NCBI GenBank assembly: GCA_029582165.1
Contig: CM055868.1
Coordinates: forward strand, 21,262,391-21,326,390
Length of the DNA stretch: 64,000 nucleotides
Direction: 5' to 3'
Source: Portulaca oleracea
Lineage: Eukaryota; Streptophyta; Magnoliopsida; Caryophyllales; Portulacaceae
The notes under the pieces are model-generated. The model saw nothing but the letters and a program-made list of their open reading frames with translations. It did no database searches and was not told the DNA's origin. The translations under genes and the position numbers were made by a program. Every line of letters starts with the position of its first letter. Position 1 is the stretch's first letter. Below, piece by piece: positions 1 through 64,000 of the stretch.

Positions 1-27
1 TTCTTAAGTGAGCAACTACAATATTAT

Positions 28-1062
28 ATGAGAATGCATAGAACTGAGCTTAATAGGGAGACTGATGAAGAGTTGGAGGAAGGAGAAGGTGAGAATCCTT
101 TCAGTAGGACAGGAAGAGGAGGTCGAGGTCCTAGGCCTACACACAGGAGGAGGAGATATGTTAGAAGATCACCTAGGATCAGTGAACCAGAGGAAAACAG
201 TGAGACTGAAAGGGAGGAAAGGAGGGAAGACAGGAGGATAGAGAAGTTAGATTTCAAGATTGATATACCTGAGTATACAGGGGAGTTAGATCCTGATGTT
301 TTCTTAGATTGGTTATAGTCTGTGGAGAGGGTTTTTCACTTGAAAGAAGTTTCAGAAGAGAATAAGGTGAAGTTAGTAGCCTTAAAACTGAAAAAGTATG
401 CTTCTACTTGGTTGACTAATCTACACAGAAGAAGAATGGAGATTAGTGAAGATAAGGTGAGCACTTGGGTTGAGATGAGACAGAAACTGAAAGAGAAGTT
501 CCTTCCAGACAACTATATGAAGGAGAACTACTCTAAGCTACAACATTTGGTGCAGGGAAACAAATCTGTGGATGAATATACCAAAGAGTTTGAGAACTTG
601 ATATGGAAATGTAATATGCAGGAGAATGAGGTGCAAACTTATGTTAGGTACCTTGCAGGTTTGAATGACAATATCAAGAATGTTGTTGAGTTGCAGGTTT
701 GTCATTCACTTTATGAGCTCAGCTCTTTGGCTCATAAGGTGGAACAGCAAAAGAAAGCTAGAGTGAAGGAGTACAACAACAGATACCCAACCAAGCCCTA
801 TACCCCAGCCAAGCCAAATCCCTACAACAAGTACTACAATCCCCCACAAAGAACCTATCCACCCCCACCCCCACCTCAAGCCAGATATCTAGCCCCAAGA
901 CCACCTCAAAATTAGCCACAAAATGCCCCATAAAGAACTCTAGCCCCTACCGGCAAAGCCTTCCCAGAAAGAAGATGCTTCAAGTGTTAAGGGCTTGGGC
1001 ACATAGCATCTGAATGTCTAAACAGAAGAGCAGTCACCTTGGCTGAGTTTTAGGCATCTCTT
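28..1062 (+). pseudogene. gag: G gag (nucleocapsid/capsid) pseudogene
   Basis: The protein has an Arg/Glu-rich N-terminus, a capsid-like retrotransposon gag domain (about 260-780; motifs FLDWL, YASTWL, VQGNKSVDEYTKEFE), a Pro/Tyr-rich linker, and a CCHC knuckle at about 973-1017 starting CFKC and ending ASEC. In-frame stops fall at 316, 913, 931, 988 (inside the knuckle) and 1051 with the frame otherwise kept, so decay here is by point changes. Gag would form the retrotransposon particle and bind its RNA. It cannot make full-length protein as it stands. Confidence 0.85.
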
Positions 1063-1665
1063 TTACTTGATCCTGAGCCTTGTGATGAAGAAGACCAGTA
1101 TGAAGAGTACCATGAAAAACCTGTATATGATGGAGAAGAGGTTGAAGCAGATCTTGATGAAGGAGAAACGCTTGTGATCAGAAGGATCTTGAACAGTTCA
1201 GCAATAGATGAAGCAGCAGAACAAAGGGAGAACATTTTCCACACCAAATGCATAGTTGGTGGGAAAATTTGCTCTTTGATCATTGATGGAGGCAGCTGCA
1301 CCAATGCAGCCTCTGAAACTATGGTGAAGAAGCTCAATATGGATACCAGCACCCATCCAGCCCCCTATACCATACAGTGGTTGAACCAAAGTAAAGGTAT
1401 CAAGATCTCTTCTAGATGCCTTGTCAATTTCTCAATTGGTTCAGCTTATAGAGATGAAGTTTGGTGTGATATGATTCCTATGGATGTTTGTCACCTATTA
1501 TTAGGGAGACCTTGGGTGTATGACAGATCTGTTAGCCATAATGGGAGAGCCAACATATATTCCCTTTGTTTGAACAACAAGAAAATTACCCTTACCCCTC
1601 TTAAGCCATCCCAGCTCACAAAATGACCCAAGAATCTTATTGTTGAGCCTACCCTTGATGTCCTT
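1063..1665 (+). pseudogene. G aspartic protease segment
   Basis: This is a retropepsin-like domain in the same frame as gag. The active-site strand reads LIIDGGSCTNAAS at about 1276-1314, so the usual Asp-Ser/Thr-Gly is Asp-Gly-Gly, a variant also seen in TRG. The flap-side motif HLLLGRPW follows at about 1492-1515. An acidic linker (DEEDQYEEYHE) precedes it. A TGA stop ends the open stretch at 1624-1626, and the frame continues beyond it. The domain would cleave the gag-pol polyprotein. Confidence 0.8.
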
Positions 1666-3157
1666 TTGCCAGCTGAACAACATGAGTTCAGTGAACAAAG
1701 TGGAATCATTCTACTTGACATTAAGGAAGACCTATCCCTACATAATGACAACTCCTTATTTCAGCCTATCCTAAACCAGTACCTACATGTCTTTCCTAAA
1801 GAAATGCCCCCAGGCCTACCCCCTAAGAGAGACATACAGCACAAGATAAATCTTGTTCCAGAATGTGTCTTGCCAAATAAACCTACTTACAGAACGACCC
1901 CAACTCAGACAAATGAGATCCGAAGAGAGGTTGATGAGTTATTGGAGAAGGGAATGATAAGGGAAAGCTTGAGCCCTTGTGCAGTACCAGCCTTATTGGT
2001 GCCGAAGAAGGATGGCAGTCAAAGAATGTGCATTGACTGTAGAGCTATTAACAAGATTCTTGTAAATGTGCCCGATCGAGGCTTGAAGATATGCTAGATG
2101 AATTGCATGGCTCTGTGGTGTTTTCCAAGATTGATCTGAGAAGTGGCTATTTCCAGATCAGGATTTGTGAAGGAGATGAATGGAAAACAGCTTTCAAGAC
2201 TAAAGTAGGCTTATTTAAGTGGTTAGCCATGCCTTTGGCCTGGCAAATGCACCATCCATATTCTTGAGGCTGATGAACCAGGTTCTAAAGCCATTGATTG
2301 GTAAGTGTGTTGTTGTCTATTTTGATGACATGCTTATTTACAATGAATCTGAGATGGAGCATATTAACCACCTAAAGAGTATGATGGAGATATTGAGTAG
2401 GGAGCAGTTGTATGGGAATTTAAAGAAGTTCCAATTCTTTGCAGGCCAAGTCTCTTTTGTTGGCTACATTGTGACAGCAGCAGGGATTCAGGTGGATGAG
2501 GAAAAGGTCAAGGCAATCAGGGAGTGGCCTATTCCTAGTTCAATTTAGCAGATTAGAAATTTTGATGGTTTAGCTTCATTTTACAGGAGGTTTGTGAGAA
2601 ATTTTAGCACCATCCTAGCACCTATGACAGAGCTAGTGAAGGGCAAAAGTTTCTCCTGGACACCAGCATCATAGAGAGCATTTGAAGAGATCAAGAGACA
2701 GCTTAGATCAGCACTAGTCCTAGCTTTACCAAGCTTCTCTAAGGTTTTTGAAGTAGAGTGTGATGCTTTAAGTGTTGGCATAGGAACAATTTTGACCCAA
2801 GAAGGCAAACCTGTTGCCTATTTTAGTGAAAAATTGAATGATGCCAAGAGAAGATACAACATCTATGATAAAGAGTTCTATGCCATCATTAGAGCTCTTC
2901 AACACTGGAGACATTACCTAATTGGAGCAGAGTTTATCTTGCACAGTGATCATGAGGCCTTGAAGTTCATTCAAGGGCAGCACAAACTGAACACCAAGCA
3001 TGCTGCATGGGTAGTGTTCATGCAGCAGTTCCATTTCATGATCCACCACAAATCAGGGAAGCTGAACAAGGGAGCTCATGCTTTATCAAGGAGATATTTG
3101 TTGTTCCTAGTCTTAGATGCAAGGGTACTTGGCTTTGAGCAGTTGAAAACCTTGTAA
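1666..3157 (+). pseudogene. pol: G reverse transcriptase and RNase H pseudogene
   Basis: RT motifs are present in order: [27 protein letters not shown] (about 2026-2058), [19 protein letters not shown], and the catalytic YFDDM at about 2318-2332. RNase H follows at about 2740-3110 (FEVECDAL, KPVAYFSEKL, YDKEFYAI, LHSDHEAL, HALSRRY). A small deletion with a frame change near 2065-2075, a one-base loss near 2230, stops at 2546 and 2671, and another shift near 3150 break it. It would copy element RNA into cDNA. Confidence 0.9.
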
Positions 3158-4283
3158 AGGACGATGAGGATTTTGATGAGATTTTTCAGAATTCCAGGGA
3201 CACCCTCAGAGTATGTATCATATAGACCAAGGGTTTCTTTTCAAAGGAGCAAGATTGTGTATACCAAAGAGTAGCTTCAGGGAGTTATTACTTTCAGAGG
3301 TCCATGGAGGATGCTTAGCAGGCCACTTTGGCATTGAGAAAACTCTTCTCATGCTAAAGGAGCATTACTGCTGGCCTAGAATGAGAAAAGACGTGGATCA
3401 TTGGGTGAAAAGGTGTGCAATCTGTCAAGTAGCAAAGAGCCACAACCTACCTCAAGGGTTGTATACACCATTGCCAGTCCCTACCAGCCCATGGGAGGAT
3501 GTAAGTTTGGATTTCATTGTTGGTCTACCAAGATCACAAAGGGGAAAAGACTCGGTAATGGTGGTGGTAGATAGATTCAACAAGATGGCCCATTTTATTC
3601 CATGCCACACCACAAATGATGCAGTAAAAGGGGAAGAGCTATACTTTCAGGAAGTAGTGAGGCTTCATAGAGTCCTAAGAGCATGTGTGTCTGATAGGGA
3701 TGCCAAATTTTTGAGTCATTTCTGGGTGACTCTATGAAAGAAGCTAGGGACAAGGCTAAAATACAGCACAACATGCCATCCACAGACTGATGGAGAAACA
3801 GAGGTGACCAATAGGACTCTTGAAACTCTATTGAGATCATTGATAAACACAAATAAAACAGGATGGGACACTCTTTTGCCCCATGCTGAATTTGCATTCA
3901 ATAGAGCCCCTTCAAAGGCAACTGGCCTTTCCCCATTTCAGGTGGTATATGGGAGAAGTGCTATCACTCCTTTGGATTTATCTCCACTAACCAATTCTGT
4001 AAAGTTTAGTTATGAAGCAGGTACACATACAGAGGTGATCAAGAAGCTTCATCAGCAGGTTAGAGAGAAAATCATTAAATATTCTGAGCAGGCAGCTACT
4101 TCAGCCAACAATCACAAGAGAAAAATGGTTTTCCAGCAAGGAGATCTAGTGTGGATACACCTAAGGAAGGACAGGTTCTCAGCAAAGAGGAGAGGCAAGC
4201 TAGTCCCAAGAGCAGATGGCCTATTTGATGTCTTGGAGAAAATAGGAGACAATGCCTACAAGTTGGATCTTTCAAAGTATTAT
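3158..4283 (+). pseudogene. int: G integrase, split by insertion of element A
   Basis: An HHCC zinc-binding region (HGGCLAGHFGIEKT, CAICQVAK) is followed by the DDE core: LDFIVGLP, CVSDRDAKF, and QTDGETEV carrying the third acidic residue. A TGA stop lies at 3735-3737. The C-terminal domain (QGDLVWIHLRKDRF, NAYKLDLSKYY) runs into the insertion site at 4283. The protein continues in frame at 52917 with GGSATFTIADLRPYF. Integrase would insert the cDNA into chromosomes. Frame continuity across 48.6 kb shows where element A landed. Confidence 0.9.
4279..4283. repeat. Target-site duplication attat, left copy
   Basis: The five bases attat directly precede the TGTTCGG start of element A. The same five bases follow its last base at 52912-52916. 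Removing the insertion and one copy restores an open frame of the G integrase across the join. Confidence 0.9.
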
Positions 4284-5382
4284 TGTTCGGTCTCGTTTCG
4301 AGCTGAACTCTTCTCTTTATTAAGGTGTTTTTATGCGTTCTAACCCCGTGTATTATGTTAGTTATGAGGTTTTCTTAGTTTTATAGGAAAATAAGGTGTT
4401 AAGCCAAAACCGAGCCAAAACGGAGCAAAACTTCACTAAGAATGGAGAAGTAGAAGCACTGGGCAGCAAGATCAACATCTACCAAAGGAGGGATCCTCTA
4501 TTGGCCAGAAGCCTGACTCGCCCGAGTTAGGGGGTGACTCGCCCGAGTCACCCTGCTTTTCTGTGTATAATCTCCACTTAAAATGTTGCGTTTTGTGTAA
4601 CAACTTTGGCCTGAATATAAACCCTTAGGACGAAATTATCACCATCTTTTAGTTTTAGTATTGTTTACTTTGTTTTTCAATTTAATTTTACTTCAAGTTA
4701 TTGCATTTTGCATTCTCTCTCTTAGGGTTTCTAGTTCCTTGTTCTCCAAGCTCTTATGTTCTTGAGTGTAATCAACACTTTCTTCAAGTAATTTCAGCAA
4801 AGTTTCTTCTTCATTTACCTTGTGCTTTTGATTTCATTGAGTTTGTCATTAAAAGTTTTTAGCTTAGCCACCAAATCACTCATTTTAGTGAAAAGGGGGA
4901 TTAAGGGCCACAAATCTTACTAGAAGTGAGGATTTGAGGGTCCTTAGTAACTTGATTCACAACTTTCTATTTTGTTCGGGGAAAGTTACAAATGAAGATG
5001 AAGAATGAAGAATAGAGATTTTGATTAGTCATCAACGGTATGGACTTGATACACAACTTGTTATTAGTTAATTAGTTGCTTGTTAATTGCTTCTTGATTG
5101 CTTTTTGATCATTGTGATAGTTTAAGGTGTTATTGAATGTTTTCTTTGCTAGTATTATAAATTTCTTTTGAATCACTTGTTAGTAATTACTTTCTTAGTT
5201 GTGTTACTTTCTTAATGGTAATGTCTAGTATCATGCTTAGGAATAGTTTTATAGCTTAATTTACATACTTTACTGCTTTCCATATTCGAGAACCCTTATC
5301 AAGCCGAAAACCTAAACAGGCCTCACACCCATCCTCGTGTTCTACATCCCGACTGATAAAACCCAATTTACACAGCCGAACA
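4284..5382 (+). repeat. A 5' LTR
   Basis: The LTR begins TGTTCGG and ends CCGAACA. It is 1099 bp against 1330 bp for the 3' LTR. The difference is mainly a block of roughly 230 bp missing after about 4470, which removes six of the near-palindromic U3 sites. Two sites remain (4514 and 4535). An AT-rich TATA-like motif lies near 4614-4621. The downstream part carries CT-rich R/U5 sequence. Confidence 0.92.
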
Positions 5383-5383
5383 A

Positions 5384-5401
5384 TGGCGCCGTTGCCGGGG
5401 A
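5384..5401 (+). other. Primer-binding site of A (tRNA-Asp)
   Basis: TGGCGCCGTTGCCGGGGA matches the complement of the 3' end of plant tRNA-Asp, including CCA. It lies one base after the LTR, as is usual for Athila elements. That single spacer base matters for the U5-U5 junction at 44908-44909. Confidence 0.93.
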
Positions 5402-5535
5402 TGGCGTTATTTGGTAGTTTAGGAGCTTGGTTTGTTTGTGCATAGTGTGAATAGTTTAATTGCTTTGATCGATTAGTGTTAAGTCTTAAAATCACTAAAA
5501 ATTGAAAAATAGAAAACCCAACAAAAAGAGAGAAA

Positions 5536-6207
5536 ATGCATCATTCTATAGGATGGGTTCGTATTCCGGAGACCAATAGTTTGGTTAGAGTAGAGACACC
5601 TTTAGTTTACTTGCCTAGCATGAGTGAGGAAGAACCGAGGGTGACCTTGAGCGACCAGCGACCAGCTCTATCCTTCATATGACCCACCTCCATCATGTTT
5701 CGTGCTACCAGCCTTACCTCATGGAGTTACCTTTGATCCCAGGCAATACCATACTCAGAATCTTCCTCATTTCACTGGGACGAGGTTAGCACTTATATGG
5801 ACAGCGAAATACAAGGAGTATCTTAGTATGGTCACACCACCAGGAGTTCCCTTAGATTATGTTTTTCTGAAGTACTCGCCCTTTGCCTTGCGTGATTCTG
5901 ATAAAAGGTGGATATATAGTATTAAGCCAGGGTATATAAACTTGTGGGATAGCTTCTTGAAAGTGTTTATGAAGAGGTATTTCCCGAATTCTATGGCTGT
6001 TCAAATGAGAAATTCAATCTTGAAGTTTAGACAAGACAGGGGAGAGCCCTATTGGACAGCCTTCGAGCGCTTTAAGAATCTTTTATCTCAGTTTCCACAT
6101 CATGGCTTTGATCTAGTGAGATTGTTTCAAATAGTATACGAGGGAGTTGATCAGCAAACTAGGGTGACCTTAGAGTCTATGTGTCAAGGAGGGTTTATGA
6201 ATAAAAC
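5536..6207 (+). pseudogene. gag: A gag, N-terminal part
   Basis: The first ATG after the leader is at 5536. The frame (MHHSIGWVRIPETNS) ends at a TGA near 5679, and the Athila gag continues one base out of frame with LPALPHGVTFDP, FTGTRLALIW, WDSFLKVFMKRYFP, FRQDRGEPYWTAFERFK and QIVYEGVDQQTR. The last codons before the copia insertion encode GGFMNKT. It is the capsid part of the polyprotein. The coding sequence resumes at 18824 after element C. Confidence 0.85.
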
Positions 6208-6989
6208 TGATGGGAATGTCCCGACAATGTTTGATATACACGGAGATTAAACCAAAGTAATATAGTAATTATATGTCTTGCTAGAGACCTCTATAATTAG
6301 CAATTAAATATGTTTAATTACAACTATATTATTTGGTCCTACTGGGTCACAGAAGTCAGTGCCCTGGAACAATGTATGTAATCTAAATGATATTGTATCA
6401 CGTTTAGAAAAGTTGGGAACTAATTTCTGTGAGAAATCAGCCCAACACGGACCGAATTGGGCTTAACACGAACCGTGTTGACCCAACATGGTCCGTGTTG
6501 AGACACCACGGTCCGTGGTGTCCTTGGGCCGAATAATTGGACCTTCTGGAGTCCAACATGGACCGTGTTGGGCCCCTAAACGGGCCGTTGTTTTATGTCG
6601 GCCCTTTAGGGCCGTTGTCTACACCAACTGCCTGAGACTCTTAGAGAGATACCAGGGTGATTTCCTGAGTTCCTCTCTCTTTCAGTTTGCAGTTCTAGTT
6701 TCAAGAAACATTCTCTGTTTCCCGAAACAATTTCACATACATCTTAGATTGAGATTCGTCTCGATCGGGTCGATCTAGCAATCGGGTTCCTTGAGTGCTG
6801 CATGGACTTTTCAGTAGAGGGTTTCAGCGTTGGAATCTGGAAGGTCAACCTCTTCTTCAACAAGAATTAGCGATCACGTATAATTACTAAAGCCTCTGCA
6901 GTTGTTATTGATTAATTGTTTATAACTGTTATAATATTCCGCTAATTAATCTGTATCTGTTTAGGAAATAGATAACCTAAAACCTAACA
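6208..6989 (+). repeat. C 5' LTR, TATA region lost
   Basis: The LTR is 782 bp and ends CCTAACA. Compared with the 3' LTR it lacks a segment of roughly 60 bp after the CGGCCCTTTAGGG motif near 6612, including the TATA box seen at 18420. It also lacks one 20-bp dyad unit. Dyad sites lie at 6443, 6464, 6484, 6504 and 6554. Confidence 0.9.
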
Positions 6990-6990
6990 G

Positions 6991-7004
6991 TGGTATCAGA
7001 GCCA
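6991..7004 (+). other. Primer-binding site of C (initiator tRNA-Met)
   Basis: TGGTATCAGAGCCA follows the 5' LTR after one base. It is the standard plant copia primer site for initiator methionine tRNA. Confidence 0.92.
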
Positions 7005-10000
7005 CCAATTGCATGCTAAAGTATTGTACTTGTATTCATAATTAATTTTGTCAATAGTTGAATTATATTATGAATATGCTAGAATAGATTTATGCCTAAA
7101 ATTGAATCTTTATGAAAGTTTTAATCTTTAATGTTCATGATAATAAATCAGAGATTTTATTGTAAAATTTCGTGCTTTGTTATTTTTGTTTCTTGTTGCC
7201 TTTAATTAAACGATTTTATGTTAGTTAAATTGTTAAATATAGCATGAACTCGATTTAATTTTGAATGTTTTAGAAACAATCTTGTTTAATATTGTTAAAC
7301 AGTAGGCAATACATGAAATAGGTCAAAATTCGCAAAATAGTGTTTTGTAGAATTATTTTCTGATTTAGTTTGTTTACGGTAAATATGAAAAATCGAAATA
7401 AAATATCGAACGAATTCGAAAATTTCTAAAATTTTTACTAGAGGTGTCTGGAAGTGTTCTAGATTTCAACAATTTTTGTAGATTTTTCCCAATTAAAATG
7501 GATTTTTAATTGAGTTTTCATATCTGAAGTGAATTCAAATTCGTTTAATTCTCTGAATTTTATAAATTTGTAGAAATTTGTAAAACTTCTGAACTTTTTA
7601 CAGTAGGTTACTGGGTAACCGTACTTTTAGGGAAAATTTTGTTCGTTAATTTATCCGGTCAAATTATATTTTTTAATTTAGATTTTCAGATCTCAGAGAA
7701 ATAAATTTGTAGCTTCTCTGAATTTTGTATATTTATAGAAATGTGCCAATTTTCTGAATATTTTACAGTAGGTTACTGGGTAACCATTCTGTTATGGATA
7801 AATTTTCGTGACTTTTCGAAATCGTTTACTAATTTTCCTTTAATTATCAGATTAATAGAAAAGTATAATTGTTTACTTTTCTGAATTTTATTATAATTTT
7901 CAAAATTTGATAAAAATCTGAAATTTTTACAGTAGCATATTGGATGAACCTACTGTATGGAAAAATTATAAAATTTGTTTTTTAAACTTATCGGACTATT
8001 ATTATTTATTTTCCTCTTTAACGGAGAATTAAAAGGTTTAATTCCCTAAATTTTTACAATATTTTAGAAATTGTTAAAATTTTGGAAAATATTCATATTG
8101 GGTTATTAGATAACACTGTGATATGAAATCTATTAATTCGATAAGTTATGATAATTTTATTTAAGTTTTTCATTCACGAAATTAACCAAAACTGGGAAGC
8201 AACACGGACCATGTTGATCCAACACGGACCGTGTTGCCAGCAATTTTGGTGAATTCGTGTGTTTTAGGGTTTGTAATTAATTTTAGAAATTAATTATTAA
8301 GTCCTATTACTACTAAATCAGTTGATGGGCATAAAATCTATTTTTGTAAAGTTTAGAAAACTTACAATATCTTTAAAAGATATAGTATCTTTTATACTTC
8401 TTGATTTCAGGAAAGTCAAGTGTTTTGTATGTGTAGGTATAAAATCCTAAATCTTTTTAGGTAACTAAGATAAAATTTGGATTTTATTTATTTTATTAAT
8501 CATGCAAACCTTTTAGGAAATTTTATTTAGTATTTATTTCCTTATGTGTTATACTGCAATTATATATATGCCTTTATAATTTGTTATTTAAGCATGTGTT
8601 ATATTTGATATAATTATTGCAATATTACATGTTTGCATGTGATTCTAGTATGGCCATAGATAGTTGGTTTTACCGGTCTGCGTATCGGGTTGGGTGAAAT
8701 ACGGTCTGCGTACCGTCTTTGAATTAAATTTTCAAATTTAAATTTCAGTTAAGTTTATTTTAATTCATGTAAGGAATCAATTGTGAGGTCCAAATTGTAA
8801 ATTGGTTGTAATTGGAGACATCAAATTGAGTGGGAGCCCAACAGCAATGGAGGTGATGATTCGAGTGGGAGCCCATCCAATGAAGTTGCAAGACCCAAGA
8901 AGTTTTTCTTAAAGATTGTTAAGGCTTAGTTAAATTAGTTGATTAAGTCTAGGTGGCCATACTAGTGTTTTATTTATGCTTTAAATTTGTTATTGCATGT
9001 TTTATTATGCCTTTTATGTTTTAGGTCAATTCAAATTGGCTATCAAAATAGTTTTGGGCCAAGAGCAGAGGAAGAGAAATATTGTATTCGATACAAATTT
9101 CTTGCCAAGAATCATTTTGAATGATCGATCATAAGATGATCCATCAAAGATAACATGGAATCGAATTTTGTTGGGCCAAAGTCCACTTGAGCCCATGAGT
9201 CTTGTGGGTCTTGGTAAATTAAAACACTAAATGAGAGTTGATAAAGTGTTTTGATTTGAAATTAAAATTAGTTTAATTTTGATGAATAATAACTAAAATG
9301 AACCAATTTTGTCTCGTAGAATTATTTATGTCTTTTCACTCAAACATCCACCACTAATAAAATATTGTTTTCTCCTTGAGAAAGAGAAAAACAATTAACA
9401 CCAATTCCTTAATTGGCATCGCCATCACAAGATTGTCTTGGAGACAAATAAAAGGAACATGTCTTTGATATAACATTGAGCTAGGCATCAATATTAAGAG
9501 GTCAATCAAGCCAAGTGAATACATGTACTGTCATAGTATTCATACAACTTTAAACTTCAAAATGTTTGAAGGTTAGAGGAAGGGTTTTCAATATTACCAA
9601 CTCAAAACCAAGTTCATTGAACTAGTTAGAGTTGATAAATATGAAACCTATAACCAGATAGTCTCGGTTAAGCTAGATAACGGCCAATTAATGGCGCTCA
9701 TGTTCTGAAATAATTTGACTATTTTGAAACATGAGAAACCTCATACCCCCCTTTAGTCAAAAGGTTGGCGATGAAAGATAGTCTTTAGTGAAAGGGAAAA
9801 TAAGATTTAAGAAATCTATCAAAGACAAGAAGTCCAAGGAAAGGTAAGGACAAACAGTTGTACATACCCGACCATTGACAGCAACCGGTTATCAACCAGA
9901 TCATGTATGACACTGGGAGCGTGAATAACAATAAGGAAGACTTGAGATATGATTTCAATTCTAGGCAAATGCGTATATGATACATACTACCCTTATTAAA

Positions 10001-10800
10001 CCCACTTTGAGTATAAGATACCGGCTGTGAAACTCGTATTTTTGCAAATGTGCAGTATCTACAGCAAAGTAGATGTGCTTTGAAGGATGAGAGTCAGCCT
10101 ACAAATAGGAACATACAATTAGTTGTACTTCCTTATAAGAGTTGGTTGTTTACCCATTTCCTCAAGACTTATGAGAGAAATTTATAGGTGATTCTATGTT
10201 CTCATTATAAGTATTTCTTACTCTCAATTAGAGAGAGAGAGAAAGAGGATCTCGAATAAACACACCCAACACATCGAAACCAAAAGGTTTAAAAGGAATA
10301 ACTCATGTTCAAACGTAAAACTTGTAACTATCTATTAAGTCATGCAAATCAGAGCGCATTCAGAAGCGTCACAGTGATAGACTTCTGAATGATAAGACTT
10401 TGAAACATGTGATGTCTGCAAAGTATGACTGTACATTTTACAAGAAAGGGTGAACGTGCCAACAAACACTCATACATATGGATATATGCAGTCCAATTGA
10501 GCACAAGTACAAGGTATGAATTACTTCAAATCTTCAATGATTAATAAAATAAGACACGGTGATTCATGTCTATGAGGTTCATCTGAAGCTCGAATGTTAA
10601 AATAGTTTAAAGATTTCCAAAATGAAGTAGTCTTGGCAAAACAATGGGAGCACCTGGATATGATCGAAGAGATGCTAATGGTTGAGCTAAGAGTTTGAAC
10701 AAATGACTCAAATGAAACATAATTCTGGCACTATAATCTTAAGTCATATTAATCAGAAATGTATTCAGAAACTGCATAGTGCAGGATTTTGAAAAACCTA
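7005..10800 (+). pseudogene. C leader and decayed gag/protease region
   Basis: This is a very AT-rich stretch with no open frame and no gag or protease motif I can recognise. It holds repeated short blocks ending in 'ttacagtaggttactgggtaa' type wording (near 7600, 7760, 7920), suggesting an old tandem of roughly 160 bp in the leader. Two dyad sites (8200-8216 and 8220-8236) repeat the motif of the LTR. The coding assignment is by position only. Confidence 0.4.
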
Positions 10801-10829
10801 AACTTTGAAAAGTTCAATGTTTGCAAAGC

Positions 10830-11330
10830 ATGTCTAATGAGTAAGATGACTAAAATCACCTCTTATTAGAATTGGTGAACAAGCTAATGACTTATTAGGA
10901 TGCATACATACTGATGTATGTGGGCCTATGAGCACTAGTGCTAGAAGAAGATTTACTGTACTATTTCATCACTTTCAGTGACCTTTTTTTTTAGTAGATA
11001 TGGGTATATCTACTTAATACGCACAAGTCCAAATCCTTTGAAAATGTTCAAAGAGTTTCAAAGTGAAGTACAAAACCAACTTGGCAAGAAAATCAAAACC
11101 CTTCAATTAGGTTGAGGAGGTGAGTATTTGAACCAAAGATTTCATTGACCATTCCAGAGAATATGAAATTGTTTCATGACTCTCTCCTCTAAGAATACGA
11201 CATCTCAATGACGTATCTAAGAGCTGGAATCACACCTTATTAGATATGGTGCGATCAATGATGGTTGAGTCAACATTGTCGATTACCTTTTGGGGATACA
11301 CGCAATTAACCATTGCTCTAATTACTGAAT
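10830..11330 (+). pseudogene. int: C integrase remnant
   Basis: Across several frames the stretch reads as copia integrase: a LLGCIHTDVCGPMST-like segment at about 10890-10935, a FHHFQ/FITFSD-like block, KSKSFENVQ, then EFQSEVQNQLGKKIKTLQ at about 11056-11107 and GGEYLNQ near 11120. A LRAGITPY / FWGY block follows. Many stops and shifts make it non-functional. Identification rests on motif wording and order. Confidence 0.65.
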
Positions 11331-11769
11331 AAAGATTATTTGAAGCACTAGAGAAGACACTATATATGATATGGAGAAGAGAGGTTCTAGAACCGTCTTC
11401 TGAAAGAAAGGAGTATCACTTCTACAAACTGTTGTAGAGGAAAGTGTTTGTGTCTCAAAATACTTTCTTCTTAGAGAATATGTTATTCTCTAAAAGAAAG
11501 AGTGGGAGAGATTTTGAACTTACCGATGTTCGAGAGACACAAAACACAATAATCATCACCTGAAACTCCGCTACTTGATCCTAGTTCAAATTTTCCTATT
11601 TGTCGGAAAATTAAGAACAAGGTTGAGGCAGTTGAAGTTTCTCAAAACGTTAAGGAGAAGGTGTCATGAACATTACTCCAAGCAAGGTCAGGTAAACAAC
11701 TCCGTCAGCCACAAAGATATCGATCTACGATAGATGAACGTGAGATGTTACTTTTAGAAAGTAATGACT

Positions 11770-12330
11770 CTACTACATCAAAGAAGCTTTAAGTAAATCA
11801 AGATTCCATGCAACCAAGTCTAAAATGGATTCCATGTATTCAACCAAGTTTAGAACTTGGTTGATTTGTCTGAAGGTGTGAGCCATCAGGCATATGAGGG
11901 TTTTAAGGCAAAACATGGGTTCATTAAGATAAACATCAAGACTGACTTCAAAATTAGATTTTGAAGAATGGTGTGTACTTGACACAACTGAGTGGTCTTT
12001 TGTTGGAATACTTGTAAACTTCAAGAGACCATCTGTGGTCTTAAGAAAGCTTCTAGGAGTTGGAATCATTGACCTTCTTGACCAGGATATCAAAAAGGTT
12101 TGACATACTAGGAAGTGACAAAGATAATATTGTGTGTACAAGAAGTTCAGTGGCAGCAATGCGTTTTCTGATATTGTATGTGATGGACATACTTCCTACT
12201 GAGAAGAATATTCCAATGTTGCTTCTACTGAGGTGGACTTGGAAATAATTTTCAAAGTGAAGGATTGGTGGGGCTAAGAATTTTCTTGGAAACAAGATCT
12301 ATAATGATAGATTAAAGATTTTGATTGTTT
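11770..12330 (+). pseudogene. C reverse transcriptase remnant
   Basis: Copia RT wording is visible in mixed frames: MDSMY-like and LVDLSEGV at about 11850-11880, then FLILYV followed by a damaged YVDD box at about 12165-12190 and FLGNKIYNDR at about 12280-12310. In the catalytic box the second Asp position no longer reads DD. It is heavily mutated and lies just left of the TRG insertion at 12862. Confidence 0.65.
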
Positions 12331-12861
12331 GAATCAAAGTTAACTAGGTGTTGAATAGTTCAACTCACTTCGAGAATGGATTAATTTCCAAAATCATGGC
12401 ATATCCTTACAGAATTTGATTGTCTCAAAACAATCAGAAGTTCTAAGAAGGGTGTGACGTATAACTCATGCTTCAAGCGTGAGATTAATGTATGCCATGA
12501 GATGTTCAAAGTCCAACATAACATATACATTGTATATGTATAAGAAAAACTAAGGATGTGTCCTAAGTCTAAAGTGGTTGATTAAAGCTAAGTGCGAAGG
12601 TTTGCATTGATGCTACACTTATGACAGAGAAATATAATTATCTGAAAGGTCAGAGAAAATTATACGATCTGTTTTTTGAGTGGTATTGAGGTGAACAGGA
12701 AGAAGTTCCTAACATGACATATGGTTAATTCTAAAAATAAGACAAGTATGACACGACTTTAGAAGTTGTCGCAAAAACTGTTAGGATTGCGAAGTTCTTT
12801 TTTAGAACTGGGTGATGTTTCTAGCCTTACGAGAGAAATGGAGCCTTGTTGATAGGAGTCA
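12331..12861 (+). pseudogene. C RT/RNase H connecting remnant
   Basis: This is decayed copia coding sequence between the RT remnant and the TRG insertion. No open frame is longer than a few dozen codons and no motif is securely recognisable. It is assigned to C because TSD agtca at 12857-12861 and 16959-16963 shows it is contiguous with 16964 onward. Confidence 0.4.
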
Positions 12862-13776
12862 TGAACCGTATGGGGATCGGTTTACTTTTGGTTCGTCTCT
12901 ATCGGACCATTCCCGAGCCTTCTAGGGGGCTTCGGAACCGTCGGCAAGAATAAACACAAGGTGGTAAAGGCGTTCAAAGGTGTTCAAATGGAGTGCCTTC
13001 CCTATTTGGGTCATAACGCCTTCAATATAACTCCAATGGACTTGACGTTTCGGGAGCTTAAAGTACACACCAAGAGCTTTCCATCGATATCTTACGGGCC
13101 TAAAACGGAGTTTGGATGAAGAAGTTATATGCGTTTGAAGTCGGCAGAAAAACTACCCAAAAACGCTTGATGCGCCCAATATACGCTGCCAGCGCCTTTC
13201 TCAGTGACCGTCCATTCCCTTGTTCTGAAGAGACGCTAGCTGCGTCCCATAAACGCTGGCTGGGTTTTGCCCCCTTCCGCACTGCACGCGTGTTTCTTCC
13301 TCTTTTTTAATTATTTTCTTTCCCTTTCCTTTATATACATGTTTTCCCCTTCCATTAGAGATAGATTTTGGATGATGAATGTTTAGGAGCTAGACTCAAG
13401 AAAAATCCTCTCAATTGGAGAGTGTTGTAATTGTGGTTTTTTAAACGCTAATCAATGAAGCTAATCCTTTGGGTGGAAATTGCTTGGTGAATTCTCTTCT
13501 TTGTGAGTGGGTGTTCTTTCTCCACTCTTTGTGAGATTTCTTGGGTGTTTCAAGACTCCTTGCTTGTGGAAGATCCTTGTGCTAGAGATTGAACATCTTA
13601 GTTCAATTGGGTGAGTGTTTACTCTTTACAATTGTCCATATCCCCTTAATTTCATGTTTTTTCTCCATTAATCCAAAAACCCAAAAAAAAATTGGTTTGT
13701 TGTGTTTATGAGTTCTATGGGTGGATTTCCATCATCCACATGATTTTGTATAGACCCTAGGTCCCGACCCTCTCCA
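12862..13776 (+). repeat. TRG 5' LTR
   Basis: The LTR is 915 bp, begins TGAACCG and ends CCTCTCCA. A module at about 13040-13145 is shared with the LTRs of B and D. Four dyad sites with core ACGC lie at 13163, 13183, 13233 and 13253. TATATA is at 13332-13337. Confidence 0.92.
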
Positions 13777-13778
13777 TT

Positions 13779-13790
13779 TGGTATCAGAGC
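13779..13790 (+). other. Primer-binding site of TRG (initiator tRNA-Met)
   Basis: TGGTATCAGAGC begins three bases after the 5' LTR. It is a 12-base match to the complement of the initiator tRNA-Met 3' end. Confidence 0.9.
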
Positions 13791-14443
13791 AAGGCATAGA
13801 ACTCATAGTTTGTTGGAGATTTCTTGTTTGTACTCGAAATTGTTCTTGTTGTTGTTTGATGATGATTTTTGGTGTTCTTGGATTTGTGGATTGTTGAAAA
13901 ATTGGTGTCCCCTATTCCCTGTGCGTCCAAGAGTATTGGAATACATTATATTGTGTTTGCATTTGGTGTTTTTTGAAGTCTTTTGGAGCTTCGAGGTGAA
14001 GTTGGAAATTAGTGCACGGAAGGTGTTCGATGAAATGTGTAAGTGAGAAAAACACAAAGAACCCTTAGCCAAACACTAGCCAACTACAAGAAAACCCCTA
14101 AACTCCTCAAAAACAACCTAAACACAATCTATTACTTCATCCATTGTTGTTGGGTGTTATTGTTGTTCTTGATTGTTGAATGAATGGTTGGAAATAGTAT
14201 TGGGTTGTGTTGAAATTTATTTGTTGGATTTGTTGAGTTGGTTGTTGTGTTGGTGGATATTATTGGTGGTGGTTGTGTGCCCATCCGGGTTTGTTCTTCA
14301 TGGTGCATTCCCCTTGCCGGTTTCTCCCCCATTTTCCTCCACAAAATTAGCCTCACAAAACCCCTCAAAACTTCCTAGCTACAAAGAACCCAAACCTACA
14401 TCCGCTCAAATTATACACCCCACAATAAAACCAAGCTCCACAA
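13791..14443 (+). other. TRG leader
   Basis: This is a 650-bp untranslated leader. It is T/G-rich at first (13800-14040, 14130-14290) and A/C-rich later. I see no supported gene. The gag ATG at 14444 is the first ATG that opens the long frame. Confidence 0.6.
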
Positions 14444-16078
14444 ATGGCCTCCATGTCCTATGCTTCAGGAAAACATGATGTCCCTCTTTTCCCTAAACCC
14501 AAACCCAAGCCAACCTTCGAGGAGACTCTTCAACGAATCGAAGAGAAGGTTCTAGAACTGCAACGTCGAATGGATGACTTACTCCGCGCTACGACCCCTA
14601 CACAATTAGAGTCATTGAAAAGGGATCGTGACATTTCAACTCGGTCTCCTAGAACTCACCGTAGTGGTTATTCGAGGTATTTTGATGATTATCGTCATGG
14701 TGGTTCTCAAGTTAGGAGAATGGAGGAGAAGGCTACTTCATGGCCTTCTATGAAGGGAAGTGCTCACTCTTGGAGTAAGACTTCATCAAAGGGAAGTCGA
14801 ACTTCCAAGCTACCCAAACCATCTTCCCGAGCTCATAAGGAAAGTGCGGAATATCTTCGGAAGCTCAAGGGTAGAAAATGCTTCACATGTCGGGTTTATG
14901 GTCACTACCAAGCCCAATGCCCCACGAAGATGGTTGAAAGTTCCAAAGCAAGTGAGGTAGCCACACCAAAGGCTCCAAAGACTAGTGTTGAGGTTCGCGC
15001 GCAAGAAGGGCAGAGTTCGACTCCTAGGCGATCCTTTATCTTGACCAAGGATTCCCGGGATAACTCTCAACGGGAGAATATCTTCCAAACTCTGTTCACC
15101 ATCGGCGAGAAGGCAGCTAAGGTCATCATCGACGGTGGGAGTTGCACTAACTTGGCCTCTACCTACATGGTTGAGAAACTCCAATTGCCGGTCTCGGCTC
15201 ATCCTCAACTGTCTAGCTTGCAAGGGCTAAAAGATGGCGACGACTTCGAGGTAACCCAACAAGTCGTGGTTTCTTTCTCCGCTTGGTATTATGAGGATAG
15301 TGTTCTTTGTGATGTTGTTCCCATGGATGCTTGCCATTTACTACTTGGTAGACCTTGGCAATTTGATCGGCATGCTATCCACGACGGTCGGAAAAACACT
15401 TACACCTTCTCAATGGGAGAAAGGAAAATCAAACTCATTCCTTTACCCCATTTTGAAACCAATATACGACAAGCCGGGGTGGGAAGTGAGAAGAGAAACC
15501 TCCAAAAGAGTGAAACACGGGATGAGAGTGCTTCAAGCAAAGGAAAGTCACATCGGGCTTTACTTTTGCGAAAAAGCGACCTTAGTGAGGTTGAGCGAAC
15601 CTTAGCTCCACAGAAATTTCCAACCTCCCTTCCTTGTCCCTCACCCTTTCCCGAAACTCCTATCGGGCTCCGTATAGAGTTCCCAAGAGTTGAGTCCTGC
15701 TCAATCACTTTCGAGCCTCGCCATGGAGTTGAGTTGCATGAGTACACGTCCATGACTACTCACCCGAGTTCCATTACTTCCACATCGAGGTTGAACGAGG
15801 AAAATGTTGTTTTCATTAGCCTTGACCCCGAGCTCTCATGTGATGAATTCCTTGTTGCTTTCAACAAGTTGATGGGTGCTAGACGTGTTCGGGTCCTTCG
15901 TGATGTCGACTTAGCCCCTCCTTTCCGCCGGAATTGCTATATTTTTTATAAGAACGGGTTGATGAGCGTCACTCTACTTCGAATGTTGGAGTACGTGATT
16001 TTGGGTCAACATGGGTATGCGGTTAATTTTGAACCCCCAAGAGTTGAGGACAAATCTTTTCGAAGAAGGGGAGTATGA
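14444..16078 (+). CDS. TRG gag-protease-like protein, 544 aa, intact
   Basis: This is one uninterrupted ORF. The N-terminus is Pro/Lys-rich with a predicted coiled coil (EETLQRIEEKVLELQRRMDD, residues about 25-45), followed by a Ser/Arg-rich stretch. A CCHC knuckle starts CFTC and ends QAQC (14879-14920). A retropepsin-like domain carries VIIDGGSCTN near 15124-15153 and HLLLGRPW near 15337-15360. The last 200 residues are unlike gag-pol and I do not recognise them. A classical capsid domain is not apparent ahead of the knuckle. The TGA stop is the first three bases of the 3' LTR. No RT follows. Confidence 0.85.
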   Translation: MASMSYASGKHDVPLFPKPKPKPTFEETLQRIEEKVLELQRRMDDLLRATTPTQLESLKRDRDISTRSPRTHRSGYSRYFDDYRHGGSQVRRMEEKATSWPSMKGSAHSWSKTSSKGSRTSKLPKPSSRAHKESAEYLRKLKGRKCFTCRVYGHYQAQCPTKMVESSKASEVATPKAPKTSVEVRAQEGQSSTPRRSFILTKDSRDNSQRENIFQTLFTIGEKAAKVIIDGGSCTNLASTYMVEKLQLPVSAHPQLSSLQGLKDGDDFEVTQQVVVSFSAWYYEDSVLCDVVPMDACHLLLGRPWQFDRHAIHDGRKNTYTFSMGERKIKLIPLPHFETNIRQAGVGSEKRNLQKSETRDESASSKGKSHRALLLRKSDLSEVERTLAPQKFPTSLPCPSPFPETPIGLRIEFPRVESCSITFEPRHGVELHEYTSMTTHPSSITSTSRLNEENVVFISLDPELSCDEFLVAFNKLMGARRVRVLRDVDLAPPFRRNCYIFYKNGLMSVTLLRMLEYVILGQHGYAVNFEPPRVEDKSFRRRGV

Positions 16079-16958
16079 ACCGTATGGGGATCGATTCACT
16101 TTTGGTTGGTCTCTATCGGACCATTCCCGAGCCTTCTAAGGGGCTTCGGAACCATCGGCAAGAATAAACACAAGGTGGTAAAGGCGTTCAAATGGAGGCC
16201 TTCCCTATTCGGGTCTTAACTCCTTCAATACAACTCCGGTGGACTTCAAATTTTGGGAGCTTAAAGTACACAACAAGAGTTTCCATCGATATCTTACGGG
16301 CCTAAAACGGAGTTCGGATGAAGAAGTTATACGCGTTTGAAGTCGGCAGAAAAACTGCCCAATAAACGTTGCCAGCGCCTTTCCTAGTGACCGGTCATTC
16401 CATTGTTCTGAAGAGACGCTAGCTGCGTCCCATAAACGCTGGCTACGTTTTTCCCCCTTCCGCACTGCACGCGTGTTTCTTCCTCTTTTTTCATTATTTT
16501 CTTTCCCTTTCCTTTATATACATGTTTTCCCCTTCCATTAGAGATAGATTTTGGATGATGAATGTTTAAGAGCTAGACTCAAGAAAAATCCTCTCAATTG
16601 GAGAGTGTTGTAATTGTGAGTTTTTAAACCCTAATCAATGAAGCTAATCCTTTGGGTTGAAATTGCTTGGTGAATTCTCTTCTTTGTGAGTGGGTGTTCT
16701 TTCTCCACTCTTTCTGAGATTTCTTGGGTGTTTCAAGACTCCTTGCTTGTGGATGATCCTTGTGCTAGAGATTGAACATCTTAGTTCAATAAGGTGAGTG
16801 TTTACTCTTTACAATTGTCCATATCCCCTTTATTTCATGTTTTTTCTCCATTAATCCAAAAACCCAAAAAAAATTGGTTCGTTGTGTTTATGAGTTCTAT
16901 GGGTGGATTTCCATCATCCACATGATTTTGTATAGACCCTAGGTCCCGACCCTCTCCA
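16076..16958 (+). repeat. TRG 3' LTR
   Basis: The LTR is 883 bp and begins TGAACCG directly after a purine tract (16062-16075). By eye it differs from the 5' LTR by many substitutions and small indels in U3, roughly in the 10% range there, and by fewer downstream. The module shared with B and D is at about 16231-16353, and TATATA at 16515-16520. Confidence 0.92.
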
Positions 16959-16963
16959 AGTCA

Positions 16964-17962
16964 TCACTCAAGAAAAGGAACTGAGGCTCACTATGAATCC
17001 AAACATGTGTTCCGGAAATATCTTCCTATATGAAAGATCATTAGTGAGATGGTATATGTACGAGGTTCATTGCAAGTATTATGTACTAAACCGCTGTTGT
17101 AGTTATAGCATGATAGTCATGCATGGGCAATAGGTATTAAACACATTCCGAAATATTAACAAGTCAAATTTACATGAATTGTTCATGAATTATGACCTTG
17201 TTGATTCATCATTAAGAATAAGATTCCAAAATTTTAAATCAATTGTGGTTTAGAAGTATGTAAATGTCTAAAAAGGTTAGCGCATTCAAAATGGGAAATT
17301 GGCTGAGGTCCGATTTCTGAAACCCCATTAGTGAACTTGATAACGCTAGTCTTGGTCGACAGTCGACCTGGTTCCTAATTGTATTATCACGTAGGAACAG
17401 TGATAATATCAACACAATTAGCATGTAGGATTGAGGTGATGATCAAGTTTCGTGATCATAGAGATGTGATGACATCATAAATCAATCACATAGGTATTGA
17501 TGAGAACAACTACTGAACTAACTCGCAGTGGGAGCTCTTTAAGTTGGGAATTGTCATAGGAGCTCTCACTACTCAAAATTCCTGAATCTTGAGTTCAGTA
17601 CATAGACTACATGGTCTGTTATAACTTTGGAGCGCGTCAAACGTCTTTCGTAAAAGTAGGCTATAAAGGCGGTGTCTAGGTTATAGTTGGATCATGTGAG
17701 AATGTGTGTCTGAACAAGATGACATTGTCCTCCCTATTAGGGACAGTTGTCTCGTTGGCCACTTGGTGAGATTTGACTGAAAATGCTTGGCCGAGCTTAG
17801 TTGAATCAATAGTTGATCGTCTGTTTTTCAAAGTCTAAACTCGGAGATCGAGGAACGTTCGGGTCTTACATAAGGATGACTTTAGCTTACCTTATCCGAA
17901 CTAGAGACAGTAAGTGACAAGGGAATTCAAGGAATCGAACACTTGTGGGACAAGTGGGAGAT
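16964..17962 (+). pseudogene. C RNase H remnant and 3' untranslated region
   Basis: This continues C after TRG. A KYLPI / ISEMVYVRG-like stretch near 17010-17065 resembles the C-terminal end of copia RNase H. The rest is non-coding. The purine tract GTGGGACAAGTGGGAG directly before 17963 is the expected plus-strand primer. Confidence 0.55.
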
Positions 17963-18818
17963 TGTTGGGAATGTCCTGACAATGTTCGATATACACGGAG
18001 ATTAAACCAAAGTAATATAGTAATTATAGTCTTGCTAGATAACTCTATTATTAGCAATTAAATATGTTTAATTACAAGTATATTATTTGGTCCTACTGGG
18101 TCACACAAGTCAGTGCCCTGGAATAATATATGTAACCTAAATGATATTGTATCACGTTTAGAAAAGTTGGGAACTGATTTCTGTGAGAAATCAGCCCAAC
18201 ACGGACCGAATTGGGCTCAACACGGACCGTGTTGACCCAACATGGTCCGTGTTGAAACACCACGATCCGTGGTGTCTATAGGCCGAATAATTGGACCTTC
18301 TGGAGTCCAACACGGACCGTGTTGTTTCAACACGGACCGTGTTGGGCCCATAAACGCGCCGTTGTTTTAAGTCGGCCCTTTAGGGTTTTTGGACCTTTCC
18401 CTAGGTTTTCTAAACACAATATAAAGGGGTATCTAGGAGAGATTATTCTACACCAACTGCCTGAGACTCTTCAAGAGATACTTGGGTGATTTCCTGAGTT
18501 CCTCTCTCTTTCAGTTTGCAGTTCTAGTTTCAGGAAACATTCTCTATTTCCCGAAACAATTTCACATACATCTTAGATTGAGATTTGTCTCGATCGGGTC
18601 GATCTAGCAATCGGGTTCCCGGAGTGCTGCATGGAGTTTTCAGTGGAGGGTTTTAGCGTTGGAATCTGGAAGGTCAACCTGTTCTTCAGCAGGAATTAGC
18701 GATAAGGTATAATTACTAAAGCCTCTGCAGTTGTTGTTGATTAATTGTTTATAACTGTTGTAATATTCCGCCAATTAATCTGTATCTGTTTAGGAAATAG
18801 ATAACCTAAAACCTAACA
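17963..18818 (+). repeat. C 3' LTR
   Basis: The LTR is 856 bp and begins TGTTGGGAATG. It has six dyad sites at 18197, 18218, 18238, 18258, 18308 and 18328. TATAAA is at 18420-18425, and this segment is missing from the 5' LTR. Confidence 0.92.
18197..18344 (+). promoter_or_regulatory. C U3 dyad array
   Basis: Six sites are based on CAACACGGACCGTGTTG, an 8-bp inverted repeat around one base. Variants keep the symmetry, for example CACCACGATCCGTGGTG. Start-to-start spacings are 21, 20, 20, 50 and 20 bp, close to whole double turns of DNA. The TATA box lies about 75 bp downstream. A regulatory role is inference. Confidence 0.6.
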
Positions 18819-18823
18819 AAAAC

Positions 18824-19684
18824 TGCGGAGGAAGCTTGGGATTTCTTGGAAAGTATGTCAGAAAGGGTTATGCAGTGGGGTAACACTAAGGATGAGTCTA
18901 TAGGAGCCCAATTGTCTAATGCGAAAGGGGGAGTCCATGCGGTTAGTGAAAACACGGGGTATGAGGCTAGGTTTGCATCTTTAGAGAACATGATAAAGAC
19001 CTTAGCTCAGCAACAACTTGCGGCCTCTAAGTCTCAAACTTGTGGACATGTTAATGCTTTGGAAAAACCGGTTTCCCCGACCCCCCAATCTCAGTTGTCT
19101 TGTGCTTGGTGTCAAGGATCAGACCATGTGTATGCTAATTGTCCCTTGTTTATGCAACATGTGTCTTCGAGTGCGGAAAATGTGAATGCGATGTTTAATC
19201 AATACTGACCTTACCAGTACCCAGGGATGCAAAAGAACCGTTTCTTATCTTACGGGTCGGATAATCAGGATGTTTTGAGGCCACTGATTAACCAAGGAGG
19301 AGGTTTCCAAGGAAACCCACTTCCTCCTCATCAACCTCAAGCCCAGACTAGACCACCACCCCAGGTTGCTTATGATCAAGCACCTAGAGGGCAAACCATT
19401 CAACCCCAAATTGCCCATACCCGACCTCCACTGGGGTATCCAAGTGAGGATAGGCAGGATAAGCAGGAAAAGAAGTTTAGGGAGTTCGAGAATGGTTTAA
19501 AGGATGTCCATAATTCAGTTAGTAATATAAAGAAAATGTTTAAACAGATGAGTGAGAACTTCTCTCAGTTAATGATGGCTATTAGGGATAGAGGTACATT
19601 CCCTGGACAACCCGAGGCAAACCCATTGGGCAAGCCTCTGGTTCGTCAACTTGTGACCCTAGCCAAATTAGAGGTCTTAATGTT
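18824..19684 (+). pseudogene. gag: A gag, C-terminal part
   Basis: This resumes the Athila gag directly after the copia TSD (AEEAWDFLESMSERVMQW). A CCHC knuckle starts CAWC and ends YANC at 19101-19142. A Pro/Gln-rich linker and a coiled-coil-like segment (KKFREFENGLKDVHNSVSNIKK) follow. A TGA stop lies at 19206, with the same frame continuing. A frameshift around 19640-19680 moves to the ITLRSGK segment that begins the protease part. Confidence 0.85.
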
Positions 19685-20637
19685 GTGATTACCCTTAGGT
19701 CTGGAAAGGAAGTGGATAATAGGGTTCAAAAGCCACCTTCTGATGTGTGTTGTAACCAGTCTGTGTGTGATGAGCCTATTGATGAGTTGGTATCTGTAGA
19801 GGATGAGCCCTATGAGGAGGAGAGGCCAATTATCTTAGTTGAGCCTCCTAGTGCAAAAACCTTATCTAAAGTGACTCATGTGTCTAGTCCTTTACCACCT
19901 ATGGCTTACAAGCCTCCCCCACCTTTTCCTCAAAGGTTAAAGGGGAATAAGGACCACAAGTTCTTGGATAAGATTAGGGAAACTTTCTCTCAGTCAAGGT
20001 CAATATTCTCTTGTTAGATGCCATCCAACAGTGTCCATCTTATGCTAGGTTCCTTAAAGACTTGTGTACTACCAAAACAGCGACCCAAGTACCCAAGAAG
20101 GCCTTTTGGCCTCTAATGTGAGTTCAATCCTTTCAAGTCAAGTTCCTGTGAAATATAAAGACCCCGAATGTCCAACCATTTCTATAACCAAAGGGGATAG
20201 CCAGATTGATAGGGCTTTACTTGATTTAGGAGCTAGTGTCAACCTTTTGCCCTTGCATGTATTTGAGACCCTAGGCTTAGGTGAGTTGAAACCCACTAGG
20301 ATGGTGCTACAGTTAGCTGACCGGTCCACTAGAGTTTCAAAGGGCATAGTAGAAGATGTTTTTATCCAAGTAGGCACTTTTGTGTTGCCGGTAGATTTCG
20401 TAGTGTTAGAGGCCGCGAGAGTCCATAGTACTTGTGATGAGATACCCGTCATCATAGGCAGACCTTTCCTTGCCACATCGAATGCATGGATTAATTGCAA
20501 AGATGGTAGGATGAAGTTAACCTTTGGGAACTTGATCACGGAACTACATATCTTTGATTTGCAAAAGTCTCCCTTAGGCTTTGATGAGCGAGAGTGTAGT
20601 ACTTTGAACTGGGTGAGCGATTTTGAGGATAGAGACC
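19685..20637 (+). pseudogene. A aspartic protease region
   Basis: The Athila landmark ITLRSGKEVD opens the stretch. A PPPPFPQRLK segment follows, with a frameshift near 19993. The retropepsin domain at 20064-20637 contains DRALLDLGASVNLLP with the DLGAS active-site variant, then VLQLADRST and IPVIIGRPFLAT. The coding sequence is cut at 20637 by element D and resumes at 35223. Confidence 0.88.
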
Positions 20638-22344
20638 TGTAGACACCGGATTTTGTACTGGGACAAGTGTACAAATCATGAGTAACAAGAAAGAGGCTAG
20701 AAGGAAAGCCAAACCACTGGGTCTCCATCAATCATAAGTTATCGGGCCAACCCACCACAAAAGCCTTCATTTTCCACCCTTTCCACATACATATGCCCAC
20801 CATTTCGAATCCCATTTTTTCCACAAGTGTGGTTGGCCTTATTTCTTTTGATGAGAGTAAAGTACACATCATAAGCTTTCCAACGCCTTTTGAATTGACT
20901 TAATTGGAGTCCGGATGAAAGAGTTATGGCCGTTTGAAGATCCGGCCGACTAGTTGAGACAGAACCCGCACGGGTTTTAATCAACAGAGACGGCCCAGAA
21001 CCAAGACAGGCCCAAGGCGCGCCCCGGTCCAGGGTTCAAAACCCATGCGGGGTTTCCTTCGCCCAAAACGCGCCGTTTTGCCTTGCCATGTCAGCGATCC
21101 CTGCCAAGGGATTATAAAACCCGCGCGAGGTTTAATTTCCGGTATCTGGCGCCAAAATCATCTTGATCATCCTCCCTTGATATTAGCCCCATGTGCTTTG
21201 ACCTTGACCTTGACTTGGAAGCTACGTGATTGCATGGCATGATCATGGGGATGTGTCCCCCATGATTTTCCCTCCTAAACCTCACCTTCTCCAACTATAA
21301 ATACCCCCCTCCATTCCATTCATTTTCACCAACTACTCTCATAAACCACCTCTATTATTCTCATTTCATCAATTAATACTCTTCTCATATCATCTTTCCC
21401 TTTACTCTACCAAAGTCATCACTCATATACTATCCTACTATCATTCTCACACTCCCCTTCCAATCCTTAAGTCAAGGCAAATTCAAGGATTTCAACCGAC
21501 GCATTCGGGCTCCTAAATCAAAAGAGGTTCGATTCTTTGTTTTCTTACTGTCATTGTTTAAATCATGTAATTCGTACTTTAATTCCATTACTTGTGCATA
21601 TTTTGTAAACTAAAAACCTCATTTTATATTGCATGATGATGAATATAATTTCTTGAAATTAATTAAACTTCTCCCCGCTCTTTTTCATTTTAATGTCGAT
21701 TTTAGTAGAGTCTGTTTTCTAACAGGCGAATTCGAGACTTCTTATAATTCTCGAATTCATAACCTTACCCCCGGGCTTAGAATCGGGTTTCGTAGACCGG
21801 AGTTATTTTTATGGTTTGTCGGTTTCCTTAAATCGGCTGACGACTCTTAATTCTTTTATAACTCGTTTAATTATTTTAAACATAGGGATTTACACCAAAA
21901 TACTTAAAAATGATTTAGTCTTTTCCATCCACTAATCCAAGAATAAAACCGAGAGAAAATGGGCCAGAAATTGATAAAACCCTCACGAGTTTTATCAGTT
22001 TCAGCCCATGTTCTCTGGCCTAGGGAAAGGCACGGTCCAACCCATGGACACTTAAAACCTGCGCGGGGTTTTAACAGCCCATGGCGGCCCGTTTTCCCTC
22101 TGTTGGGCCTGGATCTGGTATTTGGGCCAAAACTGAATTATTTTTAAAGTATTTCGGTGTAATTTCGAGTGTTTAGATAAATAAAAGCGGATTTATAAAT
22201 AAATAAAGTTTCATCACCCCGAAAATGAATTTTCAAAATAAAAATATCCTTATTTAAGGATTAAGCAACCTTAGTCGGCTCCCGATCACTTAAGTAGCGC
22301 ATACGAGAACAATTTCCCCGAACGGGAATTTTCCGGGTCCTACA
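20638..22344 (+). repeat. D 5' LTR
   Basis: The LTR is 1707 bp, begins TGTAGACACCGG and ends TCCTACA. The module shared with TRG and B is at about 20858-20945. G/C-rich dyads follow at 20963, 21040, 21065 and 21118, with more at about 21977 and 22053. TATAAATA is at 21296-21303. Confidence 0.92.
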
Positions 22345-22347
22345 GAT

Positions 22348-22366
22348 TGGCGACTCCACTGGGGAC
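22348..22366 (+). other. Primer-binding site of D (tRNA-Arg type)
   Basis: TGGCGACTCCACTGGGGAC lies three bases after the LTR. It is complementary to a plant tRNA-Arg(ACG) 3' end with about two mismatches, which is the primer class used by Ogre and related Tat elements. Confidence 0.85.
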
Positions 22367-22739
22367 TTAAACTTAAAAAGAGGGTAAGACTTGAAAAAAT
22401 CGCGTCTTTTGACACGTTAGCACAAAGGCGACGGTTAAGTTATACCTAGGTGATTCCCTCGAGAGCGGGTAGGCCACTACTTGGGTGATGCACTCTACAT
22501 CGCCAAGCATTTGGTCTCTCCTCTCCCCACGTTACACTCAAAGGGCTTCCTTGAAGTTCTTTGAGCAATATCTCGCACTCCTTACCTAACGGTATGGGGT
22601 ACGGAGAGGAAAACGTGCGGTAGGCCATGTAATCGAACCACAGAAAAATCCATGAAAATAGAACCTTGGTTTAGGGTATCCCCTCATGTTGTATGCTATG
22701 TGCTATGTGCTACCCCTTCCCTTTCTTTCTTCTTTTGTT

Positions 22740-23970
22740 TTAGAGTCGACTCTAGTTTAGAGATTTTGTTCTAGTCCATATAAAATTCATTGGGTAGAGA
22801 AAATGAGTATTTATTAATTAAAATAATTAACCCAAAAAGCATCAGGGTTAGCCCAAGTGGAAGGGCCTATTTATGCTTAAAAGGTGATTATTTTAATTAA
22901 TAATTAAAAATTGACTCGCCTTTGATGATATTATATGGCCCTTTACGAAATTTTCTTGACAAAGGTCCAAAAATTAATTAAAAAGTCCAACAAAGTTAAT
23001 GGATATCGTTTTAGACTGTATAATAGTCACTAGACTTGAGTAAATTAATTTATCGATTTAATTAATAAATCCATCATATTTATGGCCGGCCCATTGTTAG
23101 GCCCAACCATATTGAATTTGTCAATTAAGCCCATGAATTAATTATAACTCGCTCATTGTTGGCTTTATCCAGTCCTTTACAATATCCGTTTTCCTTGAGT
23201 AAATAAATAAAGCTTGTTGTATGCTATGTGTAAATGTGGGTCTATATGTTGGGTCTTCTTTAGAGTCGGACCTAATTTGAGATATTGTTTTAGTCCGCGA
23301 AATAATCGTTGGGTTTGAGAAGAAATAAGTTTATAAACTCGATTAATTAACCTTAAATTTTACGGTCGGCCCGGTGGTGAGGCCCATCCGGTTTAAAGGT
23401 TAATTATCCTTGTTTATCGATTCATTTTAACTCACCTTTGATGATTTTATTCGGCCCTTCTCAATATTCTCTTACTCATGGTCCAAAGAAAATTGATTAA
23501 TAATAAACAAAGTCAGTGTGTGTTGTTCTAGCCCGCGTAATAGTCCCATGGTTAGAAAAAATAAATTCATAAACTTGATCATTAAGTCTAACAAGTCCAT
23601 GGTCGGCCTATTGTTAAGCCCATCCATGGTGGAATTAATAATTGAGTTTGTAAGTTTGTTTTAACTCGCCTTTTGACGGCTTTATTCGGTCCTTTACAAC
23701 ATCCACTTTCCATGAGTTAAATAAATAAATGTGTTATGTCAAAAAAAAAGATTAAAAACAACTGGTCATTAGTTTTGTCGAGCATTATTATAGTCTGCAT
23801 AATAGCCAATAAAGCTCGAGTTGTCTGAGTTGTTGGCCAAGTTAAGGATTCTCCTTAAAACGGTCGGCCTGTGGATTAGGCCCATCCGAATTGAGAAACA
23901 CTGACTTGTGCTTTCCAACTTTTGTCGACTCGCTATATTTGACTTTATCCGACCCTTTATAATGCTCTTG
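22740..23970 (+). repeat. D tandem array 1, ~235-280 bp units
   Basis: About five diverged units share a core of GGTCGGCC, GGCCCATCC, then a GACTCGCCTTTGATG-like block and CGG(C/T)CCTTTAC. The CCTTTAC-type core recurs near 22937, 23172, 23452, 23687 and 23951. AT-rich sequence separates the cores and there is no open frame. Confidence 0.75.
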
Positions 23971-24009
23971 TTGTAAAAACCTGTTGTTGAGTTGCTTCAT
24001 GGGTCAGCT

Positions 24010-24980
24010 TATAGGTGTCTTACATGTTAGGAGGTATTATATATGGTCTAGTAAACCCAATTCATAGACGGGTCTTTGTTTCAGAGTCTAGATATAAATG
24101 TCTTCCAGTCTTTCGAAAGTCTCATACAAGGTCGTGTCATATGTGAATCTTTTCTTAAGTCAATATGTGTGTTTTGAAAGTCTAAACCCGGGTCATGGGT
24201 GAGTCTTTAGTTTAGGTCATAAGTGAGTCTTTTCCTTGGTTAATGTGTTTTTGTTTTTTTAGAAAGTCCAGTCTAAACCCAGGTCATGGGTGAATCTTTG
24301 TTTTAGAGTCAAGATATAAGTCTCTTGCATTCTTTAGAAAGCATCATGTAATGTTTAGGATGAATCTTTGTGTTAGCGTCTGCATGTAAGTGTCTTGCAT
24401 TCATTAGAAAGCATCATATAAGGTCAGGATGGGTCTTTGTGCTAGTGTCTGCATGTAAGTGTCTTGCATCCTAGAAAGTCTCATATAGATTCATAAGTTA
24501 TATAAACCCATGTCATGGGTGAGTCATTTTCCAGAGTCAACATATGAATGTCCTGCATTATAGAAGTCTCCTATAGGGTCTACGTCATGCAAATCCATGT
24601 CCTGGGTGGGTCGTTAAGTCTTTTTTTTAGCATGTAAGCGTTCGTCGTTTTTTAGAAAGTCCCATATAGGTTCATAGGTCATGAATACCTATGTCGTAGG
24701 TGAGTCTGTGTCTAGAGTCATCATGTAAATATCTGTCTTTTTTAGAAGTCTAGGAAACCCATGTCGTGGGTTAATCTTTCCGGGTCAGCATATAGACATT
24801 TGCACTTAAGGAGGTCTCATGTAGACCCATGTCATGGGTCAATCTTTTCCCTGAGTCGGCATATAGAGGTCTTGCATCCTAGGAAGTCTCATGTAGATCA
24901 GTTAGCACTTTCAAACCCATGTCCTGGGTGAGTCTCTCCCGAGTCATCATATAGGCGAAGTCCGTGTAGGTCATTTAGGT
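24010..24980 (+). repeat. D tandem array 2, ~85-130 bp units
   Basis: Eight or more degenerate units share CCCATGTC(A/C)TGGGT, a gagTCTTT block, AGAGTC, CATATAAG/CATGTAAG, TCTTGCAT and AGAAAGTCTCAT. Each unit has a short internal dyad (CCATGTCATGG). It is non-coding. Confidence 0.75.
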
Positions 24981-25791
24981 CATGCATGCTCTGGGATGGG
25001 TTTTTCTTCATTTGTCTAGTGTCAGGTTCAAGGCCTGAGCTAACCCTAAAGGGAATATTTGGATGATGAGAAATTCTGCAGCTATCATAGATCCCGAGGG
25101 AACAACATAGAGCATTGTTAGACTTTGGAGCACATGATCCATTCAGGGAAACTGCCCCCACCGAAAGCAGCACAGAGGACCAAACATAACATGGATTCCC
25201 CATATGAGGACAAGGAGAGCACATCATCAAAGGAGCTTTAGAAGTAGCTACAGTCCTGGTTGTCGACCATTTCATGCTCAGAGTCTGTTAGAAACAGTTC
25301 TTCATTCATTTTTTTGTTCTTGTTGCATTGTGATCAAACAGAATTTTGTGCTTGTGCTTTTGACTTGAGTTGAGAAGTTCTCTCATCTATCCACCATCCG
25401 TGCAAACCAAGTCTGACAAATTTCATTTTCTCTTATCCTTTCATCTTTGTTGTATACCTCGTTCCCATCTTTTGTTTTATCGAATCTAGGGTTTAAAAAA
25501 AAAGAGAGAAAAAAGAAAAAAAAAAGAAGAGAGAAGTCAATCTGCATTCATCAAGTAGGCTGGGCAAAAGGAGAGAAGACCAAAATCATCAGTCTCTTGA
25601 AAATCGACATCTCAATGCTCCTAGACCAGCAACTTAAACACAATGTGCCGAGGACAGGGGGCTACCGCCTCATCACCCACATCACCATCTATGTCACCTG
25701 TGACCTTCCCATTTTCCCACAACATCTATCATCTACATCTCCATCCCAAGTTCCCATTTATCCCTCTTTGCATCACTCATAAAAGGTATCT
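24981..25791 (+). other. D internal non-coding stretch
   Basis: There is no supported gene. It holds one A/G-rich tract near 25490-25535 and a GGGCAAAAGGAGAG segment near 25562 that recurs at about 30180 and 31125. It ends at the reverse-oriented insertion. Confidence 0.5.
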
Positions 25792-26264
25792 GTAACGCCC
25801 CGGAAATTCAATTATAAAAGTCACAGTCAAACTAACGTTAACAGACAAAACTTAGCGGAAGACTTCAAATTTAGTTTGGGCGTCACTGCCGTATCCCCGA
25901 AGGAATACAAGGCGAGAAAGGAAAACACAACTGTCTGCTAACGGTAACTACTAACAACTCAAAACAAAATTTTAAGATTTCATAACGAAAACAATATAAA
26001 AAGATTCAAGGACTTCTAGACTTGTCGTCCTCACTTCTAATTCCCATCCCCAGCATTTAGATCTTCACCTGAAAACAAAACATTTCAAAAATGAGGGGGA
26101 AATCTCAATAATGTCTACCCCTAACGTTTAAAACAGTTTAAGTTCATTTCAATTCATTTTGGGGAGAGGGATCGAAACAAACGTTTTACAAACCTTTAAT
26201 CCCATACTGTTTCCTCAACCCATCCAATCCATATTTTAATTTACGGGCGGGATACCAAATCCCT

Positions 26265-26421
26265 TAAAGTAACATCGCCTACCAAAGGCATCAAGAACAT
26301 CGCCTACCAAAGGCATAAATAATATCGCCCACCAAAGGCATCAAAACATCGCCTACCAAAGGCATCAAGAACATCGCCCACCAAAGGCATAAATAATATC
26401 GCCTACCAAAGGCATCAAAAT
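26265..26421 (+). repeat. 24-bp tandem array in the reverse LTR
   Basis: Six copies of a 22-26 bp unit share the core ATCGCC(T/C)ACCAAAGGCAT. Alternating higher-order variants (aagaac, aataat) suggest an earlier doubling of a three-unit block. Confidence 0.9.
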
Positions 26422-28349
26422 ACTATCCTATATCAGGGAAGGACGCCCTGATCTCCTGGTCCATAACCCTGCAGGTTGTTACACCTGCACAACAGGTTAT
26501 CCCCCGAAACCCGCTTAACGTTTCCACTTGAATTATTTATACAATTTTCAAACTCAACTCACGACTCTCAAGTCAAACCATCCCAAGTTATCAAAACCAT
26601 TAACAAAACTTCGAATAAAAGACCATCCAATTTTCTCAACTCAAATAAACCAAGATCACAATCGAATCAAAAGATTATCAAAACAGATGGTCGTATTTCC
26701 ACAAAAGTCCCCTTTCGGGATGCAATTCTCAAAATAGATTATAAAACATCTAAACACATTTAAAGAGCATCCCGGTGGGGATTAGAGCATAGACAATTAC
26801 CTGAATAACGTCACAGTACAGCAATAAGGAGAACACACTTGAGCTCACTATTGTCACGCACTAACTTGGGCCTAGAATAAGAATAATTATCTAATCAAAA
26901 CGCGTTCTAACGAAGTTAGTATTAACTAACAACTACCTAACCCATCCCCTAGGAACACTTAGATTCCTATCATTTATGATTTACACTTAACACACTCAAG
27001 GAATTATATAACAAGTTCACACATAAAATTTACTCAACAATTTTCATAAATAAAAGCAAGCAGAGGACAGATTGTAACGTTCACATAAAACGGGTCACAA
27101 CTCGACTTCCCGACATCCTATGAGTCTGGTTCTAGACTTTTCGGAAACCTCGGGATGTCTACTAAAACTTCTATGTTGATGACCAAGCCCATATCTGTCC
27201 CGAAAGACTCTAAAAACACCCATCTTCCTAATTGGTCCAGATCTGATAGGTTCTGGTAAAAAGATTATAACTCGGGTTATACAAATCAAACGTTCGATCC
27301 GTAAAATTCCTATGGTTCCTAACATCTAAGGGAACCTCCAGTTAAAAGGGTTCTGTTAAAGAGTAACTATACCAATCGTGGCAACCCGATCTTTAGACAC
27401 TAACAAAACTGTCCCGTTACCGGTTCTTAATAAATTTGTAATTTCGGTTCTAACTTTTACCAATTGATGTCCGGGTTCTAATTTGGGCTCAAAAACAGTA
27501 ACTAGGGTCTAAGGTATAAAGTCCAACTTAACTTAGGTCCAACAATTAAACTTTTAACATTAACCCAATTTAGAAAACATGGAAACACTTTACTAATTTT
27601 AATCCATCCTAAAATCAAACAAGAAATATAATACTTAAACATGAATTATTTACAAGGTTATAACAGTAAAGCAAGAATTTCAAAGAACAAAAAAAAAAGT
27701 GGTTAAACATGTGGTTTCTTTAATCAAGATTCAAGGAGGTCTTTAGGAAATATAACATAAGGTATAATATGACAAGTAACTACTAATCAAGAAAAAAAAA
27801 CCAACAACCAATTCTTTTACTAACTAAAACAAGAATTCAAGAATCAAGAAAGACTTAAAGAACATGAAATATTTAACAAGAAACCTAATTAGTTTTCAAG
27901 AATCAAGATTTAACAAGAAACGAATTACTAACAAAGATTGAATCTAAATTAAACAACCTAATTTGTTAATCAAGAATTTAACCTAGATGTTACACTTTCC
28001 AATTTCGTGCATATAATAATATAGTGATCTAACCTAATATGATTTATAAGGAATACAAAGAACTATAAAGAAACACCTTTAAACCTAATAACCAACTATT
28101 ACAACTTAATCTAATTACAATTTACAACATAAAATTACATATAACAAATAAACAAATTACACATAACAATAAACAATTTACACATAATTACAACCAAGAA
28201 ATATTTACAAATAATTTTCCTAATTACAAAACTAATCATAAATAAATAATACAATTCAATAATTAATAGAACAATTGAATTTTTGAAATTAAAAGCAGAA
28301 AAGAAAAAGGAAAAAGAAAAGGAAAAATATCAAAAAAAAATCAGAATCA

Positions 28350-28906
28350 GTTAGGGTTTAGGGTTAGGGTTTACGTTTAGGGTTAGGGTAGCTTTCCCGG
28401 CGACTGGGCGGACGGTGGTCGGGGGTGTTGGCGTCGGGGTCGAGGTCGGCGGTTAGGGTGTCGTCGGAGGCAGTTAGGGCGGTGGTTGACGTCGAAACTC
28501 CGAGCGGTGGCAGCAGCGCAGCGTCGGGGGGTTTTCTTCGACTGGGACGGCTCTGGCGACGTTGGGGCGGCAGTGCGAGGGTCGCCGGCGAGGGTGGCGA
28601 CAGCGGCGCTGGTGGACGACGGTGGTGGTGATGACCGGTGGTTGTCTGGGTACGAGTGCGAGGCAGAGGCAGGGGAAAGAAGAGAGGAAAAGAGAGAAAA
28701 GAGGGAGAAAAGGGGAAGAGAAAGGTAGTTGCGGTGGTGTAGGCGATTCCCGGCGGTGGTGGCGGCGGCCGTCTGGTGGCGCGGCGCGGCGGGGGTGGTG
28801 GCGGCTGATGCACAGGGAGAGAGAGAGAGAGAGAGGGAGGGGAAAGCTAGGGTTAGGGTTTTTGATTGTTATTAGGGTTTGAGGGAGAGAGAGAGAGAGT
28901 TTTATA
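28350..28906 (-). promoter_or_regulatory. GC-rich promoter-like block in the reverse LTR
   Basis: On the minus strand the order is TATAAAA (28900-28906), a CT repeat, telo-box motifs (AAACCCTA) at about 28847-28880, then 450 bp of GC-rich sequence with overlapping Pro/Arg-rich frames, and a second telo-box cluster at 28350-28390. This layout resembles a plant core promoter with 5' untranslated region. The open frames are low-complexity and not supported as genes. Confidence 0.5.
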
Positions 28907-29337
28907 CTACCCACTTAATTAGGGCCCAATTAACACTCCTAACCCAACCCAACCAAAACAGTTAAAAACCTGATCTTAGAATTTTAGGAAAAATTAAAAC
29001 ATTATTTAAAACATATAGTAAACACATATTATCACATAATAATATTTATAATAACACAATGATATTAATTCACGAAAAAATACTAATCTACCCTTGTTAG
29101 CCCCTCAATGGTCCTACGAGCTCAAGCGTTAGCATAAATAAACACATCACGAACAACAGTAAATAACGAAGTCAAACCTATTTTATTAACGACGTTACGG
29201 TCAACCTTTTGAATTTTTCGGGGTTTTACATCATTACCTTCTTAAAAGAAGTTTCGTCCTCGAAACTTAAACTCAACACCAACGGTCTGTCAAACGGAAC
29301 TAACGCTGGCGCTAACCAAAAATCTGGGGTTTTACAG

Positions 29338-31440
29338 CATCGTTCAAAAAAACCTTAGCCTTGTTCAACCAAATCATTCTCCTCATGACCAATCCATATC
29401 TACCCCAAAGCTAAAAGGTGTGTTGTGACTAATGTCATCAAAAGGAGAATAGAAGTCAACCCTTGAAGAAAGAGTTTCAAAAAGGAAAAAGGTTTGTTGT
29501 GCCCAATGTCATCAAAAGGAGAATAAGAGTCAACCCATAAAGAAAGGGTTTGAAAAAAGAAAAAAGTGAAAAAAGTGAAAAAAAGTGAAAGCAAAAGAAA
29601 AAAGGTGAAAAAAAGTGAAAAAAAAAGCTGAGATAGATAGCAAAAAAAAAAAAAACAAAAAAGTTGAGAAAAAGAAAAGAAAAAAAAGGAGGAAATGGAG
29701 GAAAGTAAAGAGAAATGAAAGAAGAAAAGAGGATTAGAAAAGAATAAAGAAAAGAGAAGGCGAAAATAAGAGTCAAACACACCTCAGTCTTCTATAACCT
29801 TCACAAACCTTTCATAACCTACATCATCCACACACCTCAGCCTTCTATAACCTTCACAAACCTTTCATCCATCCATAACCTACATATGAACCCTCAAACC
29901 TTCATAACCATCTTTTCGAACCGTTAAGCCTTCCTCGAGGCACTATCCATTAAAGTTGCGCTTAAAGAACTACGACGGGCCTGATTCCACCTTGGATACA
30001 TAGGAAAACCTCTTTGAGGCCCGACCGCTACAAGGAGCATCCTTTGTCCTCAAAATGTTGGTCTTTGAGAGAAAAAAAAGAGAAAAAAATAGGCTAGCCT
30101 GAAAACCCGTCAGGGCAGATTAGGCAAAAGGAGGGTGAGAGAATAAGAGAGGCTAGCCTAAAAACCCGTCAGGGCAGGTTGGGCAAAAGGAGAGGAAACC
30201 CTGGATTCTATCTTTCCTCATCAACAACCCTCCATCTTCCTTTTGCCAGACATGGACATCATCCCATAACCATGTTCCAACCTTTTCCCAAGAGATGATG
30301 TCTTACCCCATTTGGTCATCTCTTCACTCTTTCAGGACACGATCATTCTTGAGTGTCTCCTTATCCCATTCATCAATAAAGTCTCATGTACCATCCCTTT
30401 CCACCCTTTCTTAAGAGATGTTGTCTATCCCATTTGACCATCTCTTCAAGACACGATCATTCTTAAGTGTCTCCCTGTGTCATTCATCAATAAAGTCTCA
30501 TCTGCCATCCCTTTCTCTAGAGATGATGTCTATCCCATTTGACAATCTCTTCTCCTTTCAAGACACGATCATTCTTAAGTGTCTCCACATCCCATTCACC
30601 ATCGTCTACCATCTCTTTCCCCAAACACTTCATAACCGACCCTTTCACCCCATCTCACCCTCTGAGGACTTTTCAGCTCAGTCATTAATGCAAGTATGAG
30701 GCTCTGTTCTTAATGCCCACTCTTAGCACACCTAAGTGTGGCTTACTTCTCAGCAAGAGCAAAAGCCATCTACATCATATCAGCGGCTAATTGACAACCA
30801 CATGATCATGAATAGACTAAAAAACAAGCTACTCTAAATTGGGGGCTCGTGCTACCTTTGTGACATCGTTCAAGACATTTATCGGAGATAGTTTCAAAGA
30901 AGGACTTTTACTCCCTATCCTACAAGGTCCTGCATCTTCAATCCCATAGGCGTACTAATAGTGGTCTCATCAAGAAAGGAAAAAAAAAAAGAGAGAGAGA
31001 GAAAAAAAAAAGAAAAGAAAAAAAAGAAAAAAAAAGAAAAAAAGAAAAAGAAAAAAAGAGAAAAAAAAAGAAAAAAAAGAAAAAGAGGGGCTAACTTGAA
31101 AACCCTTTGGGCAAGTTAGGCAAAAGGAGAGATTGAGACTCACTACTAAGGACGATGCCTCCTCCTATTTTATGGTCCCCGTGCATCATCTCGTCAATCG
31201 ACATCGAAACTGGGGGCTTGCAAATCTCCAAGGTGCTCTCCAAAGCAGGACAGTGTCATCAAGAGTCTACACCAAACCGGGGGCTTGCCATACATCAGCA
31301 TACATTTGCAAGAAATCAAGGTCATCTACGTGTTCATTCAGGAAACGCATCCTTCAGGCTTGTTGTCTCCATTATTGTTCCCTATCTCGTGGATCGAAAC
31401 ATTACTCATCCTAAATTTTTTCTGAAGTTCCCCACGAGTG
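29338..31440 (+). repeat. D internal stretch with short repeats and purine tracts
   Basis: There is no supported gene. It contains a duplicated ~75-bp unit (29415-29565, core AATGTCATCAAAAGGAGAAT), a duplicated ~53-bp unit (29780-29880, core CTTCTATAACCTTCACAAAC), two GGCTAGCCTGAAAACCCGTC units (about 30095 and 30155) with a diverged third at 31089, and long A/G tracts at 29540-29760 and 30980-31085. Confidence 0.7.
30290..30610 (+). repeat. D tandem array 3, ~115-130 bp units
   Basis: Nearly three units share AGAGATGATGTCT, ATCCCATTTG, CCATCTCTTC, ACACGATCATTCTT and AAGTGTCTCC. The last unit is diverged. Confidence 0.8.
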
Positions 31441-32165
31441 GCCTTAATCCTTAGAAAGAATTGTCTTAGGGAGTCATTGTCTTAGGAAAGCATTGTCTTA
31501 GAAAATCATTGTCCATGAAAGTCTTTGTCTAAATATAGAGTCGGGGGTTGTCTGCATGTAGAGTTGCATGTATAGGAGCATAAAGCATGATGTGTCTGTC
31601 CTGTCTAGGCATAATAGGTTTGCATTGGATCCATATGTCACGTCATAGTCACATAGAGTCTGTTTTTCTTGCATAGAGTCAGTTTGTCTTGCATAGAATC
31701 GGTCTGCCATGCATAAGGTCAATAGTTATGCATTGCATAAAGGTATGAAGCATCAAGTGTGAGTCTTGTCCATGAGTCATGTCAAAGTCATAAATAGTTA
31801 GTCAATGGTCATTCATTGCATAAAAGCATCATGTGTGTGTCCTGTCTAAGCATAATAGGTCTGCATTGCTTCTATAAGTCGTGTCAGGGCCTCATTTAGT
31901 CAATCTATCATGCATCAATTCAGTCTGTCATGCATTGAGTCAGTCTGTTGTGCATTGAGTCAGTCTGTCATGCATTGAGTCAATTTGTCTGTCATTTAGT
32001 CAATCTGTCATGCATCAAGTCAGTCTATCTGCGCATTGAGTCAGTCTGTCAGTCTGTTGTGCATTGAGTCGGTCTGTCATGTATCGAGTTAGTCTGTTAG
32101 GCATCAAGTCAGTCTATTGTGTATCAAGTTAGTCTGTTGTATATCGAGTCAATTTGTCATACATA
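31441..32165 (+). repeat. D tandem array 4, ~22 bp units
   Basis: From about 31890 a unit of AGTCAGTCTGTCATGCATTG type repeats about a dozen times with variation. Upstream (31555-31660 and 31795-31880) a ~95-bp longer unit with GTGTCTGTCCTGTCTA and GCATAATAGG is duplicated. It is non-coding. Confidence 0.8.
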
Positions 32166-32929
32166 CAGTCAACGCATGAGTGCATGAATGCTTGTGTCAA
32201 AAAAAAAAGAAAAAAGAAAAAAAAGAAATGCATTGTTTGTGCAAGAGTTTAGTAGACTAGTTGCATGCATACCCGCACATCTGAAAATTAAAAAAAAAAA
32301 AAGAGAAAGAAGAAGAAGCAAGGAAGTGCTACATCGTTGCTCCAAAACGCAACACAGGGGGGGCTGTTCAAGCCCATATGCTATCTCAATCAGACCGGTC
32401 AACATGGTTTCCAGTCACTAAGAGCAAGATTAGAGCAATCTCTAATCTAACTGTTGCTGGACAAGTTAGCATCCAGTCAAGTCATGCATCATCAGCCAGA
32501 TACGAATGGCGCATGTCCGACACGATGGACAGAATCTTCACTTGACTAGTACGGATCAACGACCGGGTAAATTCAAGAATCCATTCCCCGTAGTGAAATT
32601 TTGGTACCTATGCGCCTGAAGCAAAATTTAAGGAAAATCGACAAAGTTTCGGTGAAGTTCCTCAACATTAAATTTGTCATACATACAATCAACGCATGAG
32701 AGCCGCCTGAAGAGCTCGGCGCAATCGCACCAATAAGAGTTACCAACATCGGGAAAATCCGATCTGCCTCGGGAAAATCCGTGGGGCACCACCAACTGCT
32801 TCGGGAAAATCCAGTCAACCTCGGGAAAAACCGGTGGGCATCGTCATAAATCTACCAGACAGGTAATTCTCTATATCTCCAGCCATTGTTCAAAATGATC
32901 TGACATTCTACTTTGGTTTCTGTGCAGGG
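32166..32929 (+). other. D internal non-coding stretch
   Basis: A-rich runs lie at 32199-32225 and 32285-32320. A CGGGAAAATCCG-type repeat (about four copies, 32745-32835) is the only regular structure. No gene is supported. Confidence 0.5.
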
Positions 32930-33823
32930 AGCCATCACTGACACCAGGTCGCCGCTAAAAGGCGCCATTATCATCCATCATCCGGCTGCCAAGTAAAAAA
33001 GCGCCGACAGCATCCATCTTCCGGTCGCCACATAAAAGAGCACCGACGTCATCCATCTACACAACCCAAAACCGAAGGCCCTAAGACTGCGGCCCGGAGA
33101 TTTCCCCAACATTCAGGTAAAAATCTGAACCCATTTGCATTTTTGCGAAAACTAATACTTACTTTTCTGATGATTTTCAGGTTGCCACATAAAAGAGTAT
33201 CATCACCCGGTCGCCGCTGAAAGGGACCATCCATCGTCAGGTTGCCGCTAAAAAGGGACCATCCATCATCCGGTAGCCACATAAAAGAGCACCATCAGCG
33301 ACAGTCGTCCAACGGTTACCACCTAAAGGTCTCCAACGATGTCGTCAGCAACAGTCGTCCGACGGATTCCACCTAAAGGTCTCTAACGATGTTAGCAACA
33401 ACAGTCGTTTAATGGATGCCAATTAAAGGTTTCCAACGACATCCTCAGCATTAGTCGTCCAACGGTTGCCACCTAAAGGTTACCGACGACCTCATCATCA
33501 GCATCTCCAGTCGTTCAACGGTTGCCACCTAAAGGTTTCCGACGACATCATCATCATCATCAACATCTTCAGTCGTCCAACGGTTGCCACCTAAAGGCCT
33601 CCAACGACATCACCAACATCTTCAGTCGTCCAACGGTTGCCACCTAAAGGTTTTCGACGACATCATCATCATCAATATCTTCAATCGTCCAACAATTGCC
33701 ACCTAAAGGCCTCCGACGACATCACCAGCATCTTCAGGCCTCCGGCGACACCATCATCAGCATCAGTCATCTAACGGTTGCCACCTAAAGGTTTCCGATG
33801 ACATCATCGGCATCTCCAATCAT
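32930..33823 (+). repeat. D tandem array 5, related 50-70 bp units
   Basis: In the first part (32940-33300) units share CCGGTCGCC(A/G)C and TAAAAG with GACG/CATCCATC. In the second part (about 33300-33823) about nine units share AACGGTTGCCACCTAAAGGT, TCC(G/A)ACGACATC and a variable CAT trinucleotide run. The array runs directly into the truncated 3' LTR. Confidence 0.85.
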
Positions 33824-35217
33824 CTAGCTGAGACAAAACCCACACGGTTTTTAATCAACAGAGACGGCCCAGAACCAAGACAAGCCCAAGGCGTGCCCCG
33901 GTCCAGGGTACAAAACCCGCGCGGGGTTTCCTTCGCCCAAAACGCGCCGTTTTGCCTTGCCATGTCAGCGATCCCTGCCGAGGGATTATAAAACACGCGC
34001 GGGGTTTAATTTCCGGAATCTGGCGCCAAAATCATCTTGATCATCCTCCCTTGATATTAGCCCCATGTGCTTTGACCTTGGCCTTGACTTGGAACCTACG
34101 TGATTGCATGGCATGATCATGGGGATGTGTCCCCCATGATTTTCCCTCCTAAACCTCACCTTCTCCAACTATAAATACCCCCCCTCCATTCCATTCATTT
34201 TTACCAACTACTCTCATAAACCACCTCTATTATTCTCATTTCATCAATTAATACTCTTCTCATATTAGCTTTCCCCTTACTCTACCAAAGTCATCACTCA
34301 TATACTATCCTACTATCATTCTCACACTCCCCTTCCAATCCTTAAGTCAAGGCAAATTCAAGGATTTCAACCGACGCATTCGGGCTCCTAAATCAAAAGA
34401 AATTCGATTCTTTGTTTTCTTATTGTCATTGTTTAAATCATGTAATTCGTACTTTAATTCCATTACTTGTGCATATTTTGTAAACTAAAACCTCATTTTA
34501 TATTGCATGATGATGAATATAATTTCTTGAAATTAATTAAACTTCTCTCCGCTCTTTTTCATTTTAATGTCGATTTTAGTAGAGTCTGTTTTCTAACAGG
34601 CGAATTCGAGACTTCTTATAATTCTCGAATTGGTAACCTTACCCCCGGGCTTAGAATCGGGTTTCGTAGACCGGAGTTATTTTTATGGTTTGTCGGTTTC
34701 CTTAAATCGGCTGGCGACTCTTAATTCTTTTATAACTCGTTTAATTATTTTAAACATACGGATTTACACCAAAATAGTTTAAAATGGTTTAGTCTTTTCC
34801 ATCCACTAATCCAAGAATAAAACCGAGAGAAAATGGGCCAGAAATTGATAAAACCCTCGCGGGTTTTATCAATTTCAGCCCATGTTCTCTGGCCCAAGGA
34901 AAGGCACAGTCCAGCCCATGGACACTTAAAACCCGCGCGGGTTTTAACAGCCCATGGCGGTCCGTTTGCCCTCTGTTGAGCCTGGATCTGGTATTTGGGC
35001 CAAAACTGAATTATTTTTAAAGTATTTCGGTGTAATTTCGAGTGTTTAAATAAATAAAAATGGATTTATAAATAAATAAAGTTTCATCACCCCGAAAATG
35101 AATTTTCAAAATAAAAATATCCTTATTTAAGGAATAAGCAACCTTAGTCGGCTCCCGATCAGTTAAGTAGCGCATACGAGAACAATTTCCCCGAACGGGA
35201 ATTTTCCGGGTCCTACA
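33824..35217 (+). repeat. D 3' LTR, 5' end missing
   Basis: This matches 20950-22344 of the 5' LTR almost base for base over 1.39 kb. The first ~312 bp of U3 and the preceding purine tract are absent, and array 5 abuts instead. A perfect 22-bp palindrome occupies 34926-34947. TATAAATA is at 34170-34177. The low divergence from the 5' LTR suggests D is among the younger insertions. Confidence 0.92.
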
Positions 35218-35222
35218 AGACC

Positions 35223-38200
35223 ATTCTGACCTTAGTGATGTTTCTTGTGTGGATGAGCTTGTTGAGATAGGAATTGACCCGGATTGTGTGACTTCATTAT
35301 GTGACTCTGATGTTTTCAACGGTGAATTGTTGTATGAGTCATTGTTTGCCTCTTATAATGTTCATGAAATAGTAGAGCCTGAGCCACCATCTTCCAAAAC
35401 TCTTGAACTAAAGCCCCTTCCATCTGAGCTTAAGTATGTGTTCCTTGGCCCTAGTGAAACCTACCCGGTTATCATAGCTTCTGACCTAGGTGGGGATCAA
35501 GAGAACAAATTGATTGAGGTTCTTAGGTTAAATAAGGGGGCTTTGGGGTGGACACTTGGAGACATTAGGGGAATCAGTCCATCTATTGTGCAGCATAGGA
35601 TATACTTGGATGACGACAGTGTGGCCCATAGGGATCCTTTGAGGAGGCTTAACCCCCAAATGAAGGAAGTGGTGAAGAAAGAAATTTTGAAGTGGCTAGA
35701 CAATGATATCATATATCCTATTTCCGATAGTAAATGGGTGAGTCCCATACATGTGGTCCCAAAAAACGCGGGGTTAACGGTTGTGGAGAATGAGAGGGGT
35801 GAGTTAGTGTCAACCCGCGTACCATCAGGATGGAGAGTGTGCATTGATTATAGAAAGCTCAATAAGGCCACGAGAAAGGACCATTTCCCCTTACCATTCA
35901 TGGATCAGATGTTAGAGAAGTTGGCGGGGCATGATTACTTTTGTTTTTTAGATGGGTATTCAGGATATACTCAGATTTACATAGCCCCGTGTGATCAAGA
36001 GAAGACTATATTTACAAGCCCATTCGGTACATTTGTATTTCGTAGGATGCCCTTCGGACTTTGTAATGCCCCCGCAACTTTTTAGCGGTGCATGGTGTTT
36101 ATCTTCTCGGACCTAGTTGATGATTGTGTAGAAGTATTCATGGATGACTTTTCAGTATTTGGCACAACCGTTGATGCATATTTGATAAACATGAGTCGAG
36201 TTTTGAGTCGTTGCAAAGAGAAAAATTTGACTTTAAACTGGGAAAAGTACCATTTCATGGTACGAAAGGAGATAATCTTGGGCCACGTGATTTCAAAGGA
36301 TGGAATCGAGGTGGATAAAGTAAACATTGACCTAGTTAGGAACTTGACCCCCCCCCCCATTTGTGTGAAGGAGGTTAGGTCTTTCTTAGGACATGCTGGA
36401 TTCTATCGTCGATTTATTAGGGACTTCAGCAAGATCGCTAAACCTCTATCTGCTTTGTTGGCCAAGGAGGTGTCTTTTGACTTTTCTGATGAATGCTTAA
36501 GGGCCTTTAACACACTTAAAGAAGCCCTTATATCACCTCTTATCCTCAAACCCCCTACTTGGGGAGAACCATTTGAGCTTATGTGCGATGCCTCAGAATT
36601 TGCTATCGGTGTGGTCTTAGGAGAAAGAGTTGATAAAAAGCCAGTTGTGATCCACTATGCGAGTCATACTTTGAATGACGCCCAATTAAATTACACTGTA
36701 ATTGAGAAAGAGTTTCTTGCTGTGGTATATGCTTTTGAGAAGTTTAGGTCTTATCTGCTTGGTGCAAAAGTCATAGTGTATACCGACCATTCGGCCATTC
36801 GATATTTGATGGAGGAAAAGGACTCTAAGCCTAGATTGGTTAGGTGGGTTTTATTACTTCAGGAATTCGATTGTGAGATCCGAGATAGGAAGGGCGCCGA
36901 GAATCTCGTAGCAGACCATCTCTCTAGGATAGTGACTGAGAATGTGAGTGCGACTCCTGTTGATGCTAGTTTTCCGGATGAGCATATCCTCAGTGTGGGA
37001 GTTGAGCCATGGTTTGCTGGCATAGTGAATTTCAAAGTGACTGGGGAAATGCCGGGGGACTAGAACAAGCATGAGAGAGATAAATTCTTCCATATAGTGA
37101 AGAACTTTGTGTGGGATGACCCTTATTTGTTCAAATATTGTCCCGACCAAATCCTTAGAAGATGCATACCCAATGAGTCCATCTTAGATGTTCTTTCATT
37201 TTGCCAAGACCAACCATGTGGGGGGCATTTTCTGGGAAGAAAACGACATACAAAGTATTGCAATGTGGTTTTTTATTGGCCAACCATATTTAGGGATGCT
37301 CATAACTATGCAAAGCGTTGTTTTCAATGTCAAAGCGTAAGGATGATATCTAGGAGAGATATGATGCCTTTACAGCCTCAGATTTTTATAGATGTATTCG
37401 ATGTATGGGGCATAGACTTTATTGGACCATTTCTGAACTCATTTGGGAATGAGTATATTCTCCTAGCGGTAGATTACGTCTCTAAAGGGGTAGAGGCTAT
37501 TGCTTCGAAGAGAAATTATGCAAAAGTAGTGACTAAGTTCCTTCGGGAAAATATTTTCTCTAGGTTTGGGGTGCCTCGGGCAATCATTAGTGATCAAGGG
37601 ACTCATTTCAATAATCGATCTTTCGTAGCTTTGCTTAGGAAATATTCTGTTATGCATAGAATGACCACCGCTTATGGTCAGGCTGAGGTGTCCAATAAGC
37701 AGATTAAGCAAATTCTAGAGAAGACAGTGTCTAAGAGTAAAAAAGACTAGACTGTCAAATTGACTGATGCTTTATGGGCTTATAGGACGGCCTACAAAAC
37801 CCTTATAGAAATGTCTCCATATCGAGTAGTTTTTGGAAAACCGTGCCACTTACCAGTTGAACTTGAGCATAGGGCGTGGTAGGCTTTGAAAGCTCTGAAC
37901 CTAGACCTTTCAATGGCTGTGGAGGTTAGAAAACTTACCTTGCGGGAATTGGACGAATTAAGGAGGGAAGCATATGAAAACGGGAGGTTGAGCAAGGAGC
38001 GATCGAAAGTTTTGCATGATAGAGTTATCTCTAGGAAAACCTTTGTCCCGGGGCAGAAAGTTCTCCTTTATGGCTCACGTTTGCATCTGTTTGCGGGTAA
38101 GCTGAAATCTAGGTGGACCGGACCATTCATTGTGACCACCGTGTTCCCATCGGGAGTAGTTGAGGTTAAAGACCCTACTAATGAATCTGTGTGGAAAGTT

Positions 38201-38281
38201 AACGGTCACAGGTTGAAGCCTTTCTTGGAGCTTCCGGAAAAGTGGAGTGCAATGTGTAACATTCCATTATCCGTCTGTTGA
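35223..38281 (+). pseudogene. pol: A reverse transcriptase, RNase H and integrase
   Basis: The RT carries the Athila wording GWRVCIDYRKLNKATRKDHF, FCFLDGYSGYTQI and the catalytic FMDDFS near 36140. RNase H follows at about 36560-36930 ([28 protein letters not shown]). Integrase runs from about 37090, with CFQC in the zinc domain, [10 protein letters not shown] and ISDQGTHF. The position 35 residues after the second Asp is Gln (codon 37695-37697) where the family has Glu. The whole stretch is one frame broken only by four TAG codons at 36083, 37061, 37748 and 37880. Confidence 0.92.
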
Positions 38282-38595
38282 TTGAATAAAGGTATGGAGT
38301 TACTCTTGTATATATTGTATATCTAATTTTTCTTTCCTTGATTTTTCTTTGTTTGCTTCTCCTTACTATAAGCTATCAATAAGGAAGGAACGAGTCATGG
38401 TTTGTATGTACGTCTTTGTATGATATGTATACTCAATCTCCATTTACAAGTCATGCGAAGATTATTTTGTGATCTAATCAGGTACTATCCTCCCTTAACT
38501 TTTGAATTTAGTTGGTGAGAAGTTTTCTTTTTCGTTTCTTTGGGTAATTTTTTATTTTTCTTCTTTTAGGGTGCTTGTCTTCCTCTATTTCTAGT

Positions 38596-38640
38596 CACAA
38601 TGAGGACATAGTGTGACCTTTTTGTGTGGGAGTGGGGAGG
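38596..38640 (+). other. Internal polypurine-like tract 1 of A
   Basis: A CACAATGAGGACATAGTGTG dyad is followed by TGTGTGGGAGTGGGGAGG. The same dyad-tract pair recurs at 42245-42288. The tract alone occurs at the true LTR border (43565-43577). Confidence 0.65.
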
Positions 38641-38924
38641 CATGCATGTTGGCTTTATTTTCTTTTCTTGTAGGAAGTTTTTGTGGTTAATCTCTTTAGT
38701 TGTGTGTTTAGTTTGTGTGAATTTTTTATTTCTTTTTGTTGTGTTTCTTAGTTAAGATAGATTTTTGATAGAATTTATGCTTTGTAGGAAGGTGTTTGAG
38801 TTCTAAGGTGTCCGGGGAGGTTTTTGAGTGTTTGAGAGTTTGAAAGAATTTTAGTGGAAGTGAAAGTTGAACACTTAGTTTTTTTTTTAGAAAACTAAGT
38901 TTTTTAGTTTTTGGGCAGAAAACA

Positions 38925-39324
38925 AGACTCGGGCGAGTTGCACTTTGTTACACCCGAGTTGACCTACTAAGCCTGACCCAAGATTCAAGTTGAAAAGGAA
39001 CCTCCCAGACTTCCAGAAGCATGACTCGGTCGAGTCATCCAAGTGACTCGGTCGAGTCATGTGTCTGTGCTCCAGGAAGTTCAAAACAAACGCAAATGTA
39101 GAATTCAAGCAGACGAGGGTCACGGGCGAGTCAGGCGTGGTTACGCTCAAGTCCATCAACAGGGGCTCAGCAGAAGAAAATTTCACGTGAAAAACCCAGA
39201 CTTCCAGAAGGATGACATGGTCGAATCATCCAGGTTACTCGATCGAGTCGTTTTTCGGCTAGGATTTCGTATTACACACAAAAAGGTGACTTGGGCGAGT
39301 CACTTAGACGACTCGACCGAGTCG
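38925..39324 (+). promoter_or_regulatory. Internal dyad array ahead of the env-like ORF
   Basis: Five pairs of 16-bp sites related to TGACTCGGTCGAGTCA start at 38925/38946, 39022/39044, 39118/39139, 39213/39235 and 39287/39309. Spacing within pairs is 21-22 bp. Pairs recur every 95-97 bp except the last (74). It is the same motif and geometry as the U3 of A at 43766-44075. Confidence 0.65.
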
Positions 39325-39984
39325 CACTCAGATCTGAAATCTGCCGGGACTTAAAATACGATTCTCTTTCATTTCTTTCATATTTTGTCACTTGTTTTCT
39401 CACTCCTCTCACTCAAATACTCCCCCCAAACCCCTAGTCTAGTGCCTTTCTTCATTTCCTCACCAAATTCTTTTCAACCCTTCTCAGATTTGCTTGAGTT
39501 TTGCGCTGATTGTGCGATTTTTGCGGGATTTCGCAGCTGTGGCTGGACCTAATTGTGCAAAAATCTCCGTGTTTCTTGCTTGGTGTTCGAGCAACTTGAG
39601 AAAAAAGGGTGTTGTTCTCCGTGTGTTTTGCTGGGTATTCGAGCAACTTAACAAGAAGAGTGTTTGTTGTTTGGTGCTTCTTGTCTAGTGTTCTTGTTGG
39701 CGCGATTTCAACTTAGCAAAGGCAGATTTGGTGCGTGAATTGTTTTTGGGGTTCCTTGGTGCTCGATTTTGGACTCAATCACTCAGCAACTCTCTTCCTT
39801 TGTGACCACTTGGAAGGTAACATTCACATTTGGTGCTTAAAGTTCAATTTTAAGACTAAGTTGGGTGTTGCTTATGTAATTATTCTTGGAAGTTAGGTTT
39901 TGAGTGATTTTGTTCGTTTTTCGCTGTTTGGGTGTGCTTGAGTTAACTTATATTGCATTGAGTACACTATAGTCTGTTCAAAGC

Positions 39985-41411
39985 GTGCACACACTAGTGA
40001 GGAGTGATCTCCTTCACCCCCACCCGAATCTTCTTCGGCTTTGGACAAGGACCGCTACAAGGCACAGCCACCAACTCCTATTCAGGCTAGTCCCACAGTT
40101 TATGACATCCCGGGATGAACATCATATGGAGAAATATGACTTGTACCAACATCGAAAGATTTGTGCCCCAGATGTTTACGATGAAACAACTGTGAGAAAG
40201 GTCTATTGTGGTCCAAGTTTTAAGTTCATCATCAATACTTTGGGGTGGGGTTCATTCATGAAGATCAAGGATTCCATCTATGATCAGCCGGTCCTAGAGT
40301 TTCTAAGTTCATTACAAGTTGAGGACGACGGAAAACCAAGTGCTAGATTCCGGTATAGAGTTGATAACAAAGAGAAAACTTGCACCGTGCAAGAATTATG
40401 TCGCGCGGTTGGTTTACCGGAAGATGGAATCTACTATGAGGAGAACGTTCATTTTGATGAGCAAACCGCCATGAAGAGCCTAACATGTTGGCGAAGAAAG
40501 CACAAACAGTCGCACGCCCTAGATACCTCCTTCCATTGTTAAAAAAATTCCAAGGCTCGGGACTTATGCAACTTGGCCGTGAGGATTTTTCATAGAATAG
40601 TCTCGAGCTCGGGTTTTGGAAAAGATGATGAGAGGGCGAACGTCAGGAGGGATGATCTGTTTGTGATTCTCAACACCCTCCAAGGGAAAAGGGTCAATAC
40701 GGGGTCATGCATTTTATATTGCTTAAAGGAGATTACCTCCAAGAACCTTTCGACCACGATCGACATGGGGCATATCAGATGCCACTTCTTGAAGAAACAA
40801 AGGTTTGGAGTGTACATAAGCAAGTTCACCCCACGGTATTTTCCCGATCAGATCGACAGTGTGCGTTTGCAATGGATGGACATACTTGAGAGACACCGCA
40901 CAAAACACATCTACAAGCACAGCTCCGACAAAGATGCGACGTCGATTCACTTGGATCATGAGAGGGTCGCGCGTTGGTTGGATGTGACCAATGCACACAA
41001 TTGCTCGTACGAGGAAAACCCAAGAAGCCATCGTCGGGTAGGGGGTCTCGATGACTCTTTTACAAATGAAGAAGAAGAATAGGATAAGGATGAAGAAGGG
41101 AACCGGCGAATCAGGGCGAAGCAAGTGATAGCGGTTCCCAAGAGGTTACGATGGGATATTTGAGTAGCCAATTGGATAGATTGAGTGTTGTTCTCCAGGA
41201 GCAACGGACTTTACTCCAAATCACTCACAACTCAGTGGAGAGTCAACAAGCACTCTTACGTGCCCAACAATCGACGCTCGATAGGCACGAGGGGTATTTT
41301 CAGCTCTACGATGATTATTTCCATCAACAAAATCAATATTGGAGAGATTGGGGGTACTATCACTATGCCATGGCCAATCGTCCACCGGCACCGCCCGACT
41401 ACGTTAATTAG
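39985..41411 (+). pseudogene. A env-like ORF (Athila ORF1 family)
   Basis: The first frame (39985-41082) has motifs YCGPSFKFIINTLGW, FLSSLQVED, TVQELCRAVGLPEDGIYYE, LAVRIFHRIVSS and TIDMGHIRCHFLKK, typical of the Athila ORF that follows integrase and is often called env-like. A TAA stop lies at 40540-40542 with the frame continuing. A second frame (41151-41411) adds a Gln-rich coiled coil (LDRLSVVLQEQRTLLQITHN) and a Tyr-rich tail. I see no clear signal peptide. No ATG precedes the first motif in frame. The function of this family is not established. Confidence 0.8.
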
Positions 41412-43564
41412 TATTACCCAACTTACTTTGCATATTGCCCCTACCCTCCTCCGGGAGGAGACAAGCAATGATTATAAGCAACCCACCCCCCCCCTCATCT
41501 TTTGCGTTCATTTACTTGAGTTAAATCATGTGGTAGTACATGTGTTGGGGCGGTGTGTATGTGTGTTGGGGATTGGATGGAAAGGCTCTCTGATATGATT
41601 TTGCATACTTGAGATGTTAGATGTTGAGTGTAGCTTCACTAGCTTAGCCATGGTTTGTTGGTTTGGGATGTATGTCATTGTAAGCTTGAGAATCATTTAC
41701 TTGGGTTATGTGGTGGAGGTTGTATGGTTTGCGTTTGATTTGATCATTCGTAGGACCGGGTAGTTGGCGAGTTATTTCACCCTCAATTCCCGTCTCACAT
41801 AATGAGATTCGGGGTTGAGGATAGTCATTGATCATGTATATATTGTAAAAATTTTGAGTTTTCTTTAATTAGTTAGTCCTTAGTTTCTTGTCTTGTATAG
41901 TTTGTTTTTCCTTTATGATCTAGCATGTAAACATTTCACATATAGTATGCCTTCTTTGTTTGTCTCTAACCTATGGTGTTATGTTTATGGATCGCGAATT
42001 GGGTATGTGTTTATTGAAGACCTTCAGGGAACTCTATCTTACCCGTTATTTGATTGTGAATATATTGATGATCCATGTTGCATGCTTGGTTTTGTTTTTG
42101 GGTGGCGAACCCCTTGACTGTGAATGTTGCATATATATTGTTGTTGGAGCCGTGTGGGCTCGGGTCGCCACCATTTTATTTGTTTGTTGCTTGTTTGTGT
42201 GATTTTAGGTTTACTAGCTACCTTTCCTGTGACACCCTTCTTCTCACAATGGGGACATTGTGAAGTTTTGTGTGGGAGTGGGGGGTGATACTTCCATTTG
42301 TCCTGGGTAGATCACCTAGCTTTTGAGTCTTTGTTTTCGTTTTTCGTAGTTTGTGTCTAAAATTTGAAAATTTTTGTGTGAAAAAGGAGAAAAAAGGGAG
42401 TGAAAAACCTTAAAAGTTTTCGTTTTCGTTTTGTTTTTGTTTTTGCTTCGTTTCTTGGATTTTGTTGTCAAAATTGGGAAGTCGTTCTTAATCTTCTTTA
42501 AAGGAAACCGGTTTGAGCATTTTTGACCCTATCTTGGTCGATTGTCATGACTTACCTAATTAGATTCCCTTTATTGAGTGTCTAGCGAGATCCCTGATTC
42601 TTTTCACGTTATGGTTGAAACTGGGAGACCCTGGGTACTCACATTCGAGCTTGTTTTCTAAAAAGAAGGGGGAAAAAAAAGCAAAAGCAAAAAGAAAAGA
42701 AAAGGAAGTGAAGTTCTTAAATAATTGAATTAATTGGTTCGTGTCGGTCGAACGGCATTAACCAACATAAAGTTAGTCGACCTACACGGGACCGGTATTA
42801 GCGGTACGGCGCTGATACCCCTTAAACCTCCTTCTATTATCGCTCGCGACGAAGAGGTGTATGGAAAAGCCTGTGGTTGCAGGGTAAACCCCGTTAATGG
42901 GCTGTTCAACTCCCGAAAAGCTAACCCGACTATAATTAAACTAAATCAAAAATGTTGGAAACCCAACCCAATTAGTAAGAAAGTTAAGTGTTAATAAAGT
43001 GAGGGGCCTTTCCTTGCATCATCTGCGGCCCTCACCAAGCAAAGGACGACCAAATGCGATGGAGGGAAACTCTTTGCTAATTTTGTTTGTTTTTAAATGA
43101 GCTCGGGTGTGAGTTTTTGGGGCCAATCGGAATTAGTTAGAACCCACTAAGCATTACGCACATGGGATTTAGCTTTACATGAGGTGTCGGGAATCGAAAA
43201 CCTTTAAGATTGACAGTTGTTTGAGTTAGGTGTGTTGGAAATGCTCATAACGGTTCCTTTTGGAGGATTAATATCGTTTTCTTGATTACGATAACATGAT
43301 TCTTGAAACGAGCAATTTTATTTTCTTTCTTTTCAAACATGTTTTGTTTTTCACTTTCCCTCTCTCTTTTCTTGGGCTTTCGTGGGTATAGTTGCTATAA
43401 ACCCTCACGAGACCTACCTCGTCCACCCGGGCTACCGGGGGGTTTGAAGGGCTTGATGCATGTGCTAAATGCTTCCGCGATTCGTGCGAAATTGAGTTAA
43501 GGTTTTTAGTTTTTCTTTTTAGTCCTTATCTTTGTTTTTAGTTTGCTCAGGGCGAGCATACCCT
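41412..43564 (+). other. A 3' untranslated region
   Basis: There is no supported gene. It holds the second purine tract with dyad (42245-42288), A/G tracts (42375-42400, 42665-42710), and a block at about 43380-43500 (CACGAGACCTACCTCG, CCCGGGCTACCGGGG and GCTTGATGCATGTGCTAAA) repeated nearly unchanged in B. Its 1.3-kb length from tract 2 to tract 3 is matched in B. Confidence 0.65.
42245..42288 (+). other. Internal polypurine-like tract 2 of A
   Basis: A CACAATGGGGACATTGTG dyad (7-bp arms) is followed by TGTGTGGGAGTGGGGGGTGA. It is nearly identical to tract 1 and to the B copy at 47799-47840 on the other strand. Confidence 0.65.
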
Positions 43565-43577
43565 TGTGTGGGAGTGG
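43565..43577 (+). other. Polypurine tract of A at the 3' LTR
   Basis: TGTGTGGGAGTGG ends directly at the TGTTCGG start of the 3' LTR, the expected position of the plus-strand primer. Confidence 0.8.
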
Positions 43578-44907
43578 TGTTCGGTCTCGTTCCGAACCGA
43601 ATTCTTCTCTTTATTAGGGTGTTTTTACGTGTTCTAATCCCGTGTATTATGTTAGTTATGAGGTTTTCTTAGTTTTATAGGAAAATAAGGTGTTGAGCCA
43701 AAACCGAGCCAAAACAGAGCAAAACATCACAAAGAATGGAGAAGCAGAAGCACTTGGCAGCAAAATGACTCGCCCGAGTCATATCCTGACTCGCCCGTGA
43801 CCACCATCTGGGAAGCCTTGAAGCATGCAAAAATCAACCAAGTATGGAGTGAAGGCCAAAAGGTTGACTCGCCCGAGTCACCTAATGGCTCGGGCGTGAC
43901 CAACTTCTGCAAACAGACATTGAAGCCAAGAAAATGGCTAAGGCAAGGAGCAACCAGAAGGCTGACTCGACCGAGTCACTGGGACAACTCGGTCGAGTCG
44001 TGTATCTGTGCAGCCGAAGAAGATCTACCAAAGGAGGGATCCTCTATTGGCCAGAAGCCTGACTCGCCCAAGTCACCCTGCTTTTCTGCGCATAATCTCC
44101 GGTAAAAATGCTGCGTTTTGTGTAACAACTTTGGCTTGTATATAAACCCTTAGGACGAAATTATCAACAACTTTTAGTTTCAGTATTGTTTACTTTGTTT
44201 TTCAATTGAATTTTACTTCAAGTTATTGCATTTTGCTTTCTCTCGCTTAGGGTTTCTAGTTCCTTGTTCTCCAAGCTCTTATGTTCTTGAGTGTAATCGA
44301 CACTTTCTTCAAGTAATTTCAGCAAAGTTTCTTCTTTATTTACCTTGTGCTTTTGATTTCATTGAGTTTTTCATTAAAAGTTTTTAGGTTAGCCACCAAA
44401 TCACTCATTTTAGTGAAAAGGGAGATTAAGGGCAACAAATCTTACTAGAAGTGAGGATTTGAGGGTCCTTAGTAACTTGATTCACAACTTTCTATTTTGT
44501 TAGGGAAAAGTTGCAAATGAAGATGAAGAATGAAGAATAGAGATTTTGATTAGTAATCAAGGGTATAGACTTGATACTCAACTTGTTATTAGTTAATTAG
44601 TTGCTTGTTAATTGCTTCTTGATTGCTTTTTGATCATTGTGATAGTTTAAGGTGTTATTGAATGTTTGCTTTGCTAGTATTATAAATTTCTTTTGAATCA
44701 ATTGTTAGTAATTACTTGCTTAGTTGTGTTACTTTCTTAATGGTAATGTCTAGTATCATGCTTAAGAATAGTTTTATAGCTGAATTTACATACTTTACTG
44801 CTTTCCGTATCCGAGAACCCTTAACAAGCCGAAAACCTAAACAAGCCTCACACCCATACTCGTGTTCGACATCCCGACTGATAAAACCTAATTTACACAA
44901 CCAAACA
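43578..44907 (+). repeat. A 3' LTR
   Basis: The LTR is 1330 bp. It ends CCAAACA where the 5' LTR has CCGAACA. Dyad sites lie at 43766/43787, 43865/43886, 43963/43985 and 44060. TATATAAA is at 44139-44146. The length equals that of the reassembled inverted LTR to within one base. Confidence 0.93.
43766..44075 (+). promoter_or_regulatory. A U3 dyad array with ~98-bp period
   Basis: Sites are related to TGACTCGCCCGAGTCA (6-bp or longer arms). Pairs are 21, 21 and 22 bp apart, and pairs recur at 99, 98 and 97 bp. The last group is a single site here but a pair 21 bp apart in the 5' LTR (4514 and 4535). The TATA box lies about 65 bp downstream. Confidence 0.65.
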
Positions 44908-44909
44908 AT

Positions 44910-45095
44910 TGTTTAGGTTGTGTAAATTGGGTTTTATCAGTCGGGATACCGAACACGAAGATGGGTTTGAGGCCTGTTTAGGTTTTCAACTTTTTAAGGG
45001 TTCTCGAATACGGAAAGCAGTAAAGTATGTAAATTAAGCTATAAAACTATTCGTAAGCATGATACTAGACATTACCATTAAGAAAGTAACACAAC
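44910..45095 (-). repeat. Inverted LTR of A, part 1
   Basis: This is the reverse complement of the U5 end of the A LTR, joined tail to tail with the 3' LTR at 44908/44909. It is cut at 45095 by element B and continues at 51769. Confidence 0.92.
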
Positions 45096-45587
45096 TGTTC
45101 GGTTGTAATTTTTGTGGTTTTATAAGTTAAGGTTGTCGGTCTACAGGGATGGGTGTTTAGGCTTGATTAAGGGTAATCGGTTCGTGTAAATGAGTTTTTC
45201 TCAAGGCGAAAAGCAATAAATAATGTAAAGGAAGCATTTAAATCTAACCTAGACATGATAATAATAAAGAAAGCAATTAAAAGAAAGCAATTAAAAGAAA
45301 GCACTTAAAGATGAAAGCAATTAAAAGGCATGAATGAAGACAATGAATGAACAATGAAATTGGGAATGAGAAATTATACCTTTGATGACTAATCTTCAAT
45401 AAACCTTCAATCTACACTTGAATTTCCCCCGAACAAACAAGAAATTGTGGTTTGAATTACCAAGAATCCCCCAAATTCTCACTAGTAAGTAGAATTGGAG
45501 TTCCTTGACCCTCCTCCCCACTAAAAAATGGAGTTGATTGTGGCTAACACCATAAAGCTTGGAAAACAAGTCAACAATGGAGATTAG

Positions 45588-45624
<37 letters not shown>

Positions 45625-46510
45625 CTTGTAAAACACTTCAATGGAAACTTGCTTGAATTGAGAAAGCTTGAGAAAGTTTGAATACAAATGCTAGAAATCA
45701 ATGAAAGCTTGAAGAACAATGAAGAACAATTGAAAACTTGAAGAACAATTAAGAGAGATTAAAGCAAATAAAGGAAAGAAATTAAATCTAATTCTACTCC
45801 TAAACTACCTAGGCTAATTGATAATTTAGATTAATACAAGTGGGTATTTATAGAAGAAGGAAAAATACAACCCCAAAACCCTAGAACTATCGCAGCACGC
45901 GCGTCTGCAGACAGTGTGGCTCGGGTGAGCAGAAATTTGGCTCGGGCGAGCCAGCGTTCTGGCTGGTGTTTTTGTTGCTTCAGAACCCTTGCTCGGAAAA
46001 ACAGAAATTTGGATCGGGCGAGCAAGCGTTCTGGGCAGTTTTCCCTGCCGACTTCAAACACGCATAACTTCTTCATCCGAACTCCGTTTTAGGCCCGTAA
46101 GATATCGATGGAAAGCTCTCGGTGTGTACTTTAAGCTCCCAAAATTTCAGAGCTATCGGATTTGTAACGAAGGAGTTATGACCCAAAGGGTGAAGGCACA
46201 CATATTTCAAACCTTTAAGTTTGTACCGTTCCCCTGTTTGCGCCAATCTTGATATGGAATTTCCGACTTCGGTTTCGCCTCGGCTCTCGGCTCGGGTTGA
46301 CTTGGTTTGACTCGGGTCTCGGCTCGGGTTGACTTGGTTTGACTCGGGAAATAGCTTGGGATTCCCTAAAAACCTTCAATTAGGCCCAAACTTCTTCTAA
46401 CTCCTTATTTTCCTACAAAACACCAAATCATTATATCTAATATATAAATAGGGTTAAAAAAGCAAATATACCTTATAAAGAGAATAAATTCGCTCAAACG
46501 AGGCCGAACA
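45096..46510 (-). repeat. B 3' LTR (left copy)
   Basis: The LTR is 1415 bp. On the minus strand it runs from 46510 (TGTTCGGCCTCG) to 45096. Two dyad pairs lie at 45917/45938 and 45989/46010, and the TATA motif at 45845-45852. A GA microsatellite occupies 45593-45621. It has one 21-bp dyad unit more than the right copy. Confidence 0.92.
45917..46025 (-). promoter_or_regulatory. B U3 dyad pairs
   Basis: Sites are related to TGGCTCGGGCGAGCCA. They start at 45917 and 45938 (21 bp apart) and at 45989 and 46010 (21 bp apart), with pairs 72 bp apart. The module shared with TRG and D abuts at 46032-46150, and the TATA box lies on the other side. The order matches TRG and D in transcription direction. 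Confidence 0.6.
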
Positions 46511-48486
46511 CCACACCAACACAAGGGTTTGCTACTTGAGCAAACTAAAAACGAAGAAAAGGACTAAAAAGAAAACTAAAAACCTAACTCACTTTCGCAG
46601 GAATCGCGGATGCATTTAGCACATGCATCAAGCCCTTTAAACCCCCCGGCAGCCCGGGTGGACGAGGTAGGTCTCGTGAGGGTTTATAGCAACTATACCC
46701 ACAAAAGCCCGAGAAAAAGAAAAAAGGGGAGAGAAAAAGAAGTGAAAACCTAAAAACGAAACGAAACAAAAGCAGAGAAGATATTCCCGTCCCCAATCAT
46801 GCACCTAGTTCCCCATCCCGCCTCAACAATCAATTGGAAGAAGTAAGTATAAACAAATTGAGACACGAGGGTTGGAAAACTGCCAATCTTTGAGATTTTG
46901 AACCAAAACACTGCCTGATGAGCAAATCACCTCGTGCATATGTGCAAGTGGGCTCTAGTCGGTCCTTCCTATCCTAAACCAGACAATCAGAGTTGTTCTG
47001 ATGCTCAAGCTCGCGATTATCTATCCTACTTCACTCTTGGTTTTTCTTTTAACCTCTCTTTTCTTTCTTTTTCTTACTTTGCTCTCTTTTCTTTCTTTTT
47101 CTTACTTTGCTCTTTTCTTTTTGTTTTACTTTCTCTTTCTTACCATTATTTTGCTCAACTCTTTTTTTCTTTTTTCTTGCTTCGCTCTTTTCTTTCTTTT
47201 TCAAAACCTACGCTCTTTTATTTCCACTCAATCCGTTTTGTGTCTTTTAGAGCGTTTGTGTCGGGTTTGCATGATTTAAGCACCGGCCTTAAAGGGTTAC
47301 CCTCCCGCGGGTTTCTCCATACGTGAGTCATTGCACTTAAGGGGCATAGGGTGCCGATCCACCCAAACCAACCCATGACGGTAGGCCCGACAATAATTAT
47401 TTAATGCATTAGTTAAGAGCTTAAGCAATTGAACAACTAAAACCGTCTAACTTAGGTAAGAATTCACAGTCAAAGCGTGTAAGAATTGAGGATTCCGCTT
47501 TCCCATTCCATGTAAAGGTCTAATATAGATAATTCATGGCAAAAATCCTTCCCAAGGCCCATCATTATTCATACCGGCCGCTTCCAACTGACTAAATCAG
47601 TCGATTAGACAACTATCTATACAACTGTGAACGGAAACATCCTCAAAAAGAAAAACAACTTTTGGGTTTTTCACAACATTTCTTCCCTTTTTATTTTCTT
47701 TTCACACACAAAATTTTCAATTTTTAGACACAAACTACGAAAAACAAAAACAAAGACTCAAAAACTAGGTGATCTACCCATGACACATGGAAAATAACAC
47801 CCCCCACTCCCACACAAAACACCACAATGTCCCCATTGTGAGAAGGGTGTCACAAGCAAGGTAGAAAACCAAGAAAAACCTATATACAAAACACTTATCA
47901 CATAAAAAGTGGTGGCGACCCGAGCCCATGCGGCTCCAACAACAAATTATCCAACATCACACTTAAGGGGTTCGCCACCCAAAAAGAAAATCAAGCATGC
48001 ATCATGGATCATCGATATATTCACATAAAGAGAGGGTGGAAAGAAGTTACCTCGAAGTCTTCAATCAAGCATATTCAATCCACGATCCAAGGAACATCAC
48101 ACCAAGGTTAGAAATAAACAAGAAAAGCATACTATGTGTGATGGTTCACATGCAAGATCAAAAGGAAAAATAAACTATACAAGACACTAAGGACTAATGA
48201 ACTAAGAAAACAAACTAAAATATTTACAAAACGACTCTTTTTTTTTTCTTTTCTTAGACTCGAATATCGGAATACATACTACCCTCCCACTCCAACACAA
48301 AGAGGTTGTCGTGTCCTCAAAATGGAAACAGAAGTAGGTAAGTAAGCACCCCAAAATAAAAGAAAATGACACACACAAAAAGAAAATAAAATAAAAGAAG
48401 AAAAGAAAGACCAACTCACTAATTATACAAGAAGGGTGAGGAAGGATATTACCTCAAAGGCATCTTATCAAGAAATTCACTCCTTC
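46511..48486 (-). other. B 3' untranslated region
   Basis: This is non-coding. On the minus strand it carries three purine-like tracts: at the LTR border (46511-46523), at 47799-47817 followed by the dyad at 47823-47840, and at 48282-48299. A pyrimidine-rich stretch at 47020-47230 and a block at about 46590-46690 match A (42360-42710 and 43380-43500). The interval that holds the env-like ORF in A is only about 0.5 kb here. Confidence 0.7.
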
Positions 48487-50203
48487 TCACCTCAAGATAT
48501 CGGGCATCATGTTAGAACCATTCAACGCCCGGAGTAACAAATCATGCATCCTCTCATGCATCTCAGAATGGTGGTGGTAAGAGCACACTCGCAATAGCAC
48601 ATAAACAAACATTAGTGCTCTTAACAATTTATCAAATGCCTTAGAAAAGTCATAGAACTGATGAAATTCATGAATATACAAGACTTTTCTAGGCACGGTG
48701 AAAGAAGACATGACAAATGGATCCTCCCGTTGACTCGTAAATGGAGATTGGGTATACAAATCAACGGAAGGAGGCAATACAACACATTTCTGAACATGCT
48801 CATGCGAAGACTTGGATGCAAACAATGGTTCAAACTCAATTTCCATGCAATTTTCATCAATCACAAATTCCAAATCACCACTCTCATCAAATAATCATCA
48901 CAATCGTCAATAGGTGATAAGGAAAACAGGGGGTTAGACCACATCACAACACTCCCAACATCACACACAAGCACATCTTCATCTTCATCAATATCAGACT
49001 CACTAGAAGAACTATCAACATCAAAAGACAAAGGTGCATCATCCAAAGCAACATCAAAAGTGAAAGTGGAAGGTTCAGGGTCATAACTCATCGTGAATGA
49101 CTCATAAAGCATGTCATCATCAAAAGCATCATCATCAACAACCAAGTTCAAACAATCATGATCAATCCCCAAAGAATTATGCTCATCATCACAGGTATGC
49201 ACATCAATGGACTCACATACAAGGGTAGCTAATGCCTCACTAATGCAATGATCCTCAATGAAAGTTAACAAATCGTTATTAAGCACACATTCAATCACAA
49301 CAGATTCAATTTCACTCTCAACAAGATTATGCTCAATTACATCATGGCATTCACTAAACTCAATCTTTTCTTCACATAAAGGCATGGACAATGGTGTGGA
49401 CAATGGTTCATTGTCTAACATGTTTTCATCAATTTCAACATCATCACACACAGAATCAACAAGTTTATCATGCCCACTAGGTGGGGCTAGAGCTAAGGAA
49501 TCACTAAGTAGTCCAAGACATGGTCGGTTATAATAGTCATCATCCTCATCATACACAGAAAAATCAACTTGCATTTTAGGACTAAAAGACGATGAATGAC
49601 CTACTTCAACATTCGAATCAACCATTTGTGAAGACGGAGTTTCTACCCTATGATTACTCTCATGGACAAATTCACGCATATACTCATTCATGTTCACACA
49701 TAATTTTTCTACTTCCGCCTCGAAGGAAGCCACTGTAGCTTGCAAACAAGAAATTGAACTATGATACGGCGAATCACACAAGGAGCACACGGAAGGAGAC
49801 TCATCGGCACTTTGGGAAAGTTCATACAGCTTTTCCACATATTCCCATTATAAGAGTGATCATCAACATACACTGGTATTCACATGATTGTTCGGGCCGT
49901 CCCAAAGGGTGGTGCATAAGGAGGTTGGAAGCTAGGACTAACATTTTGTTGTTCAAACTCAAAGGAATCCCTAGACAACCATTCAAGTAACTCCCATGCT
50001 TTTTCTTCACCTAAACAAGAAAACCCGTAATAATCTAAAAGGTTTCGGGTCTCATCATTCACACCCTCACTAACAATTCCCAACAAATTCAATGTATCAT
50101 AAAAAATGTCATACAATTCACATTGAGCACGATAATCATGTAATCTAGCAAAATACCTCCAAAATATTTCATGCTCAAATTGAGGGAATTGGGGACTATC
50201 CAT
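48487..50203 (-). pseudogene. B gag-like and acidic reading region
   Basis: Three consecutive frames are present. The first (50203-49880) reads MDSPQFPQFEHEIFWRYFAR and YDIFYDTLNLLGIVSEGV, resembling a shortened Athila gag capsid. The second (49838-48861, 325 codons) has a CCHC-like knuckle CSLCDSPYHSSISC at about 49787-49746, then a long Asp/Glu/Ser-rich segment. A third frame (48873-48487) overlaps its end. Frame changes between them may be lesions. No protease or RT follows. The function of the acidic part is unknown to me. Confidence 0.55.
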
Positions 50204-50362
50204 AACTCTCTTTTTTTTCTATTTTTCTATTTTTCTTTTTTTCTTTTTTTTCTCACTTTTTTCGATATTCAATTTTTTTTCGCTACATTTTTCTAGCATA
50301 ATCGAGAAAAGCAATAAACTATGTACACACAAACCAATAGCCTAATCTACCAAATAACGCCA

Positions 50363-50380
50363 TCCCCGGCAACGGCGCCA
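50363..50380 (-). other. Primer-binding site of B (tRNA-Asp)
   Basis: This is the reverse complement of TGGCGCCGTTGCCGGGGA, one base from the LTR end at 50382. The site and the spacer base are the same as in A. Confidence 0.93.
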
Positions 50381-50381
50381 T

Positions 50382-51763
50382 TGTTCGGTTGTAATTTTTG
50401 TGGTTTTATAAGTTAAGGTTGTCGGTCCACAGGGATGGGTGTTTAGGCTTGATTAAGGGTAATCGGTTCGTGTAAATGAGTTTTTCTCAAGGCGAAAAGC
50501 AATAAATAATGTAAAGGAAGCATTTAAATCTAACCTAGACATGATAATAATAAAGAAAACAATTAAAAGAAAGCAATAAAGAAAGCACTTAAAGATGAAA
50601 GTAATTAAAAGGCATGAATGAAGACAATGAATGAACAATGAAATTGGGAATGAGAAATTATACCTTTGATGACTAATCTTCAATAAACCTTCAATCTACA
50701 CTTGAATTTCCCCCGAACAAACAAGAAATTGTGGTTTGGATTACCAAGAATCCCCCAAATTCTCACTAGTAAGTAGAATTGGAGTTCCTTGACCCTCCTC
50801 CCCACTAAAAATGGAGTTGATTGTGGCTAACACTATAAAGCTTGGAAAACAAGTCAACAATGGAGATTAGAGAGGAGAGAGAGAGAGAGAGAGAAAAAAA
50901 ACTTGTAAAACACTTCAATGGAAACTTGCTTGAATTGAGAAAGCTTGAGAAAGTTTGAATTCAAATGCTAGAAATCAATAAAATCTTGAAGAACAATGAA
51001 GAACAATTGAAAACTTGAAGAACAATTAAGAGAGATTAAAGCAAATAAAGGAAAGCAATTAAATCTAATTCTACTCCTAAACTACCTAGGCTAATTGATA
51101 ATTTAGATTAATACAAGTGGGTATTTATAGAAGAAGGAAAAATACAACCCCAAAACCCTAGAACAATCGCAGCACGCGCGTCTGCAGACAGTGTGGCTCG
51201 GGCGAGCCAGCGTTCTGGCTGGTGTTTTTGTTGCTCCAGAACCCTTGCTCGGAAAAACAGAAATTTGGATCGGGCGAGCAAGCGTTCTGGGCAGTTTTCC
51301 CTGCCGACTTCAAACACGCATAACTTCTTCATCCGAACTCCGTTTTAGGCCCGTAAGATATCGATGGAAAGCTCTCGGTGTGTACTTTAAGCTCCCAAAA
51401 TTTCAGAGCTATCGGATTTGTAACGAAGGAGTTATGACCCAAAGGGTGAAGGCACACGTATTTCAAACCTTTAAGTTTGTACCGTTCCTCTGCTTCGCCA
51501 ATCTTGATATGGAATTTCCGACTTCGGTTTCGCCTCGGCTCGGGTTGACTTGGTTTGACTCGGGTCTCGGCTCGGGTTGACTTGGTTTGACTCGGGAAAT
51601 AGCTCGGGATTCCCTAAAAACCTTCAATTAGGCCCAAACTTCTTCTAACTCCTTATTTTCCTACAAAACACCAAATCATTATATCTAATATATAAATAGG
51701 GGTTAAAACAAGCAAATATACCTTATAAAAGAGAAGAAATTCGGCTCGAAAAGAGGCCGAACA
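50382..51763 (-). repeat. B 5' LTR (right copy)
   Basis: The LTR is 1382 bp. It is very similar to the left copy, differing mainly in a shorter GA run, loss of one 21-bp dyad unit near 51195, and one fewer short GGCTCGG-type repeat near 51535. The close match suggests a fairly recent insertion. Confidence 0.92.
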
Positions 51764-51768
51764 ACAAC

Positions 51769-52911
51769 TAAGCAAGTAAATACTAACAATTGATTCAAAA
51801 GAAATCTATCATACTAGCAAAGCAAACATTCAATAACACCTTAAACTATCACAATGATAAAAAAGCAATCAAGAAGCAATTAACAACCAACTAATTAACT
51901 AATAACAAGTTGAGTATCAAGTCGATACCCTTGATGACTAATCAAAATCTCTATTCTTCATTCTTCATCATCATTTGCAACTTTCCCCGAACAAAATAGA
52001 AAGTTGTAAATCAAGTTACTAAGGACCCTCAAATCCTCACTTCTAGTAAGATTTGTTTCCTTTAATCCCCCTTTCACTAAAATGAGTGATTTGGTGGCTA
52101 ACCTAAAAACTTTTAATGACAAACTCAATGAAATCAAAAGTATAAGGTAAATGAAGAAGAAACTTTGCTGAAATTACTTGAAGAAAGTGTTGATTACACT
52201 CAAGAACATAAGAGCTTGGAGAACAAGGAACTAGAAACCCTAAGATAGAGAAAGCAAAATGCAATAACTTGAAGTAAAATTCAATTGAAAAACAAAGTAA
52301 ACAATACTAAAACTAAAAGTTGCTGATAATTTCGCCTTAAGGGTTTATATACAAGCCAAAGTTGTTACACAAAACGCAACATTTTAACTGGAGATTATGC
52401 ACAGAAAAGCAGGGTGACTCGGGCGAGTCAGGCTTATGGCCAATAGAGGATCCCTCCTTTGGTAGATCTTCTTCGGCTGCACAGATACACGACTCGACCG
52501 AGTTGTCCCAGTGACTCGGTCGAGTCAGCCTTCTGGTTGCTCCTTGCCTTAGCCATTTTCTTGGCTTCAATCTCGGTTTGCAGAAGTTGGTCACGCCCGA
52601 GCCATTAGGTCACTCGGGTGAGTCAACCTTCTGGCCTTCACTCCACACTTGGTTGATTTTTGTATGCTTCAAGGCTCCCAGATGGTGGTCACGGGCGAGT
52701 CAGGATATGACTCGGGCGAGTCATTTTGTTGCCCAGTGCTTCTGCTTCTCCATTCTTTGTGATGTTTTGCTCCGTTTTGGCTCGGTTTTGGCTCAACACC
52801 TTATTTTCCTATAAAACTAAGAAAACCTCATAACTAACATAACACACGGGGTTAGAACACGTAAAAACACCCTAAGAAAGAGAAGAATTCGGCTCGGAAT
52901 GAGACCGAACA
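51769..52911 (-). repeat. Inverted LTR of A, part 2
   Basis: This continues part 1 after element B. It ends CCGAACA, the reverse complement of the LTR start, directly before TSD attat at 52912. It has the same dyad layout as the 3' LTR: 52415, 52490/52512, 52589/52610 and 52687/52708. Parts 1 and 2 sum to 1329 bp. Confidence 0.93.
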
Positions 52912-52916
52912 ATTAT

Positions 52917-53255
52917 GGAGGGAGTGCCACCTTCACCATTGCAGATTTAAGACCCTATTTTCCAGAGCATCAGGACCTTCCAAGTTTAAGGATAAACTTT
53001 CCTCAACCTGGGGAGGATGATGGAGACCATCCAGCAAGTCTAGCAGCAGATCAAGCATCACCAACAGCAGTAGACTAGGAGTATGGAGATGATTCAGCAA
53101 CAGCAGCAGCTCGAGCAGCTTCTACATCATCTTCATCACCCAAGGAGGCTACACCAGCAACTTCAACACCAACATTGTCAGAAGTAAGCCTTGCCGTGCC
53201 AAACTCAGCAGCTGTTGGAGCAATTCCAACAGAAACAGCAGGCTTCCATCCTTAG
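52917..53255 (+). pseudogene. int: G integrase C-terminus, resumed
   Basis: The frame of the G integrase continues with GGSATFTIADLRPYF, then SLRINFPQPGEDDGDHP, as in CRM/Reina-like chromoviruses. A TAG at 53076-53078 interrupts it. The same frame stays open to about 53255 with an Ala/Ser/Thr-rich tail. Confidence 0.85.
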
Positions 53256-54419
53256 TAGCATATCAAAGATACTTCAGTAGCCACCAGCCCACCAACATCA
53301 TCCATCCAGGCTTGCTACACCTTAGTAAGGAAAGTCCTGGCCAACACAGCCATCCATCCCACCAGCATTGGCGATTCAGGTCAAATCCAGTTCCCATCAA
53401 AACCAATCCAAGCAGGCATCTTTCTCAATTCTGTATCTCTAGATTGAGTGAGATTCAGCCCAAGGTCCCTTAGGAGATTTTTGTTCCTTGACATGCAATT
53501 TTCAAGTCCGAAGAAAGTTCCAGCATGTTCAAGCAAGGAGGCCATATGTTACAAGCACCAGAACAAGCAACCCTTCCATGTTGTTTGTTATCAGTTTTTC
53601 CAGAACCTCAGTTATGAGGCCAAGTTATTTTATTCAGCTACAATGAGGGTTATTTAAGTCTTTCCCAGCCTTCCTTAAGATGTTGATATTACATCCATCT
53701 TAAGAAAATCCCGGAAAAGTTACTGAGGTAACTTAGAATTACCCTCCCAGCTAGGAAAGGCCCTGATTAGTCAGAATTGCCAACCTTTGCGGTTTTGGTC
53801 CAATCAAAAGCCAGCTTTGTTCTCCTTTTTATTTTCAATTGTATATGGATTGTATTAGTTAGTATAAGTTGTAATGTAATGTATTTGGTTTAGTTCAGTA
53901 GCTAGATTATCAGGGAGATTAGCAGGTTACTTTAATTAAGTGCCTCTAATCAAACTGCTTAGGATTAGCTATATTTAGTAATGTATCCAGCAGCTTGAAA
54001 ACTAATCAGTGATATTTTCAATAGCATTTTGAGTGCCTTAGTTGAGCCTCTCATTTGTGAGTGTTAGCAAACTCTCATTTCGGTTGAATCTACTTCAGTA
54101 TCTACGAGTTGGCATTAATTCTTAGTGATGTGTGTAGAGCTTGATTGCTTCAGTGGTGGTGTGTCTGTATTTGCTGAGGTAACTAAGTCCTTTGCCCTTG
54201 TGTTTATTCTGTGGTGTGTCTGTATCAGAGTGAATACAAGCTTATCCTTTTCATTTTCCATCGGTTTGCCATCCAGTCCAGCTAATTGCATCCAATTAGC
54301 TTTGTTTGAAGTCATCTGTAGTGTGTGTGTTTCTGTGTGGTGTATTGTAAGTTCAACACTCTGATCTCTTTGAGCTTGCATACATCAGTTCCACAGATAA
54401 AGAGCTACATAACTTCGAA
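53256..54419 (+). mobile_element. G 3' end and LTR, limits not resolved
   Basis: This is non-coding sequence between the G polyprotein and the Tat pol. It should contain the 3' LTR of G. A candidate end is GCTTGCATACATCA near 54375-54390. The 5' LTR is outside the window, so the borders cannot be fixed by comparison. Confidence 0.5.
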
Positions 54420-55275
54420 GTGGTGGCGGTATTGAGCAAGGATGAAGCCTCATTTGACTTTGATCCCTACTCAAACCCCAAGGTTCATGCAATTCTTAGG
54501 AAGCAAGACCACTTTCCAAGGATGCCACTAGGGAAGAACCCAAAGAACAAAATTCCCCCTACAATAAGGACCTTCAAACAAAAGGGGAGGTTTAGTTTAG
54601 GATACAGGCCAACCGACAAAGAAATCAAGCTTATGAAAATAGCCATTTTTGAGCAAAAGAGGATGGACAATCCTCCAACGCTATACCAAGTGAAACCATA
54701 TCCTCTTACTCTGAATGGGAATTTTGTAAAGGAAGGGGATGACTTCCCTTACTATGGTTTCCCAGAACAAATCTACTTCAAAGGCCAAAGAATAGAAATA
54801 GTTGGACTAGAGATTTTCAAGGATTGCTCCATTGACATGGCTATTGTTTTCATCCCCGCTCGAGACAAGTAGCTACCATTAGAGTGGACTCACCTCGCTG
54901 GAAGTGGTATATTCGGCATGCTGTTTGGGAAGAGTCTGTGCAAGAGAAGTCTGAGGCTGACGTTGTCATCGCTGCACTGTCCAACCCAGGGTTTGACCCA
55001 AGTCTTATGATTGCTGAATATGGAGGAGCTAATGCGGTCTCATGGGTCGATGTTGAAGAAAATAGTTTCATTCTCTCTGTAGGTGAGTTTGTTCCTAAGG
55101 TCATAGAGTCGGGTCCTAAAGGTCTTGAGTCGGTTGAGGCTAGCGTCGAGTCTACTAGCAATGTACTTATTTCTGCATTCAATAAGATGAACATTTCTGC
55201 TTACTCTGATTCTTCTTCCTGTTCCCTGAACTGTTGCACCAACAATAATGAACCCGATAATCAACTGAGCACAAT
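54420..55275 (+). pseudogene. T polyprotein segment before RT
   Basis: An open stretch of 150 codons (54420-54872) carries HAILRKQDHFPRMPLGKNP and KGRFSLGYRPT, resembling the glycine-patch-like linker between protease and RT in Tat elements. A frame change follows, and 54884-55288 reads WYIRHAVWEESVQEKSEADV. This is the part of Tat polyproteins just upstream of the RT. Confidence 0.6.
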
Positions 55276-56690
55276 ATGGCGGTATTAGAAGACACCATCA
55301 GCATAAATGTGGGTACGGAAGAGCAACTTCGAGAGTTGAAGTTGGGTAGCTCTCTAACAAAGGAGGAACAACTAGCATTCACAGAGCCTCTCAAAGAGTT
55401 CGTTGATGTGTTCGCTTGGTCTTATGAGGATATTCCCGGGATTGACAGGGACATCACAGAGCATACTATACCATTACTCTCTAATGCAAAGCCAGTTCGG
55501 CAAAAGGCTAGGAGGATTAAGCCAGAATGGGCCAAGAAGATTGAAGAGGTAGTAATTAAGCGGCTCAATACCTAGTTCATTAAAGTAATCCAATACCCTG
55601 AGTGGATTGCCAACATAGTCCCAGTACCTGAGAAAGATGGAAAGGTGCGCATGTGTGTGGACTTCAGGGACCTTAATAAAGCTAGTCTGAAGGAAACTAT
55701 AGTTTCCCATTACCTCACATTGATGTATTGGTGGATAACAATTGCAGACATGAGCTCCTATCCTTCATGGATGGATATGCTGGTTACAATCAAATTAAGA
55801 TGGCAGAAGAAGACATGGAGAAAACTTCGTTCACCACACCTTAGGGAACATATTGCTATGTGGTCATGCCCTTTGGTCTCAAGAATGTCGGTGCAACATA
55901 CCAAAGAACAACCAACACTCTACTCCATGACATGATGCATAAGGAAGGTGAGGTCTACGTAGATGATATGATTGTCAAATCCAGAACAAGAGAGGAGCAT
56001 GTTCCTAATCTCCGAAAGTTTTTCCTTAGACTTCGCAAATACAAAATGCGGCTCAATCCAGCCAAATGCACTTTCGAGGTCACTTCGGAAAACTGTTAGG
56101 CTATGTGGTTAGTCAACGGGGCATTGAAGTGGATCCCTCAAAGATAAAGGCCATTCAGGATCTGCAACCGCTCAAAACAGAAAAGGAGATAAGGAAATTT
56201 CTAGGGAGAGTTCAGTACATTAGTAGATTCATCTCTAAACTCACAATGACTTGTGAGCTTTTATTCAAGAAGTTGAAGAAGGGGAGTAAGATAGAATGGG
56301 ATGACCAATGCCAAGGTGCTTTTGACAAGATCAAGGAGTATTTGCAACATCCGCCGGTCCTCATGCTACCGGTCATATGAGCCTCTCCTCCTTTATCTCA
56401 CAGTAACCAGCTCTGTGATAGGGGCCATGCTGGCTCAGAAAATAAAAGGTCAAGAGAGCGTCATCTATTACTTGAGCAAGAAATTCCTGGAATACGAGAG
56501 CAGGTATGTTGACATAGAGAAGATAGCTCTTGCATTGGTATGGGCCACCAAGAAGCTGAGGCATTACATGCTTCCACATACCGTATATGTCATAGCTGAA
56601 AGCAACCCCATCAAGTTCATCATGGAACAACCCACCGTCAACAATCGCATTGCTAGCTGGGTAGTCATGCTTTAGGAATTCAACTTTCAA
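55276..56690 (+). pseudogene. pol: T reverse transcriptase and first RNase H
   Basis: Tat-lineage wording is clear: FVDVFAWSYEDIPGIDRDI, IANIVPVPEKDGKVRMCVDF, VMPFGLKNVGATYQRTT, the catalytic YVDDMIV near 55950, and LLGYVVSQRGIEVDPSKI. RNase H has YYLSKKFLEYESRYVDIEK and KLRHYMLPHTVYV. It is broken by a TAG at 55573-55575, several frame changes (about 55690, 56090, 56375) and a TAG near 56673. Confidence 0.88.
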
Positions 56691-56799
56691 TACTTACCTC
56701 AGAAGTCCATCAAAGGCGGAGTTGTTTTTGACTTCCTAGTTGCATCCCCATCACAGGAACCTCCAAGCACTCATTTGGAGTCCCCAGATGAGGATATCT

Positions 56800-57200
56800 T
56801 TGTCACCAATGAAGTTACGTGGGAAATGTACTTTGACGGGGCCTCCAATCAGATGGGTTGTTGAGTAGGAGTCCTATTGATCTCACCAGAAGGGGCACAT
56901 GTCCTGTGTCTGTGAAGTTAGATTTTGATGGCACTAACAATGCTGCAGAATACGAAGCTTGCATAAAGGGATTGCAAGATGCTCTAACTTTAGGAGTGCA
57001 CCACATAAAGGTCTTTGCAGATTCTAACCTCATCATCAATCAGGTTAAGAATGCATGGAAGGTCAGAAATGAATGCCTTATGGCATAACAACAGAAGTTC
57101 TTAGAATTTGCTGACCAATTCGAAAAGATCATTTTTCAATACCTCTCAAAGGATCACAATGAGCTAGCCGACACCTTGGCTAAATTGTCTTCAACGGTAT
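56800..57200 (+). pseudogene. T second (archaeal-type) RNase H
   Basis: WEMYFDGASNQMG begins at about 56821, followed by VKLDFDGTNNAAEYEACIKGL, VFADSNLIINQV and DHNELADTLAK, the pattern of the additional RNase H that marks Tat/Ogre elements. A TGA near 56863 and a frame change near 56900 break it. Confidence 0.82.
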
Positions 57201-57389
57201 CAACCCCAGCAGGCACGCTACAACTACTCGTGATAGTAGAGTGACAATCCGAACCACATACATATGCACCATGGACATTCAAGAGGTCGATACCAAGGCA
57301 TGGTTTCATGATATATACAACTTTCTGCAGAAAGGGGAGTACCCAGTCGAGCTAGATGCCCGAGAACAATGAGCAATCAGGTCTTTAGC

Positions 57390-58010
57390 AGCATAATACT
57401 GCTTAATCCAAGATCGCTTGTACAAGAAATCAGCTACATGCATCAATTTGTTGTGTATAGATGCCAAAGGTGCAGAAGAAGTCATAGCCTCTATACATGG
57501 AGGAGAGTGTGGCCCTCACATGAATGGGCGTATGGTGGCTAAGAAAATCCAACGGGCAAGTTACTATTGGACGACTATGGAAGCAGATTGTTTGGATTTC
57601 ATCTGAAAGTGTCACAAATGTCAAGAGTATGCCAATCTGCAATATCAACCCCCTTCGTATCTAACCACCTTGACATCACCATGGCCATTTTCAGTATGGG
57701 GTGTCGACATCATTGGCAAGATACACCCTACAGGAATGGGAGGTCACGAGTACATCGTGGTCACCATCGATTACTTCACTAAGTGAGTAGAGGCAACTTC
57801 TTATGCCATACTCACATCCAAGAAAGTGGCTAAGTTAATCATTCGGAACATCATATATAGGTATGGGATACCTCATGAGATCATCAGCGGCAGTGGGAGC
57901 CACTTCCGAAAGGAAATAGAGACGTTGTTGACCTCATATCGTATTTAGCATCACCGATCTTCGCCCTATAGACCTCAAGCTAATAGCTAAAGTACATCAC
58001 TTGTTATTGA
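57390..58010 (+). pseudogene. int: T integrase, truncated
   Basis: The stretch has LYKKSATCINLLC, ASIHGGECGPHMNGRMVAKKI, CHKCQEYA and VWGVDIIGKIHPTGMGGHEY with the first Asp. The second acidic position reads Gly in IISGSGSHF, so the catalytic triad is damaged. The sequence ends in SPYRPQANS near 57987, before the third acidic residue. Stops lie at 57604, 57784 and 57946. Confidence 0.8.
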
Positions 58011-58201
58011 GAAAATTCGAAAATTAAATACAAGATTATTTAATGGCTAAAGTAGTTTCATTTCCTTCATTTCCTCCCATCTTCTAATCCTCTTTTACTT
58101 TTCTTTTCATCTCCAGTAGTCTTGGAGTATGTCTCATTGTCTCTCTAGCTGTCTGGTTCCGTCTCCAAGTTCTTTGGACGATATACTCTCTTAGACTGTT
58201 T

Positions 58202-59227
58202 TCATCCTTCGACCCTAGGACCAAGTCGGTCCTTTGCTGAGCCCTTTAGGCCTAACCGGTCCTTTACTGTAGTGCAAGGATTGAGTCTCTCCTTCACAGA
58301 TATTGTTGCATGCTCTCTTCTCGCCTCCGCAGCACGACGAGATTCCACGACCGCGATCAACCACCCTTGGTAGCCTGCATCAGCATAAGTGGACACATGC
58401 GCCTTCGAAGGGGTACGAATGGTCGGCCTTTTCTCCCAATATTTCAGCCACGACTCTATGACAGATTTTCGAAGCTTCAAGCACTGGGGGGCTTCACACA
58501 GCAACTCAGGAATTGTTTGTTTCCACCCCATCTGCCTTCGCACTCGATCGGGGAAGTAGTAGGTCATATGTGTCAAACTAGCAATGTACACTTATGCGTT
58601 CCTCGAGTCGCAAGTCACATATTCGGGGATATGCCGCCACTCGATCCACCAAACAATATCCCGAGGTTCCTTTAGGAGTGCAATCCATGCAGTAGTCGAG
58701 CGTAGGTCGATGTACTTTCTTTTCCTCTAGCAGTGATTCGCCATGGCAGAAGATGTCCCGGGTTCCTCCACAAGCCCCAAATGCTCCATCAACCATATCT
58801 ACTCAACGAAGAGAAATAATTAGTAAGGGTTATAATTGCACACCAATTTACCCCAAACTAAAAAGAAATGATTTAGTTTCATTACGTGTAGTAGCAGGGG
58901 GCTTCCCCGATACTCATGCTCAGGATTAGAGTCATCCAGACTTACCATGGTTTCTGCCAGCATCAAGGGAACTAGATTATACCCCCAAGCCATATCCTCC
59001 ACAACTCCAATCAGGTTGTCTGGGCTAGTGCGCCGTCCTCCATGATAGAAGCAGAATTCGCCCAAGAAACATAACACAAGGGCTCGCACCCTTATGACAG
59101 GGCCATACTCTAGAGTTTCAGGAGCTTGGAAATATTCGACTATAGTTTGATAATGTACCTTCTCGCCATCGTTTACTTTCAGACTTTTTGTAACTCTCTT
59201 TGATATTTCACAAGTTGGAAGATGTTG
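58202..59227 (-). pseudogene. DUF7745-like gene, antisense in T
   Basis: The upstream exon (to 58886) reads GEKVHYQTIVEYFQAPETLE, RVRALVLCFLGEFCFYHGGR and LVPLMLAETMVSLDD. A GT-AG intron of 87 bp (58799-58885) is bounded by GTAATG and TAG. The second exon continues in phase with IWLMEHLGLVEEPG, then YYFPDRVRRQMGWKQTIPELL, and ends in a charged tail. Stops lie in exon 2 at about 58730 and 58594, and a stop limits the upstream exon near 59227, so the gene is partial or dead. It resembles plant DUF7745 proteins by wording; its function is unknown. Confidence 0.65.
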
Positions 59228-59401
59228 AATTCAATGCCAATGTTGGTGAGGTATTTATACTACTCAAAGGGGGGCTCAAAATGGATAGGAAATCATCATA
59301 AAACGGTCACCTAGCCATTGATGATCACATCCCTTGATTGCAGCAATTTTTGTAACGGTCGAAAAAAAAAAGCATGGCTAGGCGGCCTTGCTCAAATGCA
59401 G

Positions 59402-59452
59402 GCAAGCGCGCGCCTTGCTAAATCTTGGCCCAGAGCAAGGCCGCATGGCCTT
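59402..59452 (-). promoter_or_regulatory. Dyads upstream of the DUF7745-like gene
   Basis: GCAAG arms flank a CG-rich centre at about 59403-59419. AAGGCCGCATGGCCTT has 6-bp arms at 59437-59452. The second motif is close to the dyads at 63847-63941 upstream of the PMD-like gene. Confidence 0.45.
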
Positions 59453-59788
59453 CTTTTTTTTGTTGGGCTTGGGATTTTTGCCCCTGCGGCCCGTGTGTGT
59501 TTCATTTATTCGAGTTTTTGCTCGATCGAATCAAATCCTGTTCTGAAATTTATGCCCAATGAACTCTAACACTAAGGTTTTTTGTTTTCTTTTTTAGCGT
59601 TTTTGTTTGGGGAAGCGGGACAGTTCCCATTGTATAAATAAAGCATGAATGCAGTAAATCGCAAGAAAAAAAAAGGTCACGATACAACGCATTAACAGAG
59701 TCTTGCATTAATACAAAATAAAAAAAAAGTCTTGCATAAATAAAAACATGAGTCTTGTATAGTCTTCCATAGCATGCAGGAGGAGCCT
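59453..59788 (-). other. Spacer between the antisense genes
   Basis: This is AT-rich with homopolymer runs and short TCTTGCAT repeats near 59700-59760. No gene is supported. Confidence 0.5.
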
Positions 59789-62700
59789 TCAATCAAACCA
59801 CATCAAGGAGCTCGAATCGCCGTTGTCCTTGGCCATGTCGCCATCGCCATTGGAAGCATCCGCAGTACCGAAATAAGTATCCCATGAGTAATAATCAGGG
59901 CCAGTCGCGGGATCAAGGCTCAAAGAAGGCACGAGAGGAGGAGAAAGAGTATTCCATGTCTGCATCGGGACAGGAGATGAGCCCCTCAAAGGTGACGGAA
60001 TAGGGGATGGTTCCCACGGGGGTGACGGCGTTGGAGATTGTTCCCTAGGAGGCGATGGCTTAGACAAAGGAATCTCTGGTGGGACCGGAGATGACCGTGA
60101 AGGTGACGACACAGCGGATTCTTGCGAAGCAGCCAACCAAGAGTGCTCCAGGACGTACCAACCAAAAGATGGAGTCGGCCAGGCAGACTCAGTCACATGA
60201 CCGGGGGCTGGCCAACCAGAAGAGGAAGACCCTCCTAACCAAGAATGATGGGGCGCTGAGCACTTCTATGGGCCTATGGGCCACGAAGAACCCATCTAAG
60301 GAGCAGGGATGGGTCATCCTGCTAAGTAAGTATTGGAGTCGAATGAAAGAGCAATAGGAGGTGCAGGATACAAAGCAGCATCATCTGCTAGGGCCTAAGC
60401 ACCGGGATACCCTACGGATACACCTGAGTCACGATCCCTCACCACTATCTCATGACCTCGGCGACCAGAGCGCACGGAAGCAGGAGTCCTGCGAGAATGT
60501 GAAGGCGGATAGGTGGCACTAGACTCCGAAGTATCTTCCACCCAAAAGGAGGGAGGCAGAGTATCGCCACCATACCCAGTGATGTGATACGAGCCTCCCT
60601 GACCATGAGACTCCCCTAAGGACATTTGAGCCATATCGTCCTCCATATGCTAAGAATGGCGGGAATGAGCTCCAGAACCGCTCCTATGAGAGCCAACAGA
60701 GCCTTGACCCTCGATCAAAAGACCTTTCCCATGACCCTCGGGAACTGCTGCTAGTGGGGCAGGAGAAGAACCACCTACTTTTTTGCAAGATCGGACCTGC
60801 GAAGTGTATTCTCCAGCTGATGAACGGTGAGGTGCTTTCCTACAAGGAGGTGCAACATTTGAACATTGCGGCGGCGCCCGAGGCACAGACTCTACATTAG
60901 CCTCCACATCCGCGCCCCCGGCTGCGGTTCCCTGATATCTACCTGTGCTAGTGAACACTCAGTGGACATGCTTCTTCATAGTGCTCCACTCCTTAACTAT
61001 GCGCCGAAAGCGTGCCCACCTCGGCTAAGAAAAGACAAGGCCAAAAGTCATAGTTGCTCATGAGCGAAGAGGGATAGTGACAGTTAGCGCAGAAAAGAAA
61101 TTACCGGTTTCCGTTCGAATTCATGCACTGCGGAGCATGAGTTGCTCCGCTCCACCTCTAAGAAGCCTCCTATCTTTTCTTCTTCAGCAGGAATTGCCTC
61201 CTCAACAATCTTGCCATAAGGTCCTAGCTGGCAAACATGCGGAAAATAAGTCATTAAAATGTGCAAAGGAGAGCAATATAGGGAAAGGATGCATACCACC
61301 CTAAAAGCCAATCGACTTTCGATCGAGCTCCTCGGCAAAACGATCTTCCGGGACATCCTTGATAAACTTCTGAGATTCTTGGCCTTGAAGGGCATCCCTC
61401 CAAGCATCTGTATCCAAGCACCAAGGTTCGAACATCCTCTTTGAAGGATCCACAGGGACGAGAGGCGGATGGCACCCCAAGGTTGCATCGTGGCGTGCTC
61501 CCCCAGATACCAAACACATAACCCGAAGGAGACTCTATCAACACACGAAGACATGTGTCGTGCTCCACCAACTCCGAGGGGGCTGGGAGCCGACCCAAGT
61601 CAAAGCATGCCCATGGGCACCAGTTCACCTGAGCCTGCAATAGGGGAGTTTTACGGCACAGACCAACAACAAAAGCAGGAAGAAGAAGGATAGGAGATAA
61701 TACCGATGTAAGGATGTCCAGGATACTCCGAACCTCGTCCAGATGTCCTACGATAAATTTCTTGCCTTGAATGTCCTTGATGGTCCAGTGTTCGGCGGCA
61801 AGAACCGACCTGGCCTTCTTGGAGCGTATGTTCAGGGGGTGAATGTATTCGTGATAAGTGCTTTTAGTGACTATGTTTTTAGGGGTTTTCGATAGTGAAT
61901 TAGGGATGGTTTTGTGTGTGAACCTTGATTTTTATTCCAATTTCCCTACTACAGTTGGTGGTGTTGTTTTTTATGTGAATTTGTAGGTTTTAAGGCCAAA
62001 ACACAAATTTTCTCTCAACTTCAGGCAAGAGTGAATATACCATGGGCCTCTACATGACAAATCTAAACCGTGGTACAAATTTGGGACATAAAAGAATAAG
62101 GAACGACCGGGCAGTGCACACCACGGTCTGACCATGGCGGCTGCCACGGTCTTGATTGTTTTAGCGAGTAAACAAGCAGCAACAGCTTCTTGTAAGGCAT
62201 TTGATTTTCATTCGCCAACCATCATCTTCCTTCATGGGCCAATGACAAAGAGAGAAGAGGGATACTAATTAATAACATTGGGCCATCCTTGATTCGGCCT
62301 AATCAAAAGCATAGAGAAGTGAAGGCGAATTGGGATGACTAGTGGAGCCTTCATTCGGCCCAATGAAAGAACAGGAAGGGAGGCCCATTTCAATTCATTC
62401 CATTCAATCACCCTTGATTAGTCTAATCAAAGAAAAGAATGAAAGAAGGGGGAAAGTGAGCGCAATTGATATCCACCATTCGTGGACCCTTCATGCGGCC
62501 TAGTCATGAGGGAGAAAAGTGGAGGCAATTTAGTTCATTCTTTCAAGCCTCACTCGGCCCAATTACAAATGAGAGAAGTGGGATTAAATTCAATTCAATT
62601 CGCCCAGCCCTTTTCTTCCGCCCAGGACACAACAAAGGGGAAGTAGAGAATTGAAGGGCAGCAACTGCCACGGCCAGGCCGTGAGGAAGGCTACGGTTCG

Positions 62701-63614
62701 TGGCTTGTGCATGCGTTCCAAGAAAGAGATAGCAAGTGACAGTTGTTAATTAGTTTTTAAAACTTTCCAAAACCCAAAACCTGATTAGCTTAGCAATTGC
62801 ATTAGAGATTAGTTTTCGGTGCTGCTAATTGAGATGTTACTCCGTACACCGTGCGCTTGCGGACCTGTCAATTTGAAAGCCCATGACTGCATAAAAAAAA
62901 GAGGGGAGGCAATTCGCAAATGGCATAAACAAAGAAAGTCAGGCAACAAAAAAAGTGTGAAGCGTCTCGGGTACATACCTCGACCACCTTCCATAGTGCA
63001 GGGCCATATTAGAAGTGCGGACGAGCAGGGTGCACAAGGATGGATTCATTATTCTGAGAAATTCGCACCCCTCGACGAAGGCCATGGAGAAACATCGCAT
63101 AAGCCGCTTTGCCCCAGTTCAGTCGACGGATATCATCGAAATTTAGCAAATTCTCCATCCAAATCAGTAATATATTGTCGCTACGGTTGGCAAAAATGGT
63201 AGAGCCAATAAAGTACGCCATGAACAAGAAACATCATTGGTCTAGGGGCAGGTTGGCGGAATTGTTGCCGCAAAATAGGGTTTCGAAATGCGAGTACGTT
63301 AAGCTTGATAAACCATACGCAGGCCGAACACGCGTCAGCACTGGGCCCAACATGGCCATGACTCCCGGAGGAGGATCTTTGAGAAAACTCGCATTTCGCC
63401 CACCCTAACAGAGACCTGTGATCATAACAAAGTCAGTAGGGGTCACCGTCATCTCACCCACTGGCAAGTGAAAGGAACTGGTAGTGTCCCAAAACCTTTC
63501 ACCCATATCCTTCCCTAGGACACGATGAGTCTTGCAGTTCCAAGCCACCAAACACAACCAAAAAGTGGAAAAGCCCGTAGCTGTTAAGGTGTTACATGCA
63601 AAGTCTCCTAGCAA
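59789..63614 (-). pseudogene. Plant mobile domain (PMD)-like gene, antisense in T
   Basis: Exons are read by motif. The first (63614-63405) has SSFHLPVGEMTVTPTDFVMITGL, the usual opening of the domain. Next (63227-63020) is AYFIGSTIFANRSDNILLIWM and WGKAAYAMFLHGL. A donor GAG-GTATGT lies near 62975 and an acceptor TGCAG near 62893. The exon at about 61856-61708 is followed by a ~70-bp intron and AQVNWCPWACFDLG, ELVEHDTCLRVLIES. A Pro/Ser-rich tail ends at 59789. Frame breaks near 61540 and 63400 suggest decay. PMD proteins occur in mobile elements and in host silencing factors. Confidence 0.6.
61860..62790. repeat. Non-coding insert with variable dyads in the PMD-like gene
   Basis: No PMD motif is visible here, between two recognisable PMD exons. 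The insert contains CCACGG sites 23 bp apart (62121, 62144) and again (62668, 62691), and about six degenerate 57-77 bp units (62230-62600), most with an inverted repeat whose arms change from unit to unit. It may be an intron, an LTR fragment or an insertion. I found no clear TSD. Confidence 0.5.
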
Positions 63615-64000
63615 ATAAACAATCTTTCAGAGGCTTTTTCAAATTTCCACAGGTCTTTAGGGAATCCTCCTAAAACGTCAAGTGAAGAAATACGAAGCAT
63701 GGACTCGAGTTGCAACCCACAGCAGGGCCGGTTTTATATTATGAGCCAAAATATGGGAGACCATCAAGGAAGGTCGCATAACCTTCCATTTTGGGCCGAC
63801 TTAAGCAAAGCAAACAGAAGGCCCACGAAAAATATAGAAATTTGAGGAAGGCCGCTAGGCCTTCTCTTTTTCTACAGCCCACTAAGTTCCCTTACGCGAG
63901 TAATAGGCTTGGTAAAAAAATAAGAAGGTCGCCTGGCCTTCCTCAAAACGCAGGCCTGTTTGCAAATTTTTGGGCCGAAACCCAGGCAAGCCCTGCAAGC
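63615..64000. other. Window end, no gene supported
   Basis: Apart from the dyad array, the stretch shows a possible extension of the PMD-like gene to about 63690 on the minus strand and GGCCCA-rich sequence to the window end. Confidence 0.4.
63768..63941. promoter_or_regulatory. Dyad array upstream of the PMD-like gene
   Basis: There are three dyads: GGAAGGT/ACCTTCC arms at 63768-63787, GAAGGCC/GGCCTTC at 63847-63864, and GAAGGTC/GGCCTTC (one mismatch) at 63924-63941. Spacing is 79 and 77 bp. It may be a promoter or LTR U3 fragment of T. Confidence 0.5.

Follow-up and report, generated by a model that had tools for sequence, protein, structure and literature searches.

How does a retrotransposon come to carry a third long terminal repeat (LTR), inverted and joined tail to tail to its own 3' LTR, so that both outer ends of the block are U3 ends? 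This question is raised by a locus of Portulaca oleracea (assembly GCA_029582165.1, contig CM055868.1, positions 21,262,391 to 21,326,390 of the forward strand). The whole stretch of 64,000 nucleotides, hereafter the window, contains nested plant LTR retrotransposons, and all coordinates below count from its first base. For this one locus, our analysis suggests that a retrotransposon (element A) and the inverted LTR probably entered the genome together, joined U5 to U5 and integrated via two U3 ends.

Structure of element A and its nested insertions

Element A starts with a 5' LTR (4284-5382, forward strand), followed on the same strand by a one-base spacer, A (5383), and the primer binding site TGGCGCCGTTGCCGGGG (5384-5400), which we take to be of the tRNA-Asp type. 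Scanning the window with ARAGORN gave no tRNA gene. The gag ORF (5702-6247, forward; Pfam Retrotrans_gag, 1.3e-13), for which one relative was found among ten candidates, has its last 40 bases inside the nested element N1. Three further forward-strand ORFs for reverse transcriptase (RT), RNase H and integrase (35249-36082, 36092-37060 and 37097-37747; Pfam RVT_1, RT_RNaseH, Integrase_H2C2 and rve) begin right after the nested element N2, and their position and strand suggest that they belong to A. The integrase ORF is separated by around 5.8 kb, containing two ORFs without a Pfam match, from the 3' LTR (43578-44907, forward), which ends in CCAAACA and is preceded by GGGAGTGG (43570-43577, forward), likely the end of the polypurine tract. 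With gag, RT, RNase H and integrase in this order between LTRs of the form TG...CA, A is a Ty3/gypsy element, the pol ORFs being assigned to it by position and strand. Membership of a non-chromovirus, Athila-like lineage is judged by a tRNA-Asp primer site, the lack of a chromodomain, a long region after the integrase and RT phylogeny; according to the available part of PMC6317226, tRNA-Asp primers are among those used by non-chromoviruses.

The 5' LTR is around 230 bp shorter than the 3' LTR owing to a deletion that is private to it among the three LTRs. The shortfall (4284-5382 against 43578-44907) lies where TGACTCGCCCGAGTCA-like repeats are abundant.

Other elements, including N1, N2 and B, have inserted into this block. 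N1 (6208-18818), which interrupts the gag ORF inside A, has its own LTRs, a duplication AAAAC and the primer site TGGTATCAGAGCC, and contains a further LTR pair (12855-13776 and 16070-16958). Its LTRs differ at 46 of 781 positions (5.9%), by which measure N1 would be about as old as A, whose own LTR pair shows 76/1099 differences untrimmed and 54/1000 trimmed. N2 (20950-35217), also nested inside A, has LTRs (20950-22344 and 33824-35217) that are 96.5% identical (46/1393 differences) and is, judged by this divergence, younger than A; many diverged repeats are found in its interior (around 29600-33800). Element B (45096-51763, reverse strand; LTRs 45096-46510 and 50382-51763) lies within the inverted LTR, is flanked by its own 5-bp duplication ACAAC (45091-45095 and 51764-51768) and, with 24/1377 differences between its LTRs, is by the same measure younger than both A and the inverted LTR. 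The primer site and the LTR ends are common to A and B, as is part of the 3' internal region (80% between 47644-48229 and 41843-42433). Its internal region is only around 3.9 kb long and its longest listed ORF has no Pfam match; B is probably a non-autonomous relative of A. The borders of four nested LTR pairs were inspected; B and N1 had a clear 5-bp duplication, while N2 and the LTR pair inside N1 showed none at the borders used.

The tail-to-tail junction

The inverted LTR belongs to the same family as A and is split by B into a U5-side piece (44910-45095, reverse) and a U3-side piece (51769-52911, reverse), the latter ending in ACCGAACA. That it is real is evident from both pieces: identity is 95.8% between 43578-44727 and the reversed 52911-51764, and 92.6% between 44722-45096 and its reverse complement. 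When the 3' LTR is aligned with the two pieces joined, as the earlier sequence-only reading of this DNA had advised, 59 of 1330 positions differ. The 3' LTR and the inverted LTR (43578-52911) form a palindrome with arms of around 1.3 kb. Until B inserted, read-through RNA could have folded back on itself, and the resulting LTR hairpin may have given rise to silencing RNAs for the family.

At the junction, 44901-44917 reads CCAAACA-AT-TGTTTAGG. The centre of symmetry lies between 44908 and 44909, exactly where the sequence-only reading had placed it. That reading had also described the end CCAAACA, which is correct, followed by a spacer AATT; the latter included one terminal base from each LTR, the final A of the first and the initial T of the second, and the spacer is only AT (44908-44909). 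The same reading's observation that a single A separates the LTR from the primer site holds in both A (5383) and B, each time before the primer site TGGCGCCGTTGCC. The AT between the two LTRs thus corresponds to two U5 ends that each contribute a single spacer base. Since the inverted repeat is longer than 1.3 kb and its ends are exact to the base, and since the frequencies of ATTAT (the outer target duplication, see below) and AT in the window are 0.0016 and 0.078, respectively, the arrangement is not due to chance.

Long palindromes are difficult to sequence and assemble, and the junction falls at an exact repeat end, as would also be the case if two repeats had been falsely joined in inverted orientation or if a read had turned back on itself. 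Such an artefact is nevertheless very unlikely here: at the 59 of 1330 aligned positions at which the arms differ, each arm has private differences, B is present in one arm only, and the two outer flanks share a 5-bp duplication and join into a single open frame, an outcome not expected of a false join.

A single target site in an older retrotransposon gene

Both outer ends of the block are U3 ends (TGTTCGG), each abutting a copy of ATTAT (4279-4283 on the left and 52912-52916 on the right) that agree at five of five positions. The block had been described from the sequence alone as bounded by two U3 ends and a target duplication ATTAT, and our results add to this match a reading frame that runs across the site. 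The left flank (3738-4283, forward) encodes the integrase C-terminus of an older retrotransposon, with a Pfam SH3_Tf2-1 match (5.8e-14) at residues 113-159 of the ORF 3804-4340, and stays open for 182 codons up to 4283, ending with ...NAYKLDLSKYY in the first copy of the duplication. Past the second copy, the right flank (52917-53075, forward) continues in frame with GGSATFTIADLRPYF... for 53 codons to a stop at 53076. When one ATTAT is dropped, the 60 + 60 joined bases form an unbroken frame.

Further evidence is given by relatives of the left flank, of which 469 fell below the threshold; among the best 120 of these, identity reaches 63% and the named relatives seen belong to flowering plants. 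Among these best 120, 72 contain the motif that spans the join, with spacing identical to that of the window in 69 of the 72 and one residue more in the other three. For the remaining 48 of the 120 the motif had no match, and in a sample of 12 several stop before it or differ there. Since the flanks minus one ATTAT give an open frame with the spacing of the relatives, 4284-52911 occupies one clean 5-bp site.

Does the inverted LTR have a target site of its own? The sequence-only reading had held that such a site would speak against a joint insertion. At the borders of the inverted LTR, ACAAT on the left faces ATTAT on the right, so that a duplication of 4-6 bp proper to it is absent and only AT (2 bp) fits. 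This bears on the possibility of two independent insertions, i.e. that A inserted normally with ATTAT and that another member of its family subsequently entered the right ATTAT copy in reverse orientation and was then reduced to a solo LTR or, as a variant, that A inserted within the left copy of the inverted element's duplication. The second duplication would then be either the 2-bp AT or 5 bp minus 3 bp lost. If AT is taken as the duplication, ACA-AT-[inverted LTR]-ATTAT-GGAGG collapses exactly to ACA-ATTAT-GGAGG; moreover, nested insertions are frequent in the window, and an antisense self-nested insertion has been reported for the plant element EVD (PMC11624286, as far as its available text goes). 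Against this, the scenario requires a 2-bp duplication, and in the accessible part of a survey of 13,566 plant elements duplications were of 5 bp in 93.4%, 4 bp in 6.2% and 6 bp in 0.4%, and of 4-6 bp only (PMC6317226), a range that may be limited by scoring only elements whose duplications were found by one program. It also requires an element of the same family, in reverse orientation, to hit a 5-bp target, the letters AT to arise by chance (frequency 0.078), and the partner to have split from the sequence of A by little above zero before the insertion of A. We therefore consider two independent insertions unlikely.

Relative ages of the three LTRs

The three LTRs have accumulated similar numbers of private differences, i.e. 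30 in the 5' LTR, 21 in the 3' LTR and 24 in the inverted LTR per 1000 three-way columns (p = 0.43 for equality). This count drops offsets 170-500 of the 3' LTR, where the 5' LTR with its loss of around 230 bp aligns poorly, and the result of equal ages depends on dropping them: with the stretch kept, the private counts are 49, 23 and 26 of 1100. A faster-changing 5' LTR, which the latter counts might suggest, was rejected, since most of the excess lies within the misaligned stretch around the deletion. Compared with the average of the 5' and 3' LTRs, no excess is seen in the inverted LTR (-1.5 +/- 6.1 per 1000); when a split earlier by 10 per 1000 was simulated, 5% of runs gave so low a value. 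On the divergence of their sequences, the three LTRs would be as expected if born together.

The comparison of the arms is also relevant to a rearrangement after integration, whereby inversion, gene conversion or templated repair would have put an inverted LTR to the right of a normal A. Palindromic arms favour recombination in general, and the arms differ at a slightly lower rate towards U3 (46/1143) than towards U5 (13/187), a contrast (p = 0.08) that gives a weak hint of gene conversion between them. To produce the observed structure, however, repair would have to halt exactly at the U3 end next to ATTAT and at the U5 end plus one base, and the joint contains no host or internal sequence. 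A rearrangement is thus very unlikely to be the origin of the inverted LTR.

Origin of the inverted LTR

Taken together, the exact ends, the 5-bp duplication in an open frame and the similar ages of the LTRs make a single U5-U5 integration the best fit. According to this explanation, the linear cDNA of A and a partner DNA from its family (a full cDNA or a fragment of LTR size) would have been ligated at their U5 ends during a single cycle of retrotransposition. The joined molecule would carry a U3 end on each outer side, and integrase would have inserted it via both U3 ends into the integrase gene of the older retrotransposon, giving rise to the 5-bp duplication. In the case of a full-length partner, recombination between its two LTRs would later have removed its interior. 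The anatomy of the block, its exact ends, its clean target site and the similar divergence of the LTRs are observed directly; from them we infer that joining preceded integration, that integrase used two U3 ends, and what became of the partner. No published integration through two U3 ends in cells was found in the literature searched, outside of which most subscription journals lie.

The sequence-only reading had already suggested one integration of two joined U5 ends and, in this core, agrees with our best fit; two of its details went further than the letters do. The first was that the ends were joined unprocessed. Unprocessed ends with one spacer base each and the primer tRNA fully removed would indeed give the AT centre, and ends processed by two bases would give it equally, because the 5'-AT overhang left by such processing is self-complementary. 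The second was the collapse of a complete second copy to a solo LTR. The partner is now only an LTR, and an LTR-sized fragment fits equally well; since a new cDNA carries two identical LTRs, a full partner and a fragment look alike at this locus.

With regard to the processed alternative, it is tempting to speculate that the joint is the product of sticky-end ligation. In a family with a single spacer A, a U5 end processed by two bases would bear a self-complementary 5'-AT overhang, of which one base would stem from the end of the tRNA primer and the other from the spacer, and two such ends could pair and be ligated to exactly ACA-AT-TGT. That the joint arose in this way, that U3-ended dimers are still accepted by integrase and inserted as natural LTR palindromes, and that this recurs in such families, is a tentative proposal, which we hold to be possible rather than probable.

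Comparison with known multi-LTR structures

Insertions with three LTRs and one outer duplication are already known in tandem form (PMC1950507 and PMC11899658, in their accessible parts). Like the elements in the available text of Sabot and Schulman 2007 (PMC1950507), the present block has three LTRs and one outer 5-bp duplication and is best explained by a single integration of aberrant cDNA. Judged by the features of that type of insertion, a duplication of normal length surrounds the whole block (ATTAT, 5/5, in an open frame), and the outermost LTRs are of equal age with the trimmed counts of 30/21/24, as distinct from the untrimmed 49/23/26 of 1100. Close similarity of the outer LTRs is likewise a shared feature, the private counts of the outer LTRs here being 30 and 24 of 1000. 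An internal LTR common to two complete cores is absent here, the third LTR being inverted and solo; in the part of PMC1950507 accessible, by contrast, two elements share the middle LTR and no LTR is described as inverted, and here both outer ends are U3.

Similarly, tandem LTR-retrotransposon arrays in rice and other plants are multi-LTR structures with outer duplications, for which a single insertion was suggested and illegitimate recombination was also considered (PMC11899658, available text). These arrays alternate LTRs and internal regions and, in that text, "inverted" appears nowhere but among the references, in contrast to the inverted third LTR described here. The literature searched, with most subscription journals outside it, yielded no published insertion joined U5 to U5 and none whose third LTR is inverted and whose two outer ends are U3.

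The union of LTR ends by end joining is shared with retroviral two-LTR circles; according to the accessible part of PMC1905944, 52-58% of HIV-1 circle junctions match the expectation from the DNA ends. Those circles join U5 to U3 and are deemed dead-end (PMC1905944), whereas the present junction is U5-U5 and integrated. When viral contigs were searched, the family's U5-plus-primer-site pattern had no matches. The tail-to-tail junction pattern had one (L001:10699-10720), with around one expected by chance on a rough estimate, and this match is probably due to chance.

Implications for silencing and genome surveys

Work on EVD in Arabidopsis has proposed that LTRs paired head to head or tail to tail may produce hairpin RNA that starts silencing (PMC11624286, available text). 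The read-pair search in that text reported no close LTR pair in opposite orientation and one antisense self-nested insertion, and joining before integration is not discussed in it; the locus described here has an opposed pair, and joining before integration is what we propose for it. If the proposed origin is true, the locus would be a genomic fossil of an integrase reaction using two U3 ends and would record the state of the U5 ends when they were joined. It would also offer a concrete route to LTR palindromes, the proposed triggers of silencing (PMC11624286, as above). For other plant genomes, the locus would then provide a rule for scanning, namely to look for inverted LTR pairs centred on CA-(spacer)(its complement)-TG and enclosed by a single 5-bp duplication. 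Should the sticky-end proposal be true as well, families with a spacer A should repeatedly leave tail-to-tail insertions, and each of these would be a ready-made hairpin source silencing its own family.
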